Below, piece after piece: positions 1 through 64,000 of a stretch of DNA of 64,000 nt. Position 1 is the stretch's first letter, and every line of letters starts with the position of its first letter. Both the position numbers and the translations under genes were made by a program. The notes beneath the pieces were generated by a model that saw only the letters and a list, made by a program, of their open reading frames with translations, was not told where the DNA came from and searched no databases. Source of the stretch: Heliocybe sulcata. Its lineage: Eukaryota; Basidiomycota; Agaricomycetes; Gloeophyllales; Gloeophyllaceae. The DNA is taken from positions 186,001-250,000 of the forward strand of contig ML213503.1 in assembly GCA_004369045.1 (NCBI GenBank). Direction: 5' to 3'.

Positions 1-1409
1 AAAGGGTGGGTGGGACTGCTACCGTGGGCACCGCCACGACGACACTATCGGATCCCACAACAGCAGATGGTACTACTGGTATGCAATCCCTAGGCGGTTC
101 TCCTTCTGCACAAAACGCGGGGTCTTCTACCCCTTCCGGGATAACGACGTCGATTGAAACATCGGGAGCAGCGGCCAATTCTGATAGTATTCCCGGTGTC
201 ACAACTTCTGCTACGCTTGGCGCTGTGACTCTCTCTTTGAGCAGTGCTTCGAAGAGGTATGTATTCTGTACTTGTGTGCTGACGATCTCTGACCTTTCTG
301 GGACAGTGCTGTTGTGCAAGTAGCTACTGCGACTAGTACTAGAGGGCAAAATCTGACTAGAACGGAACTTTTTCCGAGCACTTTCACCACGTCGATCGCC
401 ACTACCAATAGTCTTGGACAACTAACAACTATCGCTAGTGTTGAAGTTAGCACTTCTACGTCTATATCGATCGGCCCTGCGCCTTCCAATAATTCGTGCG
501 TGCCACGATATGTGCTCTTTCAGCTTCACGGAAAGTAGCTTATGTCGCTTTGCTTTCAGGACGTCCTCTGGTTTGAGCCCCGAAGCTAAGGATGGCATTA
601 TCGGCGGTGTAATAGGTGGCGTCCTTCTACTTGTGCTGCTTCTGGTGGCTATCCTGGTAGCGCGTAGACGTCGTAGCAGGGACCAGAGACGGTCTCCGAT
701 GTTGGATGATGCTCTCGCTCAGCCCATGCCACCGTTCCAGCCTGACCTAGAGCGAGGATCAACTCCAGCTTCCATGCTTAGCTCCATGACGGAAATCCCA
801 CGGCTACATTTGCCCGTTGTGCCAGCCTCCTCGAACAGCATTCGCGCATCCATTCCGAATCCCTTCGGGGACAATGAAGAATTGACACGTCTTTCGCTCT
901 CGCCTTCGCCTATTCCTTTGACTTCGCCGATAGAGCATCCATCGCCCATGGAGACAAGGATGGAAGCTTTTCCTGAAGGTACTATCAGCAACAATCCGTT
1001 CTTGAATCATTCAATTGCTGTCTCAGAGAGGACGACGACATCATGGCCGAGGCATGCACCCGTGACAACGGTGCACCATCACTCAGAGTCTGCTGATCAT
1101 GCTTCAGAGATGCAGTCGTTTTATTCCATGAACTCGTCGTTAACAGACGGTCCTGGCGGTGTCTGGGTGGCCCTTGACTCAGTTCCTGGTTCACGTGCTC
1201 CATCGGTCACGCCGTCTGTAGAGTCATCGAGTTCGTCTGCGACACAGCAAGGTCCTCCCAGTGCCTGGAAGGCGATGATGAACGTCCCGTCTGATCAGGA
1301 TGCAAATGGAGCACACAACGGCCCCAGTCGACTGTCGTCGGCCTCTTCTGCACTTGAGGTACCGAGAGGCACTTCACCAGTAAGTCGTCTAATGCACATG
1401 TTTGAATAG
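1..1409 (+). CDS. Ser/Thr-rich single-pass membrane protein (5' end outside window)
   Basis: The 5' end lies left of the window. Exons are <1-256, 307-495 and 560-1409, and the frame is kept across both short introns. The visible ectodomain (about 165 residues) is very rich in Ser, Thr, Gly and Ala and is probably O-mannosylated. It is followed by one transmembrane helix (IIGGVIGGVLLLVLLLVAIL, coded near 598-660), a stop-transfer cluster ARRRRSR and a 240-residue cytoplasmic tail rich in Ser and Pro. This layout (S/T-rich stalk, GG-containing helix, Arg cluster, long disordered tail) is common in fungal Mid2/Wsc-like surface proteins and in many unnamed basidiomycete membrane proteins. No enzymatic domain is visible. 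A receptor or wall-sensor role is inference only; a signal peptide or ligand domain could lie upstream. Confidence 0.72.
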
Positions 1410-1706
1410 CCGTCCCTTAACCGTATGTCTTTGAACAGCTCGTTGGACTTGCGATGTAGTGTCCATCTCACATTGATTATTTATTGACTGCCTTCCGTAT
1501 ACCACCAGCCTGTGGACGCTCTTCATGCATATGTCGTACTGGATATTTATGTGCATTTTCGTGGACGTATAAAGCACACGCAGATATTGGTTCGAGGCCG
1601 GAGGTCCAGGGGAGTGAGCCAGTCGTGGTTTGGAGTTGACGATGAATGCTCAAATCGTTGCACCCCGACGAGAGTTTCATAGGCAGACTGGCACTAATAT
1701 ACATGT

Positions 1707-3789
1707 CTACGCAGATTTCTCCTCCATCTTATCTGCATCCTCGCGTACCTCCACTGAGCCCGATTCAGCGCTCACGTCTTTCTCGTGATGCAGTGCGTCT
1801 GTTCTATCAAAGAGGTGTGGCCTCCAGCCGTACGATTTCCATGGCTTGACGTTCGCCCGATACATCTCATCCACCTGTCACGCGATGCACCTGTGAACAA
1901 CGGATCCAACAGTCATCAGGATAAATGGCGTACCTCCTCAAGCTGAAGCCCCTTCGTTTCGGGAATGCAGAGCCAGACGTACACGAAGCCGAATATCAGC
2001 ACTCCTGCAAAGATGAGGAGCACGAGTGGCCCGATGCGTGCAGCGATACGTGGCGAGAAAAAGGATAGCAAGAAGTTCCAGATCCAGTCTGCATCATAGT
2101 CAGTAAATTGAAGTAGTGATAGAGGGACTAATTGCGACGTACTGGAAGCACTGCCAAGCGCAATACACTTGGAACGAACTCGGAGCGGGAAACTTTCTCC
2201 GAGATACACCCATGGGGTCGGACCCCATGATAGGGAGAACGAAAATACGTGGAGGACAGCAAAGGCGATAAGAGTGTCTCCGCCTGCTTTGTTCCTTGCT
2301 GTGAGCTCGGAAACTGGAGTGCCAGTGGGTGCAAGGGTGAAATGTCCGACAAAACCGGCCACGATAGCGCAAACCGCTTCTAAAGCAGCACCAATCAGGA
2401 GTGACTACAGGACGACGTAAGAACATAGATCTCAAGGAGCGCATGGAATGGACATACATCCCGACGTCCCCAATACTCGATGAGGTATAAAGCCGGCACG
2501 GTTCCCACCACCGAGACAGCTCCGAGAATAGTTTGGATAGAGTACGGCGACAATCTGTCCGAGGACAGTCAATACATGACTAGAATCAAAAGAGACGGGA
2601 CGCTTACGTGGTTCCTGCACTCTTGAAGAACGTATCTCCGTAGTAATCTGACGGACACGTATCAGCAGGAACAAATACGCTACAGCACCTGATAACTTAC
2701 AATAGAAATTCTGCCCGTTCAGCTGCTGAATCGCCTGCAACATGATCCCGTTGATCGTCCTAAACCAGAGCTTATTCCTAGTCGAGAAGCACTCCAACCA
2801 CCCAGCCTTCCCTCCCTCGTTCTCTGCCTTGATGCCGTACTCTAGCTCCTCTATGATCTCCGTCACAAGGGGATCATCTACGTCTACAGAGTTCATCTGA
2901 GCGACGACTTGTACCGCTTGCTCTCTGCAACCAGTTCCCAGCAGGTGACGGGGAGACTCTGGGAGGAAGAACATCCCGGAGAGGAGGACGAGACCCCATA
3001 CCATCTGCAAGCCAACGGGGATACGCCAGGATCCAGAGTTGTTGAGGTTATGTGATCCGAGCTCTATAACATAACTGATGAAGATACTGATGTAATAGAC
3101 GTTTGAGTCAACGATGGGTCGAATCATGGAGGACATTCTGCTCACCCGCTGATAACCTGGATCTGGTATACCACTAGAAGAGCACCTCGAATACGCTTCG
3201 GTACGGTTTCGCCGTTGTACAGAGGGACGATGGCGGACATGGCACCGACACCAAGGCCAGCGATGAATCGACCGATAACGAGCTGCACTAAGGACGTGTT
3301 GGTGGCTGTCTGGATGGCGACGCCAGCTGTGAAGATTGCGCTCCAGAATAGCAGCGAGCCTCGACGACCTAAGCTGTCGGACGTAAAGGCTTGGCATAGC
3401 GAGCCGACAAATGTCCTGTGTGAGCATGGATCAGGGAGAGACATGGCGCACAAGTTAGGAAAGGCGTACCCAGCTGAAAGTAGAGAAGTAATGATTGACT
3501 GTCGTGAACTCGTGAGGACCCTCGCGCCAGCTGGGCCTTGGCCGAAGCGGTCGATGAAGTCGGGCATAATAAGACATCCCTGTGGAATGAGGAAACGTTC
3601 AGTCAAAGTGTGGAAGAAACCAGCAAGATCGCACTGACTGAGATGACACCCATGTCATAGCCGAATAAGAAGCCACCTGAAAGGAGATCCGGTCAAAATC
3701 ACAAAGGACGAGTCTCCTGACATGATGCACATACCGAAGGCAATGAAGACGGCCATTATGATAGCCTTGTTGTTCGTTGAGAGACCCAT
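1707..3789 (-). CDS. MFS hexose/sugar transporter, paralogue 1 (ten exons)
   Basis: Sugar porter of the major facilitator superfamily, predicted to import hexoses by proton symport across the plasma membrane. Exons on the minus strand: 3789-3735, 3676-3639, 3579-3470, 3415-3146, 3086-2701, 2647-2608, 2554-2458, 2404-2143, 2088-1934, 1874-1707. They sum to 1581 nt (526 residues). Family marks are GFLFGYDMGVIS in helix 1, GRRGS after helix 2, PESPRHL before the central loop, QQLNGQNFYYYYGD in helix 7, GRRD and the closing PETKGL. Start chosen at MGLSTNNKAII, aligned to the start of the close paralogue at 11044-12804. The gene carries five more introns than that paralogue. The short tail ends in an acidic/Lys stretch. 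The exact substrate cannot be read from sequence. Confidence 0.9.
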
Positions 3790-5935
3790 GCTGATCTCGA
3801 CGGTCTGACCGTTCCTCGTAGAGTCGAAGATTCAATAGAGGACACTATCTCACAGTTCCTATGGGTCGGGTTATATACGGGTTCTGCACCAGCAGCACTG
3901 CTGTGGGTACGGATGAGGTACCAATCATCCTTCGAAGCCGGACCGCGGTATTTTCGTAAGCTCAAGCTGTCATGGGGCTGAGTACTTAGTAGATCCGCAC
4001 ATCCAGGGTGCGTGGGCGGAGCTCCTTCACCTTCCAAGCCCTTGAAGTATTTTTACTCGAGCTTCTGAGAGCTTCACTGCGTCTTCGGGGCTGCCTATCT
4101 GGTCTTCGTATCCACACTGACGTTGGTTTGTGTTGTACCGGGCCGGCTGCCAGAAGTACTTAGGTAGCAATGCCCAGAGCTTGCACACTGTAAACAGTCG
4201 TAGAGCGGACTCCGTCATGTGTGATACAAGCACATATATGGGTGGGTAGGACGCATCCCCGCATCGTGACCAGGCGACCCTAGATATGGGATTGGAGCCT
4301 AGTACAGTGTTTTTTGGCGCCAGCATTTGTTCTCCAAACAGAATGCGGTGCGATCACTCGTTTTGAGAGTAGGGAAGTGCCTGACGAAGCAGCTAAGGTG
4401 CCGTATAGGCCCTGTCAGACGATGTGTCTCTTGTACTGAATGCAGCGGTTGACAGGTCTGACCTTGCATATAAACATGGCGGAACGCAGTCCCGATTGTA
4501 GGTATCCGGAATGCCAGTAAAGAATGGCTACGACAGGTCGCGTAGCTCAGGCGTTCGAGTAGTCAGGTGGTGCTACCACCGGTATGATATCAATGCAGAC
4601 AGGTGCTGCCGTCTACACGGTCCCCTCACGCGATCGCTTCAGCTAATTTCTAATCTTGAGCGACCGCACCATCCCGAGGTGACAAAGAACTTACGAGATG
4701 TATAGCAGACTTATGCCCCTAGCTCGCGCAGATTCTGCGGCAGAGAAACTGCAGATTTCACTGAAGTTCTACTTGCGGTCGGTTGTGCAACATTCTTTAC
4801 CGCTTTCCAAGGATATATCGCTTGCAAGCTAGCCACCTTGCAATGGACGCGGAAGAAGAAGTTATAGAGGCGCGTCGGAGTTGCATCTGCAGCTACATCT
4901 CTCCTCCCACCCCGTCATACAGCTGCTTGCTCGAATCTCAACGTATCAGAACATGCATAGCTCTGTGCTGTGCTCTGCTTTCTCCCCTCTGGCAACGCTC
5001 CCTAGCTAAGCAACTCTCAGGCAACATCCGGCCAAACGAACGGGGTATACGAGACAGCCCGGGAAACCTCTGTCTTGGAGACAACTGGTCAGTTATCCTG
5101 AGGACATCGATGTCCCGAGCTATCTCAAGCGACCCAGGTCCGAGGCAGCCCCAAAAAGCTCTCAAGAATACTCTCTTACGCATCTTCACTATCTTGGGCC
5201 ACCCGTTGATCCTGCAAGAGCTTCTCGGGGCACCAGGCCAACGGTTACTCTATGGGATCAATGTCTCGTCCACTTATCGTAGCAAGAAGTCTCCTAGAAA
5301 ACGACTGGTGTGTGAAGCTTTGAAGGGCGATATAACGCCCTGAAATAGGTGTGCCTCGGAGCTGTCTATGCAGTCATGTATGCGTTTACTATTTGCCTCT
5401 TCTTTTTGCCCATGCGGCGCCTTGGACAGATTTTGGGGGCCCAAAGTGCATCCACTATGCGGTAGGCCTGGCGCTCGTGGTTCAGCACGCAACATGGTTG
5501 TTGCTGCTCATTGTGTCGCCTATCCTGTTTCGTCAAGAGCCAATGAAAAACTTCAATTGCGTCTACTCAAGGCTGGTGTTTCGGACAGGCACTGGTCCAC
5601 TGCTAGTTGTAGCAAGTCATGACACGTAAAAAGTCTCGCCTCTGCCACCTCCCCGTTTAGCGGTTCAATTCATTTTTCAGACGCACGCTTGCTGGCGTAC
5701 ATGGCTTGGATCTGTGAAATGACTGTCTGCGACGATCTCGCCCTGTAGTGCAGAAATTGCACAAGTTGTCCATTAAGCGCCGGTCTTTTCGATGTCATTC
5801 CAGTCCATTTCATTATAGGCTCCGCCTTTGACAGCTATGCGTCTGCGCAGCCTCCGCACCTTCCCGCCACTGTTCATTCAGTTACTATTAGTATGAGACA
5901 TCCCCCGCCCGCCCGCATTTACTCATACGGCCCCC
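3790..5935. other. Intergenic region, about 2.1 kb
   Basis: This stretch lies between the minus-strand hexose transporter and the plus-strand gene at 5936. It must hold the promoter of the transporter: a TATATA at 3872-3877 sits about 85 bases upstream of that start codon. Several open frames occur, the longest at 4783-5343 on the plus strand (186 codons), but their composition (many Cys, Arg and Ser, no recognisable domain, no hydrophobic pattern) looks like chance. I see no gene, tRNA or repeat here that I can support. Confidence 0.5.
3872..3877 (-). promoter_or_regulatory. Candidate TATA box of hexose transporter 1
   Basis: A TATATA hexamer lies about 85 bases upstream of the start codon at 3789, a normal TATA position for a fungal gene. 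It is a motif call only; no transcription start is known. Confidence 0.35.
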
Positions 5936-7276
5936 ATGAATACGCCCCGTTACGACTCGCAACGCCTATACTCTTACGCTAAATTGATGCCTGATATCTT
6001 CCTGCACAACCTACTCCTGCTTTCTGCTGCTCTGTCATGCATTGTATTGTCACTGTTTTCATTACTGCTCTCTCGAAGACTCGCCGGGTGCAAGCTCCAA
6101 ACTAGCCGGGTCCGCCTGCGCCTGAACCCACCATCCATCCAGATCGACGACCTGTATTACTCGCACCGAACTGCCATCCCGCGACCAGAACTGCAGTTGC
6201 CTGACCAGCCGTTTACACTCACCGCAGCGCAAATCCTCGTCAATTTGCACATCCCCCGACCCACCCGTCCAGCATGGGCAACCATAACCGTGAAAGACAT
6301 CTTCCACACCGGACCTGAAGCCACTGCCTCTGCCGCACAATGCACCATAAATCTCTGGTTCTTCCCGTACGCGTTCCGGTTCACCGCGGGGACGTACGCG
6401 CACGTTCAAATCGACGACAAACGTGTACGCGTGTTCAACAGCAAGAGCACGCCGAGCTGGGTCGGGGCGCTCCGGCGGAACCTCATTCTCACCATGCTCA
6501 AAGGCGAGATCCTGCGCTGCGATGATTTCAAGTCCAGCGTGCGCTTTGGTGTCCCCGATAGGTATGAGTCCGTAGAGTCGAAGCAGCGACAGGCGATCGA
6601 GGGCGCGGAGGGTATGAAGGAGAGGATGATCACAGCGTTGCTGCGCGGGTATCATACGAGGAATTGGCAGGGGAGGATATACGCGATGGAGGCTGTGGAT
6701 ATGCAGTGGCGGGATGTTTTGCTGGACGACAGGGGCCGGTTTGCCATGGTTGTGAAGGACGCGAGATGGATCAAGGCAAGGGAGTCGTACGAATTGGAAA
6801 CCCCGATCAATTTTTGGTAGTGAGTAGCCAAATATCTTCGTCATGGCCTCAGCATCTCACCGTATGTCACCAGCCAGATCCCTTCCTCGATCCTCCACCT
6901 CCCTCTGACACTCTATCAGACCTGGAACAATCCCGCCACTGCAGCGGACGTACATGTGACCACCGCGAACGTCTCCTTCGACCAGTTCCGCATGCGCGAC
7001 TCGGAGATGCTAAGACAAGCAGGCCTGCTGGCGTACGAGAATGCCTGGCTTTTCGGCGGGGTCGTGGAAGGCTTGGTAGGGGACTGGCTGATGCGCAGCG
7101 TGCGGCCAGGAGCGTCTGCAGGGGGAGCTGTGATGGAGACTATGGCAGAAGCTGAGGATAGGAAAGGGCTGAACGGGTCGCAAGACGGGGTCAGCCGTAT
7201 GAATGAAGTAACGGAAGGAATCCAGGGTTTAAAAGACCTAGACGGAGGTGTCAATGGGAATGATGAAAAGGTGTGA
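5936..7276 (+). CDS. N-terminally anchored membrane protein of unknown function
   Basis: Two exons, 5936-6819 and 6874-7276, joined by a 54-nt intron with donor gtgagt, give 428 residues. An alternative acceptor at 6852 would leave a 33-nt intron and add seven residues, still in frame. The protein opens with a strong hydrophobic segment (FLHNLLLLSAALSCIVLSLF, about residues 22-41) followed by basic residues, so it is probably anchored with a cytosolic or lumenal body. The next 250 residues look beta-rich, with alternating hydrophobic and charged positions and repeated clauses on ligand-groove-like strands (RVRLRLNPPSIQIDDLYY). That recalls the N-terminus of bridge-like lipid-transfer or Mdm31-like proteins, but this is only a resemblance in style. 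A second in-frame Met (coded at 5987) could be the true start. The C-terminal 60 residues are polar and low complexity. Confidence 0.72.
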
Positions 7277-8424
7277 GGATGGCACCTACCTCCGAAACGA
7301 CCATGGTATCTATTTTATACGGACACGGAGGTATAGACATTGTATCCATAGCACGTACCACACATACACGAGTTACAGCAGTTCATCTACCTTGGAATAA
7401 TAACATCTTCCGATAACAGACGACATCTTTTCGCTCGATGGGAGTATGAAACACATGATTGCCGCCGGACAGAAGCAGACAAAAGCCTATGATCTCAACA
7501 TGTCAGATGGATGGTAGAGAACAGCGGTTGCAGGGGGAGAAAGCTACAGCCCTCAGCCTGGTACAACGACACGAATATATTTGTAGCGGAGTCCTAAAAC
7601 TCCCCCTCCCCTAGTCGTTGGACTTCGCTGCGACTCTCTGACAGCCTTACAATGACTTATAACAGCGACACGAGGACGAACGAATACAAGGGTCTCTAGC
7701 GAGTTCATTATTGAGTTCATTGTTATGCTTTCTCCCCTCCTTTTTTTCTGACCGCAGTTGCTCGCATGTCTCTGCGGCCTTACGATTGAAGGGTCCGAGT
7801 TTCTTAGCTTCCCCTAAGCCGGGCAAGTAGACCTTGAGTTGTCCATTCCCTCTCTTGGATAATCCTACGTGTAACACTGCCTATGGATACGGCATGACAG
7901 AAGATGAAATATGGTGAGTTGGACGACATTTTTCCGTGAATAATCTCGCACGAGGGTTATTAACCAGGGTACCCAGGCACATATAATTATTGCAAACCCT
8001 TAAACTGGCCCTCTCATGAACCAGCTTCCAGCAAGGCTTCGTGGACTATGCCCAGGACTTCCTTATTGCCCTCCTATGTTCTGAGTTTCTGCACATCCGA
8101 GGCCTCAGAGCGGATGTATGCGCGGTCACGGGGCCCTCCCTTCAATTGGATGGGAACGGCGGTCCTCCGCTCTACGCATCCTATCCAAGAATAAGTGTCT
8201 GACTATCTAGCCGCCCACGAGAAGCCTCCTAGGTGACGACCCTAACATCATCTCGTTCTAACAAATATAGCTCTCTCCAGGCAGCACGAAGTCATGTTAC
8301 CCTCTTTCTCTCCTATAGCTACTCCGCTCGCGTATACTCGGACAATCCTGTTGACGTGCTATAACATGTCTCCCATCCAGGTGCATACAAGGCGCAGAGA
8401 CGGATCCTCCGCGCCACTTTCGCA
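7277..8424. other. Intergenic region, about 1.15 kb
   Basis: Lies between two plus-strand genes and should hold the 3' end of the first and the promoter of the sugar transporter at 8425. It contains a C/T-rich stretch near 7728-7750. No coding region, RNA gene or repeat could be supported. Confidence 0.5.
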
Positions 8425-10273
8425 ATGGCTCACTACTCCGCCTTCAACCTCCGCATAATCCTGACGCTCACTCTAGGCTCGCTGACCTACGGGTACGGCC
8501 TCTCCGTCATCTCGAACACTATCGGCCAGCCCGGGTTCCTGTCCTACTTCAATTTGACGACCAACACGTCCTACGAAAACCAAATTGTCGGGGGCGTGAA
8601 TGGCCTGTTCATGGCTGGCGGCGTGTTCGGCTGCATCACCGCAGCGTGGATGAGTAACCGGTATGGACGCAAGCGGACAATGAACGTCTCCGCGGCTATA
8701 TGCATTATTGGGGGCGCACTGCAGACGGGCAGCATCGATGCCGCTATGTTCCTTGTGGCTCGATTTATCACGGGCTGGGGAATGGGGACTATGGCGGTCG
8801 TCATACCGATATTTCAAGGGGAAGTCAGTCCCCCGGGATCAAGGGGTCTGTTCGTTGGGCAGCATGGTATGGCTACTGCAGCTCTCTGCTTCATTGTCAG
8901 ACTGAGCTAGCCATCCAGGAAGTTGGATCGTCACGGGCTATGCGATAGCAGGTTGGATCGGTGTAGGAACGTACTATTCTTCCAATCCGAGCTTCCAGTG
9001 GCGATTCCCGATTGCTGTCCAATGTTTGTGGCCGCTCCTTCTGGTTCTTTGCAGCGTCTGGATACCAGAGTCGCCTCGATGGTGTGCGTCCAAATTCCGT
9101 CCATGACAAGGCTCGTTCTGACTATCTAGTATCCCAGTACTCATGCAAGGGCGGAACAATGACGCGTGGCAGATCGTCGCGAAGCTGCATTCAAGTCCTG
9201 AAGCAGACCCTGACCAAGTCTATGCCAGAGAAGAATTCTACCAGATGGTCAAACAAGTCGAGATGGACTCGCAATTGTGGGCGCGCGGAGGCGGGCTGAA
9301 GCAGCTCTGGACGAAGCCTTCGTACCGGACCAGAATGTGCATGGGCTTCTTCACGCAGTATGCCGCACAAAGCACGGGATCCATGGTGGTGTACAGTGCG
9401 TCTTCTCGTATCTGTTTCGTCGCCGATACAGATCTAAAGGTTATATGTCTAAATGACGGAAACAGATTACATCGTCACGTTGTATCAGGATCTCGGGTTT
9501 ACGGGAGCGAAGGTGCTCATGCTGGGTGCTGCTTATGTCACCCTTGCAGCTGCAGCGAACTTCATGGCTTCGGTGCTCATGGATCACATGGGGCGGGTAC
9601 GCTTACTACGTGAGTACGGTCTCGACTGGTTATCCAGTCCTCGGACTCCAAAACAGTCAGCTCAACTGTTGATAACCAGTGATTGGGTTGACGGGATGCA
9701 TGATTACTCTCTCCCTCGAGTGCGCCATGTTCGCTCAGTTCGGGGGGACAAATGACCATGTCGGCAACTCTCTTGGGGTGTTCTTCATCTTCTGCTATAT
9801 CTTCTTCTATGCCGGTGGCATCGACGCGACGAGCTATGTCTACTGCTCCGAGATCTTCCCCAACCACGTCAGGTCAGAGGGCATGGCCTGGTCGATGATC
9901 GGCACGTTCTTGAGCACGATTCTATATCTCGAGGTCGGGCCCGTCGCTCTCGCCACTGTCAAGTGGAAGTACTACCTTCTCTTTATATGTCTCACCTTCA
10001 TCAACATCGTCGTCATATGGAAGTTCTTCCCCGAGGTATGTCTGTCTATGGCTATGGTTATGGTCAGAGTGCTGACCACCTCTACTACAGACAAAGGGCC
10101 TGTCGTTGGAAGAGATAAATGGTAGATTCGGCGATGAGGTCGCTGTCCATTTCGGCGGCGACAGTGATAATGGGCGACCGGAGCATAGCGAGCTTCACGG
10201 GTCAGAGAAGGCGGTCGAGGTGCGCGCTGAGGTAGCATTGGACGAGAAGAGTCAGTCGAGTTCGACGTCATGA
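8425..10273 (+). CDS. MFS sugar transporter of a second subfamily (six exons)
   Basis: Twelve-helix sugar porter. Exons 8425-8866, 8919-9083, 9138-9395, 9466-9609, 9680-10035 and 10091-10273 sum to 1548 nt (515 residues). Motifs seen: YGYGLSVISNTIGQP in helix 1, NRYGRKRT between helices 2 and 3, IPIFQGEVSPPGSRG, PESPRWLLMQGR, the helix-7 region MVVYNYIVTLYQDLG, DHMGRV and PETKGLSLEEI. The PESPRW junction decided the choice of donor gtgcgt at 9084 and acceptor at 9137. It is clearly distinct from the two hexose transporters in this window and is closer in style to the fungal disaccharide/lactose-permease-like branch (family knowledge, not tested). The tail is hydrophilic. Together with neighbouring secreted glycosidases it suggests uptake of released sugars. 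Confidence 0.9.
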
Positions 10274-11043
10274 GTGCCCTCGTATGTTCTATATCGTGTA
10301 CTCTGCACAGCCTGATTGCAATGATATTCTCCTAAGCTCGTCGTCATATCGGTCGCACTTTATGCCTATCATCCACCCCCGGCAATGCATGGGTTGTACG
10401 ATTTGCCTGTTACAAGCGTTTGTGCAGATCGTGTCGACGCGAAACAGGTTTTTGGTTCCATCAAACGCAATCGAATCTGTGGGGCCCCATAAATCACATG
10501 TCGATAACGTCATTAACCCCGCGTACCCCCCGCATCTCAGATCTTTATCCGATATGCCGGTGCCAACATGTTTTTGAAGTTCTCGAGTAAGTCAGTCTTT
10601 CCAGTAGGGGACAGAACAAGAATCCTTACTGCATGGTAGTATCGCATTGTGGATCCTCTCTACAAGGCCTTGCTGCAGGGAAAGCCTACCAATGCAGTAG
10701 GAGACTCGCATAATCTGGGGTTTGCTTGAACCAAGACGGCCCGCGACCAATTTCAATTCGCGGTCCGGGAAGCACACATGTGTCCACATTCCCTCGTCGA
10801 CATGGCGTAACAGAGCGTCGCGGCAGGACTGTACACCCTTCAATTAGCTCGGGAATTTTTCTGATGAAGGTACCAGCAAGATATAAATATAAGTGCTCTC
10901 TACGGTACCGACGTCTCCTTGTCTTCGTCCTCTAATTCAGTCGACGAGGTCAGTCACCGGATAGCAGCGAGTTATTCGTGCCCGACTTCAACTATCCATA
11001 TCTTGCTTGTCACTGGACGCCGGAATAGGGAGAAGAATCCAAG
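10274..11043. other. Intergenic region with promoter of hexose transporter 2
   Basis: A 770-bp spacer between two plus-strand transporter genes. The only signal I would name is TATAAATA at 10882-10889. Nothing coding was recognised. Confidence 0.5.
10882..10889 (+). promoter_or_regulatory. Candidate TATA box of hexose transporter 2
   Basis: TATAAATA lies 155 bases upstream of the start codon at 11044, leaving room for a leader of about 120 bases. Motif call only. Confidence 0.4.
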
Positions 11044-12804
11044 ATGGCGCCCATGCCTCATAACGTTAAGGTCATTCTATTGGCCATCTTCATCGCCTTT
11101 GGTGAGTGTATGTCGCGGTATATCTGGCCAGGTGATCTGACCTCTGTCTTGCTATGTAGGCGGTTTCTTGTTCGGTTATGACATCGGTGTCATTTCAGGA
11201 TGCCTGATTATGCCGGACTTTGTCGAACGGTTTGGAGAAGGTCCCGCTGGCTCCAGGGTCCTGAGCGCATCACGCCAGTCCATCATCACGTCTCTACTCT
11301 CCGCTGGGTAGGTCGGTCGGCCTGAATCTGCATGGATGCGCTGACCTACCTTATCCAGGACGTTCGTCGGTTCCCTAGCCCAGGCATTCACCTCCGATTC
11401 GATGGGTCGCCGTGGCTCTATTTTGTTATGGAGTGCCATCTTCACTGTCGGCACGGTCATTCAGACGGCAACGAATACTTCCCTTGTTCAGATCACGATA
11501 GGCCGCTTCATTGCCGGTCTGGGAGTCGGTGCCATGTCTGCCATCGTCCCGCTTTATAATGGAGAGACCGCGCCGAAGGCACTTCGTGGTACGCTTCTCG
11601 TCGTGTATCAACTCCAGGTCATCATTGGGATCTTCATCTCCTACGTTATTGACCTCGGCACGCACGCCATTAACAACTCCGCGTCCTGGCGCATTCCTGT
11701 CGGTCTCCAGATGCTCTGGGGACTGATCCTCCTTTCCGGAATGTTCTTCCTCCCCGAGTCGCCGCGCCATCTCGTCGGGCAAGGCAAGGTCGAACAGGCT
11801 AGGAAGGTCGTCGCGGAGCTCAACGCCGTACCAATGGACGACCCGCTGGTCACTGAGATCATCGACGACCTGGAGTATGGCATCAGGGCCGAGAACGAGG
11901 GTGGAAAGGCTACCTGGCTGGAGTGCTTCTCCACGAGGAACAAGCTGTGGTACAGAACGATGAACGGAATGATGCTGCAGTTCATTCAGCAGCTGAACGG
12001 CCAGAACTTCTACTGTACGTCCTGTTGTTCCAGTTTTCCGTACTGAGCCCTTCTCACGACCCCCTTCAGACTACTACGGCGACACTTTCTTCCAGAGCGC
12101 TGGTACAGAGCTCAGTGCATATGTCATCCAAACAATCTTGGGCGCTGTCTCCGTTGTCGGAACTCTCCCCGCACTCTATCTTATTGAGAGTATGGGCCGT
12201 CGTAACGTACGATGCCTTCTTCTCTAGCACTTTTATCGGTACTGACATATCTCCCCAGTCTCTCCTGACCGGTTCCGTCCTCGAAGCAATCTGCGCCCTC
12301 ATCGCCGGCCTTGTCGGCCACTTCACTCTCGCACCCACCGGCACACCTCCCTCCCAACTCACATCCCGCAACAAACAAGGCGGCGACACTCTCATCGCCT
12401 TTGCCGTCCTGCACGTCTTCTCCTTCTCCATGTTCTGGGGCCCCACACCCTGGGTCTACCTGGGGGAGAGCTTCCCCCTGCGTGTCCGCTCTAAATCAAT
12501 CGCTCTTGGCTCCGCGACGAACTGGATCTGGAACTTCCTGTTGTCATTCTTCGCTCCGCGCATAGCAGCCAAGATCGGCCCGCTCATTCTCCTCATCTTC
12601 TTCGGCATGCTTGTGTTCGGGTTCGTGTATGTGTACATCTTCATCCCAGAGACCAAGGGCCTCAGTTTGGAGGAGGTCGATGAGATGTACCGCTCGGGTG
12701 TCAAGCCATGGCATTCGTCGAGCTGGCGTCCACACCTGTACGAGAAGGAACCAGGGGTCACGGATGTTCGGGAGGTACGTGGAAAAGAGGACGAGGCGCT
12801 ATAA
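11044..12804 (+). CDS. MFS hexose/sugar transporter, paralogue 2 (five exons)
   Basis: Plasma-membrane sugar porter of 514 residues; exons 11044-11101, 11160-11307, 11359-12014, 12070-12206 and 12259-12804 sum to 1545 nt in frame. Motifs: GFLFGYDIGVISG, MGRRGS, PESPRHLVGQG, QQLNGQNFYYYYGD, SMGRRN, GPTPWVYLGESFPLR and PETKGLSLEEVDEMY. It aligns along its whole length with the minus-strand transporter at 1707-3789, including the unusual HFTLAPTGTP loop, so the two are recent paralogues. All four introns here are shared with that copy, which has five additional ones. The C-terminus is KEDEAL. Substrate (glucose, fructose, xylose or other) cannot be told from sequence. Confidence 0.93.
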
Positions 12805-12966
12805 TCTTCTGCGACGTTCCTGATTTCGCGCATTGTAATGTATACTATCACACTGTTGTATTACCATGGTAGCATCGTAACGCGGATCTTTATACCAAGT
12901 TTTCAACTGTTCGATGACAGTCATCGACTGCTCGACGAGCGATTTGAGTGAATGGAAGGCTTCACA

Positions 12967-15960
12967 CTACACTAAAGTTAGCTCGACAACCCCCTTTCCA
13001 CCCTCGAATGGCACAACCCACGCGCCAGCATCTTGAGTGATGTTGCCGGTCGGAGCGATAGATCCGACGCCGGACACAGCGGCTGTCTGGGTGATGACAA
13101 GGCGACCATGGGGAGCGGCGGCCGCAGTCGGGGAACCTTCGGGTCTGGGGATGATCGTGACTGTCAACGTCCTATTCTCCGTGTCATATTGCACAATGGA
13201 GAATGCGCCAGCATCCAAGCTGAGCAGCACGCCCAGCGGTGCGACGAATACCCTGCGCCTAACAGGATCCAATGTCTGGACAGTGATCGTTGGAGACGTG
13301 GATACGACGTTTCCGCCAAACGCTTGCCACCCAAAGTACGGGTGGTCGACGATGTACGTCCCGATCCCAAGCGAATGCCCGACGTAATTTGGTCCATAGT
13401 CACCAGAATACCCATCCCATTTCAAGGTGTTCTCCCAGGAGTGGAATGACGCCGAGGCAAAGCCCCCCTCGTCGATATTCGACAAGGGACCACTCAGGCC
13501 TCCGTAGCCTGTGCGCAGGAGATAGTAGTCGGTGGGATCCGATTGGAACTGGGTAATCAACGGCAACGCGTTCAGGCCGCTGCCGTAGTGGTGGATTTGG
13601 CGCTCAATTCGTTGCAATTTCCCGCCGTACACGTTATCCCTGAATGACCTTCAGTATTCTTCGCGTTGACGAGTGAGGCCATTCCGTAACACTTACCAAT
13701 ACCGTCGTGCATTCCCATTGTATCCCCAGTGTGGAATGGTGGGCTGGTATGCGATGATCGAGTTTATGGTATTGATAGCGGTAGTAGTATCGTTGAAATA
13801 CTTTGCCCAGGCATACACTCCTTCCTGGCCAGTGGAATCCCAAGCCATTTCTGACCCAAATCTATGCGCAAGAACCAGTTCAGTCAGGATGTCCTCAAGA
13901 AGGAATACATAGGCGTACGGATATCGCTCGCCAGCCCATATTGTCTCCCGGGCTCGCATCTGACTCTCTACGAACGACGCATTAGAGGTGAGACCTTCTC
14001 TCTTGAGGTCGTCGAGTAAGAACCGAAGAGTAGTCTCATCCATCAAGCCATCATCGACATAGCCCACATCATCTTGAGTCATGGCTACCACAGTCAAGAC
14101 GGCCTGGTTGATGTACCACTCCCACGTATGAAGCTGGACGAGGTCGGGATAGTTCCGCGCAACACGGTAAAGTGCCCAGTACGCGTTGATTACGTGGATG
14201 TAGTCGTAAGCGCGGTCGGTGATCCAGGCGTTTGCCTGATTCCAGGACCACCACTGAGTCCAGTCGATGTCCGAAGGGTAGTCGTAGTCTGGTACGAGGT
14301 CAGGTTGATAAAAGAATACAGACTGCATAATAGGTCAATCGACATCCTCAATGCTGCAGCAATCTAGTCACCTTCTTGACGGTCCCTGCGAAGCTTGATT
14401 AGCATACAGTGATTTGCATGTAAAATCCAATTTACCGTTATAGTTCTGAATTGTGCCCCACAAGGTCTGATTGATGAATATCTCCATCAACGCGACTTCC
14501 TCCGCGTTAGGCTGCACAAACTGCTTCATAGCAGCGGCCAACCATGATCCCGCCCCAGCTTCGTCACTCAACCCGGCAATCCACACGCGCGGATCATTCT
14601 CGACAATAGCGTTCGCTTCCCGATCATAACTGATCACCGAAGGCGCTCTATGGAAGGGATCCGAAGTATCGTTGAACCATTGCGCAGTGGTCAGGAAGCT
14701 GCCAAGGTCCGCCATCACTTGTGGTCCAGCTTTGGTAAGGTAGTAGTGAACGGTTTGTACGGTGCCGTCTTCGTACGCGATTGTGAGACGAGTTCGGCCC
14801 CATGCAGCACCTTTGACAGTGTACCCAACCCACGACGCATTCTTCGATTCCGAGTTGGATGTCCAGGTCATGGCACCACTTGGCGAGACCGTGATGTTCG
14901 CCACTTTCGATGGGTAGTTCAGGAAGAGCTTGCCATCCTGGTCGGCGGGCAGGATGTATCCTGGGATACCGACTGCGACAGGGCGTTTCGCTTGGACAAG
15001 AGCGTCCTCGATGCCGCGAATGGAGGATGCCAGTCGGAACTGGAACCCGTAAGACCTGACTTCTCCAGGCTGCAATATCACAGAGGTTGGCTCGTTCCAA
15101 GGTACTACATTGGACCACTCGTTCTCTGCGTATGCAAGAGTATGGAACTGCCATTCAAATAGCCCCTCAAAAGTCTGAGACTGATAGTACGGCGGGTTGG
15201 ACGTGTCTTCTGGCAAGAATCGCCACCCTTCTAGCTGGGAGTTGGAAGATGGTTGCGGGAGAACTAGGAGTGGAGGCAAGGTGCCTAGTAACGGCGTGAC
15301 TTGGACGTAACCAGCATCGAGACCAATGTACGGGTCGAACAGACTGCATTCTTCATTGGTTTGAGCAGCTGTTCTGCCGGTGAAGATCTGCGGACGGGGA
15401 ACCCGACGTCAGTCCATGATATATCAAAGATAAATCGAGAACGGTACATTATTAAACTCTAAAGGAGCCCCAATGGCACCGATCTCCACCGGCACATCCT
15501 GTGAATTCTGGACATTGAAGACAAGCTCCAATATACCTTCGTCGAGAACCCACTCCCGAGTAATGTTCAGCAGAGAGCCAGAGGGCAAAGTTGGAGACAG
15601 GTTCGCAGCCGCGAGAACGTGACCCGAGGCAGGTAAGGCGGTCACCGGCTTTCGAGCCGCAGCGCTGTCTCCACTAATCCACGCAGTATCTCCTACCTTC
15701 CTAGCACGGAAAGTAATGTCACCCAGGTGGTAATTGCTGTCGTTCTGACGCAAAGTCATCATATCTGTCGGAATGAAGTTGAAGCCAGAGGTAGTATTCA
15801 GAGAATACACCGTCTGGGAGTCCTTGACGAGCTGCAGCTCGAAGGTCGATGTCGTGAAAGTGGTGAAGCCATTCCCCAAACCCAGAGTACCGTCGGCCGC
15901 CAAAGAAAGCAACGGACATGCCGCTACGATGAGACAGAGTTGACGCCTGAAGCTAGTCAT
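12967..15960 (-). CDS. Large secreted DUF5695-like protein (glycosidase-like)
   Basis: Exons on the minus strand: 15960-15448, 15387-14436, 14385-14372, 14322-13697 and 13639-12967, summing to 2778 nt (925 residues) in frame. The third exon is only 14 nt. A signal peptide is plain (MTSFRRQLCLIVAACPLLSLA). Many Asn-x-Ser/Thr sites and Trp/Tyr-rich segments (TQWWSWNQANAWITDRAYDY; DPFHRAPSVISYDREANAIV) point to a secreted carbohydrate-active protein: an N-terminal beta-sandwich, then a helical toroid-like region from about residue 400, then a C-terminal beta domain. Order and length match fungal DUF5695 proteins as I remember them; that family has no firmly assigned reaction that I can cite. Its neighbour, a GH51 arabinofuranosidase, is divergently transcribed. 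A glycosidase role is inference. Confidence 0.68.
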
Positions 15961-16937
15961 TCTCTTGATGCCAGTCTTGAGAACCGGTCAGCGTCCACTT
16001 GCTATAACACGCTTATAAGTTTGCTTACTTGCCACTGCGCATGAAGGAGATCAAAGAGACTGAACTGGGTACCAGGAGCACCATATTCTTGTACTCGCAC
16101 ACTCGGGTTATCTCTCGTAACTCTGGTGCATATGCTTACACCGATAGAAGCCTTCTGCGATGAAGTTGCCGGCCCACCAGCTCGGACTTCTGCCGGCGGT
16201 ACCAGTATAACACGAATCCAAGGTTTGCACAGGTCTCGAATTTCATCGGTTCAGCCGGGTGTGCAGACCTTCGAACGAACGAAGATTAGGGTGAGCCACG
16301 ATATATATATCCTGGATAGTGAATCAATTGCCTTCCAGAGGCGGAGTTCAGGATTATTTACAGTTATTTGTGGCGTTGCCTTTCTTTACCACCTGTTTCA
16401 ATGTTTGCCACTACTGGTACATGTCGTATCTCTATGTCGTATCTCTCGTTGTTCAATGCAGACTGCTGCTGAGGCTCTGCTGTCGAGGCTGTAGATGCTC
16501 GTCAATATACATTCCTTGAATTCTAGCACCTATTGAATCGACTCTGGAATGCTTCACTCCCGTTGCACAATTCATACCGACGGTCGGTCTCTATCTGGTC
16601 ATGTGTCGAAAGCCGTCCCACTGCCACAAGTACCCTCGGACGGAGTGACGACTGTGACGACTGTGAGAGGCATCGTCTGCTTCAACATTTCTTCCCTTAT
16701 ATTGCGATGCTGATGGTCGACCATCGTCCTCACAATGACATAACGTCAGAAGCTGTCTCTTGGTCATGTGTGCTCGACGCGAGTTTCTCGTGCCTCTCAT
16801 GAATTGCTACACGGTCCGCCTGGAGAAGTATCGGGAGAACAAACATGTAGCGGACCGTGTCGTACTAAACGTGGGGCGAATGAGTTACATATAGATCAGG
16901 ATTTTTTGGGATCTTTCTTGTACATTTACGGGCCGAC
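15961..16937. other. Divergent promoter region shared by DUF5695-like and GH51 genes
   Basis: These 977 bp separate the start codons of two secreted-enzyme genes that point away from each other, so both promoters lie here and could respond to the same inducer. TATA-like strings occur near both ends (TATAAC and TTATAA around 16000-16020 for the minus gene; CATATAG around 16888-16894 for the plus gene). I could not identify repressor or activator sites with confidence. Confidence 0.5.
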
Positions 16938-19875
16938 ATGTCTCGCAGAGCCGCTGTTGTCCTCGGCGCCGCTGTGCTTGCATCCTGGGGCCTTCTGGGC
17001 ACCCAGGCCGTGCTAACTGCTCCAGATGTCCTCAACTTACGAATCACGACGAATATGACGGGGGTCATACCCTCAACATTGTACGGATACATGTGGGAGG
17101 TATCCATCACGCGTTATCCACTATATAGCCTTGGTTGACCCCACGGATGCGTAGGATATTAATCACAGGTGAGGACGGTCCGAGAGTTGCTGAACTGTCC
17201 GGGCCTGACTAGTGTGCAGTGGTGACGGAGGCTTATACGGTGAGCGAGGCCTCCATCATCCCACGGATGATCTCCTTGAGACTTAGTTGGCCACAGCGGA
17301 GCTACTGCAGAACCGTGCATTCCAAGGAGTGCTTCCGGGAACGCAGAATGCGTATGTCTTCGTTGACCATGCGCAGCGTTTATTCAATCTGACGTCTATT
17401 TAGCCTCAATGCCTGGCAACCCTACAACGGTGCCAGGCTGTCAGTCACTAACAAGGTCGAAGGTGTCACTTCCGCCTTACCGAACAGTCTTCAATTTACG
17501 ATACCCAAGATCGTCTTTGGTCCAATTGGTTTCGAGAATACAGGCTACTGGGGTATGTCGCAAGATCGCAAGACGAAACTAACGACATCCATGAAACTGA
17601 TATTCGAATAGGTATCAAGGTGCAAGCAGGATGGACCTACAACGCTTCTTTCTACGCGAAGTCCGATACGTTCACCGGACCCATCACAGCTTCCCTGAAA
17701 TCCACGACCGGAACGACCTACGCAACGGCAACGATCAAAGACATCTCTTCCGACTGGAAGCAATTCACCTTTACATTCGAACCCAACACCTCCGCGCCCG
17801 ACACGAATAATGTATTCCACGTGGAAGTGAACGGACCCGAGGCTGCGGGGCAGACGATCCACTTCGGCATGTTCTCGTTATTCCCGCCTACGTACCTCGG
17901 TAGGCCAAATGGGATGCGGGTCGACCTTGCGGAAGCTCTGGCTGGGACGAACCCTGGGGTTTGGCGGTTCCCGGGCGGTAACAACTTGGAGGGGGCCAGC
18001 TGGGCTATGCGATGGAAGTGGAACGAGACGATTGGGCCGTGAGCCACTTTATTTATGCTTAATTTGGCGGCGCCTTACTCTTGCGTTTATACAGGATCGA
18101 GAACAGGCCTGGCAGGGTAGGAGACTGGGGTAGGAAGAAGTGCTTTGCTTTCGGAGAAGTAGCTGACACTGTACTACGCAGGCTACCCTAATACCGACGG
18201 CCTCGTAAGTTCAGACTGTGCATCTGACAAGTAATGACTTGACTCAGCGTTCCGCAGGGTTTGATGGAATATCTAAACTGGGCGGAAGACTTGGGCGCGG
18301 TATTTCCATGTCGCTTCGTCCCATGCAGTCAGTTTTACCCACCTCGTTTGTAGGAGCCCATCCTCGGCATATGGTCCGGCATATCCATCCAGAACTACTC
18401 TGACTATTCTTCATGGCCCATCGTCCCTGAGGCAGACCTCCAACCGTACATTGATGATGCTATCAACGAGATTGAGTTTATCACCGCGCCTGCGAATAGT
18501 AGCGAGTGGGGTGCACTGCGTGCCAAATACGGCAGGGAGGAGCCTTACCAGTTGAAATACATTGAAGTGTGGGTGCCCATTCGTCTACGAGTTTTTGCAA
18601 ATATTTACGGATTAAGACAGTGGCAATGAAGATCAGGTATGCGCACTGTGTGAGTCGGTTGACGTACAGCTGATCCTGTGCGGTGGTATAGTTCCAACCA
18701 GAATCGTAAGTCACTCCTTATTTTCTCCCGTACGCGATCTAACGAGGTCCTCGTAGGTACGCGGGTTATCGTTGGAATGCGTTCGTCACCGCAATTGGAG
18801 AGAGATTCCCGGATCTGGAGTTCATTGCGACCACATATCCATCCACCGCCTTGAACCCTCCGTACATGAAGAGTGAGTCTCGATATCAGGTCTGCTTTTA
18901 CCTCTTTGACGTCTGTGTAGTCGACTACCACCAATATGAATCAATATCCTGGTTTGAGAATGCCGCATTCATGTTCGATAACTATCCAAGGAACGGCACG
19001 CAGTATTTCGTAGGAGAATACGCTGGTGGGTACTTGCACAATCTCTGAGTCAGTGCCTTCTAACATCGTCTGCCAAAGCCACATCAACCAACGATTCTGT
19101 ACCCCTCGGTACCATCGCCTCCGGCCGATTCCTCTATCCCACTCTCGCAGGTGCTGCTTCCGAGGCCGCTTTCATGACAGGCATGGAAAGGAATTCAGAT
19201 GTCGTGTTTGCGTCCGCCTGTGAGTGGAGTGGTGCCCGTCTGTGGGCCCATTGAATGACCTGGTACCTCTAGATGCCCCGAGTCTGCAGCACATCCGTAA
19301 CTACCAGTGGACGCCCGACATCATGACGTATGATGCTGGTAGGCTCGTCTTGTCGACATCCTACTACGTCCAGCAGGTAAGTCTCTCATTAAAGTTGAGC
19401 TACCGAAGCTATAGCCTGAAACGTTATCCTCGACGACAGATGTTCAGCCTCAACCGCGGGACGCACCTTCTGGCCACTAGCCCTGCTTCCACCAACGATT
19501 CTGCTCCTTTGTACTGGGTCGCCAGTCACAACAATGAGACGAATACTGTTTTCTTGAAGGTTCGCTGCCATCATGGCGTTCATTCCATCAACTTATTCTC
19601 AACAACTACGACAGGTGGCTAACACCGGACCCGATGACCTGACGGCGTACCTTTCCTTCGACTTCAATGTCAGCAGCCTATTCGGCACAGCAGTGTCGCT
19701 CAGCACTCCTACCCTGAGTCCCATCACCGGCATGTTCAACATATCCAACACGTTGGATGAGCCGGAAAACATCATCCCTGTCTCGTCGGCCTTCGCAATA
19801 CCTTATCCGGACAGGTACAACTACACATTTCCTGCCACGAGTGTCACGGTCATCGCTCTTGAAGCGAACATGTAG
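16938..19875 (+). CDS. Secreted alpha-L-arabinofuranosidase, GH51 (eighteen exons)
   Basis: Releases terminal alpha-L-arabinofuranosyl groups from arabinan and arabinoxylan outside the cell. Eighteen exons, from 16938-17099 to 19615-19875, sum to 2019 nt (672 residues) in frame. The signal peptide is in exon 1 (AAVVLGAAVLASWGLLGTQA). Family hallmarks: EDINHSGDGGLYAELLQNRAF, a carbohydrate-binding-like domain (FTFTFEPNT), FPGGNNLEG, the acid/base motif VGNED (Glu in the 16-nt exon 18621-18636), IDYHQYE, and the nucleophile motif FVGEYA (exon 18921-19025). Very small exons: 17155-17168, 17220-17239, 18182-18204, 18621-18636 and 18692-18705. Other exons: 17297-17351, 17404-17552, 17612-18038, 18095-18129, 18258-18299, 18354-18568, 18757-18872, 19079-19219, 19273-19376, 19440-19559. 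The active-site residues are intact. Confidence 0.93.
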
Positions 19876-20732
19876 GGACTGTTTCATCCATGTGTACGAA
19901 TAGAGGTGCAATATCATTCACAACGAGCAACGTCAATGGAAACGCTCACCTCTGAGCCTACGATGCCCAGTCCAGAGGGATGGACATGTTTTCTTGGTGC
20001 GAGTTATTTTTGCCCCTCTGCTTCCCGTGTTCCGCTACTGCTGACTTAACACATGTATCATATGACGAGCATCAGGCAAGGACCAGCGTACCATCAGAAA
20101 TAAGGTGACCGGAGAAGCCGTATCATGATGGTTGAGGTGAGCTGAGCAGCTATTTCTCGGCGTAGAGGCACCATGCACTGGGCGTTCCGGTCATTGCCTG
20201 TTGTGGAGAGTGTATCCCCACGTCGTTGTCGGGATTTTGGTGTCTGTGCAAGCCTGAGTAAGGCTATCTTTCCGGTTGCAGAGGTAAGATCATACGTCTC
20301 GAGCCTCTTCTGCTGACCAAATGCTGATATTGTAAATATGGCTCAAACAGGGCTGATCGGTCGTGTATGAATCTGAAGTCCATCGGACTTCTAGAGCCTC
20401 GACCAGCTTTCATGTCGCCTTGTCTCATACGCAAATGGTGGATCTGGCGATTCACGTGGGTCCAACATTCGTAATGCATCTTCGAATGGAAAGCGAGGGA
20501 TTCTAAAAGCTGTCAGCATCGGAGGTGCTGCAGGTCGGTGAACATGGTCTGTGCGGACGTACCACTTCATGCACACCTCATCCGACTTACAAATATCGTC
20601 CGCTAAGGATGTATCCAGAAGAACGCGTACTGACGCAGTCGTTCAGGGCTCACCTGTAACGACTGTATAAATACGAACGGTTTCCAATGTTCCCCCTCCA
20701 GGCCAGCATCTCCTCCGCTGCTTCCCTACGAG
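19876..20732. other. Intergenic region, about 0.86 kb
   Basis: Spacer between the GH51 gene and the SGNH-fold gene, both on the plus strand. Apart from a TATA-like octamer at its right end I see no coding sequence, repeat or RNA gene. Confidence 0.5.
20666..20673 (+). promoter_or_regulatory. Candidate TATA box of the SGNH-fold gene
   Basis: TATAAATA 67 bases upstream of the start codon at 20733, matching the TATAAATA seen upstream of hexose transporter 2. Motif call only. Confidence 0.45.
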
Positions 20733-21988
20733 ATGTCCTGGATTACACCACTGTTCGCTGTTATCTCCGCGGCTTCAGCCCTTACCCTGCCGACTAGGAG
20801 ACAATTTAACGATGGAGTGCACCTGGCCATCTCGCCTACCTGCGGGACCCTTGGCGGCTCGCCTGCCAACGTTAACTCTGGTCTGCTCCCATTGAACGAG
20901 TACAAGACCATTGTTGTCTTCGGGGTAAGCAGCGGTACTCACCTTAAAACGTCCCAAACCTTACAGATGGTTAGGACGGATATTCTAGCAACGGAGTATC
21001 CGATGGTTCAACCGCGGAGCCTGCCATTGTGATCCCACCGAGTCCGAAAGCTGGAGGACGGATGTCTGATGGACCAGTTTGGACAGAGTACTTAGCCGCC
21101 GACTCCGGAGCTACTCTGAAGAACTATGCAGTAAGTAGGCGGTCGACGGCCATGAGGGGGAGACCAGCACTAACCGGCTCACGAAGGTTGATGGTGCTTA
21201 TGCTGACAAGTATCAATGGCCCAATACTGCTGATGCGACAGATTCCACGAGCCAAGGTAAGTTCAATCGGGTTGCCCCCAATATCAGATCCTGACCGCCT
21301 CTGCAAGTCAACTACTTCGTCTCCCAAGATAACTATTTCGATCCCGATACCACGCTTTATATCATGTTCTTTGGCATCAAGTCAGTATACACAATATCAC
21401 GTACCGTGCACAGCTGACGCGTCGTGGACAGTGACTACGCAGCAGGAAGTAGTACGTGGCAAAGATCGTACCTCCGTCATGATAATACTCACTCGTCTCC
21501 AGACAGCACAGGCTTGGCCGGTACGGCAGAGACAGTCCTCTATAACAGTCTGGTTCTTGCATCCAGTCCGACTTTTGCAAAGTACATCCTTCTTGTCGAC
21601 AACCACGGCTTGGGCAAAGACACTACTGAAGGCGCTGGTTACCGCTCGAACTTGTTCAGCGGTATGACCGGTATCAAGAACGTCGGCCACGCCAATGTGG
21701 GGTTCATTGACTTCAATGAGATCTGGGACGGAGTGCTGAATGGGTCTCCTGGATACCACTCTTTCGGCTACGTTAGCCCGGGAGCATGTACGGAGTCGAC
21801 GAGCAATATGTTCACAGAATGTCTTTACCCATTCCAAACCTTCTACTGGATGCCAGAGTAAGTAATCCTGTATATGCGGTGGTGAAAAGGCAATACTGAA
21901 ATTGACAACCAGGTACCCGTCGACGCAAACTCACCGAATCATGGCAACCTTCGTGGAAGAGGTTTTTACTCAGTGCTCCGCGTCCTGA
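20733..21988 (+). CDS. Secreted SGNH/GDSL-fold protein, probably catalytically altered
   Basis: Exons 20733-20924, 20975-21130, 21187-21256, 21308-21380, 21432-21857 and 21913-21988 sum to 993 nt (330 residues). Signal peptide: LFAVISAASALTLP. The fold is recognised from conserved blocks of fungal GDSL/CE16-type esterases: the leader YKTIVVFGD, the PKAGGRMSDGPVWTEYLA stretch, block III FGIND and the C-terminal PSTQTHRIM. Three catalytic blocks are off-consensus. Block I reads GDG where the nucleophile Ser of GDS is expected. Block II reads YAVDGA instead of YAVGGA. The block V Asp-x-x-His before PST is replaced by MPEY. The frame is otherwise intact and all introns splice cleanly, so this looks like a maintained pseudoenzyme rather than a decayed gene. 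A carbohydrate-binding or decoy role is possible but unproven. Confidence 0.8.
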
Positions 21989-22219
21989 ACATATGATAAT
22001 TCACGAACCTGTAACGAAAGCGCTAAATCTTGTATCCATCTCAGTTGTCGTATTTCTGTATTACCAGATAGCATTATTAGAAACCGTGCGACACCGACGT
22101 TCCGAGAGGAGGTGGTCCTGCAAGTCCATGATCAGGTCCATCAGCACGTCGCGTCGGACCGGTGTTATCATTAATGTGCGCCTCTTGAGTCTTTCATCTT
22201 GTACCTGTTTGCACCTATA

Positions 22220-22990
22220 ATGGCGTCACCGGTCTGGCTCCGTGCGCTGCAGAAGACGCTCAGTGAGTATGACAGAGTCAGCGGTGAGTGATGGGACTTC
22301 GTGAGGGTCGAGCACAAGCTGACTCTACCCGTAGTGTTCCAGCTAGCAACCTTCGATGCACATCATGCACCCCACGCCCGTTCTCAGATCTACCGTACCA
22401 CTATTACACCGAAAGGGTACCCTTCGTACCCTCTATTGGTGTCTTCCACTGATGTGCGAACACCGAAGGTTATCGAGCTGATAGATAATCCTTCGAACGC
22501 CTCGTCAAAGTCAGAAATGTGCTGGTGGATCGACAAGACCTCCGAGCAGTTTCGCATCTCCTCTAGGACATACGTGATACCAGCTCCATCCCATCCTTTC
22601 TATGCCAAACTTGACTGGGCAGCATCGCCGGGCATGAAAGCACTCGTCGAAGAAGATAAATTCGACTGGGAGGCTAAGCGGAAAAGCATCTTCGAGTCCA
22701 TGTCGGAGCATATGAGGGCATCTTGGCTTCGGCCACCACCAGGAAGCGTACTGAAAGGTGGATATGACGAGTCAAAGAAATGGGAGAAGACGGTGCCGAA
22801 ATGGGATGATGCGAAGACCGACCATGAGAAGGCACTATGGGAGACTGCCTTCGGAAACTTCGCTTTAGTGGTTATGGAACCGGTGAAAGTAGACTATCTG
22901 GAGATGGCGATTGTGCCGAACAGGAGAAGAGTCTACACGAGAGAGGAAACGCAAGGGCAGGTATGGATTGAAGAGGTCGTCGTGCCATGA
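22220..22990 (+). CDS. Pyridoxamine 5'-phosphate oxidase-like, Alr4036-type FMN-binding protein
   Basis: Two exons, 22220-22262 and 22335-22990, give 232 residues in frame. The sequence follows the Alr4036 FMN-binding branch of the split-barrel flavin fold: an N-terminal WLRALQ helix, the motif ATFDAHHAPHARSQIYRT, the strand block SEMCWWIDKTSEQFRISSRTY, a long Trp-rich helical segment with SWLRPPPGS, and a C-terminal FALVVMEPVKVDYLEM strand pair. Members bind FMN and are annotated as pyridoxamine-phosphate-oxidase-like, but a true PNPOx reaction is not established for this branch. It has no signal peptide, so is probably cytosolic. Its neighbours do not suggest a partner. Confidence 0.86.
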
Positions 22991-23936
22991 GAAAGAACTG
23001 CAGGCATTTGTATGTAGGACTCCTTCCACCAGTGACTAGTGAGGATTTAAAGCTGTACTTTTATAATGCATATCAACTGATTAATCACGATTTTGCACCA
23101 GCTACTTCTCCCATTCCACCATAGATGTTCGGGCACCTCTTACGACTATACTCGGTCTCACCATCTGTGACGGGTCTACACCTTGGGCGGGTGATATCGA
23201 GGAATTCATTATTACCGGGGGCCAGAGTACCAAAAGGCTTCTAGATCACCTTGTCACCGCCCGTCGCGTCGTCTTCCCGCCGAACCTCCAAAGTGTGGGC
23301 CATCCTTTCGTTCGATTCAAAGTCCACCACCTTCTCAGACAAGGACGACTCGAGTTTTGTCATGGTAGAGGCCATGGGACGCATCGATGACCTCCCCGAC
23401 CAATGGCGGTGGCACCTCGCGTGCTTCGGGCATGGACATCGCCTCGCTCATCAGCTTTCTCCTCGTGGAGCGCATCCAGTCGGGCGGACTCCACAGGCCG
23501 AATGACAACTGTTTGACCTCCAAGAAAATTTCATAGATATTGCGCCTTTGTGCATTTCGAATTACATGCGATGAAGTGAAGCGTGATGTGGCTAAGGCCG
23601 CGAGGCCTGTACAAGGTCGATCCCGTCGACAGACGTGAATATGCTGATCAATCCGAAGCTATAACGAGGAATGTACCCGCGCAGCATCCAAGAATACAAG
23701 ATGGTCAATCCAAACGAACCGAGAGATACAGATAGCGAAGTACAAATACAGCAGAGCAGTACCAGAGAATTCAGATGAGGGTCCAGACGTCCAGCAACCA
23801 AGAGATACATGCAGAAGGGTATAGATACAGCAAGCAAGCGAAAAGTAGGACCCAGAGCAAAAACCAAAAACCATCTATACCCAAGCACCAGAGAGTGTAC
23901 AGTTGAATTGAAGCATTAAATAGAGTGGGGGTATCT
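22991..23936. other. Convergent intergenic region, about 0.95 kb
   Basis: Lies between the 3' ends of the FMN-protein gene (plus) and the RdRP gene (minus). The part 23640-23890 is rich in A and G on the plus strand with scattered GAGATACAGA-like words. The open frames here are short and unlike protein. No gene supported. Confidence 0.45.
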
Positions 23937-26900
23937 TCAGTCATCGCCAGGCTGGATCACCTTCAACACTGACGGCGGTATTGTGCTGAGGTTTGCAATC
24001 GCCCCAGTGGAAGTAGATCGTCCCTTCGCTTCAGCCTTGATACCGCAGATATCCCAGAATGCCACCCTGAAAGCAAAGTACGTCCCAATCTTGAAAGCGC
24101 GAGCTGCCTTCCATCGAGAGACCTCGCGCTCGCTGGTGACCACTGAGATACCCGTCGGCCCTTCACGGTAAAGCTTCACTACGTCTTGAATCATCTCTTC
24201 TACTGACTTCTGTTCGCCACCAGACTTCTTCCCGACCTTCTTTGTCGGTGACGCCGAACTAATTGGCTTTGTGGATGAGCCCCAATGAATCGATCTCCAA
24301 GCCTGATACACCTTTTTGACATGGTCCTCGACAATGTCAAGATCTGCCTTCACGTATTCTGCTCCTCTAGCATTGGACGCAGCTCGGCGCTCCGCGTCCT
24401 CCCAGGGTGCCGTGACATCCTGGTCAAGATCGTTCAAGCCTCGCTGAAGCTCATCGTACTTGCTGAGGAGCCGATCTCTCTCTGTCTTGCCAACAGCCAT
24501 CAGTTCGCAGAGTACACAGGGGCCCAGCGTCTTCATCCTTGGAAGCCTCCGTTTGTGGCCATACTCTTCATAGTCTGGGCCGCCCTGCTTCTTCATGCAA
24601 TCAGGGATAGCGCAGTCGTACTGATTCTGATCTCGCTTCATGACGTCTCTGTTGACACGTAGACCTGTCTTATCTGAGTCAAGCAAGTGCGTGAACCTTC
24701 ACCGGGAATGAGCATGAGATGCGGTCTCAGGCTGGACGAGCGCTTACATGTGAGCGAGGCGTTCTGTTGGCGCATGTGCCAGACCCCAGCTGTGTACTGC
24801 AATGTCATGGTACTTGGAATATATACCGACCTTCCTGTCACCCATCCCTTGAAGCAGCACTTTGATCAAAGCAGAGTGCGCCTCTGAGCGGGGGAGGTTC
24901 GAAGTGCGATTGACAAAGGATGACACTTGCTCAATGTCTCGGTGGAAGTTCTTTGCAATGAAGTCGGGCTCGGGGACGCACAGTCGCGCATTCCGGAAGG
25001 GCTCCACGATGTCTCGATCCCATACAACCATTACGGTATCTATACGGGCGATTCATAACGATGCGCTGCGAATGAGACAGAGACATACCTCCGTCGTAGT
25101 CTACATGCATGCTCAGAAACGTTGAGGTGATGGCACGATTACATCTACGTACCTCCACCGCCGAGATAGCTGGCTAGGGATCGATCGCCTTTCGTAGATA
25201 CCACAAGGACATCACTATAGTCGGCAAGCTGGGGACGCTTCACTGCCATAACCTACTCCGCATTCAGCAACGTCAGCAAACACTAAGCAAGGTGTTTGTG
25301 CACCTTCTGTATGTCTGACGCGACTCTCGTCGGATTCCTACTGAGCTGAGGCGCCATGAGCTGCCTATGCACGTGAAGGATCGGCCAGCTCATCACGTAC
25401 AAGGACAGGACCTTCTAGAGTGTCAGAACACATGCCTTCGAACTCCCGTGTCGTCCTCAGATAAACTTCTCCTTCCCCAAGAATACCGAAGGGATCTTTG
25501 GGGAGTCTGCTTAATCACAAGCAGTTGCAGGCGAGAAATGCACAAACCGGGTACAATGAAGCCCTCCAGAGACCACGGGATTGTGATGTGATATCCCAGA
25601 GTCGCAGCCTCCATCAATCTAGTAAGGATTTCTCTTACCTTGCTGGACAGAAACCGGGATTTCAAAGGAAGAAAGCCTGATCGCAGCAGCTCAAAGGCGC
25701 TCTCGTGCAGGGAAAGCGGAGGCGAAGACGGATCGAAGGCAAAGTCCGCGTTAAGCGCGTCCTTGTCATCGGCATCATAATCTTCGTCATCGTCGAAAGC
25801 ACTGAACGGGTTTTCATCTTCGACCGCCTCTCGAAACTCCCTTCCACTGAAACCAAGAGCTCGGCTCATGCCGCCAGCGAGCCGCTGTAGCTTGCTCCCG
25901 GAGACACGGCCTGCTCTGTCGATAGCACTCATCAGCAAAAGAGCGGCGTACGGGCCATCCCAGTTCGTCAATTCTTCAGCAGTCTCTCGAAGGCCATCGG
26001 ACAACAGTTTCGTGAGGACAGGCGTGGGGACGCCATTGTGATGGAGATTAAGAACGGTCTGCATAGAAGACCTGCCAGGATGGCGCAAGCGGCTTGCGCA
26101 GATCAGATCAAAAATAAGGTGAGCGCGGTGCACAGTGGAAAACTCGGGAAGCGAGATCTTCTTCTGGGAGTCCCGAATCCAGATTTCGGGGGCACCGTCT
26201 GGTTTCTGGTGCTCGGGATTCGGGTGCAAGATCCAGAGGCCCTTCGATCCAGCGACTCGTCCCTGAACAGCCGTAGGAGTATTCTTATAGCCCATGCGAT
26301 TCTTGATGGCCAGTAGGGCCGCGCCATTCATAAAGCCGCATCCATCTGTCATGATCTGCTCAGGGCCAGCATTTCTTGTGGCCACTCCAGGCGCAACTAT
26401 ATTACGAAGCTTTGTCAGCGGCGATCTGAACAGCATCTGGCAACACCCCTACTTTGGTCAGGTATGAAATGGATGTTTCGTGCTTCAAATTCCAGGACTG
26501 GGACAGACGTGGAGAACCCCAGGGCGAACCGCGTTGTATACTTGCTGATAGGCTGTCACGGCAATATTTGAGGGACACTTCAATAGACAATTCACATGCA
26601 CTGACTTGCTTCGCATTCATGGCAAGTGGGTTATACCATCTGATCAGTTCCTCCAGCGACAACCGAGCCTGGTCGCCTTGCTGAAAATTCGGCCGCCGCT
26701 CAAAATCCTCTGATATCTCCACCAGATAGAGTTTCCCGTCCTTCGCATGCAAAGGGACGTACGTCCGGCCCATCAGCACAAACTTGCGACAAAGAAAACC
26801 AAGCACGTCTTTGTACTCGTCCCTCAGGAGCTTGTCCGGTACGTGCAGCGCAAGCAAGCGCCGCGACCCCAGAAACCGAGCGAACCGGTTCGAGCGACGC

Positions 26901-29030
26901 ATCTCGCATTCTTTCAGAAAAATGCTATACGACGAGCTTCCCTCTGGTTTGTGCAGGTGGACGACTTGCTGGATCTTACCCCCGTACCAATTGGGCGCTT
27001 CGTCGTACTCGCCCATTAGACCAAGGCCGCGCCCTTTGTTCTCGAGGATCGCGCTCTGTTCCCTGTCCATGTCGCGCCTAGGGAGGACATCAACAAGACA
27101 AGCGTGCCATGGCTTACGCTCACATACCACAGCGCAAGTCCCGAGACCTTTCTCTCCGGAACAGGCAGACCCCGCATAACAGGAATCACCTTGTGCGCAG
27201 CCTCGGCGTTACGTCCCCTCAGCTGCAGTAGCTTCTCCGGAGTCAGATCGTCCCAGGTCCAATGCCCACAGGTCACACCCCTAGCAACTTCGTACTGGAC
27301 ACCCCAGGCAAGCTGTTCCAGTTCCTTCTGATGCTTCGAAGAATGAGCTATTACCACCCGCTCCAGCGCCAAGGCATTCCCGCCGAATGTCGCCTTTACC
27401 ATTTCTTCGTCAAAGCGCGAGTCGGCAGGCGTAGGTGGATTCGGCGCCAGCGGGATGTTGTCACCTGGTATATCGCCCGTAGTGTATGATTTTGCGACAT
27501 TCGGCTGCACCGCGGGTTTACGAACCGGGCGCTTTTCGGGGCTGACAGGACGCTTCGGCGTCCCATCTACATCCCGAGAAGATCCTTGGACGAAAGCAGG
27601 GGAAACGGCAGAAGAGCCAGACGGATCTGAGCGTGGAGCATTCGCATGATGCGAGGGCAGACCTGCTTCAGATCTCTTTCGAGCCGGACGTTTTCCCACT
27701 GGTGTACCGAACACGTCACCCTCAAATATATCCTCTCGACGGGGAAATATTCCCTTCGGCAAGACGAAAGGTTTTAGCGCGCTCGGACTCGTCGTTGATT
27801 CCTCCACGCTACGCTTGCTCGGGGATCTGGGCGGCGAGACCGGTACGCCATAATTCTGCCCATCCAGAGCCGCAGGCGCCGTCCGCCTTGTCTTGGAGGG
27901 CGACTGTGGAAACTGCCGAGGGGAAAGATCCAAGGTCTCCGGATACTCCAGGGCTGTCCGTGGAGTCTTGACCCGTGATCCCTCCCTGAGCTTGTCGAGA
28001 TTCGGATAGATAGAATCCAGTTTCCGGGGAGAAGACGCTGAAGACTGTGTTGGGCCAGAGGAGCCCGACCATACAGACGATATGGACGTGTTTTGAGAGT
28101 CGAAGAAGCTGAATGATGTGTGCCTCGTGGACGTGTCGGACGACTCCGTATCCGTGTCAACCACTATCGTGAAGGTTACAGCAGTACTAATAAGGATAAG
28201 GGAGACCTACTTTCGATGACTAGAGGTACAATTAGACAGAATACGACGCAGGCCAGCGAGTATCCGCACCTTCATTCTCCTCGACCTCCATCTGATCAGA
28301 CGTGATATTTTCGGGACTTAGAGTCATCCTGGATGGAGACAAGATGGGTTCTCCCTGTTCTGTCCTTTTGCGAATCTTCAAAGGTCTGGGCCTCTTGGAT
28401 CCTGCAGAATGCTGGGCTAGAATGCAGTAAGCCACGGTCACGAATCCATACGTTTAGGAGAGGACTTACCACTTCGCTCCGTGCTAACACTTCTGTCCTG
28501 GAATGTGCGTGCAGGAGCTGACCTCTTTGCCGTGGAAGGCGTCCGTCCCCGAGGGCTGCCAGTATTGATCGCGTGATAAGCGGTGGGAGGTGACTTGAGA
28601 GGTGAAGCTATGCCAAAGAAACCAAGCGAGGCGGGTTAGCTACGAACGTGACATGCTCTGCGAGATCCGTGATCGCAAAAACAAAATATGAATTATGTCC
28701 AGCAAAGCCTCCGTACAGCTTGGAGCCGGGTCATCATACCACACGCAACATCGTGTGTATAGTCGCAAGTCACGATCGGTACGGCCTGGGTATGAATTCA
28801 ATAGTCTGCAAGACCTCATTTCATTGACCGTGTCCGCGCTCAATGAATCCGAGCACTACAAAGCGGTTCCCCAGCCCGTAACTCCCATGAAAAAGAGCGA
28901 CATTCGAGGTAGCCTGCAGCAAACAAGATGCGCTCTGCGACTTACCCGCAACAATCTGATCCACTTCATCCAAATCCTGCTGGTCCATCCCAGTATCACC
29001 CGCCCATAGCTCATCGTCAGTCGTCGACAT
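23937..29030 (-). CDS. RNA-dependent RNA polymerase of RNA silencing (QDE-1/RDR family)
   Basis: Cellular RdRP that copies aberrant single-stranded RNA to make dsRNA for Dicer. Exons on the minus strand: 29030-28946, 28607-28470, 28416-28270, 28163-27128, 27062-26606, 26552-26453, 26396-25548, 25495-25401, 25345-25304, 25252-25153, 25100-25089, 25039-24748, 24696-23937. They sum to 4113 nt (1370 residues) in frame. An N-terminal 300 residues rich in Ser and Pro are probably disordered. The catalytic core follows: MTDGCGFMN, a Gly/Pro block GLWILHPNP, the IPWSLEGFIVPDPFGIL block, GEGEVYL, SRNPTR and the metal-binding DYDGD followed by TVMVVWDRD. The C-terminal helical head carries a CAIPDC cysteine pair. 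The DYDGD motif is spread over three exons, the middle one 12 nt long. An optional 9-nt exon at 28211-28219 would also keep frame and add three residues. Gene symbol not assigned. Confidence 0.95.
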
Positions 29031-29815
29031 TACAGTTGCTCCTCTGGTTCTCGCTCGCCAGCGCGTGTGATGGATGGAGATAGATAACAAGCGTAAGTTC
29101 AAGACCATTCAAAACAGCACGCGAACAAAGGAGAGAATCGTCCGCAGTGGTATGAGTCTAGCGCTAAATGTTGGGCAGGGTTAAGAGCAGCGGAAGGAAA
29201 TTGATGGTCCCTTCCCTTTGTACCCGCGTGGCGAGTAACTAGTAAGGGCGCGAACGCGATTGGCGATGGGAACGCGACGCGCCTGACCACGTGCGACCCC
29301 GCTGCCACACATGTACAGCCACATTCTGACGCTGCCACTCAGTATGTCCCAAACAGTGCCAAGCAAGGATACACTCGGGACGTTACCAAGGCGAGGTAAC
29401 GATCGGGGAGGCCGGCTTTGGTTTCTCGGCCAGGTAAGCCTTGTATCCATGCATCTTAAATATTGATTACATATATACATATACATATAGCTTCATAAGA
29501 ATCTGTAGGGTCTTAACGTGACTTCCTCAGTTGGAGAGGTCGAGGCTTAGCAAGGACATAGGCTCACAATGTCTGCCATGCCATCGCACTTCACAGTATG
29601 TCTGCGGTCTAGAAATACGACAGCCGGCGGTCCCTGAGAAAAGGATGTCCACGGCCCCACCAAAGCGCGGCGAGAGTTTGGATCCATACCTCGAGGCTCA
29701 AATAACGAATCCGGCCTTCAAGTCGATCACTTGATGGCCGTCCGGGCATAGCGCTTTACTCCGCCTATACCCTCCCAACCTCTTCCCTATGCCTCGCAGA
29801 GCGTAGGTAGGTCCA
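29031..29815. other. Divergent intergenic region (RdRP / DUF6533 A)
   Basis: These 785 bp separate two genes pointing away from each other and must hold both promoters. A TA-rich run (about 29466-29490, with ATATATACATATACATATAG) sits in the middle. A short upstream open frame, 29789-29806, precedes the DUF6533 start by 9 bases. No other gene seen. Confidence 0.5.
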
Positions 29816-31370
29816 ATGCTGATCCCTCAGGAGTTGTCCAACCTCCTCCAAGGCATATCGGGCGCGCTCTACCTCGAGCTCGCTTCCATTACGTTGGCTT
29901 ACTGGGAGTATTGTATTACGCTCGACCAGGAGGTGCGTTTTGGAGGTCGGTAGCCCAGAGAGGAGAGCTGATAGTGTACGTACGTGCTAGGTTCAATACT
30001 TCTGGGCCGGTCGGTGGAGCTTGTCTAGGGTGCTGTTCCTGCTGAATCGCTACCTTAACGTTGTAAACGTCACGTCAGTATCTGGTGTCTACGCTAGGGC
30101 GCTCACATTGTTTGACGGAAAGATGTTTCAGGATTTGTTTATATGGTATGTACGATCCCGCGGACTTTCAGAGCGCTGCTGACGTTACTTAGGCCTCGCC
30201 TGGTTTCTGACGACTGGACAGTTCATAGCAGCTGTGAGTCCTCATGCAGCAACTGCGAACCGTATTGACGAGATCGCATTTAGATGTGAGATACCCTGTC
30301 GCACGGGAAGTCGTACTTCTGACATTCGAAAAGAGTAGATGCCGCGACAATCATCACAACCGTCATCCTGCTAGCAGTCGAAGGTGCGTCCCATCACTCT
30401 CTCCCGACCCTATCTCCCTACACATTACTCTCCAGTCATGCACGCCCTCCGACTCTGGTACATGTTTTCCCACAATCAGCACGTCCAGTGGGTCATCGTC
30501 GCTCTTTCCGTCGCATACGGCATCGCAGAGTTCGCGATAGTGGGGTTATGGCTGCAGGACAAGGGTTCGCAATATGCCAACGGGCGGCTGTGGATATCGC
30601 CGCTGATCGTGCACACTGTGCTCTACGCCATGACGATCCTAAGAGCCGTCTTCTTTAAGCCGGCGTCCGGCGATGCTCGGGCGGTGATGAATCGTATTCT
30701 TAAGGAGTGGGTACCGTTTCGATTGGTGCCGTGTTTCAGGAATATTAATGAGGTGCATTCGTAGCGGTTTTCTGTTTTTCTCTGCATCGTTTGGTACGAA
30801 TCCGGTACATATCGCGGGGGGTACGTGTCTCTGATTTCCCTGCAGCTTCTACGGCATTCGCGACGATAGGCGCATTGCAATCCAATACACTCGTAGGCCA
30901 CGCACCATTCCTTTCAAAACCAGTCACTCACCACGGGCCATACAGATTTCAACGCCTGCAAGATACACACAGTCCGTCCACCCCCCACAAAAACCACCAA
31001 ACGCTAACCCCCACCCAGGTTCTTTCTCGTCATGACCTCCATCGCCATGTCCCGCCTCATGCTCAGCATCCACTCCCTCTCCGCCTCGCTAGGCACCGAA
31101 AGCGAATGGCTCCTCAGCCACCTCGAAATGAGCCGCATGCACTTCCGCCAGGGCTCCCGCGACGGGGAGCTCATCGTCGACGTGGACAATGTCGGCAACA
31201 ACGACTACGAGCTGACGAATGCCGAGGACCTCTCGTATTTGGGTTCTACGTCTACGATACTGGAATGTGTACCGAAGACGCCGACGGAGACGATTACGAC
31301 GCGGGAAGGCGGGGAGTACGATATTAGCGTAGTGAAGCGTGAGTTTGGCTCGGATACCAGTTGTGCGTAG
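29816..31370 (+). CDS. DUF6533-family seven-helix membrane protein, copy A
   Basis: Basidiomycete-expanded multi-pass membrane family with a GPCR-like layout; no ligand or signal known. The start is MLIPQELSNLL; helix 1 contains LAYWEYCITLDQE, followed by the YFWAGRWSLSRVLFLLNRY motif that defines the N-terminal domain. Exons resolved: 29816-29932, 29991-30073, 30132-30145 (14 nt), 30192-30232, then one ending at 30369 by donor gtgcgt, one from MHALRLWYMF to ILKE (30436-30708), and a last exon ending at 31370 with SRLMLSIHSLSASLG and LEMSR. The join before the VILLAVEV segment (near 30232-30340) could not be fixed in phase with canonical sites, so either an exon was missed or the gene is damaged there. 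It is one of four copies in the window. Confidence 0.75.
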
Positions 31371-32179
31371 AGTCTCGTGATATATGGTCGGACACTGCAT
31401 ATAGTGCGTCTCATTGCATTTGGTTCTGTTGGAGTACTTATTCTCTTGATTCAGGTTTAACGTATATACGTCAACATCACGAACATTTCATATGGCAAGC
31501 TTGAACTGCCGTCTCCCTCCAGTCATGTAAATTTGGCTGTATAGAAAAGATCACGCGGCGGTATCTATTCTGCGGGGATCAACGAACGGCTCCGAAGTAA
31601 GTGCGCGATGAAGATATGTATACGTTTGGACCCGCGTTCATCAGTAACTGATACGGTTTGAAGTCAAATGCGGAGTTCCATTCTTATGATTAGACGCTAC
31701 TTGCTCTTCCATTATGCATTATGCCTTGACCCTCCTACGTTCTGGTTTCACCATCTCCTGGGGCTACCCAAGACCGATCCTAATGCAGAACCACAGACTT
31801 TAGCTGGTTTTCGGCTCCGAGGATCAATGCTAAGGATCTATTAATACTGATCTATCACGTCGAGGTATGGGCTCGCCATGGATGGTAGATATCCCGCCTG
31901 CTGACTGCGTTACTTGATTGCATCCAAAGGCCGTTCTGCTACCTCAGTCTGACTAGACTTCCATTTGCCTCGGGTTCTTCCCCTTCTGCCCACTATGAAC
32001 AGCCAGCCGAGCGGGTAAATCCATCGAAGGATTGATTCTGTCGCCGGCAAAGAGTGCATGCTATGCGGATCTCTGCACCCATCCATCAAAGATTCGAGCA
32101 ACCGTCCAAGTCCACAAATAGCCACCCACAAAAGGCCTCTTCACACCGCCCAAACGCATCCTCCATCCTTCCTTATGCC
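31371..32179. other. Intergenic region, about 0.8 kb
   Basis: Spacer between tandem DUF6533 copies A and B. It contains no recognisable coding sequence. A minimal upstream open frame, ATG CCA TGA at 32175-32183, overlaps the start codon of copy B. Confidence 0.5.
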
Positions 32180-33682
32180 ATGACAGACACCCAAATACCC
32201 GCCGCAGACGCAAACGCCCTGTACTTCGCCGTCGCAGTCCTCGCCATGACTGTCTGGGAGTACCTCATCATGCTTGATATGGAGGTACGCTCCCTGCCTC
32301 GGTCCCCATTCGCGTTGATGGCGATGTGCCACAATAGATAGACTTCTTTTGGAGCGGGCCATGGACGCTATCACGCATTCTTTTCTTTCTGGTGAGTCGG
32401 TTTACTGAGAAACAATATTAATATCCAACCTGAGGATGTCTCAGAACCGATACATTCCTTTATCTGTAACTGGGTAAGTACTCCTTTTGCCTTGTAGCGT
32501 GCAGCGTTGAACGCGGCGTAGTCTAGTGTTTCATGGTAAGCTATCAGGTCACATGATACGCAGGCTGACGGTGGCATAGTATTATGCGTCAAGACGGCGT
32601 CGAATTCCGTGAGCAAAGTCACTCAGGATACTTCATGCAACATATTAATCCAGCCTTGACAGATGTACATATCCCACGACTTGGATCCACAACTGCCCTC
32701 TAACCCGCCCACAGAATCATATCCATCGCAGTACTCACCGGTCTGGGATTGACCACAACCGAAGGTACCCCCCTTCCCTTCCTTCAGAACCCCACTAACC
32801 CCACCAGTCATGCACGCCGTCCGCCTCTGGCACATGTTCACCTCCTCCACCCCCATCAAATGTGTCATCCTCTCCATCTCCTTAGTCTACAACATCGTCC
32901 AATGGGCCCTGCTCGCCAGCTACCTCCGCTCCCCCGCCTCCGCGCTGCACTTCTACAGCGGCAAAGCATGGATCCCTGCTCTCCTCATCCACTTCCTTCT
33001 ATTCCTCCTGACAGTCGTACGCGCTTTCGTCCCGCGGAGACGCTCAGCGGACGGACGGTGGCTGCGCAATAGAGTATTAAAAGAGTAAGCTCCCCGCTGC
33101 CCTCAACGTACTTCAACGTTCACCATCTAACTGCCACACAGGGGCGCCATGATATTCTCCGTAACATTCGGTACGTCCCCAAACCCTGCCCGACCCATCA
33201 ACTACCACCCACCCCTCCCCAGCGTCCACAATATTCACCGTCGCAGGCTCCCTATCCCCCACCCCCCTCCTATCCATCCCCGCCCGCTTCGCCCCGTAAG
33301 TCCCCTCCCCTTCCCCTCCCCACCCCCAAAATCCTAACCCCCACCCCCCAGGCTCATGCTCACAACCACCTCCGCCTCCCTCTCCCGCCTCCTCTTCACC
33401 ACCCGCTCCCTCTCCGCCTTCCCCTCCCTCACCACCCCCCCCTCCTCGCTCCTCAGCACCCTCGAAATGAGCCGCATCCGCTGGACCAAAGGTACCCGCG
33501 CCGGCGAGCTCTGGGTCGAGGTCGACAACCGCACCTCCTCCTGCGAGCGCAAGGCCGCGAAAGTGCTGTGGCTCGATCCGACGACACGGATCAGGATCGT
33601 CACGGCCCCCGCGGGGGTGTTGGGCGATGAGGAGGACGAGGCGTATCTGGTCGAGACAGTGGAGGGTGGTGTAGGATGCTGA
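32180..33682 (+). CDS. DUF6533-family seven-helix membrane protein, copy B
   Basis: Second copy, 0.8 kb downstream of copy A and in the same direction. Exons seen: 32180-32284 (MTDTQIPAADANALYFAVAV, ending MLDME), 32338-32391 (54 nt, FFWSGPWTLSRILFFL), 32445-32473 (29 nt, NRYIPLSVT), 32522-32535 (14 nt) and 32580-32608, then the RIISIAVLTGLGL helix (from 32715), MHAVRLWHMFTSS (from 32809), the LHFYSGKAWIPALLIHFLLF loop and helix, and a last exon ending at 33682. The C-terminal tail keeps SRLLF, LEMSRIRW, GELWVEVDN. The region 33090-33350 is very rich in C runs (CCCCACCCCCC), so the last introns are hard to place. Likely functional; the role is unknown. Confidence 0.75.
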
Positions 33683-34111
33683 GTTACTCCGGATATGTTA
33701 GTCGTCCCTGACGCAGCATGCCTCAACATGTCCGGGAACAGCGGAAACTCGATTGACAGCACTGGACGGTATAAATGACATGTAATAATCAAGCTCTAAC
33801 ATAAATGTCCGAGACGATGCAGCAGCAGCACAGCAAAGACAACGGAAAACAGAAAGCAGAATGCAAAGCCACTCAAATTATACTCGAACAAACCCAGCTC
33901 GTCAGAGTAGTAAGAGTAAGAAAGCAAGCAAAAACCGAAAAAGAGCGTCGTAAGCGTCGTTAAAGGGATGAAGCGGTGTTTCTCGTCAACGTTAATGATA
34001 TGCAGATGCGATTGAGATGAGACAATGATGCGATGAAGTGTGGCAGATGCGTGCATGGGGGAGACGTCGTGATGGTGGGGATGCCGATGACTGGGAATAG
34101 GATATGGGGGG

Positions 34112-35447
34112 TTACAAGCAGCAGCTGACAGCCCGCATATGCTGGACATTAGACAAGGACTTGACCCTCGGATACGACACCGACGGAACAGGGTCCCCGC
34201 GCTGCCACAACCCATCAGCACACACCACACCGCACGTCTAACAAAACCCCACTCACGATCAACGTCCGAAACACCCTCACATCCCTCGTAACCCTCAACT
34301 CCACACCCCTCACCGCGCACTCCATCTTCAAACTCGGCATCGTCGGATGCTTCAGCCCGCCCTCCCACACCTGGAGCGTCAGCACCTTAAGCTCGTCCCG
34401 CGCCCGCACCATACCCAAAACAGCCTCGAGCTGCGTATCCCTATCCACGCCGAGCGCGACGTGCTGGATCCCCCCGGGAAGCATCTTGTACACCAGCGGG
34501 GTCCCGAGGGAGTGCTCGACCCTAAACTCCCTAAGCTTCCCGCACTGCCCAATAACCGCCGCACCCTCCTTCGACCCGCACGACGGGAGCGCCAGCGACT
34601 CCAGCGTCCCCGCGTGCCGCCCCACAAGATGCTGCAACAAATCATTCGACGGCTCCCGCTCCAGATCCAGCACCCGCAAGCTCCTGCCCGAGTTCTGCAG
34701 CAGCCAGTTCATAAAGTCCGTCGACGGCTTGCTCTGGAAATTCATATGCAATTCTTCCAGAGACCCAGAGTAGGAAATCGACGCGTGCAGAGGAAGCCGG
34801 GGAGGCACACCTCGTACCTCGAGCGAGGCGACCGTCGGCCAAGCGTCCAAGAGCTGGAACAGGTACTCGTCCTCCGCACACGAGCTGCTATACTGCAACG
34901 CCGCCACCCGCGGCCCGCTCCGCAGGAGCGACACCGTACGCCCCGAAAACGCGGGAGCCACAGTCGCCTCGGAATCGGAAATGGCACCTCGGTCATTATG
35001 GCCGACGCCTATAGAGTCGCCTCGGCCGTATATAAACAGACCCAGTTCATACAGCTTCGGACAGGCCGCGACGGCGGCGGCGAAGGACGCCTCGGAGAGG
35101 TGGCCGGGCTGGTTGTGGTCGAGAACGACCCGCATCCGGAGAACAGAGTCGGCGAGCTGCCTGCCCGCGTCGAGCGCCAGCTTGAAGGAATCAAAGGCCG
35201 ATTCGTTCCTCAGCGTGACGCTGCGGAAGAGAAGTTTCTGCGCGGGGCCCGTCCATGCGCGGCAGACCAGCGCGCAGTTGCGGAGGAGCTGGTCGTCGGG
35301 CTGGAGGTCGGCGCTGTAGTACCCCGCCTCTAGGATGTGCATGATGAGTTCGACTGGTAAATGGACGGCTTTTCCCCGGGGCGGCTGAGGACGCTGTCTC
35401 TGCGCAGGAAGCGCCGCCTTCAAGTCCAGGACAATATCATGCGACAT
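34112..35447 (-). CDS. F-box protein with leucine-rich-like repeats
   Basis: Predicted substrate adaptor of an SCF ubiquitin ligase. The F-box is at residues 28-70 (VHLPVELIMHILEAGYY, then LRNCALVCRAWTGPAQKLLF) and is followed by about 300 residues with a loose LRR-like rhythm (SLEELHMNF, SLRVLDLERE, TLESLALPSCG, KLREFRVEHS, ELKVLTLQVWEGG). Exon 1 is 35447-34257. A strong donor gtgagt at 34256 and acceptor at 34202 would add exon 2, 34201-34112, in frame (426 residues). If not spliced, the frame ends at 34215 (410 residues). The start MSHDIVLDLK is the first Met in frame. The substrate cannot be told; such F-box/LRR proteins are numerous in Agaricomycetes. Confidence 0.84.
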
Positions 35448-37230
35448 CGCCTACGATACCGCGTCTCGTCTCAGTAAACTCTTCCTCCTGCCACACGAAA
35501 GCCACTCACCCGAGCATGCGACGTGAACGGTTTGAAGTGCAACAGACCCATATTGGAGAGGACGAAAGACGCCGTTGTGAGTGCGCCCCGCTCGACGGGC
35601 TTGGTGAGGGGAAACATTGAAGAAAATAAGATACGCAGAGTCTTATATGGGTGCCGTATATATGCAATTGTGACCGCCACAGCGAGGCGACACTGAAACC
35701 GGATCTGGAGATTGTGAGAAGCCCGCGACCTAGATTAGACTTTGTTTGGTCCGGGACTGTGGCGCGCCGCTGCCTTTCCTGGGAGCGGCGATGAGTGTGG
35801 TTGTGGGTCCGGTTATTCAAGTCCGCGACGTTTGTCGATGCAGCTGGGCGAGAAACGTTCTCTGCAGGCATCCTTTATACAACGACTGCAGCGTTGCTAT
35901 CGAAGATTGATCAGCGATGTAAAATGTCGCTTCCCTGTTCTTGAAAGCCTTTTTGTCTCAGTCTTTTTGTTACGGCAATGACCGTCCCGGATATTCTCAC
36001 CACCAAACCATGTGGCTGTGGCGGTATACTGACTCACTTGCTTTTACCTCAAACTTATCCTCTACCACTCTGACTCGCTTGGGGCGTCTCTTCGCCGACG
36101 CGCAGAATATGCTTATGGGGAACAATGCATTTGATTTTCGACCGGCGACCCAGGGACATCGAGCACGCCTTTTCAGCGAGGCACAAACCCGGTTCCGATG
36201 CTGTCAGTGTCGGCCCTTTTGCTATGCCTGGCGACTCCCGGACGCAATGATACACGCAGACATGACAGCTGCATATGTGTACGAAATACAAAATCAAAGA
36301 CGACGCAAATTCCGGCAAACCCGGATAGCAAGTATTAAAACTTGTTGTTTTCCGCAGAGTTTTCATCGTTCATGCCTTTGTTCCATTCGAGGACGTGCAT
36401 ATCGATGATATAGTCATCAGTTCAGGTGAGCGAGTGTATACGTATTGCGACGCCTCGGACACGTCTACAGAGGCGGGTCAATGATCCGAATACGCCAGAA
36501 GACTTGTCAGCTACGTACAGCAGCACCTTCTTCCGCTCCATTGGCCCAGCCGTTATGCGCTGTCAGCGTCGGGCGTCGGATCTTCTCTCGTACTGGAATG
36601 TACAAGCTGAAGCCCGAGCGCGCATTACCACACATATGCGGCCCTTCGCTCCAGCAGGTTTCGACTCGGTGGCGGTAAATACCGTAATACAGGATATCCT
36701 CCGTCACGATCCCTGCAAGATCTCCGGATACAGTCATAATGCAGTCCCATCATTCTCTCCCAAGCTCATTTACGTCCCCACTCACCCTTTCGGACTGTCA
36801 AAATGTCCGCCCGTCGCCAAGGCCAATCCCATACACTTGCGATCGGTGCGGAATGGGCGAGGGTCTGACCTCGGTAATATCCACATTTGTCAGGAAGGGT
36901 AGCGTGGTGAGGTATGGCTGCATCATGATCACCTCCGAACCACAGGCTTGATCATGCCTCGGATTGTTGCGGCACACTGATCGGAAAAGGGACAATGGGT
37001 GAATATGGTGCTGATATATGAATCAGTGCAAATATGATATATACTCTTCACAAAGCACAGCACCATCAAGATGAGCGCTGAATCTAGAGTGCACAACACA
37101 CAGTTGCAGGGCACATCTCGCAAAGTGCGGAGATATCCATTGTTGAACGTCGCCGTCACCGACAGCTCGAGACAAACGGGAGATCTCAACCTCATGACCG
37201 ATCATGCAAGGCGAAGCGGTAATACTTGGT
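35448..37230. other. Intergenic region, about 1.8 kb
   Basis: Between the F-box gene start and the COG8 gene end. It should hold the F-box promoter. Open frames on both strands (for example 36426-36902 plus and 36055-36366 minus) show no domain, helix or compositional support. I see no gene, RNA or repeat that can be defended. Confidence 0.45.
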
Positions 37231-38937
37231 TCATTGAGTACGACCCTGCGCCAAGGCATCTACACTATCCAGCTGCTCTTTCAGCTTCCCGCTAGCCTCC
37301 CATTCACCTTGCACTTTCACGCCATAAACGCCCTCAATCAGCGCCCTCCTCACAAACGGCACAAACACGCGCCCAAACACCTGCGCAGCAGCCCTAACCA
37401 CGCCGACCTCATCCTCCTCCTCCCTGTTCATGTCCAAAACCTGCACAAACGTCTCACAGCTTTCCGCCAACGAGCCGTCCAGCGCCTCAACAGCGTCCGG
37501 CAACAAGTCCTGAGGCGCCAACAATCTCAACCCGTTCAAGGTGGTCAGCAGCGCATTGGTGTACAGCGCGATCGGCGGGTAAGAGGCCAATATGTGGGGA
37601 GCGACGTGCGGCGGGGATGCCTCGAGATCAAACCCCTCCGGGGGGGTCGGCGGGCTCGAAGCAGCGCTTACGAGCAACTGGCTCGGTTTTCCGCCGCTCA
37701 AAGTGCGCGTAAAGGACGCCCCGGCCTCCGTAAACCCTTCCGCGACCCCAGATCTGACTTCCCCGTGAAAGATGGGCGCGAGATGCGCTTTGAAGTCCAT
37801 GCCCACTCTGGCGAAGGAGGTGGCGCAGTACGTTAGTTGCGTAAGGAGCGAGGAGAGTGCGGAGGGGTCGCTCCGGAGGGCCGGGAGGTTGGTCTTGAGC
37901 GTGGCGAGGAGGCGGTTGAGGAGGTTGGAAGTCAGCGTCGAGAGGAGGGTGCGGATGACCGGGGGCGCGGGTGTTTTCTGAGAAGACGACGTGCGTTCGA
38001 GGAAGATTGTGGTGTACTGTGTGACAAGATCGTATACGCTTTCTCGCCAAACGTCGATATATTTTCGTAGATATCGTGCGTACGAATCCTTGTCCCTGTC
38101 CTTATTGGTTCCGTCAATACCTTTCTTCTCCGTCTCGGCAGTGTCGAAAGAAGCATTGAGGTACACCATCCGGCTGCTCAAGAACGCCAGCGCAAGCTCG
38201 TCTTCCTCCAAGATCCCCATCCGGCGTAGGAAGTTGACTGCTTTGAACAATGCGGGGAGCTTCGCTTGCTCCCGGAGCGTACTCAGCAACTGCGCAAGCA
38301 TGCTGCGGATCGCAATGTCCACTTCCGCTTTCACGTCCATTATGATAGGGATATCCGGAAAGCGCTTTGCGAGGGTATTGGTGTGGGCCGACAAGTCTAG
38401 AGCTTCCTGGAAGTACCCGTTGCGCACACATGACTCGACGAGTGAGGGGATCTCTAGTAGGTCCCGCAGTTTGTCGTATTGATCGAGGACGACGCTGGCT
38501 TGGCGTCTTTCTGTCAGGACGGACTTGCTGGATTCACCGAACGAACGCGTGCTGGTCTCGAGAGCTGGGAGTGCATCCGAGATTAGGGAGGTTAAGGATG
38601 ACGTGACGGAGGACAGGGTGTCAGAGAGGGTGGAAGTGGTAGCATGGAGAGACAAGAAGGTCTTGTAATTGGTGTGGCAGAGTGTCGTGAGGGCGTTCGT
38701 GAGCTGAGCGGAGGTGGAGGACAGGGTGGCGGGCTCGGAGAGGAGGGTATCGAGCGGGAGGGTCGTCAGGTGAGACAGATACGGCGCCACTGAGGGTGAC
38801 GAGAAAGAAGACGACGATTCTGGCCCTTCCGATGATAGTACTTCTGCTAGGCTAGCGAGAGATGCGATGCTGGCTTCTGACGCCGCCTCCACTCTGGATT
38901 CCGGGGCACGGTCTGCAACTTCGGATGCTTCAGTCAT
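37231..38937 (-). CDS. COG8: Conserved oligomeric Golgi complex subunit 8 (DOR1 family)
   Basis: Subunit of the eight-protein COG tether that captures recycling vesicles at Golgi cisternae. Single exon, 568 residues, close to the fungal family length. Family features: the N-terminal PYLSHLTTLPLDTLLSEP block, a coiled-coil region (about residues 70-150) rich in Ser, Thr and Leu, the signature SLVESCVRNGYFQEALDL and LAKRFPDIPIIMDVKAEVD, then the helical rod including FLRRMGILEEDELALAFL and YLRKYIDVWRESVYDLVTQY. The C-terminal third has Pro-rich loops (SSPPTPPEGF) and APHILASYPPIALYTNALL. No introns, unlike most neighbours. Start at the first Met, followed by a short acidic/Ser leader. Assignment rests on the central signature. 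Confidence 0.92.
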   Translation of the reverse strand: MTEASEVADRAPESRVEAASEASIASLASLAEVLSSEGPESSSSFSSPSVAPYLSHLTTLPLDTLLSEPATLSSTSAQLTNALTTLCHTNYKTFLSLHATTSTLSDTLSSVTSSLTSLISDALPALETSTRSFGESSKSVLTERRQASVVLDQYDKLRDLLEIPSLVESCVRNGYFQEALDLSAHTNTLAKRFPDIPIIMDVKAEVDIAIRSMLAQLLSTLREQAKLPALFKAVNFLRRMGILEEDELALAFLSSRMVYLNASFDTAETEKKGIDGTNKDRDKDSYARYLRKYIDVWRESVYDLVTQYTTIFLERTSSSQKTPAPPVIRTLLSTLTSNLLNRLLATLKTNLPALRSDPSALSSLLTQLTYCATSFARVGMDFKAHLAPIFHGEVRSGVAEGFTEAGASFTRTLSGGKPSQLLVSAASSPPTPPEGFDLEASPPHVAPHILASYPPIALYTNALLTTLNGLRLLAPQDLLPDAVEALDGSLAESCETFVQVLDMNREEEDEVGVVRAAAQVFGRVFVPFVRRALIEGVYGVKVQGEWEASGKLKEQLDSVDALAQGRTQ

Positions 38938-39025
38938 TGTTCACCACAGCAATTGTATCATTATCTTATGGCGGTCCTAAAAGTCTGCATAGATTATGGA
39001 CGACGGGTATGTCGGAAAAAACTTA

Positions 39026-39724
39026 CCTCAATTATAATCTAATGTAATTGGATAATAACCCAATTGTAATCTAAGAAGCCGGTTGCATTACAATCTGATT
39101 CTGACAAACAAGAAATAATTCTAATCAGATTGTAATCGCCTTCCCATCCCGATTGCAATCCAATCATAAAGCCATTACATAAGGGCCCAAAGCCCAGCCT
39201 GGGCTTCACTCACGGCCTAATAATGGGTCAAAAACTGCATGCTCCCACTCACAATCAAACCGACAACCTCCCGACTGCTGACCAGGATCGGCCGAGTACG
39301 AGGAATCATCTGCGTCCGCATGCAACGCATACCCGCTACGCTACATGTGCTATGAGAGTAATGAGGCTTCCAGTAATATATCAAGTTATATCACATCCAT
39401 GATGTGACACAAATCGCAACTGTACTCGTGCCAGCCCGGGCTATTCTGGTGTGTTTGAACTTAATACTATAGTTCCATATGTGCTGTATATAGCTTGCGA
39501 GGTCCTGAGCCTTTTGACTGCAGTACTGGATGTAGGCAGACATTTACATGCTGGAGCCGGACGCACTGCAAACAATCGGATGCTGATTGGATAACCTTTC
39601 CAATTCGATTATAATTGCAGTCATCTTTTACATAATAATCAGCCGGCACATATTGCCATGAGATTACAATCGTATTACATCATCATTTAAATCAGATTAC
39701 AATCGGGGTCCATTATAATCGAGG
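39026..39724. mobile_element. Non-autonomous TIR DNA transposon (MITE-like), 699 bp
   Basis: The two ends form an inverted repeat: left 39026-39038 reads CCTCAATTATAAT and the reverse complement of the right end 39712-39724 reads CCTCGATTATAAT (12 of 13 match). A TA lies directly outside each end (39024-39025 and 39725-39726), fitting a TA target duplication. Both arms are crowded with the subterminal word GATTGTAAT or its complement ATTACAATC (for example near 39070, 39087, 39128, 39662, 39696), in both orientations. That is typical of transposase-binding subterminal repeats. The interior (about 39180-39570) is of normal composition and has no transposase frame. The TA duplication suggests Tc1/mariner-like mobilisation; a family name is not certain. 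It sits in the spacer between COG8 and the U1A-like gene. Confidence 0.68.
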
Positions 39725-39990
39725 TAGGAAAGTTCCGACATACGTGGTCATTAATACCATCTGACCTTTCCGACGCACTGCGGCGAGCGTGCTTCTGAGT
39801 ATGGAGTCCTTGAAAGTATCGTATCAAAGCAACAGCACGACTAGAAGGGGCCGCTACGTGAGCTACTGCTGCTATCGAGCAGGCGTCAAGGAGAACGAGA
39901 GTGGTAGTGTCAGAGGAGGACATTTCCTCAAGCCTCAGAATTGAAGTCCACATTCCCACGGCTCTTTCCTCCCGCCCCTTCTCTATAGCC

Positions 39991-41190
39991 ATGGCCGACG
40001 TCGAACCGGTTCCAGCACCAGCACCGGCTGCCCCAGATGCTATGGAAGGCGTCGTTGCGACTGAAGAACCCACGACGAACGGAACCGACGGCGACGCCGC
40101 TGCAGCCCCGCAGCCAGCTGCGACGGAGACACTTTACATCCAGAATCTGAACGAGAAGATTAAGATTCCAGGTGAGATCCAATTGTCCTTGGTTTCGTCC
40201 GTCTACAGATGCTAATGCTCGTTACTTTTTCCTTGCAGTGCTGAAGGCGTCTCTCCGTGGTCTGTTCAAGTCGTATGGCGAAGTGTTGGACGTGGTGGCG
40301 CATGCAAACCTTCGAATGAGAGGGCAGGCTTTCGTGTCGTTCCCTTCCGCGGATATTGCAGCTAAGGCGTTGAAAGAAGTTAGGGGATTTCCGCTGTATG
40401 GAAAGCCCATGGTACCTCAGTTTTCCCGGTCTCGTTCGTTAACTCACTGACCCATGTGTCTTGGCAGCAAATCTCGTTTGCACGGACCCCGTCAGATGCG
40501 GTGGTGCAGAAGATGAGCCCCAATGATATTGAGGCGCATAAAGCGAGGCGGCTAGACCACAAAAGTGCGTGCTTGGTCTCTTTCCGCAGTTTGTGACTCT
40601 GACAGACCGGTTTCTTGCATAGAGAAGACACGTTACACCAACCCTCTCAAGATGAAATTCAAGGCTAAGAGGATGGCATCAGAGAGTACGTGCCACCTGG
40701 TGTTTTAAACAGCGTTGACTCATTGTATTTCTCCTATGCAGTGGATGCCGCGGCCACCGCTCCAGCAGCACGTCGTCCGCACATCCAAATGCCAGACGAA
40801 TACCTCCCTCCCAACAAAATTCTCTTCCTGCAAAATCTTCCAGAAAGCGTCACGAAAGACCAGCTCTTGGCTTTGTTCTCACAGTACGTTCTCCCTCCAC
40901 TCTCCCTCACGACCGCATCTTCGTTTCTCGGTGTATTGAACACTTGATCATGGCTGACCCGGCGCCCGCAGATATCCCAACCTCTACGAAGTGCGTCTCA
41001 TCCCTACAAAGAAGGACATCGCCTTCGTGGAATATATGGACGAAGGAAGCGCCACTGTCGCAAAAGACGCCCTGCACAATTACAAATTGGATGGGGAGAA
41101 CAAGATCAAGGTCAGGTGCTTTATTGTCGTTGTATCAATATCAACTGACATCGTGATTTTCCACCATAGATTACGTTCGCAAGGAAATAA
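39991..41190 (+). CDS. U1A/U2B''-type spliceosomal RNA-binding protein (two RRMs)
   Basis: Seven exons (39991-40171, 40239-40411, 40468-40564, 40623-40685, 40742-40883, 40972-41110, 41170-41190) sum to 816 nt, 271 residues, in frame. After a 45-residue Ala/Pro/Glu leader comes RRM1 with RNP2 LYIQNL and RNP1 RGQAFVSF, then the family-typical KPMQISFARTPSDAVV, a basic linker (KTRYTNPLKMKFKAKRM) and RRM2 with RNP2 LFLQNL and RNP1 DIAFVEY, ending in KITFARK. This order and the short C-terminus match the SNF/U1A/U2B'' family, which binds stem-loops of U1 and/or U2 snRNA. Fungi often have one or two members; which snRNA is bound cannot be decided here. An alternative upstream in-frame Met at 39901 is less likely because of its weak context and Ser-rich reading. 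Confidence 0.93.
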
Positions 41191-41401
41191 TGCGGATATT
41201 GCTGTCATGTCGGTCTCTTGTCGCTGCGATCTTGTTCTGTATCATTATGTTTACCTTGTATCTCATGGCTCTGCACTAATTCTGTGGCGGTCTGGTATGC
41301 TGCGATCAAATTATCAACGTTCACTCCCTGCTCCAGCGCGACATCTGACTGAGAAAAGACTGGTCATGATGATTACCCGTGCTACCGGCCTATCGATGGT
41401 G

Positions 41402-43022
41402 TTACAATGTCCGTGCGTCGCTGGCAAGCGACGATGTGCCCGGCGATCGGTCACTAAAACCATTATACCGCACCTCCTCAACTTGCAATTCATCTAGTCC
41501 CATCTCCGTAACCTTCTCGAACGAAGGAGTTGCCGCGCGCAACACCTCGACAATGCCGGCGTGGGCATTGACACTGGCAGCCTCCGCGTGCGATAGCTCG
41601 TACTCGTCGGGACCCACGTTGTCCACCTCGACGACTAGCTCGCCGTGGTGCGCGCCTTGCGTGCACTTGACGCGGCTCATTTCCATTTTGCTGAGTAGGG
41701 CTTCGGGTTCGGTGCCTAGTGAGGCGGAGAGCTTGCGGATGTTGAACATGAGGCGGGACATTGTAACGGATATGATGGCAAGCATGACTCTAATGGGGGT
41801 TTAGAGAGCGGCTGTGCATGAAATGATAGAGGAAGGGGAGGAGGAAACATACTCGGTGTATCTCGCGGGGAGGTTGACCTGTTCGGTGGAATGAGAGATT
41901 AATTGTACTCAGATGGGGCAACGTACCCGAGGATCGCTCTCGAATGCGCCAATGGCATCAAATAAGCTGGTAGCTGTACCATGAGATCAGTTACAGCCGC
42001 GACATGACTGCACATCAAGGTCCGATCTCACCAAATGCGACCGAAGCCATCATAGCGCCCCTTGTGTTGCCGTCAGCTCCCCGTTTCACAGCTCAGCAAC
42101 AAAAGTAGATGACAAACGTTACTCACTCCCGCAAGACCTTGTTCATGACATGCTTCTCCTTCCCCGTGGGCTTAGGCATGAAAGCCCTGACGACGGTCAA
42201 TAGGTAGAGTATCGAGTGCACGACCAGTGTAGGGAGCCATATCCGCCCGTGCTGCTGCATATTTTCTACCAAGAACTGTATCACGACAGTCCATTCGGTC
42301 GCATTGTAGGCAATGGTGATGACGATGAGCAGCAGCCGTGTTGCCACGGAGTGCGAGAAGAGATACCATAAGCGAAGGGCGTGCATGAGTTGGATGATGA
42401 GTAGGTTCAGTGCGGTTAATGTTGCGACGAGGATCAGCCTGTCGCAATGTCAGCAGTGACTACTGAGGTCGAGATTCCACATCCTCACGTCTGATTATAA
42501 TATTGAGCAAGGTATAATGACGACAATGAACAGTATGCTTACCCATCGTGACCCGTTACCAGACCATACCGCTAATGCCCACAATCAGGAACTACGGCGG
42601 TATTCAGACAAAGTAGTCCTACCATATACGCTCATGCTATTGCAAACTATGTTGAGCAAAGGGGCCGCCATTCCCCGCCGAAGACTACGCACCTGCATGC
42701 CAGAATATTCAGGTAACGGTTCTAAGTAGTGAGTGCGTTGAGATTCCTCAGGAATCCGTTACGGCAGGAGAACGTACCAGAAAGAACAGTACTGTGGACA
42801 AAGTTGCCCGACCCTTCCAAAAGTATGCAACCTAGATCAGAAACATAAGCCTCGCCAAAGTAACTGAGAATAAGAAACGGGATCATATACCTCCCATTCC
42901 AGCGTTATAAAATATTCGTAGATCACCATACCGAACATACTATATGCCACATGGCGCGCCAGTCGTACCCCTTCATAGTACTCGGAATTCATCTGAGGAC
43001 CACCAGCGGGGCATGGGGGCAA
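41402..43022 (-). CDS. DUF6533-family seven-helix membrane protein, copy C
   Basis: Third copy, on the opposite strand to A and B. Exons: 43022-42891 (MPPCPAGGPQMNSEYYEGV, then GMVIYEYFITLEWE), 42831-42778 (54 nt, AYFWKGRATLSTVLFFL), 42721-42693 (29 nt, NRYLNILAC), 42636-42623 (14 nt), then a 28-nt exon (about 42567-42540), the LILVATLTALNLLIIQ exon running through MHALRLWYLFSHS to VLRE (ending 42127), a GAMMASVAF exon, an AIGAFESDPR exon, a short exon and the last exon 41786-41402. The tail keeps SRLMFNI, LLSKMEMSRV and GELVVEVDN. Its 3' end converges on the U1A-like gene with 211 bases between. Function unknown. Confidence 0.77.
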
Positions 43023-44010
43023 ACGAGCGGCAGGTTAATGCGTGCGACAGGAGCACGCTCTTCCTGATATGTGAGCGTCAGATTCTCCGCGCTAGCCCCG
43101 TAACTCAGACTGTCAATTGTATCAGTAGTCCGTGCCCGTACGTGCTTCGTCTACTTGATCTGTGTGGGCAGCCGTACCGAAGATCTCACACCTGCACTGA
43201 GAATAGCAACAGCTGCATGCCATTCTGATTGTTGCTTTGCTCACAGGCTAAAAATGACGCCTACCTGGCCAGCCAATGATGCATGGGTAATGTAGGATTA
43301 TTACAAAAGGAGAAGGCTTCTTGAAGTCGCTTCTTACCGAAGAGGAGGATCATGACAGAGGCTATAAGATCGACTGAGTATCAGTGCGATGACTGATTGA
43401 CTGATTGATGGTGGCGTCCTTCAACAAGGGCCGGAAGCCAGTGGGCCACATAGTGCACGGAAGGGTCGAATATAATGGAACCTTGTTCTTCGCTGACGTC
43501 GCAGTATTTCACCTGTACGTCTTCCACTTCGCGGGCATAGCTTCTGGGTCAAATGTGATGGGTTGACGGCAACTGACGTCGGCGGACATGAGAAGAAGTT
43601 TATATGGGTCAACGGCAGCGACATCCTTGATGCCACCAGTCATGTTCCATAAAGGTCGAAAACATCTCTGAAGTATGGCGGGTGGCAGGAAGAACGACAC
43701 TTTCAGCCCGGACCCGTATTGAGAGACGGCAGAATTCTAGCACAAATAAACAGGTAGTACGACGAAAAGCAGGAATGCCTCATAGCTTAAGCTTTAAGAG
43801 CGTTCCGAGCGGGAGTTGTAAAAGCAGGTGAAGGTCGCAAATATTCAAGCAAACATTAATCAGGCCGTACTTATGCCACTCGATTCACAAACAGTAGCAA
43901 ATACCATCCAGCGGCCCTCCTCTTGAACGTTGAACCTGCACACCGAGCTCTACGGGTGCTGCACGCAAGCATACGCTCATCTAACTGCTTCGAGAGCGTC
44001 TACTCTCTGG
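43023..44010. other. Divergent intergenic region, about 1 kb
   Basis: Separates DUF6533 copy C (minus) from the Arg/Ser-rich gene (plus), so it holds two promoters. A 63-codon open frame at 43700-43509 (minus) has a protein-like composition (NMTGGIKDVAAVDPYKLLLM) but no match I recognise and no clear exon partners. It could be a small gene or a gene fragment. Confidence 0.45.
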
Positions 44011-45477
44011 ATGTCGCAGAACTCACTCTCCTCCGTGGTATCAGGACTTGTACGGGCCCAAGTGGGATCCTCGGTACCTAGCACCGTAACCGATGAAGAC
44101 TTGGATCGCCATGTCGCAGAATTGATCCTGAAGGAGGCCAAGCGGAAGGCTGAGCGCTATGCATCGCAGGGTATACGTGCCTTTCTTCCCGAGTGAGTTA
44201 TTTGTACTTCCGAGCTTTACGGTGCCATAATCATCACCAGGACGAGCAATGCTCCCAAGACTAACAAACGCTTCCTGTCCTCCATTATACGCAACACGGA
44301 TGACCACAATAAGACTATACTACGTGCACAAGCTCAGGCTGCTCAAGAAATCAAGCAACAGAGAGAGGAGGAAGAGAGGAGAGAACGCCGAGTGAGAGCG
44401 GAGGAGGCTGCGGAAGCTCAACGACTACGGCGAAGAGCCAGGGACTCTAGCCGTGACGGATGGCGTAGCAGCAAGCGGCGAGAGAGAAGCTGGGAGAGAA
44501 GAGACGATTATGACGACGACTATGATAGAGAAAGGCGCAGAAAGTCTTCCAGGCGGCACAGGCATGGGGATGACCATTCTCGCCGTCACCACTCTTCCCG
44601 ACATAAGCGCTCTCATTCCTCAGACCGAAGTGATGACGAAGATAGACGGTCCAAAGAGGGGTCAGAAGAGGACGAAGAGAGGCACTCGCGCCGTAGGCGA
44701 GACAAGAAGCGGGCCCGCTCGATCTCTGAGGACTCAAGGTATAACAGACGGAAGGATCGGAGAGACGAGAAGAAGTCTGCACGGTTGCGAAGTCCCCTGC
44801 CCTCTGATTCTGAGGACTCGCGACCTCATCCAAGAAGGGATCGCGAACCCTCTAAACGTATGTCTGGGAATGCTACGGATGACGACCGAACTCCTGGGCC
44901 ATCTCGTAAATCATCCAAGTCCCGTTCAAGGTCTAGAGAACTACATAAGGCCTCTACTACGTCGTCCAGACGACCTGCATCGCCACACAGTGATGAAGCG
45001 GTGAGGGAGGCGGAGCTCCGTTCCAAGCTGAAAGGCAAAGGGAAAGCTAGAGAGGAGGACCTCCCCTCTGACTCTCGCAAAAAGAATTCCTCTCGCTCTA
45101 CGCGTGTCAAGAGCCCGTCCAGATCCCCTCACCCCTCACCAGGCCCCCGCATAGAGTCCAAAATGGACAAGTACTTCGAAACATCTTACGACCCCCGACT
45201 CGACGTTGAACCTCTCAAAGTCCCCGACATACCGGCAACAGGCCTTATAGACGACACGGCATTCGAAGGATGGGATGCCATGCTCAAGGTCATCGAGATG
45301 CGGAGACAGGATAAGGTGGAGAAGAAGTGGTTAGCCAAGCACGGGATCAAGGAGGAAAAGAAGACGGGCACCAGCTCTACTGAGCGGTGGGATAGCGGAC
45401 CCAGCGTTATGGATATCGAATACAAGAAGCGGGGCCATGTGCGAGAGTGGGACCTTTGTAAAGAGACACCGACGTGA
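44011..45477 (+). CDS. Arg/Ser-rich nuclear protein with conserved C-terminal domain
   Basis: Exons 44011-44192 and 44241-45477 give 1419 nt, 472 residues, in frame. The start chosen is MSQNSLSSVVSGLVRAQVG; an upstream in-frame Met at 43930 is possible. The N-terminal 60 residues contain a helical KEAKRKAERYASQGI segment. A long charged coiled-coil follows (EIKQQREEEERRERRVRAEE), then about 220 residues of RS/RD/RK repeats like those of SR splicing factors. The last 110 residues are ordered and look conserved (MDKYFETSYDPRLDV; TAFEGWDAMLKVIEMRRQDK; MDIEYKKRGHVREWD). RS domains are phosphorylated and act in splicing speckles, so a role in pre-mRNA processing is a fair inference. I do not know a named family for the C-terminal block. 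Confidence 0.85.
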
Positions 45478-45652
45478 CGCTCTTGGCCCTTCTCAGCTAC
45501 TCGGTTCACTCTTTCTTTCATCAGACCGGAGCATCTCCTCGATTCCTGTACTGTATTCAAGCGTTGATGCATCGATGATCAGAGACTGAAAGCAGAACAA
45601 AGGAGCAGCACAATTATAATATGAATACCGAAAACGCCCCTAGGCCTGACCC

Positions 45653-48600
45653 TCATCCTTCTATGACTCTGCGCAGCAGGCTCATCTCACCCTCGGACAG
45701 ATGTCCTGTCACACCCTGGAAGTTGTTCGTATTCCTTGCCGCACAGTCTTTGAAGAATGTGACGAGATGTTGCTGCGGCGACAACCGTCAGTACGGATAT
45801 CAAAAGCTGACATATCCACAAATTGCACCCGACCTGCATGTCCATCTGTGATACTGGATCTTTTCGAAGTTCCTCGTCGTCATTATCTTCGAGGACGTCG
45901 TCATTGTCGAAAGCCACGCGCGGCCCGAGCATGTCGGAGAGGAATGCGAACTCGTCCTCTTTGAAGCCTTGGTTCAGCTTCTCTTCCTCCTCCCAGTCCT
46001 CGTCCTGACACCACGGCCTCAGCGCGCACAATAATAATGCCCTTCCAGTGTACGTACCCCGTCATCAGAGTCAAGGTCACCAGCGTCGGGGGCAGTGAAA
46101 GTAGCTGCTTCTCCCCCGGACTGCAAGTCCTTTAAGAGCAGTTTAATCGCCTTCGCCGGGAAAGGTATAGAAGTGAACTCGGTGGGCACTGCAGTCGGGA
46201 CAATCGGTCAGTATTCATTGACATAACACCGCATTCACGTACTGTTCCTCGTTCGCGATCGCGTCATGATGACTATCGCACAGAAATGTTATTGAGAACC
46301 GATGTCACGATGGACGGTACTCTCCCATACGCACCGTTTTTGGTCTCCGGTTTCACGATGATGTCCCCCTTGACCATTACGTTTTGCAAGCTCGGTCGTT
46401 CAGACAAATATAACTGTGACATGGCAAGGCTGCTGATGCGGTTCGGCCAGAAGCCCTGGAAGGTTTCGGCATTTTCACACCACGTTTGAATGAAGACGTC
46501 CAGGCCGGAGCGTCCTTGTATCTGAGTAGACTCCAGCAGCGACAACACGGTGTCACGCTGATTGTTGATCAAGAAGCAGAAGGGGATCACAAGGCTCTGA
46601 GGAGGAACATCAGGAGGCGATACCTTCTCAAATAAAATAGCTTACCTGAATGAAGCTCGCCGTTTTGGCGGTGCCCATGCGGCCGACCATTGCCCTGAGC
46701 ATTTCGGGGAGCACTGAAAGGATAGCATCGCCAGCCTTGCGCAGGAGATGAATGATCAGGTCTCCGATGAACAATCCGCCTGATTCATCCTGATTATCAA
46801 GCAATTTCCCTATAATTGTCAACACGTTTTCCAGCCCTGAGCGCCCTTCTGCATCAGACCAAGTAAGGAGTTGGCCGACGTCCTTTCGAATGATGAGTGT
46901 TAGGCAGGCAGTGCCATTCTGCGTCAGGGTTAGGCGCGTCACTATTGGTATCCTCTCATAGTGCGTGAAGGTACACTTACCTGGAGGACATCGCGATCTT
47001 CCGTTGTCTTCAAGCAAGCGAAAAGGTTAGGTGCCAAAGTCGCGAAGAAGCCTTCTCCGAGGCCCGTATCCGGAGCTCCCTCAACAAGGCCGGCTGTAAG
47101 TTCGACAGCAGACTCAGCAATCCACGACTCATCGGGCTTGGCAGAACCCATGGCTGAGGACAGAACTGGGAGAGCCTGTCTAACTACTACCTCGTATATG
47201 CCAGGTGTCTTGGAGCCTGACAAGGAGGACAGGATGTCGCTCAGGAGTGAGATGAACAGAGGGTCTATTGGTAGGAATGTAAATCGAGCGAAGAACCATG
47301 TATATACGACGTACCTTTGATGTTCTTGGACCAGACGTCAAGGGTTGCAGTAGTCAAGGAGCCAGCTAGCTCCTGAGTGAGCCATGTCCCATGGTCGATG
47401 TCCAGCACTACAGAAACCGTATCAAGCACAAGGGAAAGTGTATCTTCGGTAGTCAATAGTAAGAAAGGACCCAGATCCGAGGCTATCCGAGCGGCGAAGG
47501 GAGCAATTATAGAGTCCTCCATTCCTTGAGAAAAGCTGGAGGCACCCTAATGTAAGCTATCGCAGGTTTCCACGACCAAATACTTACTTCTGAACAGCTT
47601 TGACGGCAGAGATCTTGATGGGAATACCAGCGTCCTGCGCTTCAATGACCTGTATCGCCGCATCCAGGTATTGACCGGCCAGATGGGAAGGCAACAACTT
47701 CGCGTATTGACTCGCGAACACGAAGCCGCGACCCTGCAGGAAGGGGCACTCTAAAGACATGCTAACGTCCGGGCTTTCGCTTTTGGGATTTATGGGATAA
47801 CTCACCAGACAGTCCCAGCGAAGACGGAACAACGTCCGTAAGCAGAGTTTGTATGTCGATCGGCTTCGGCCGTTCGGACGCTTCCTCGTCCTCGACGCAG
47901 TCCAACACACCTTCAGCTTGCGATCCAAGGGCTGCTAGGGCTGCCTCCAAGGGGCGCCACCTTTCCGCCCGTGAGCTCGATGCCAAGCACGACCTAGGTC
48001 AAGCACTCGTACCAGTCCGAGTTCCCTGACTCCTTCGATTGCCGGGAATCGACTACCACCTGCTGGATGACGGACTGGAATGTTGCCGTGGTCTGCACTG
48101 GCATGCGCTCCAGCAGGGTCTGCATTGGTTCAAAATGTCAAAACCTTTGCGGATACAGCTAGGCGTACTGGTACATACCGCAAGGACTTCGAATCCAGAA
48201 ATGCGGACCCCATATACCTGCGTTTCATCGTCTTCCTGAGCCACAAAGGCATTGGCATTGCTCGACCAATTCTCTTCCTACATTGCCCGATGTAAAAACA
48301 AAAAATCCACCAGAAGATTTGGACACCCACGTCGTCGCTCGTCATTTGCATCCAGCCGAAAATCAGACGCACGAGCTCGCCGAGGTTTCCCTGCTCAAAC
48401 CATGTCTTGGCCTTGCCTCCCCGAGTAGCATTGTTCACGAAATCCAAAAGAGGACACACGAGCTGCGCAAGATCGATGGGTTCATCTTCCGAAGTGTTGG
48501 GCGCAGAGTTCTCCGGCGAGAGGTAGTAGTGGACGAAAGTCGGCAGGAGGACGCGAAGGTGGTATAGAGACGCGTTCAGGAAGTCTTGCAAGTAAGGCGC

Positions 48601-49746
48601 CAATGCGCGGGGGAAAGAGGTATACATGGTGTCTAGTGTCTGCTAATGGTAAGACACGCGCAACGGTGAATAACAATAGGTAATCACCTTGAAGACCTGG
48701 ATGCGAATTGCGAGTCCATCCCAGTTGTCCTTGCCAATGACGTCTTGCTGAGGATCGATGTTGAGGAGTACTTTGAATGCGTCAAGCCATACAGGCAGGA
48801 CGGACGCCGTCGCTTCTTTCACCGCCTGAGGGTGCTGGTCTTTGACCATGAACAAAGCCGTCACGCATTGTCTGAAAACCGAGATTGTGCGCGATCTCGT
48901 GAGAGGAGAATGTTGCTGTGCCGGAGCATTCATTAGTCCTCATCCATTCAAAACAGGAAAGCGATCACTTCAGCTGCGCCGAGGATGTTTAGGAGAACCG
49001 GTAGTAATTGACGCAAGACGGGTAAGATCTGATCCTCTGTTAAATCGGACTTGATGAATTCCGTGAACATTTGCATGGCCCCGTGGACTGCTTCCGGCGA
49101 GTCTGAGGAAATAATGGTAATCAATGAGTCCAATAGCTCGGGGTATTCATCGGGCCAATCGCAGTCGGCAATGGTCGAGAGCGTGTGTGCCTAAAAGAGT
49201 AGGAACACGTTGAGGCTGCCGTAGACCTTCTCTGTGTGCCGCTGACACTCACGCAAAGCGACCGGATTTTTCGATTCGGGTCTGAGAGACCCTGAAAGAC
49301 GGCTTGCCGGATCTGTGTCTTCACCTACAATGCAATGAGTGCCAAAACCAAAGTCCGGAAAGGAATTCTAAACCCACTTCAACAGGGGCAGCAGATCCTT
49401 TAAAGGTAGCAAAATACGGCGACCACCTTTCCATCACATATTTTCTAAGCAAAATACTGGCAGAGTAATCCCGCTCTCAGGACAGCGATCAGAGCAGGGG
49501 TGCACGCGCCACTCATCTGTCTTAATGCAATATCCAGATCCTGGGTCGCCGCCAGCTGCGCGAGCGCCAATCCAGCTTCTACAGACCCAGCAACATAAAG
49601 ATCTTCCGCCATCACAAGAATCGGGGCCCGTTCGTACCTGGCGTCTTCAAGAGCTCTGCCAGCTTCAACTCCGCAGCCATTCTCGTGTTGGGATCCGAGC
49701 TCAGAGTGCCCGCAAGACATTGTGCGACGTCGGAGGTGACGGCCAT
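45653..49746 (-). CDS. Importin-9 / Kap114-type karyopherin
   Basis: Importin-beta-family nuclear import receptor; yeast Kap114 and human IPO9 carry histones H2A-H2B and TBP. Many short exons run leftwards from ATG 49746: MAVTSDVAQCLAGTLSSDPN (exon 49746-49638), ALAQLAATQDLDIALRQ, SASILLRKYVMERWSPYF, VKTQIRQAVFQGLSDPNRK, the HEAT repeats AVHGAMQMFTEFIKSDL and TRSRTISVFRQCVTALF, ending in an acidic stretch (NDDVLEDNDDEE) and the C-terminal block ITSFLKDCAARN...GHLSEGEMSLLRRVI (stop 45653-45655). That last block closely resembles the end of IPO9 (family knowledge). I did not place every splice site; roughly fourteen exons are needed. The join after ALRQ (near 49450-49510) is uncertain: the best reading needs an intron under 40 nt. 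Otherwise intact. Confidence 0.87.
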
Positions 49747-50350
49747 TGGTAAAGCAGAGTCGGTGTGAGGATGCAGGGTAGCTTGCAAGGCGCGTTCTGG
49801 CGCGTAAATTCTTGTCACGAACGCGTGACGCGAGTATTATCACAGATCACGCATGCTAATTACCGCGTCGCGTCGCTACGCCACAACCGCGATTCCTGGA
49901 AGAAGGAGCCTTGCCTGCAAGGAGCTAACCTATTTAGAGATATTGCTATCAGGCTGTTGTGGCTCTTTCGTTTCCAATGAACCAGTGTGGCACTCGTATG
50001 GTTCTCAAGGACCATCATCTGGGATGGAGTCCGCACAGCGCTCACGATCCTATCAACAAATTACAACCGTCACACTCCACTGCGGGATACATAGCGAACG
50101 AATGAATACAATGCCATTATTGAATGAGTGTACAATGACAACAAGCGACTATAAATTACATGAATGTTTTGTCAGGCAGCGTACATTCTAGAGAGACCAG
50201 CGCCGCGGAACCCGCGCACGGACTTGTGCCAGCCGAGGATCGTCACTGTCATACGATGCATGGATCGCCCTTGCAAGAAAGCTGATACCGAATCAGCCTC
50301 CGTTCTTACTGGATTCCACTGTCCAGACGCACCACTGCCGCGATACCTCG
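49747..50350. other. Intergenic region, about 0.6 kb
   Basis: Between the start of the karyopherin gene and the 3' end of DUF6533 copy D, both on the minus strand. It holds the karyopherin promoter. No gene or repeat identified. Confidence 0.5.
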
Positions 50351-51980
50351 TCATCGCATAATCAAAAACGGCGCTTCATGCTCCGCATGCGCCGCGCCCG
50401 CGCTCGCTCTCACCCCAAATGAATACCCCCCTCTAGCCTCCGGATCCTCCCGCGCTTCAACGACCTCCATCTCCACGACCAATTCCCCGTCGTTCTCGCC
50501 CTTCTTCCAGTTCACCCGGCTGAGCTCGAGGTGGTTGAGCAGCCAGTCCGGATCGCAGTTCAGGTTGTCCGCGAGCGAGTGGATGCTGAACATGACACGG
50601 GACATGCAGAGGGAGACGACGCCGACCATCATGCTATGCGGGCGGTAGTAAGCATCGGCGGTGGTAGCGTAGGTGTGCACCTCAGAGCTTACTTGGAATA
50701 GACGGCGGATGTTGAGACCTACACGGATGATGAGGTGCATGTTGACAAGATTAATGGATGCGCTTACGGAGGGATTGTCCGTACGCGTGGACCCGATTCC
50801 AGAGAAACCAACGGTGACTGACAGACAGCAGGCCATGTTAGTGATAGTCAAGCATCGAGTCTCTCGGAGTCCTTACCTAACACAGCCAGGTATAGCACGC
50901 CACCACTGGTACCCGAGTTAGCGCACTCGATGCAAGATGCAAGTCGATCCACTCACTCCCTCAGGAGCCTTTCCAACACGACGTTCCTCTTCCCATACAC
51001 ATTCCGCCGAAGCACAGCTTGAACGGCAGTGAACACGTACAGTAGCGTATGCAAGATTAACGCGGGGACCCAAATCCTCCACAAGCCATTCGGAGGGGGC
51101 ACGATACACCCGTCAATCTCTAGGCCAGGTATACTGAGAGACACGGCATTGAGATCCTTGTAGACGACGCCGAGGATCGTAAAGGCCGTAACTTGGCATG
51201 CGAGAGACACGAAGACGACCAGAACACGCGCGAGGAGGTTCGATCGGAAAAGAAACCAGATCCGGAGAGTTAACATGACTGTTATCCGTAGCAGAGAGGT
51301 CAGATCGACGCCAAGTTGCCGAGCGCGGGGGACTTACTTTGGACCACTGACATAGCTAGTGCATCTACCACAAAACTTCCTCTGATTAAACCTGTACAAC
51401 TTCATCGTTCAAACTGAGCCGCGAGTGGAGACTTGAAAGGCTTTTGTCACTTACAACTACAATCCGAGTGTCAGCAAGGCGGTACCAAGAAAAGTGCTGG
51501 CGAATGCTTACTTGGAGGGAAAGATTCTTCCCGTAGAAACCTTGACATCACGTATAAGCTGACGCGGCCAAGCAGCCCCGTGAGAGCTCACCGACTATGC
51601 CGAACCTATATGGCTGTAAGTCAGGATACCTTAACCCGGTGTGGACGAGACGCACGTCATGATTATTAGCGGAACATATCGATTCTGTAGAAATACGCTC
51701 TAGGGTCCCGACTGCTCGCATGAGCCGATAACTACTTACAAAAAAGAACAGAGCTCTGGATATCGACCACGAGCCCGCCCAAAAGTAGTGTATCTGCACA
51801 GTTCGAGTCAGCTGAGGGAGCAGACCCATGTGTAATCGGCAGACTGACCTCTTTCTCTAATGTTATGGCATATTCATATAATGACATCGCAAACGTCGCA
51901 AGAGCAAGGTGTTTAGCCGTCTCGATACCCTCGAGGGAGGATATTATAGCGGCTATCTCAGCTTGCAACTCTGAGGCCAT
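50351..51980 (-). CDS. DUF6533-family seven-helix membrane protein, copy D
   Basis: Fourth copy. Exons: 51980-51849 (MASELQAEIAAIISSLEGIE, then FAMSLYEYAITLEKE), 51793-51740 (54 nt, HYFWAGSWSISRALFFF), 51684-51656 (29 nt, NRYVPLIIMT), 51605-51592 (14 nt), a segment with ALAMSVVQ near 51370-51343, the exon from MLTLRIWFLFRSN (from 51278) through the RIWVPALILHTLLYVFTAVQ helix to LERLLRE (ending about 50956), short exons, and a last exon with SRVMFSIHSLADNL, HLELSRVNW and GELVVEMEV ending at 50351. The exon between the 14-nt exon and ALAMSVVQ is not resolved. Compared with the other copies it has a longer extracellular loop (SIPGLEIDGCIVPPPNG) before the last mapped helix. Function unknown. Confidence 0.75.
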
Positions 51981-52952
51981 GACAAGAGTGCTGCGACGAG
52001 CAGATTAAGGACGCAGAGTCGAGCTGCCGGACAATCCGTGATCAGCCGCAAAGTTCAAACTTGGCCTTAAAGGCGGTGGATCTGTCTGGGTCCGGTTTCC
52101 TAGGGATCGGACTTATGATGGTTCTTTCTTCTCTCTCAGGTCCAGATACTGCGGCGCCTCGGACTCTGTGCTTGAGAATCCTAGTGCGGTCAAACACCCA
52201 CTGGTCTTATAAGACTCGGATCACGATCTTGGTCGGAGCCCGTTTTCATCAATTGATGAGCGCCGCCATCTACACTGTCGTAGAGGCAGACCTGGGCGGC
52301 CCCAGCAGACCAAAATATATTCCTAGTCTCCGCGTAAGCTAGGATGAAATTTGTACGGCAATATGGGATACATCACATACTGAGCGACAAGGCAAAGCCT
52401 ATAGAGAGTTGAAAGAAACTCATGATCAAGACCCTTATCCGGCGGCATGACTCGGGTCCGGCCGTCTAAAATGTTTCAAGGTTCATGACGCTCGATGGCC
52501 TGGGAGCCAATGACAGTTAGAGGACTCCGTGGTTAGATCTGGCCAAGCGCCTCATCAAGGCACATACGGGTGAGTGAGTGGAAGCTAGTCGGCTTCGCGT
52601 ACCGGTATCCATGTCCATTCGAAACAATCCGGGAAATCACTTTTGCCCTTCGTGCAGAGTGCCCCACAGCGATGCCATGGCCACCGCCACCGATATTTAA
52701 GACGAGCCTCACCCGTGATCTGCTTCGGATTGCGTTGCACGGGAGAATGCAGTCATGCAGACTGGGGGTCACTTCTAGAATTCTGACCGTTGTCGCTAGT
52801 CGCCAGCCTGTGAGGAAACTCCTGCAGTGACGTATTTTCTCCTGCTCGTATTAGTCGACGGCATGCTATAGTTACACAAAGCTAGTCCAGATACCTTCTA
52901 AGTCCATGCGATCCGCCCAAAAGCAATCCGACAGCCGACAGAACTGCCAACC
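51981..52952. other. Intergenic region, about 1 kb
   Basis: Between the start of DUF6533 copy D and the 3' end of the ABC transporter. Holds the copy D promoter. Open frames here are short with no domain signal; no repeat seen. Confidence 0.5.
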
Positions 52953-55900
52953 CTACACCCGCAGTATCGCTTTCCACCAAGCACCTCTCGTCCTCTCGCC
53001 CTCTTCTTCTCTCACCTCATTCTCTCTAATCACTCTCAAGAACACGCTCTCCAGACTCGCCCTCTCCACGGTATATTCTTCGAAGTCCCCTTGAGACGAC
53101 AGAAGATGAAACAGCCTGGCAAGCGTCAGCTGTTCCTCGCTGCCGTCCTCTTCCGCCTGGGGCGAACCCTCAATCGTCGTCTTTATCGGCACCTCGAATC
53201 GGGTAGCGACATCTTCCTTCATCCTCGAGCCAGGTACAAGGCGAGCCATCAGCTCTTGCGCTTTGCTGACCTCTTCTCGGGAACGCGTCGAGAAGTGCAC
53301 CTCGTATGAGGCAAAACGAGACACAAGCTCGGTAGTAGTGCCCACAGCTACACACTCCGTCAGTATCGCCACAAAGAGATTGCGTTAACTCCGGACTGAC
53401 CTAGCATCCGTTTCGCGAGAATTCCAACCTTGTTCGCAAGCGCGGAAGCCTCTTCCATGGAGTCTGTGCCGCCCTAGTCAAATCACTAGAACAGAGCATG
53501 AAGTCGAAGGCCTTACGTGTAGTGATGACCACAGCTTTCCCAGCTGCCACGTTCCGTAAGGTGCCCCACATTTCCCTCTTCATCTTGGCGTCGATCCCAG
53601 TGGAGAACTCGTCAATAAGAATGACGGCCGGGTTGCCTGTCCATAGCGCATGAGAAACATCATCAGAGTTGCTGTTAATACGTACCCATCAACGCAATAG
53701 CCAATGCCAATTTCCTCTGATTACCACCACTGAGCTTACTCGCCAATCTATCTTTGTAGATATCCAAGCCGGTAGCCTTCATCAGCATATCCACGTTCTG
53801 CTTCAGCTCCTTGCCTCTGTATAGACCTTTCAGTCGGCCATAAATGGCCAGATGTTCCGCGACGCTTAATTGAGGATCGATAGCCGTGAACTGCGGACAA
53901 ACGCCTAACGATAGACGAGCCGTACGAGGGTGCTGAATGACAGATGTGCCAGTAATGAGTATGTCGCCCGAATCAGGAATGATGTCTCCTCCTGCCACAT
54001 ATGTGAGCCCAAAGATGAAACAGTCTGACGACGATGAAGTAGTACGAACGGATCATGTTAAACGTGGTCGTTTTCCCAGCTCCGTTAGGTCCCAACAGTG
54101 CGAGCACGGTATCGCTCGAAACCCCAAAGCTCACATCATTGACCACCGGGTCTGTTGTCTGCCCGAACGCCTTTACAACGTGCAAGACCCGCAGGGCGTC
54201 GTCAGATGTCTCTACGGTCTTCGTCTCCGCGACTATATCTTCGCCGGACTGCGAGGGCGAGCCACGTTGGGATATCTGTTGCGGTGTGCGAGCTCTGGGC
54301 TTGCGAGCCCGTAAGGCTGGAATTAGGCGCCGGACGGTAGAACCAGAGTCGACCCAGACCAGGATACCGAAGAGCATAAACCCATACACGAAGAGGTAGA
54401 GAATCGGCCCTCCGTATCGCATGATATCACCCATGCTCGAGGCAGTAACTGGGCGGTTGCCGTTGCAAAGCAGCGAGAAGAGATTGACCGACACAAAACA
54501 CGCCCGAAGCTCCGAGTAATGGTCAGTTTCGGCAGAGCCAGAGTTGGACCGAGGCCACATACCACACTGGCCACCGGAGACAGCACAGAAAGAGTGAAGT
54601 CTGATATGCGATTAATGGAGGAACAGTCATAGACCAACAGATGCACACTTACGAATAGTGGTGATTATCTGTCCGGCTTGCGATGTTTTTGCGTATGTTA
54701 CGGTCAGAAGGTACGCTGCGAGATACAGCTAGAGCACCTTTGAGCTCAGATCGCGCATGCAGGACCGAACTAAAGGTACGCACCACAAACATGACGATCT
54801 GATAACCAGCAGCAGCAGCGAAGGCCGCCAGAGGGGATGCCGTCATCAAAGATATGCAGTAAGCGAACAGAGCAGCAACTATGCCGTAGAGCACCAGAAC
54901 AACCCACTAGTGAGACCCACGTAAGTCCCAGCTCCATAAAATATGACCGCGAGGACTCACGAAAAACCCAAGTCCGTTGAATTGGTTCGACACGGCGGCA
55001 AATATAATGATGATTATAGAAGCGATGAGGGTAGACACCGCTGAGTCGAAGATAAGATGCCCGAGCCAAAGGCCAATTGGGTCAGCTAAGCCGTTCGATA
55101 GTTGCATGGCCTGCACCGATGAACGCCTCTCCCTGGAGACATACAGCGAGAAGAACGCTGGGAAGACACTCTGGTACAATCATATCAGAGGAAGTCATCA
55201 TATGAAGAAGTCACAGCAGACTCACCATAGCTGCACCGAAGAAAGCAACCCACTTCAGAGCAACCAGAGTCCCGGCAGCGACAGCAGGGAAGCTCTCGTA
55301 ATTCGCAGTTATAAGGGACGAGCCATTGGCAGCACTTGGAGACGAACCAACAGCGTGCTTGTAGAGGACGTTGGTGGCTAGATTCAACATAGCAAGGCCT
55401 GTCAAGCCGGGCGGCGTGCCTTCCCAAGCGATCAGCGAGTCACCCGTCTCCAGGTCCATAGAGATGCCTCCAAGCGACAAATTCAGATAATTCTGTTGAA
55501 TGGTCCTGACAAAGGTGGTATTGTCGCTGAGATTCTCGGTGGGAAGGCGCAGGGCGGACGCTCCTAGGACGGAAGTTACATTTGGTGGAGATATGAGAAC
55601 CTCACCGCCGGGTTTCCCAGCAGCAGACAGCGCAATCGGCGACGTCGGCAGGTATATCGGGATGGTGGTCGCGTTATGAAACCTGGTCCCACATGTCTGA
55701 GCAGGGTTGGTCCGGCCAGAAAGGAAGAAAAGCGGGACACAGGAACCGGCCACCGCAATGATGATGGTCAGTGCAAGAGAAAGCCAACTGCGGCGAGCGA
55801 TAAGGGCACGCTTATGGACGATGGTAAATGCTTGTCCATAGGGCGAACGTTTTCTCCCGTCGGTGAGGGATAGTCTGGAGTGCTCGAGAGAGTCAGCGAT

Positions 55901-58895
55901 TGATGTCTCCGTCGCAAGTTTCTCGATGTTTTCAGAATTGGGTCGTGTCTCGTCCTCGTGTTGCGCATCGCGGCTAAGAAGGTCCAGAAAGATGTCCTCT
56001 ATGGAGGCCCCGTGTACATCATAGGATGCAACTTGGTAGCAGGGACCTTCGGCGCTAAGAAGGTCAAGCACTTGTTCTACGACCGCGGGGTCCTTGGACT
56101 TGAGGTGGTAAGAGACCTGAGTAGGAGACGACGTGGAGATGTACGTGTCGGGAGATACATTGCGTATACGCTGCAGGAGTTCAGCAGCCGCTCCAACAGT
56201 GCTTTTCTCCGTATGACTTTCGGGAAGGAGAGTGACTTCCGCTGTGTATCCCTCACCCAAGGTGGACTTCAGCGCTACAGGTGTACCTTCAGCAACCTTC
56301 TTGCCTGGAGGTGCCAGGACGGCGATGTTGTCAGCCAACAGATCTGCCTCGTCGAGGAACTAAGCAAAACAGCATCTGAATATATGATGCTCAATGTAGT
56401 AGGTAGAGACGACTTACGTGCGTAGTGAAGACGATTGTGCGCTCATGTCTCACCGACATGAGAGTCTTCCAGAGTGCTCTCCTAGACAGAGGATCTACAC
56501 CAGACGTGCACTAGAACACAGTAGTTAGTCACGCATCATCACGTATCGCAAGGCTGTGGTCCCATTACCTCATCTACCAAAACAACTGAAACGGAGAGCG
56601 TTAGTGCACATCGACCGGTAGACAACTATCCTTACTCCTTGATCCCCCAATCAGCCCAATGGCTAGTTGCAGCTTCCTCTTTTGCCCGCCAGACAGTGTA
56701 TTCGCGTTCGAATGAATCTTCTTTCCCAAGTCGCAGTCACGCAACAATTGGTCGATATCATCATCATCCGCAATCCTGTCAGGACGTTTAATTGCGTTCC
56801 AAACTCGGAGGGTCTGATAGCAGGTAAGCTCGGGAAAGAGGACATTCTTCTGTGGGACGATGCCGATAGTCCCCCGAGGAGGACGTCGAACGCCACCCTC
56901 AAAGGTAACAGATCCGCTTGTACGTCCAAGCAGCCCTCCCACGATCGATAGAGTCGTTGACTTGCCGGCGCTATGGCGACGTCACAATCAGTTGATATGC
57001 AAGCTACCCATGGAACTCACCCGTTAGAACCCAGTAGGACGTAGATACCATACTTGGGTATGTCAAGTGTGAGGTCTCCAACAGCAGTAACTGTGCCCTT
57101 CTCAGAGCCGAACAAGGACCTGTTGAATGTTTTCGACAGATTCCGGATTGAGATAGCCGTATTCGGTGGCACGGTCGTCGACGCTTCGTCCCCAGACGAA
57201 TGGCTCCGGCGGAAGAATCGAGACCAGCCTCTGGACGGTTCCCGAGCATCATACAACCGACGCTCAAGTAACACGGCCATCCAGGGCCACAGGAAAATAT
57301 CGATCTGGGATGGATTAGCAGCAGGACAGCATCGACAGTATACTGATTCTCACAATCGCGGCGATAATCAAGGGTAGCAGCATCAAATGGTTGTCAGGAT
57401 CTCCCTTCAATACGTTTGTCGCCAGTTGGTGGTTCTCGAAGCCACATATCGCTCTGATCGCAAAGATATAGTACCCAGGAGGGAATATAACCGAGAATAT
57501 GAAGGCTGCGCCAGTTCCCGCCCTGCCGAATACCAGCGCCAGTATCGCAAAGAGAATTGAAAGGAAAGTGGATGCGACAGCCGCCAGCTGCGGGCTGTTG
57601 CCAAAAGGAGCCGAGACAAAGAACGACCAAGATGCAAGAGACCAACCAAAGAGCAGATGAACGATGAGTACGAGCCCGGCATTCGTAGCGCTGAAGATCT
57701 GGTAATGCCAAACCAGCGAGACTACTATCCAGGCAGGCAGGTACGCCAGAGATATGCTGGTGTGCCAAGAACTAGAGAACCGTCAGCTTTCGGCTTTGAT
57801 GAATGAAAGGTGGTAATTCACATGATCCTGGCGGAATCCATGAGCCCCATAGCTTTCAGATGGCTGGTAAGGAGGTTGGCGCGTTCACCCATGAACGAAC
57901 CTGGCAGCTGGTATGCTATGCCCACATAATCTATGAACCTGCACAATGGTCAGCGATTCGCTTCCAACCTACCATGTGGGACTTACAGAGCCAGAACAAG
58001 CAGGGTACGCAGGCCTCTGATGTAGCCTGCCAAAAGATCAGAATGGAAGCTGACTACTAGCTTCCTCTGGACTCACTCAGCCTCTCATTGGTATTCTGCT
58101 GTGCGTTAGTCTCCTGGGTGAAGACCCACTCTTGGGGCGTGGGCACGATAGTTCCAGTTGTCAATTCGATGATTGCCTATCTCAACGTATAGAATCTGGC
58201 AACACCGTTTCAAAGAAATGAAACGTACCTGATCCACAGCGAACTGAAGCGGTAATAACCTCAGTTCATAGTCACTGAGGTGATTGACAGCGTCAATATG
58301 TGCAAGGCCAGCATCGGCGCGAATGGTGTAGTCCATCGGCAGGGTGCCGTTCCCGGAGGTCGGCCAACCATTGAAAGCGATGGCCGCAAAACATTCAGAG
58401 TACAAGTTAAAGTTCTGCGGACACTGAGCCGGGATATCATCCGGCGTATCCACTCGCTTGACTGCATTCAGCTGGTAAGAACTGAAGCCCCGTGTTATAC
58501 GGGCGATTATATCTTCCGGAGTAGGCGACCGACTGGTTCCATTGGTACTATCCGCCCATATCAGGGCCATTGACCCGTCAAATGCGTCGCCCAAAGAGCG
58601 CACTGGGACTGGTGATCCGATGCCATACTGAAAGGTGCACCAGGTTAGCCAATTCCCTTACTAGCGTTGGACGCGCGCTCACATTATTGGGCTTTATAAG
58701 GAACGTTTGAGCGACAGCCAGAAAGACTCCATAGCCAATTGGTAATAGGAAGCACCTCAGGATGTTCAACTGTGAGCCTCATGTTAGTAGCATATCATTG
58801 CACGTAAAAGAATGACATACCAGAGGATGCTTCGACATAACAATCCAGTTCTTCCAGAACAGGACAGCGAGCTGCCTGAAGAATAGGCCAGCCAT
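52953..58895 (-). CDS. ABCA-type full-size ABC transporter
   Basis: Full transporter with two membrane domains and two ATPase domains, arranged TMD1-NBD1-TMD2-NBD2 as in ABCA lipid transporters. Exon 1 is 58895-58821 ([20 protein letters not shown]); about twenty exons follow. TMD1 has a large extracellular loop after its first helix ([16 protein letters not shown] end) and helices in 57770-57390. NBD1: Walker A GSNGAGKST (split by the intron at 57014-56970), signature [18 protein letters not shown], Walker B VLVDE on a 17-nt exon (56585-56569), D-loop SGVDP and H-loop TTH. TMD2: helix [18 protein letters not shown] and a large glycosylated loop (54-56 kb). NBD2: [43 protein letters not shown] and ITTHSMEEA. 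All ATPase residues look intact. The C-terminus is the ABCA-style regulatory domain. Substrate unknown, perhaps lipid. Confidence 0.93.
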
Positions 58896-59172
58896 GGCGA
58901 CCGACTACCTTTGCGTGTAGCACCCTGCTCGACTTGGTGGTAGGTAACGGGAGATGGCTGCGTCTGCCGCTGCCTAGTAGCTCGCAGCACGGATGCGAAA
59001 TCCAAGCTCTTCTCGGCGTGTGCATGGCCAGGCTAAGGATAGCTGTACTACCCCCGCCTGCACCGGCGCGTCGGTAACCGGGAAAAAGACATTCCGAATT
59101 AGTAGCTGTCCAAACAACGCGTAAACAACGCGATCATAAATTACTTATGAGCCACCGTCGTCTCTTTAAACC

Positions 59173-59651
59173 ATGCACGCATCTTTCTCTGTTGAGGTAT
59201 CGTCTGCTCTCTGCTCTCCGCACAAACCCTTGGCCTAATACATGTTTATTTCCAGAAGCAACAGGCTCGCATCGCTGCCTTGGAGGCAGAAATCAAGGAG
59301 TTACAAGACCGGCTTGGGTAAATCAAGAGCACCACATCTCCGAAATAGTTCCTATATTGACCGCGCACCCCGCAGCAAAGATGTGGACGCAGATAAAATA
59401 GTCTCGCGCCATATTAAGCTGCTGCACCAGTACAATGAAGCAAAAGACGCCGCTCAAGTATATTTTTGACCTATTCCGCAGTATCGTGTCCTGATCTCTA
59501 CTGTTACATCCAGATCCTCATTGGAAAGGTAAGCAGGAAGCGGGATATCTTCCCAGAATCACGGGTCATATCTTCCGTATAGCTCGCCAACTTGAAGGAA
59601 ACGACCATCCGCCGGGTCCACGAAGATTATGGGCTGACCGATGCGGACTAA
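59173..59651 (+). CDS. SWI5: Swi5/Sae3-type recombination mediator
   Basis: Small coiled-coil protein that, with Sfr1, stimulates Rad51/Dmc1 strand exchange. Five exons: 59173-59196, 59256-59317, 59376-59457, 59514-59528 (15 nt) and 59583-59651, summing to 252 nt (83 residues) in frame. The protein is an N-terminal heptad coil (RIAALEAEIKELQDRLG) and the Swi5 signature HIKLLHQYNEAKDAAQILIGKLA, followed by KETTIRRVHEDYGL and the terminal TDAD. Length is that of yeast Sae3/Swi5 (85-91 residues). Start MHASFSVE is the only Met upstream of the coil in this exon. It is divergent from the ABC transporter (277 bp apart) and convergent with the RCC1-like gene. Confidence 0.92.
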
Positions 59652-59810
59652 AGAACTCCTTCCGGATTATACCTTTTCCTTTCTCTGCGCACACGCCATG
59701 TCCTCGAGTGTGTTGTATCCATGTATGTCCAATGCATCGACCGTCGTTATTAAGCTACGAGCCACGACGGCGCACTTATGATCGCACATCCTTGGGTTCG
59801 AGGAGACCCG

Positions 59811-61061
59811 CTAACGCTCCACCGCTATCCAACTGGTCGCACACCCAGCCCAAATTGCTTTGACATTCCCACCGGGAGCAGACTGCGAGGGCCATATCTT
59901 GACAGGGACCGGAGAATCCTCTGTATTCCCTAATCCCAGATTACCATGCTCATTCCATCCCCATCCCCATACTTCGGTAGGCGATCGATCCGACCAATCA
60001 TCGGAAGGAGCACTCCTCGCCTGGAAGAGACAGAGGACGTGCTCGCTCCCGCAAGCCATGTCCAGCAGTCGATGGGTAGCAGGGGTGAATGGGAACTGGA
60101 CAAACATATCGGAGCTGCTTCGAAAGCCCAGCTGACCCTTGCTATTATCTCCCGCGGAGAGTATATGCAGGCCATCTTCACGTCCAACGACGACATACGT
60201 GCCATTCCAGCTGCAGTCCAGGGAGTGAATATCTCCCCACTGCTCAAGACTTCGCAGCTGGCCCTTGCGATTCGAACCAAGCGCGGTTAACTGACCATTC
60301 TCGTGCAGCAGCACTGTGTGGTGGTGGCCAAGACTAGCAGAAGTCACTCGCCCTAGAGATGGGTCAAGTGCTACGATGCATGGAGTCGAGACATATGGTG
60401 GCAATCGACTTGAAGTGCTCGTTCCGTGACCTAACTGCCCGTGCCTGGACATACCCCATCCTACGACGAACGGTTGCTTCTTGCGACCTATCTCAAGCAG
60501 AACGAGGACGTGGTGCAGGCCAGTAGCGACCCTTGTAATCCTGGTACATCCCCGATCCTCGTCTGAGAAAAGGTCGTCAAGACCAACTGGTTGAACTGCA
60601 TGACTATTCTCTGAATCGGATTTCGGGGAACCGGTCCCTAGATCACCATAGTCGTTCGAACCCATAGATAATAGAATATCGCTCTTGCCTGGGCAAGACA
60701 GCACCAAGTAAGACGTCTCCCAGCTGGCACTGGCCAGACGAACTGTGTATCCTCTAAGATCGTGCTGCTCCAGGTCCAGTTCGATATGTTGGAGAGTCGT
60801 CCAAGTGTCATCAACAAGAGAAGATCCCAATTGCCCTCTTCGCCCGTCCCCGCATCCCCAGAGTTCAATGGAAGTCGTGCCAGTTTCGTCAATGATTTCG
60901 AGAAGCACAAGGGTATGATTCGATCCTCCCGAAACATTCAGTATGCGGGAGATGTTTGAACGAAGACCCAAAGCCTGGGTAAATGTATGCTTGTCTTCAG
61001 TATCACCCGTTGAAAGCTGGTCACGAGCATTTGAGCCCGCGCAGAACAGTCGGACCGTCAT
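59811..61061 (-). CDS. RCC1-repeat protein (ATS1/Kti13-like)
   Basis: Single-exon 416-residue protein made of RCC1 blades: LFCAGSNARDQLSTGD at the start, ELWGCGDGRRGQLGSS, LLSMGSNDYGDLGTGS, FVVGWGMSRHGQLGHGT, LTALGSNRKGQLRSLEQW, HILSAGDNSKGQLGF and EVWGWGWNEHGNLGLGN at the end, so seven blades form a complete beta-propeller. In size and lack of extra domains it resembles yeast Ats1/Kti13, which supports diphthamide and tRNA wobble-uridine modification, more than the larger chromatin RCC1 (about 420-480 residues with a nuclear signal). Since RCC1 proper also has seven blades, the assignment between the two is not certain; no N-terminal basic tail is present, which argues against RCC1 itself. 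Convergent with SWI5. Confidence 0.8.
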   Translation of the reverse strand: MTVRLFCAGSNARDQLSTGDTEDKHTFTQALGLRSNISRILNVSGGSNHTLVLLEIIDETGTTSIELWGCGDGRRGQLGSSLVDDTWTTLQHIELDLEQHDLRGYTVRLASASWETSYLVLSCPGKSDILLSMGSNDYGDLGTGSPKSDSENSHAVQPVGLDDLFSDEDRGCTRITRVATGLHHVLVLLEIGRKKQPFVVGWGMSRHGQLGHGTSTSSRLPPYVSTPCIVALDPSLGRVTSASLGHHHTVLLHENGQLTALGSNRKGQLRSLEQWGDIHSLDCSWNGTYVVVGREDGLHILSAGDNSKGQLGFRSSSDMFVQFPFTPATHRLLDMACGSEHVLCLFQARSAPSDDWSDRSPTEVWGWGWNEHGNLGLGNTEDSPVPVKIWPSQSAPGGNVKAIWAGCATSWIAVER

Positions 61062-61493
61062 GAAATGAAGTACATTTGCATCAATGAAGCTATATGGCGA
61101 CTAGAACTGATTGCAAGCCCAGAGAGAATCCAAGTTTGTAGTCAAGTCGAAGTGAGAGTGGACACACTGCTCGATCGGATCCACGTGTAATCGTCTCATA
61201 TACACTTGATATAAGCGCCCGTCAATATTTAGTGGTATACAGATCAAGAATTACTGCTACTGTGGTACATATAGGTTATACTAAGGATACATTAAGTTTA
61301 CTGCCAAGGAGCGCAGTGGTAACGTACGCAGATTTCGTCGAGAAAGGAGGTATCTGGTCCGAGTATCCAAGTTGCTCAGGAGATTGCGGGGAACGTATGC
61401 AATACGATGCAACACAGCAAATGCAAGGCATGTGTACGGAAATCACAATCAGAAATATGAGAAGAATCATTCCCAAAACAAAGTACCAAATTC
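61062..61493. other. Intergenic region, about 0.43 kb
   Basis: Between the start of the RCC1-repeat gene and the 3' end of the Raptor gene, both minus strand; holds the RCC1-like promoter. Nothing else identified. Confidence 0.5.
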
Positions 61494-64000
61494 TTAGGCG
61501 GTTTTGCACCCCAAGATTCGGACTGAAGAACCGAGCCATAAGCATATATAGGGACAGTGGACAACATTGGAAATACTTACGTGTGCCATCCGGGGTCCCA
61601 ACCGAGTAGAGCATTTCCAAGGGATGGAATGCCAAAGAACCAGGACGAGTTATGAATGGAGAGGGCAGATTTCTCGCTGACGGCGCCGTCAGACCAGTGT
61701 TGAAGTCGACCTGTGAGAGGACCGTTGGCGGGTTAAGCGACTGGACTGTCGCTCGTTGATGTCTGTAGGACGCATTTGTGACAGATGATAAGCTAGGTGA
61801 AAATCTTTAGTCGCATGCGGTATTCACGCAAGATACAGGATACTCACGCAGCAAACACCCCGGCTTGAGAGTGTACGTCGAATGCGCTGAGTCCATGAGG
61901 GTGGACCTCCCAGCTATTAACAGCGGCATCCGCCCGAAGATCCCAAATCTTGACCTCCCCATCCAGACTGGGGAAACGAGACTCAGTTCCCACCATCCAG
62001 AAGATTTCACAGATGAAGTCTCACCTAGCGGACAAGAACTTGCCTGACAGTGTAGAATGCCAACGAGTATTCTGTATCCACGAGACATGCTCACAATACG
62101 ATCTTACTATGGCATCCTCTTCTGGCAACCGGCGATCAAATAGATTCACAGTACCGTCCGCAAAACCAGCCAAGAAGGTAGGAGAGGCTGTCGGGTCGGA
62201 CGCGATTGAGGTCACCGGGCTGTCAGACTTAGTCTCCAAATCCTAGAATACAGAGGGTTAGGAACAAGGAATGAAAGCAGGTGACACAAGAATTACCATT
62301 AGCAAACTCTCGGTATGCGCATCCCATACTCTGATGACCCGCGAATCTCCTCCGACCATCAAGAAGCCACCGTTTTGCTTCCAGTCAGTGATGACCCCGC
62401 TTCCCCGTCTCGTTTGGACAAGCTCATTCAGTCCTCTGAAAGAACTGACCATCTGCACGGGTGCGGAAGTTACGGATGGATCGTAGTTGCGGTACAGCCG
62501 GACCACGCCATCAGCTTCAAGAGGATACACAGGACTTCGTCAGATCAGGATAGTAGATAGAGGAGAGTACCTACAGGAGGATGCCAGGATGATACCGCCC
62601 ACATCTTGGTTGATGAAGTGCAAGGACGTGATACTGGTCCCCTTGGGGTTTCCGTTGTAGAAGAGGTTCAGCCGCCTCCTCTGGGACCAATCCCATACAC
62701 TGCTCGACTTTCAGCAGATGGCAAACGACACATATGCGGAACTAACCTGACAGTATCGGTGTCATTAGCGACAACCAGATGTGGATCGTACATATGGAAA
62801 GCCGTGTTCAGAGGATGGGGTCCAACCTGTAGCGTAGTTACATGTTTGTTCCACCTGCGACTTTCTAGCAGATAGACAGAGATGAGTCGATATTGACAAC
62901 GTTGGCTCGACACTCAACGCACCAGCAGGTTCCGCCTGAGACTGCGTCTCCGTCAAGATCTGCTCATTCCGCTGCTGTCGCCAAACCTGGTAATTATACT
63001 GTATACTACCTGGTTCGTCCGCTTCAGCTTGCTGTAGGGAACAACTCAGTCACGCTTCAACATTCGAAGTAGCGGATCTGCTCACCCTCATCTGCGGTTC
63101 CTTGAAGTATTCGCAGCACCAATCATAGAATCGGCTCTTTAAAGGCAAGGCGTCTCGAATGCCAGCGCCCGTCCCAAGCCCTAAAATCACGCTACTAGAT
63201 GCAGAATCCATGGAGAACGTACTGCCACTAGGACTGGACATCGCCCCACCAAGATGTTTCCGTGCGTGGATACCTGTCCTCCGACGAGCTCTCAGCCTCT
63301 CCATGTCTTCTTCCATCAATGCCTCCATCACATCCGAAGGCAAAAAATCCGCTGGAGGACGGTTCTCTTGCGAAGGCTGCACAGGAGATACAGGCCGCAA
63401 CATCCCTCCGTCGGGAGAAGGTGGTCTCGAATAGGGCGAAGTATACGTTGCGAAGTTCAGATTGGGAGATGGCGCACGCGAGATATCCGGCATGTCTGCC
63501 CTGGGAAGAGGAGGCGTGGAAGGCGCAGGCGTAGCCCTACCATCTTCAATCGAGGGGAACGCGATATTACCAGCAAGGTTCTTCAGCGCACTCGCGAACG
63601 ATGACGTCCGCCGCAGAGCACCGCCGACACTCTGGGCTACGGCACTTGTCATTGTTTCGCTCCGATTGAAGGAGGGTCGACCAATGACGGGCGAAGGAGG
63701 TGCCGGGTGAGTCGGGGATGAATGTATGGAACTGACTCTAGAACGAGTGCCATTCGTTTGACGAATAGGTTGCGCTGGAGGAGAGGGCGGGATATTCAGC
63801 GACGTAGCATCCAAACGCGTGAATGGTGACTCTAGGAGGAGCGCCATTATATAATCGACGATCGTCTGCGCACTAGTAGCAACTTCTTGATAGGGGTCAG
63901 CCGACAACTCCAGAAGAGCCACGAAAATCGTGAAAAAAGAAGACAGGAGGACCCGGTTTTCCTCTCGCGCAGGTTCATCATCGCCGAAACTGTCGAGCCA
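61494..64000 (-). CDS. Raptor/KOG1/Mip1, TORC1 scaffold (C-terminal part; 5' end outside window)
   Basis: Scaffold of the nutrient-sensing TORC1 kinase complex. Only the C-terminal part is inside the window; the coding frame runs off the right edge. The visible part starts in the HEAT region (SADPYQEVATSAQTIVDYIM), has a 150-residue Ser/Pro linker, then the diagnostic junction FYDWCCEYFKEPQM and ADEPGSIQYNYQVWRQQRNE, then the WD40 propeller: HPLNTAFHMYDPHLVVAND, SVWDW, GVVRLYRNYDPSV, GGDSRVIRVWDAHTESL, AGFADGTVNLFDRRLP and LDGEVKIWDLRADAAVNSWE. The last exon, 61522-61494 (29 nt), follows exon end 61581 and completes LAFHPLEMLYSVGTPDGTLR with ILGCKTA and a stop. The family is single-copy and essential in fungi. 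Confidence 0.93.

Follow-up and report, generated by a model that had tools for sequence, protein, structure and literature searches.

Locus and gene content

The window, by which we mean the whole 64,000-nt stretch of Heliocybe sulcata DNA analysed here, carries on its reverse strand an intron-dense gene (Table 1), for which a spliced script model yields 14 exons and 13 introns in a single open frame of 1383 amino acids. A middle piece of the product (726 amino acids) matched the PF05183 profile across residues 79–723 (profile positions 5–558 of 582; 308.9 bits, cut-off 23.8; E 9.9e-92), and comparison of the same piece with solved structures (up to E 10) returned seven distinct sequences: three QDE-1-like chains, two plant-type RDR2 entries and two further RNA-dependent RNA polymerase (RdRP) chains. 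The best solved relative was QDE-1 (5fsw, E 3.4e-36). The profile and structure matches bear out the identity first assigned to the gene, whose sequence marks it as encoding a QDE-1-type cellular RdRP, and the predicted enzyme is probably active. It shares with QDE-1 of Neurospora crassa (PDB 2j7n and kin) the PF05183 domain, the GGDYDGD sequence and the three Asp residues, and differs from it in having a long N-terminal stretch and, ahead of the second domain half, an acidic insert, both of which are features of the H. sulcata protein. The acidic insert (FDDDEDYDADDKDALNADFAFD; exon 8, about 25798–25720 on the reverse strand, between the two catalytic-domain halves) contains a DYD sequence that resembles the active site but is distinct from it.

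All 13 introns begin with GT and end with AG, and 12 of them measure 40–56 nt, intron 1 being 338 nt long. Short introns in such numbers suggest, in our judgement, a basidiomycete style of gene. Exons 1–4 are less certain than the others because the N-terminal part of the protein is unconserved in the structure matches, and their basis is the open frame and the splice sites only. Exon 4, within this non-conserved part, is plausibly a second microexon, unproven because a single 106-nt intron in its place also keeps the frame.

Table 1. Positions in the window of the RdRP gene and of the exons and introns discussed in the text.
Feature	Positions	Strand	Description	Basis
RdRP gene	23937–29030	-	predicted QDE-1-type cellular RNA-dependent RNA polymerase	spliced model; PF05183/QDE-1 homology
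Exon 4	28211–28219	-	9 nt, putatively another microexon, phase 1 at either end; flanking introns of 50 and 47 nt	intron lengths and splice sites only
Exon 11	25153–25252	-	100 nt; its last base opens the first catalytic Asp codon	QDE-1 alignment up to LSGGD
Intron 11	25101–25152	-	52 nt, GTACGT...TGTAG, phase 1	spliced model
Exon 12	25089–25100	-	12-nt microexon ACTACGACGGAG; completes Asp, encodes Tyr-Asp-Gly and supplies the first base of the last Asp	
Intron 12	25040–25088	-	49 nt, GTATGT...TATAG, phase 1	spliced model
Exon 13	24748–25039	-	292 nt; starts with AT, which finishes the last Asp, then TVMVVWD	

A Pfam scan covered 20 open reading frames (ORFs) of the window. An ORF at 14371–15408 on the reverse strand matches the uncharacterised family DUF5695 very strongly (E 1.6e-148). 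Further Pfam-matching ORFs lie at 37234–38940, 59814–61100, 34218–35450, 53976–54611 (-), 22292–22987 and 17452–18039 (+), and the further matches are to Dor1-like (PF04124), RCC1 repeats, F-box-like, ABC transporter, pyridoxamine phosphate oxidase-like and CBM_4_9. The window also holds two sugar transporter (PF00083) paralogues, at about 11200–12900 on the forward strand and about 1700–3700 on the reverse strand, which have the same residue at 364 of 457 aligned positions (approximately 80%; partial models, joined from a shared point). Three introns occur at the same place and in the same phase in both copies, and the reverse-strand copy has four more. This distribution indicates that introns have been freely gained or lost since the copies split and that their turnover is rapid. 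The ten transporter introns span 51–59 nt, a range near which introns 11 and 12 of the RdRP gene also lie.

A 12-nt exon within the catalytic motif

Exon 11 ends in GGC GGT GGA G (last base, 25153) and exon 13 begins with AT ACC GTA (first base, 25039). Read jointly, exons 11–13 give LASYLGGGDYDGDTVMVVWD, for which the QDE-1 counterpart is LADKLSGGDYDGDMAWVCWD; the spliced DYDGD of the model aligns with the DYDGD of QDE-1, an alignment that depends on the inclusion of exon 12. Direct reading and the spliced script both confirmed that the two outer Asp codons of the motif are split by introns, as the preliminary description had stated, and the exon boundaries and intron lengths that it gave were recovered unchanged (Table 1). 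Exon 12 is a microexon in the sense of an internal exon of 3–30 nt between spliceosomal introns, both of its neighbours being GT–AG introns. In unspliced DNA, a stop codon occurs just past exon 11.

Enumeration of chains of GT–AG introns (minimum length, 35 nt) linking exons 11 and 13 yielded two single-intron and three two-intron chains that keep the frame. Neither of the former produced DxDGD, whereas all three of the latter did. Intron 12 is common to the three two-intron chains and the 12-nt exon to two of them, the third having a 23-nt exon that brings in extra residues; only the pair of introns listed in Table 1 gives GGGDYDGD with the glycine spacing of QDE-1 (SGGDYDGD). When the 113-nt stretch was resampled 200,000 times under a first-order Markov model, the pattern AG/AY NNN GAY GGN G/GT (slashes, splice junctions) did not arise once. 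Taken together, the resamplings, the enumeration of chains and the order of the motif in QDE-1 make the observation sound: the assembly of DYDGD from three exons looks real, with homology and splice sites pointing to the predicted splicing, and exon 12 is probably present in the mature mRNA.

A wrong gene model or a broken gene copy, in which the likeness of 12 nt to DYDGD would be due to chance, is in keeping with intron 11 having no recognisable branch site. We regard this as extremely unlikely in view of the resampling result, the QDE-1-like sequence on both sides of the motif and the remainder of the gene, which is open across the 14 exons. The two introns were also considered as a twin intron (stwintron), a reading that we rejected, given that each has whole GT and AG ends and that 12 coding bases of the conserved motif separate them.

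Expected frequency and origin of the exon

When 13 introns were placed at random on 4152 coding nt, 36.9% of trials produced one or more internal exons no longer than 12 nt, and 6.8% produced at least two; a small exon is expected about one time in three for such a gene. Random placement expects about 0.0008 intron pairs within a given 15-nt motif of the gene, a post hoc count that refers to one motif in one gene, in a genome with thousands of motif-bearing genes. The location of the exon is striking but compatible with chance. The motif itself repeats a GGN-GAY (Gly-Asp) step twice, 12 nt apart, with one intron at the same spot in each repeat, and the exon junctions (GTGGAG/ACTACG at intron 11 and ACGGAG/ATACCG at intron 12) share GGAG/A. 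Among the 13 introns, only these two have GGAG upstream of the junction. If introns favour GGAG/A-like sites, the coincidence of placement shrinks further.

Two intron insertions, one in each GGN-GAY step, would provide a simple origin for the microexon, and we infer that it arose in this way, at two like sites. We found no sign that intron 12 had originated by copying of intron 11. The alignment of the two introns scored 3.0 (shuffles, -6.8; s.d., 3.5), and 9 of the 66 intron pairs of the gene (intron 1 left out) scored at least as high, so introns 11 and 12 show no signature of mutual copying.

Splice-site and branch-site strength

Splice sites were scored in two ways, with a leave-one-out matrix within the RdRP gene and with a matrix built on the ten introns of the transporters. 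By both measures, introns 11 and 12 have strong 5' sites, which scored 10.1 and 9.7 with the in-gene matrix (ranks 1 and 2 of 13) and ranked first and fifth of 13 with the transporter matrix. The 3' site of intron 12 ranked first in the gene (6.9) and that of intron 11 twelfth (1.8), and the transporter matrix placed them fifth and fourth, respectively. A YTRAY branch site 6–40 nt from the intron end is absent from introns 11 and 12, so their removal may be inefficient; the same consensus is present in 5 of the 13 RdRP introns and in 7 of the 10 transporter introns. The looser YTNAY pattern gave one candidate in intron 12, at 33 nt, and none in introns 6, 8 and 11. Introns 11 and 12 are therefore neither clearly weak nor perfect. 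RNA folding over 131 nt of the microexon region gave a z-score of -1.15, 26 of 200 shuffles being as stable, and with a fold this insignificant we rejected a hairpin that controls exon 12.

Consequences of skipping and of intron retention

Loss of the 12 nt keeps the frame, as had been proposed, and gives a product of 1379 instead of 1383 amino acids that reads GGGDTVMVVWD. Skippable exons tend toward symmetry and a length divisible by three. Exon 12 has the features of a cassette exon (12 nt, a multiple of three, phase 1 on both sides), although 6 of the 12 internal exons of the gene have a length divisible by three and its symmetry is not distinctive. QDE-1 is a dimer with D1007, D1009 and D1011 as its proposed catalytic Asp residues (PMC1750930, available text). 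Given such a dimer and three catalytic Asp residues, an RdRP lacking YDGD is expected to be inactive and might, in principle, poison the dimer.

The preliminary description went on to suggest that skipping of the exon would leave a potential dominant-negative silencing factor; we found no support for such skipping or for a dominant-negative action of its product. Taken further, the idea becomes a regulated switch in which exon 12 would be dropped in some condition to give a 1379-residue protein that retains just one metal-binding Asp of the three, pairs with the normal subunit and damps silencing. The frame is kept on skipping, a dead subunit could poison a QDE-1-like dimer, the branch sites of introns 11 and 12 are weak, and a microexon switch is described for Xlr2 of Trichoderma virens in the excerpted report (PMC11121469). 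Set against these points are the strong 5' sites (ranks 1 and 5 of 13 with the transporter matrix), the insignificant RNA fold and the 113-nt intron that skipping would require where 12 of the 13 introns are 40–56 nt. Coding-exon skipping is also rare in Schizophyllum commune, at about 1% of coding splicing events in the available part of that study (PMC5034255). A dominant-negative product of regulated skipping is arithmetically possible and unsupported, and we consider the switch very unlikely. Low-level skipping may nevertheless occur.

The skipped product could also arise by another route. The last two bases of the microexon are AG, an ending found in 4 of the 12 internal exons of the gene. 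If intron 12 left first, use of this AG, 12 nt downstream of the acceptor of intron 11, would generate exactly the skipped product without any pairing of splice sites across 113 nt. Such slippage should be a rare error because the acceptor score of the AG is low (0.5, compared with 4.0 for the true acceptor; transporter matrix). One reading would build on this error and make the active site of the polymerase a sensor of splicing: under stress, or during invasion by poorly spliced elements, intron 12 would be removed ahead of intron 11, the acceptor would slip, and a full-length RdRP without YDGD would then tune silencing through the dimer. We attach very little credence to it.

Retention of intron 11 leads to a stop at codon 1032 of 1383 and retention of intron 12 to a stop at codon 1086. 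Together with the missing branch consensus of both introns, these stops fit a form of autoregulation in which slowly spliced RdRP pre-mRNA feeds silencing or decay and lowers the level of RdRP. As far as the available text of each source goes, stalled spliceosomes trigger siRNA production in Cryptococcus neoformans (PMC6643885, citing Dumesic 2013), and S. commune shows intron retention more often than any other event (PMC5034255). The strong 5' sites speak against autoregulation, as do introns 6 and 8, which also lack a branch consensus, so that introns 11 and 12 are no outliers. We judge it highly improbable.

Comparison with known systems

Tiny exons are familiar in such fungi. Nearly one-third of the P450 genes of Phanerochaete chrysosporium have microexons of 2–10 amino acids, the shortest exon being 6 bp (PMC1184071, in part). 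This basidiomycete case resembles ours in having very short exons between introns of approximately 45–55 bp; it differs in concerning another gene family, and the portion of the report available mentions no doubly split catalytic motif. In T. virens Xlr2, a fungal microexon likewise affects a key functional domain, and the excerpt reports two isoforms measured at low and high glucose (PMC11121469), whereas the RdRP exon is predicted from the gene sequence. Exon II of rtnA, also short (15 and 33 nt) and flanked by close introns, is skipped in Aspergillus niger (15-nt exon) and N. crassa (33-nt exon; ten expressed sequence tags (ESTs) with and three without it), according to the accessible part of PMC6616335. 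The rtnA skip uses a donor-disrupted twin intron, whereas introns 11 and 12 of the RdRP gene are too short, and too complete, to be introns of that type.

A switch is therefore possible in fungi, and the same literature, as far as its available text extends, places exon skipping at low levels in this group (PMC6142364). In S. commune, exon skipping accounted for 1% of coding-region splicing events, although junction analysis gave 1,527 coding-region skips beside 7,851 alternative sites (PMC5034255); in Ustilago maydis it accounted for 12 of 193 events (PMC2219887). Mentions of microexons in Rhizoctonia solani AG8, C. neoformans and C. deuterogattii were set aside, the available passages concerning only a read-mapping setting. 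An exact-word search of the open-licence literature, which is weak evidence of absence, returned no report of a microexon or of exon skipping in a cellular RdRP. Exon 12 belongs to a known kind, the fungal microexon, and its placement in a catalytic motif is striking.

Relatives were also sought in viral and prokaryote collections, which are not designed for fungal genomes. Scans of viral_contigs gave 5 stretches with exon 8, 36 with alignment A1 and 66 with alignment A2, with no relative among them; scans of genome_contigs gave 59 stretches and no relative with A1, and 85 stretches with one relative by threshold with A2. This single hit (L001, 5001–5138, in a Spartobacteria MAG) reads LGGGDYDG by chance in a repeat-bearing ORF of 614 amino acids and is not an RdRP. 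A tblastn search of phage records gave no match.

Interpretation

Exon 12 is most probably a microexon that is included constitutively, in a QDE-1-type RdRP gene that is intact and rich in introns, each of which is spliced on its own. Intron definition is the mode presumed for fungi (PMC2219887; PMC6616335, both as available in part), and we infer that this mode, and with it constitutive inclusion of the exon, applies in H. sulcata. The spliceosome would pair splice sites across each short intron and remove introns 11 and 12 separately. With pairing across introns, the length of the exon would hardly matter; the mRNA would normally encode the full DYDGD, and any skipping would be splicing noise. 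Support for constitutive inclusion comes from the intron lengths (52 and 49 nt, within 40–56 nt), from the strong 5' sites, from the chance expectation for an exon of 12 nt or less (P = 0.37) and from the intron turnover seen in the transporter genes. Against it stand the missing YTRAY sites, the in-gene rank of the intron 11 3' site, the special placement in the motif (0.0008, the post hoc count given above) and the skipping of short exons documented for rtnA (PMC6616335, in part).

The RdRP gene offers a neat case of a short-intron fungus that keeps a catalytic motif in pieces. It also calls for caution in annotation: gene prediction that overlooks the 12 bases would have the RdRP recorded as truncated or as catalytically dead. 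Regulated skipping, if it took place, would represent a new mode of control for RNA silencing, and if the slipped acceptor responded to poor splicing as outlined above, splicing quality and silencing strength would be coupled through 12 bases.
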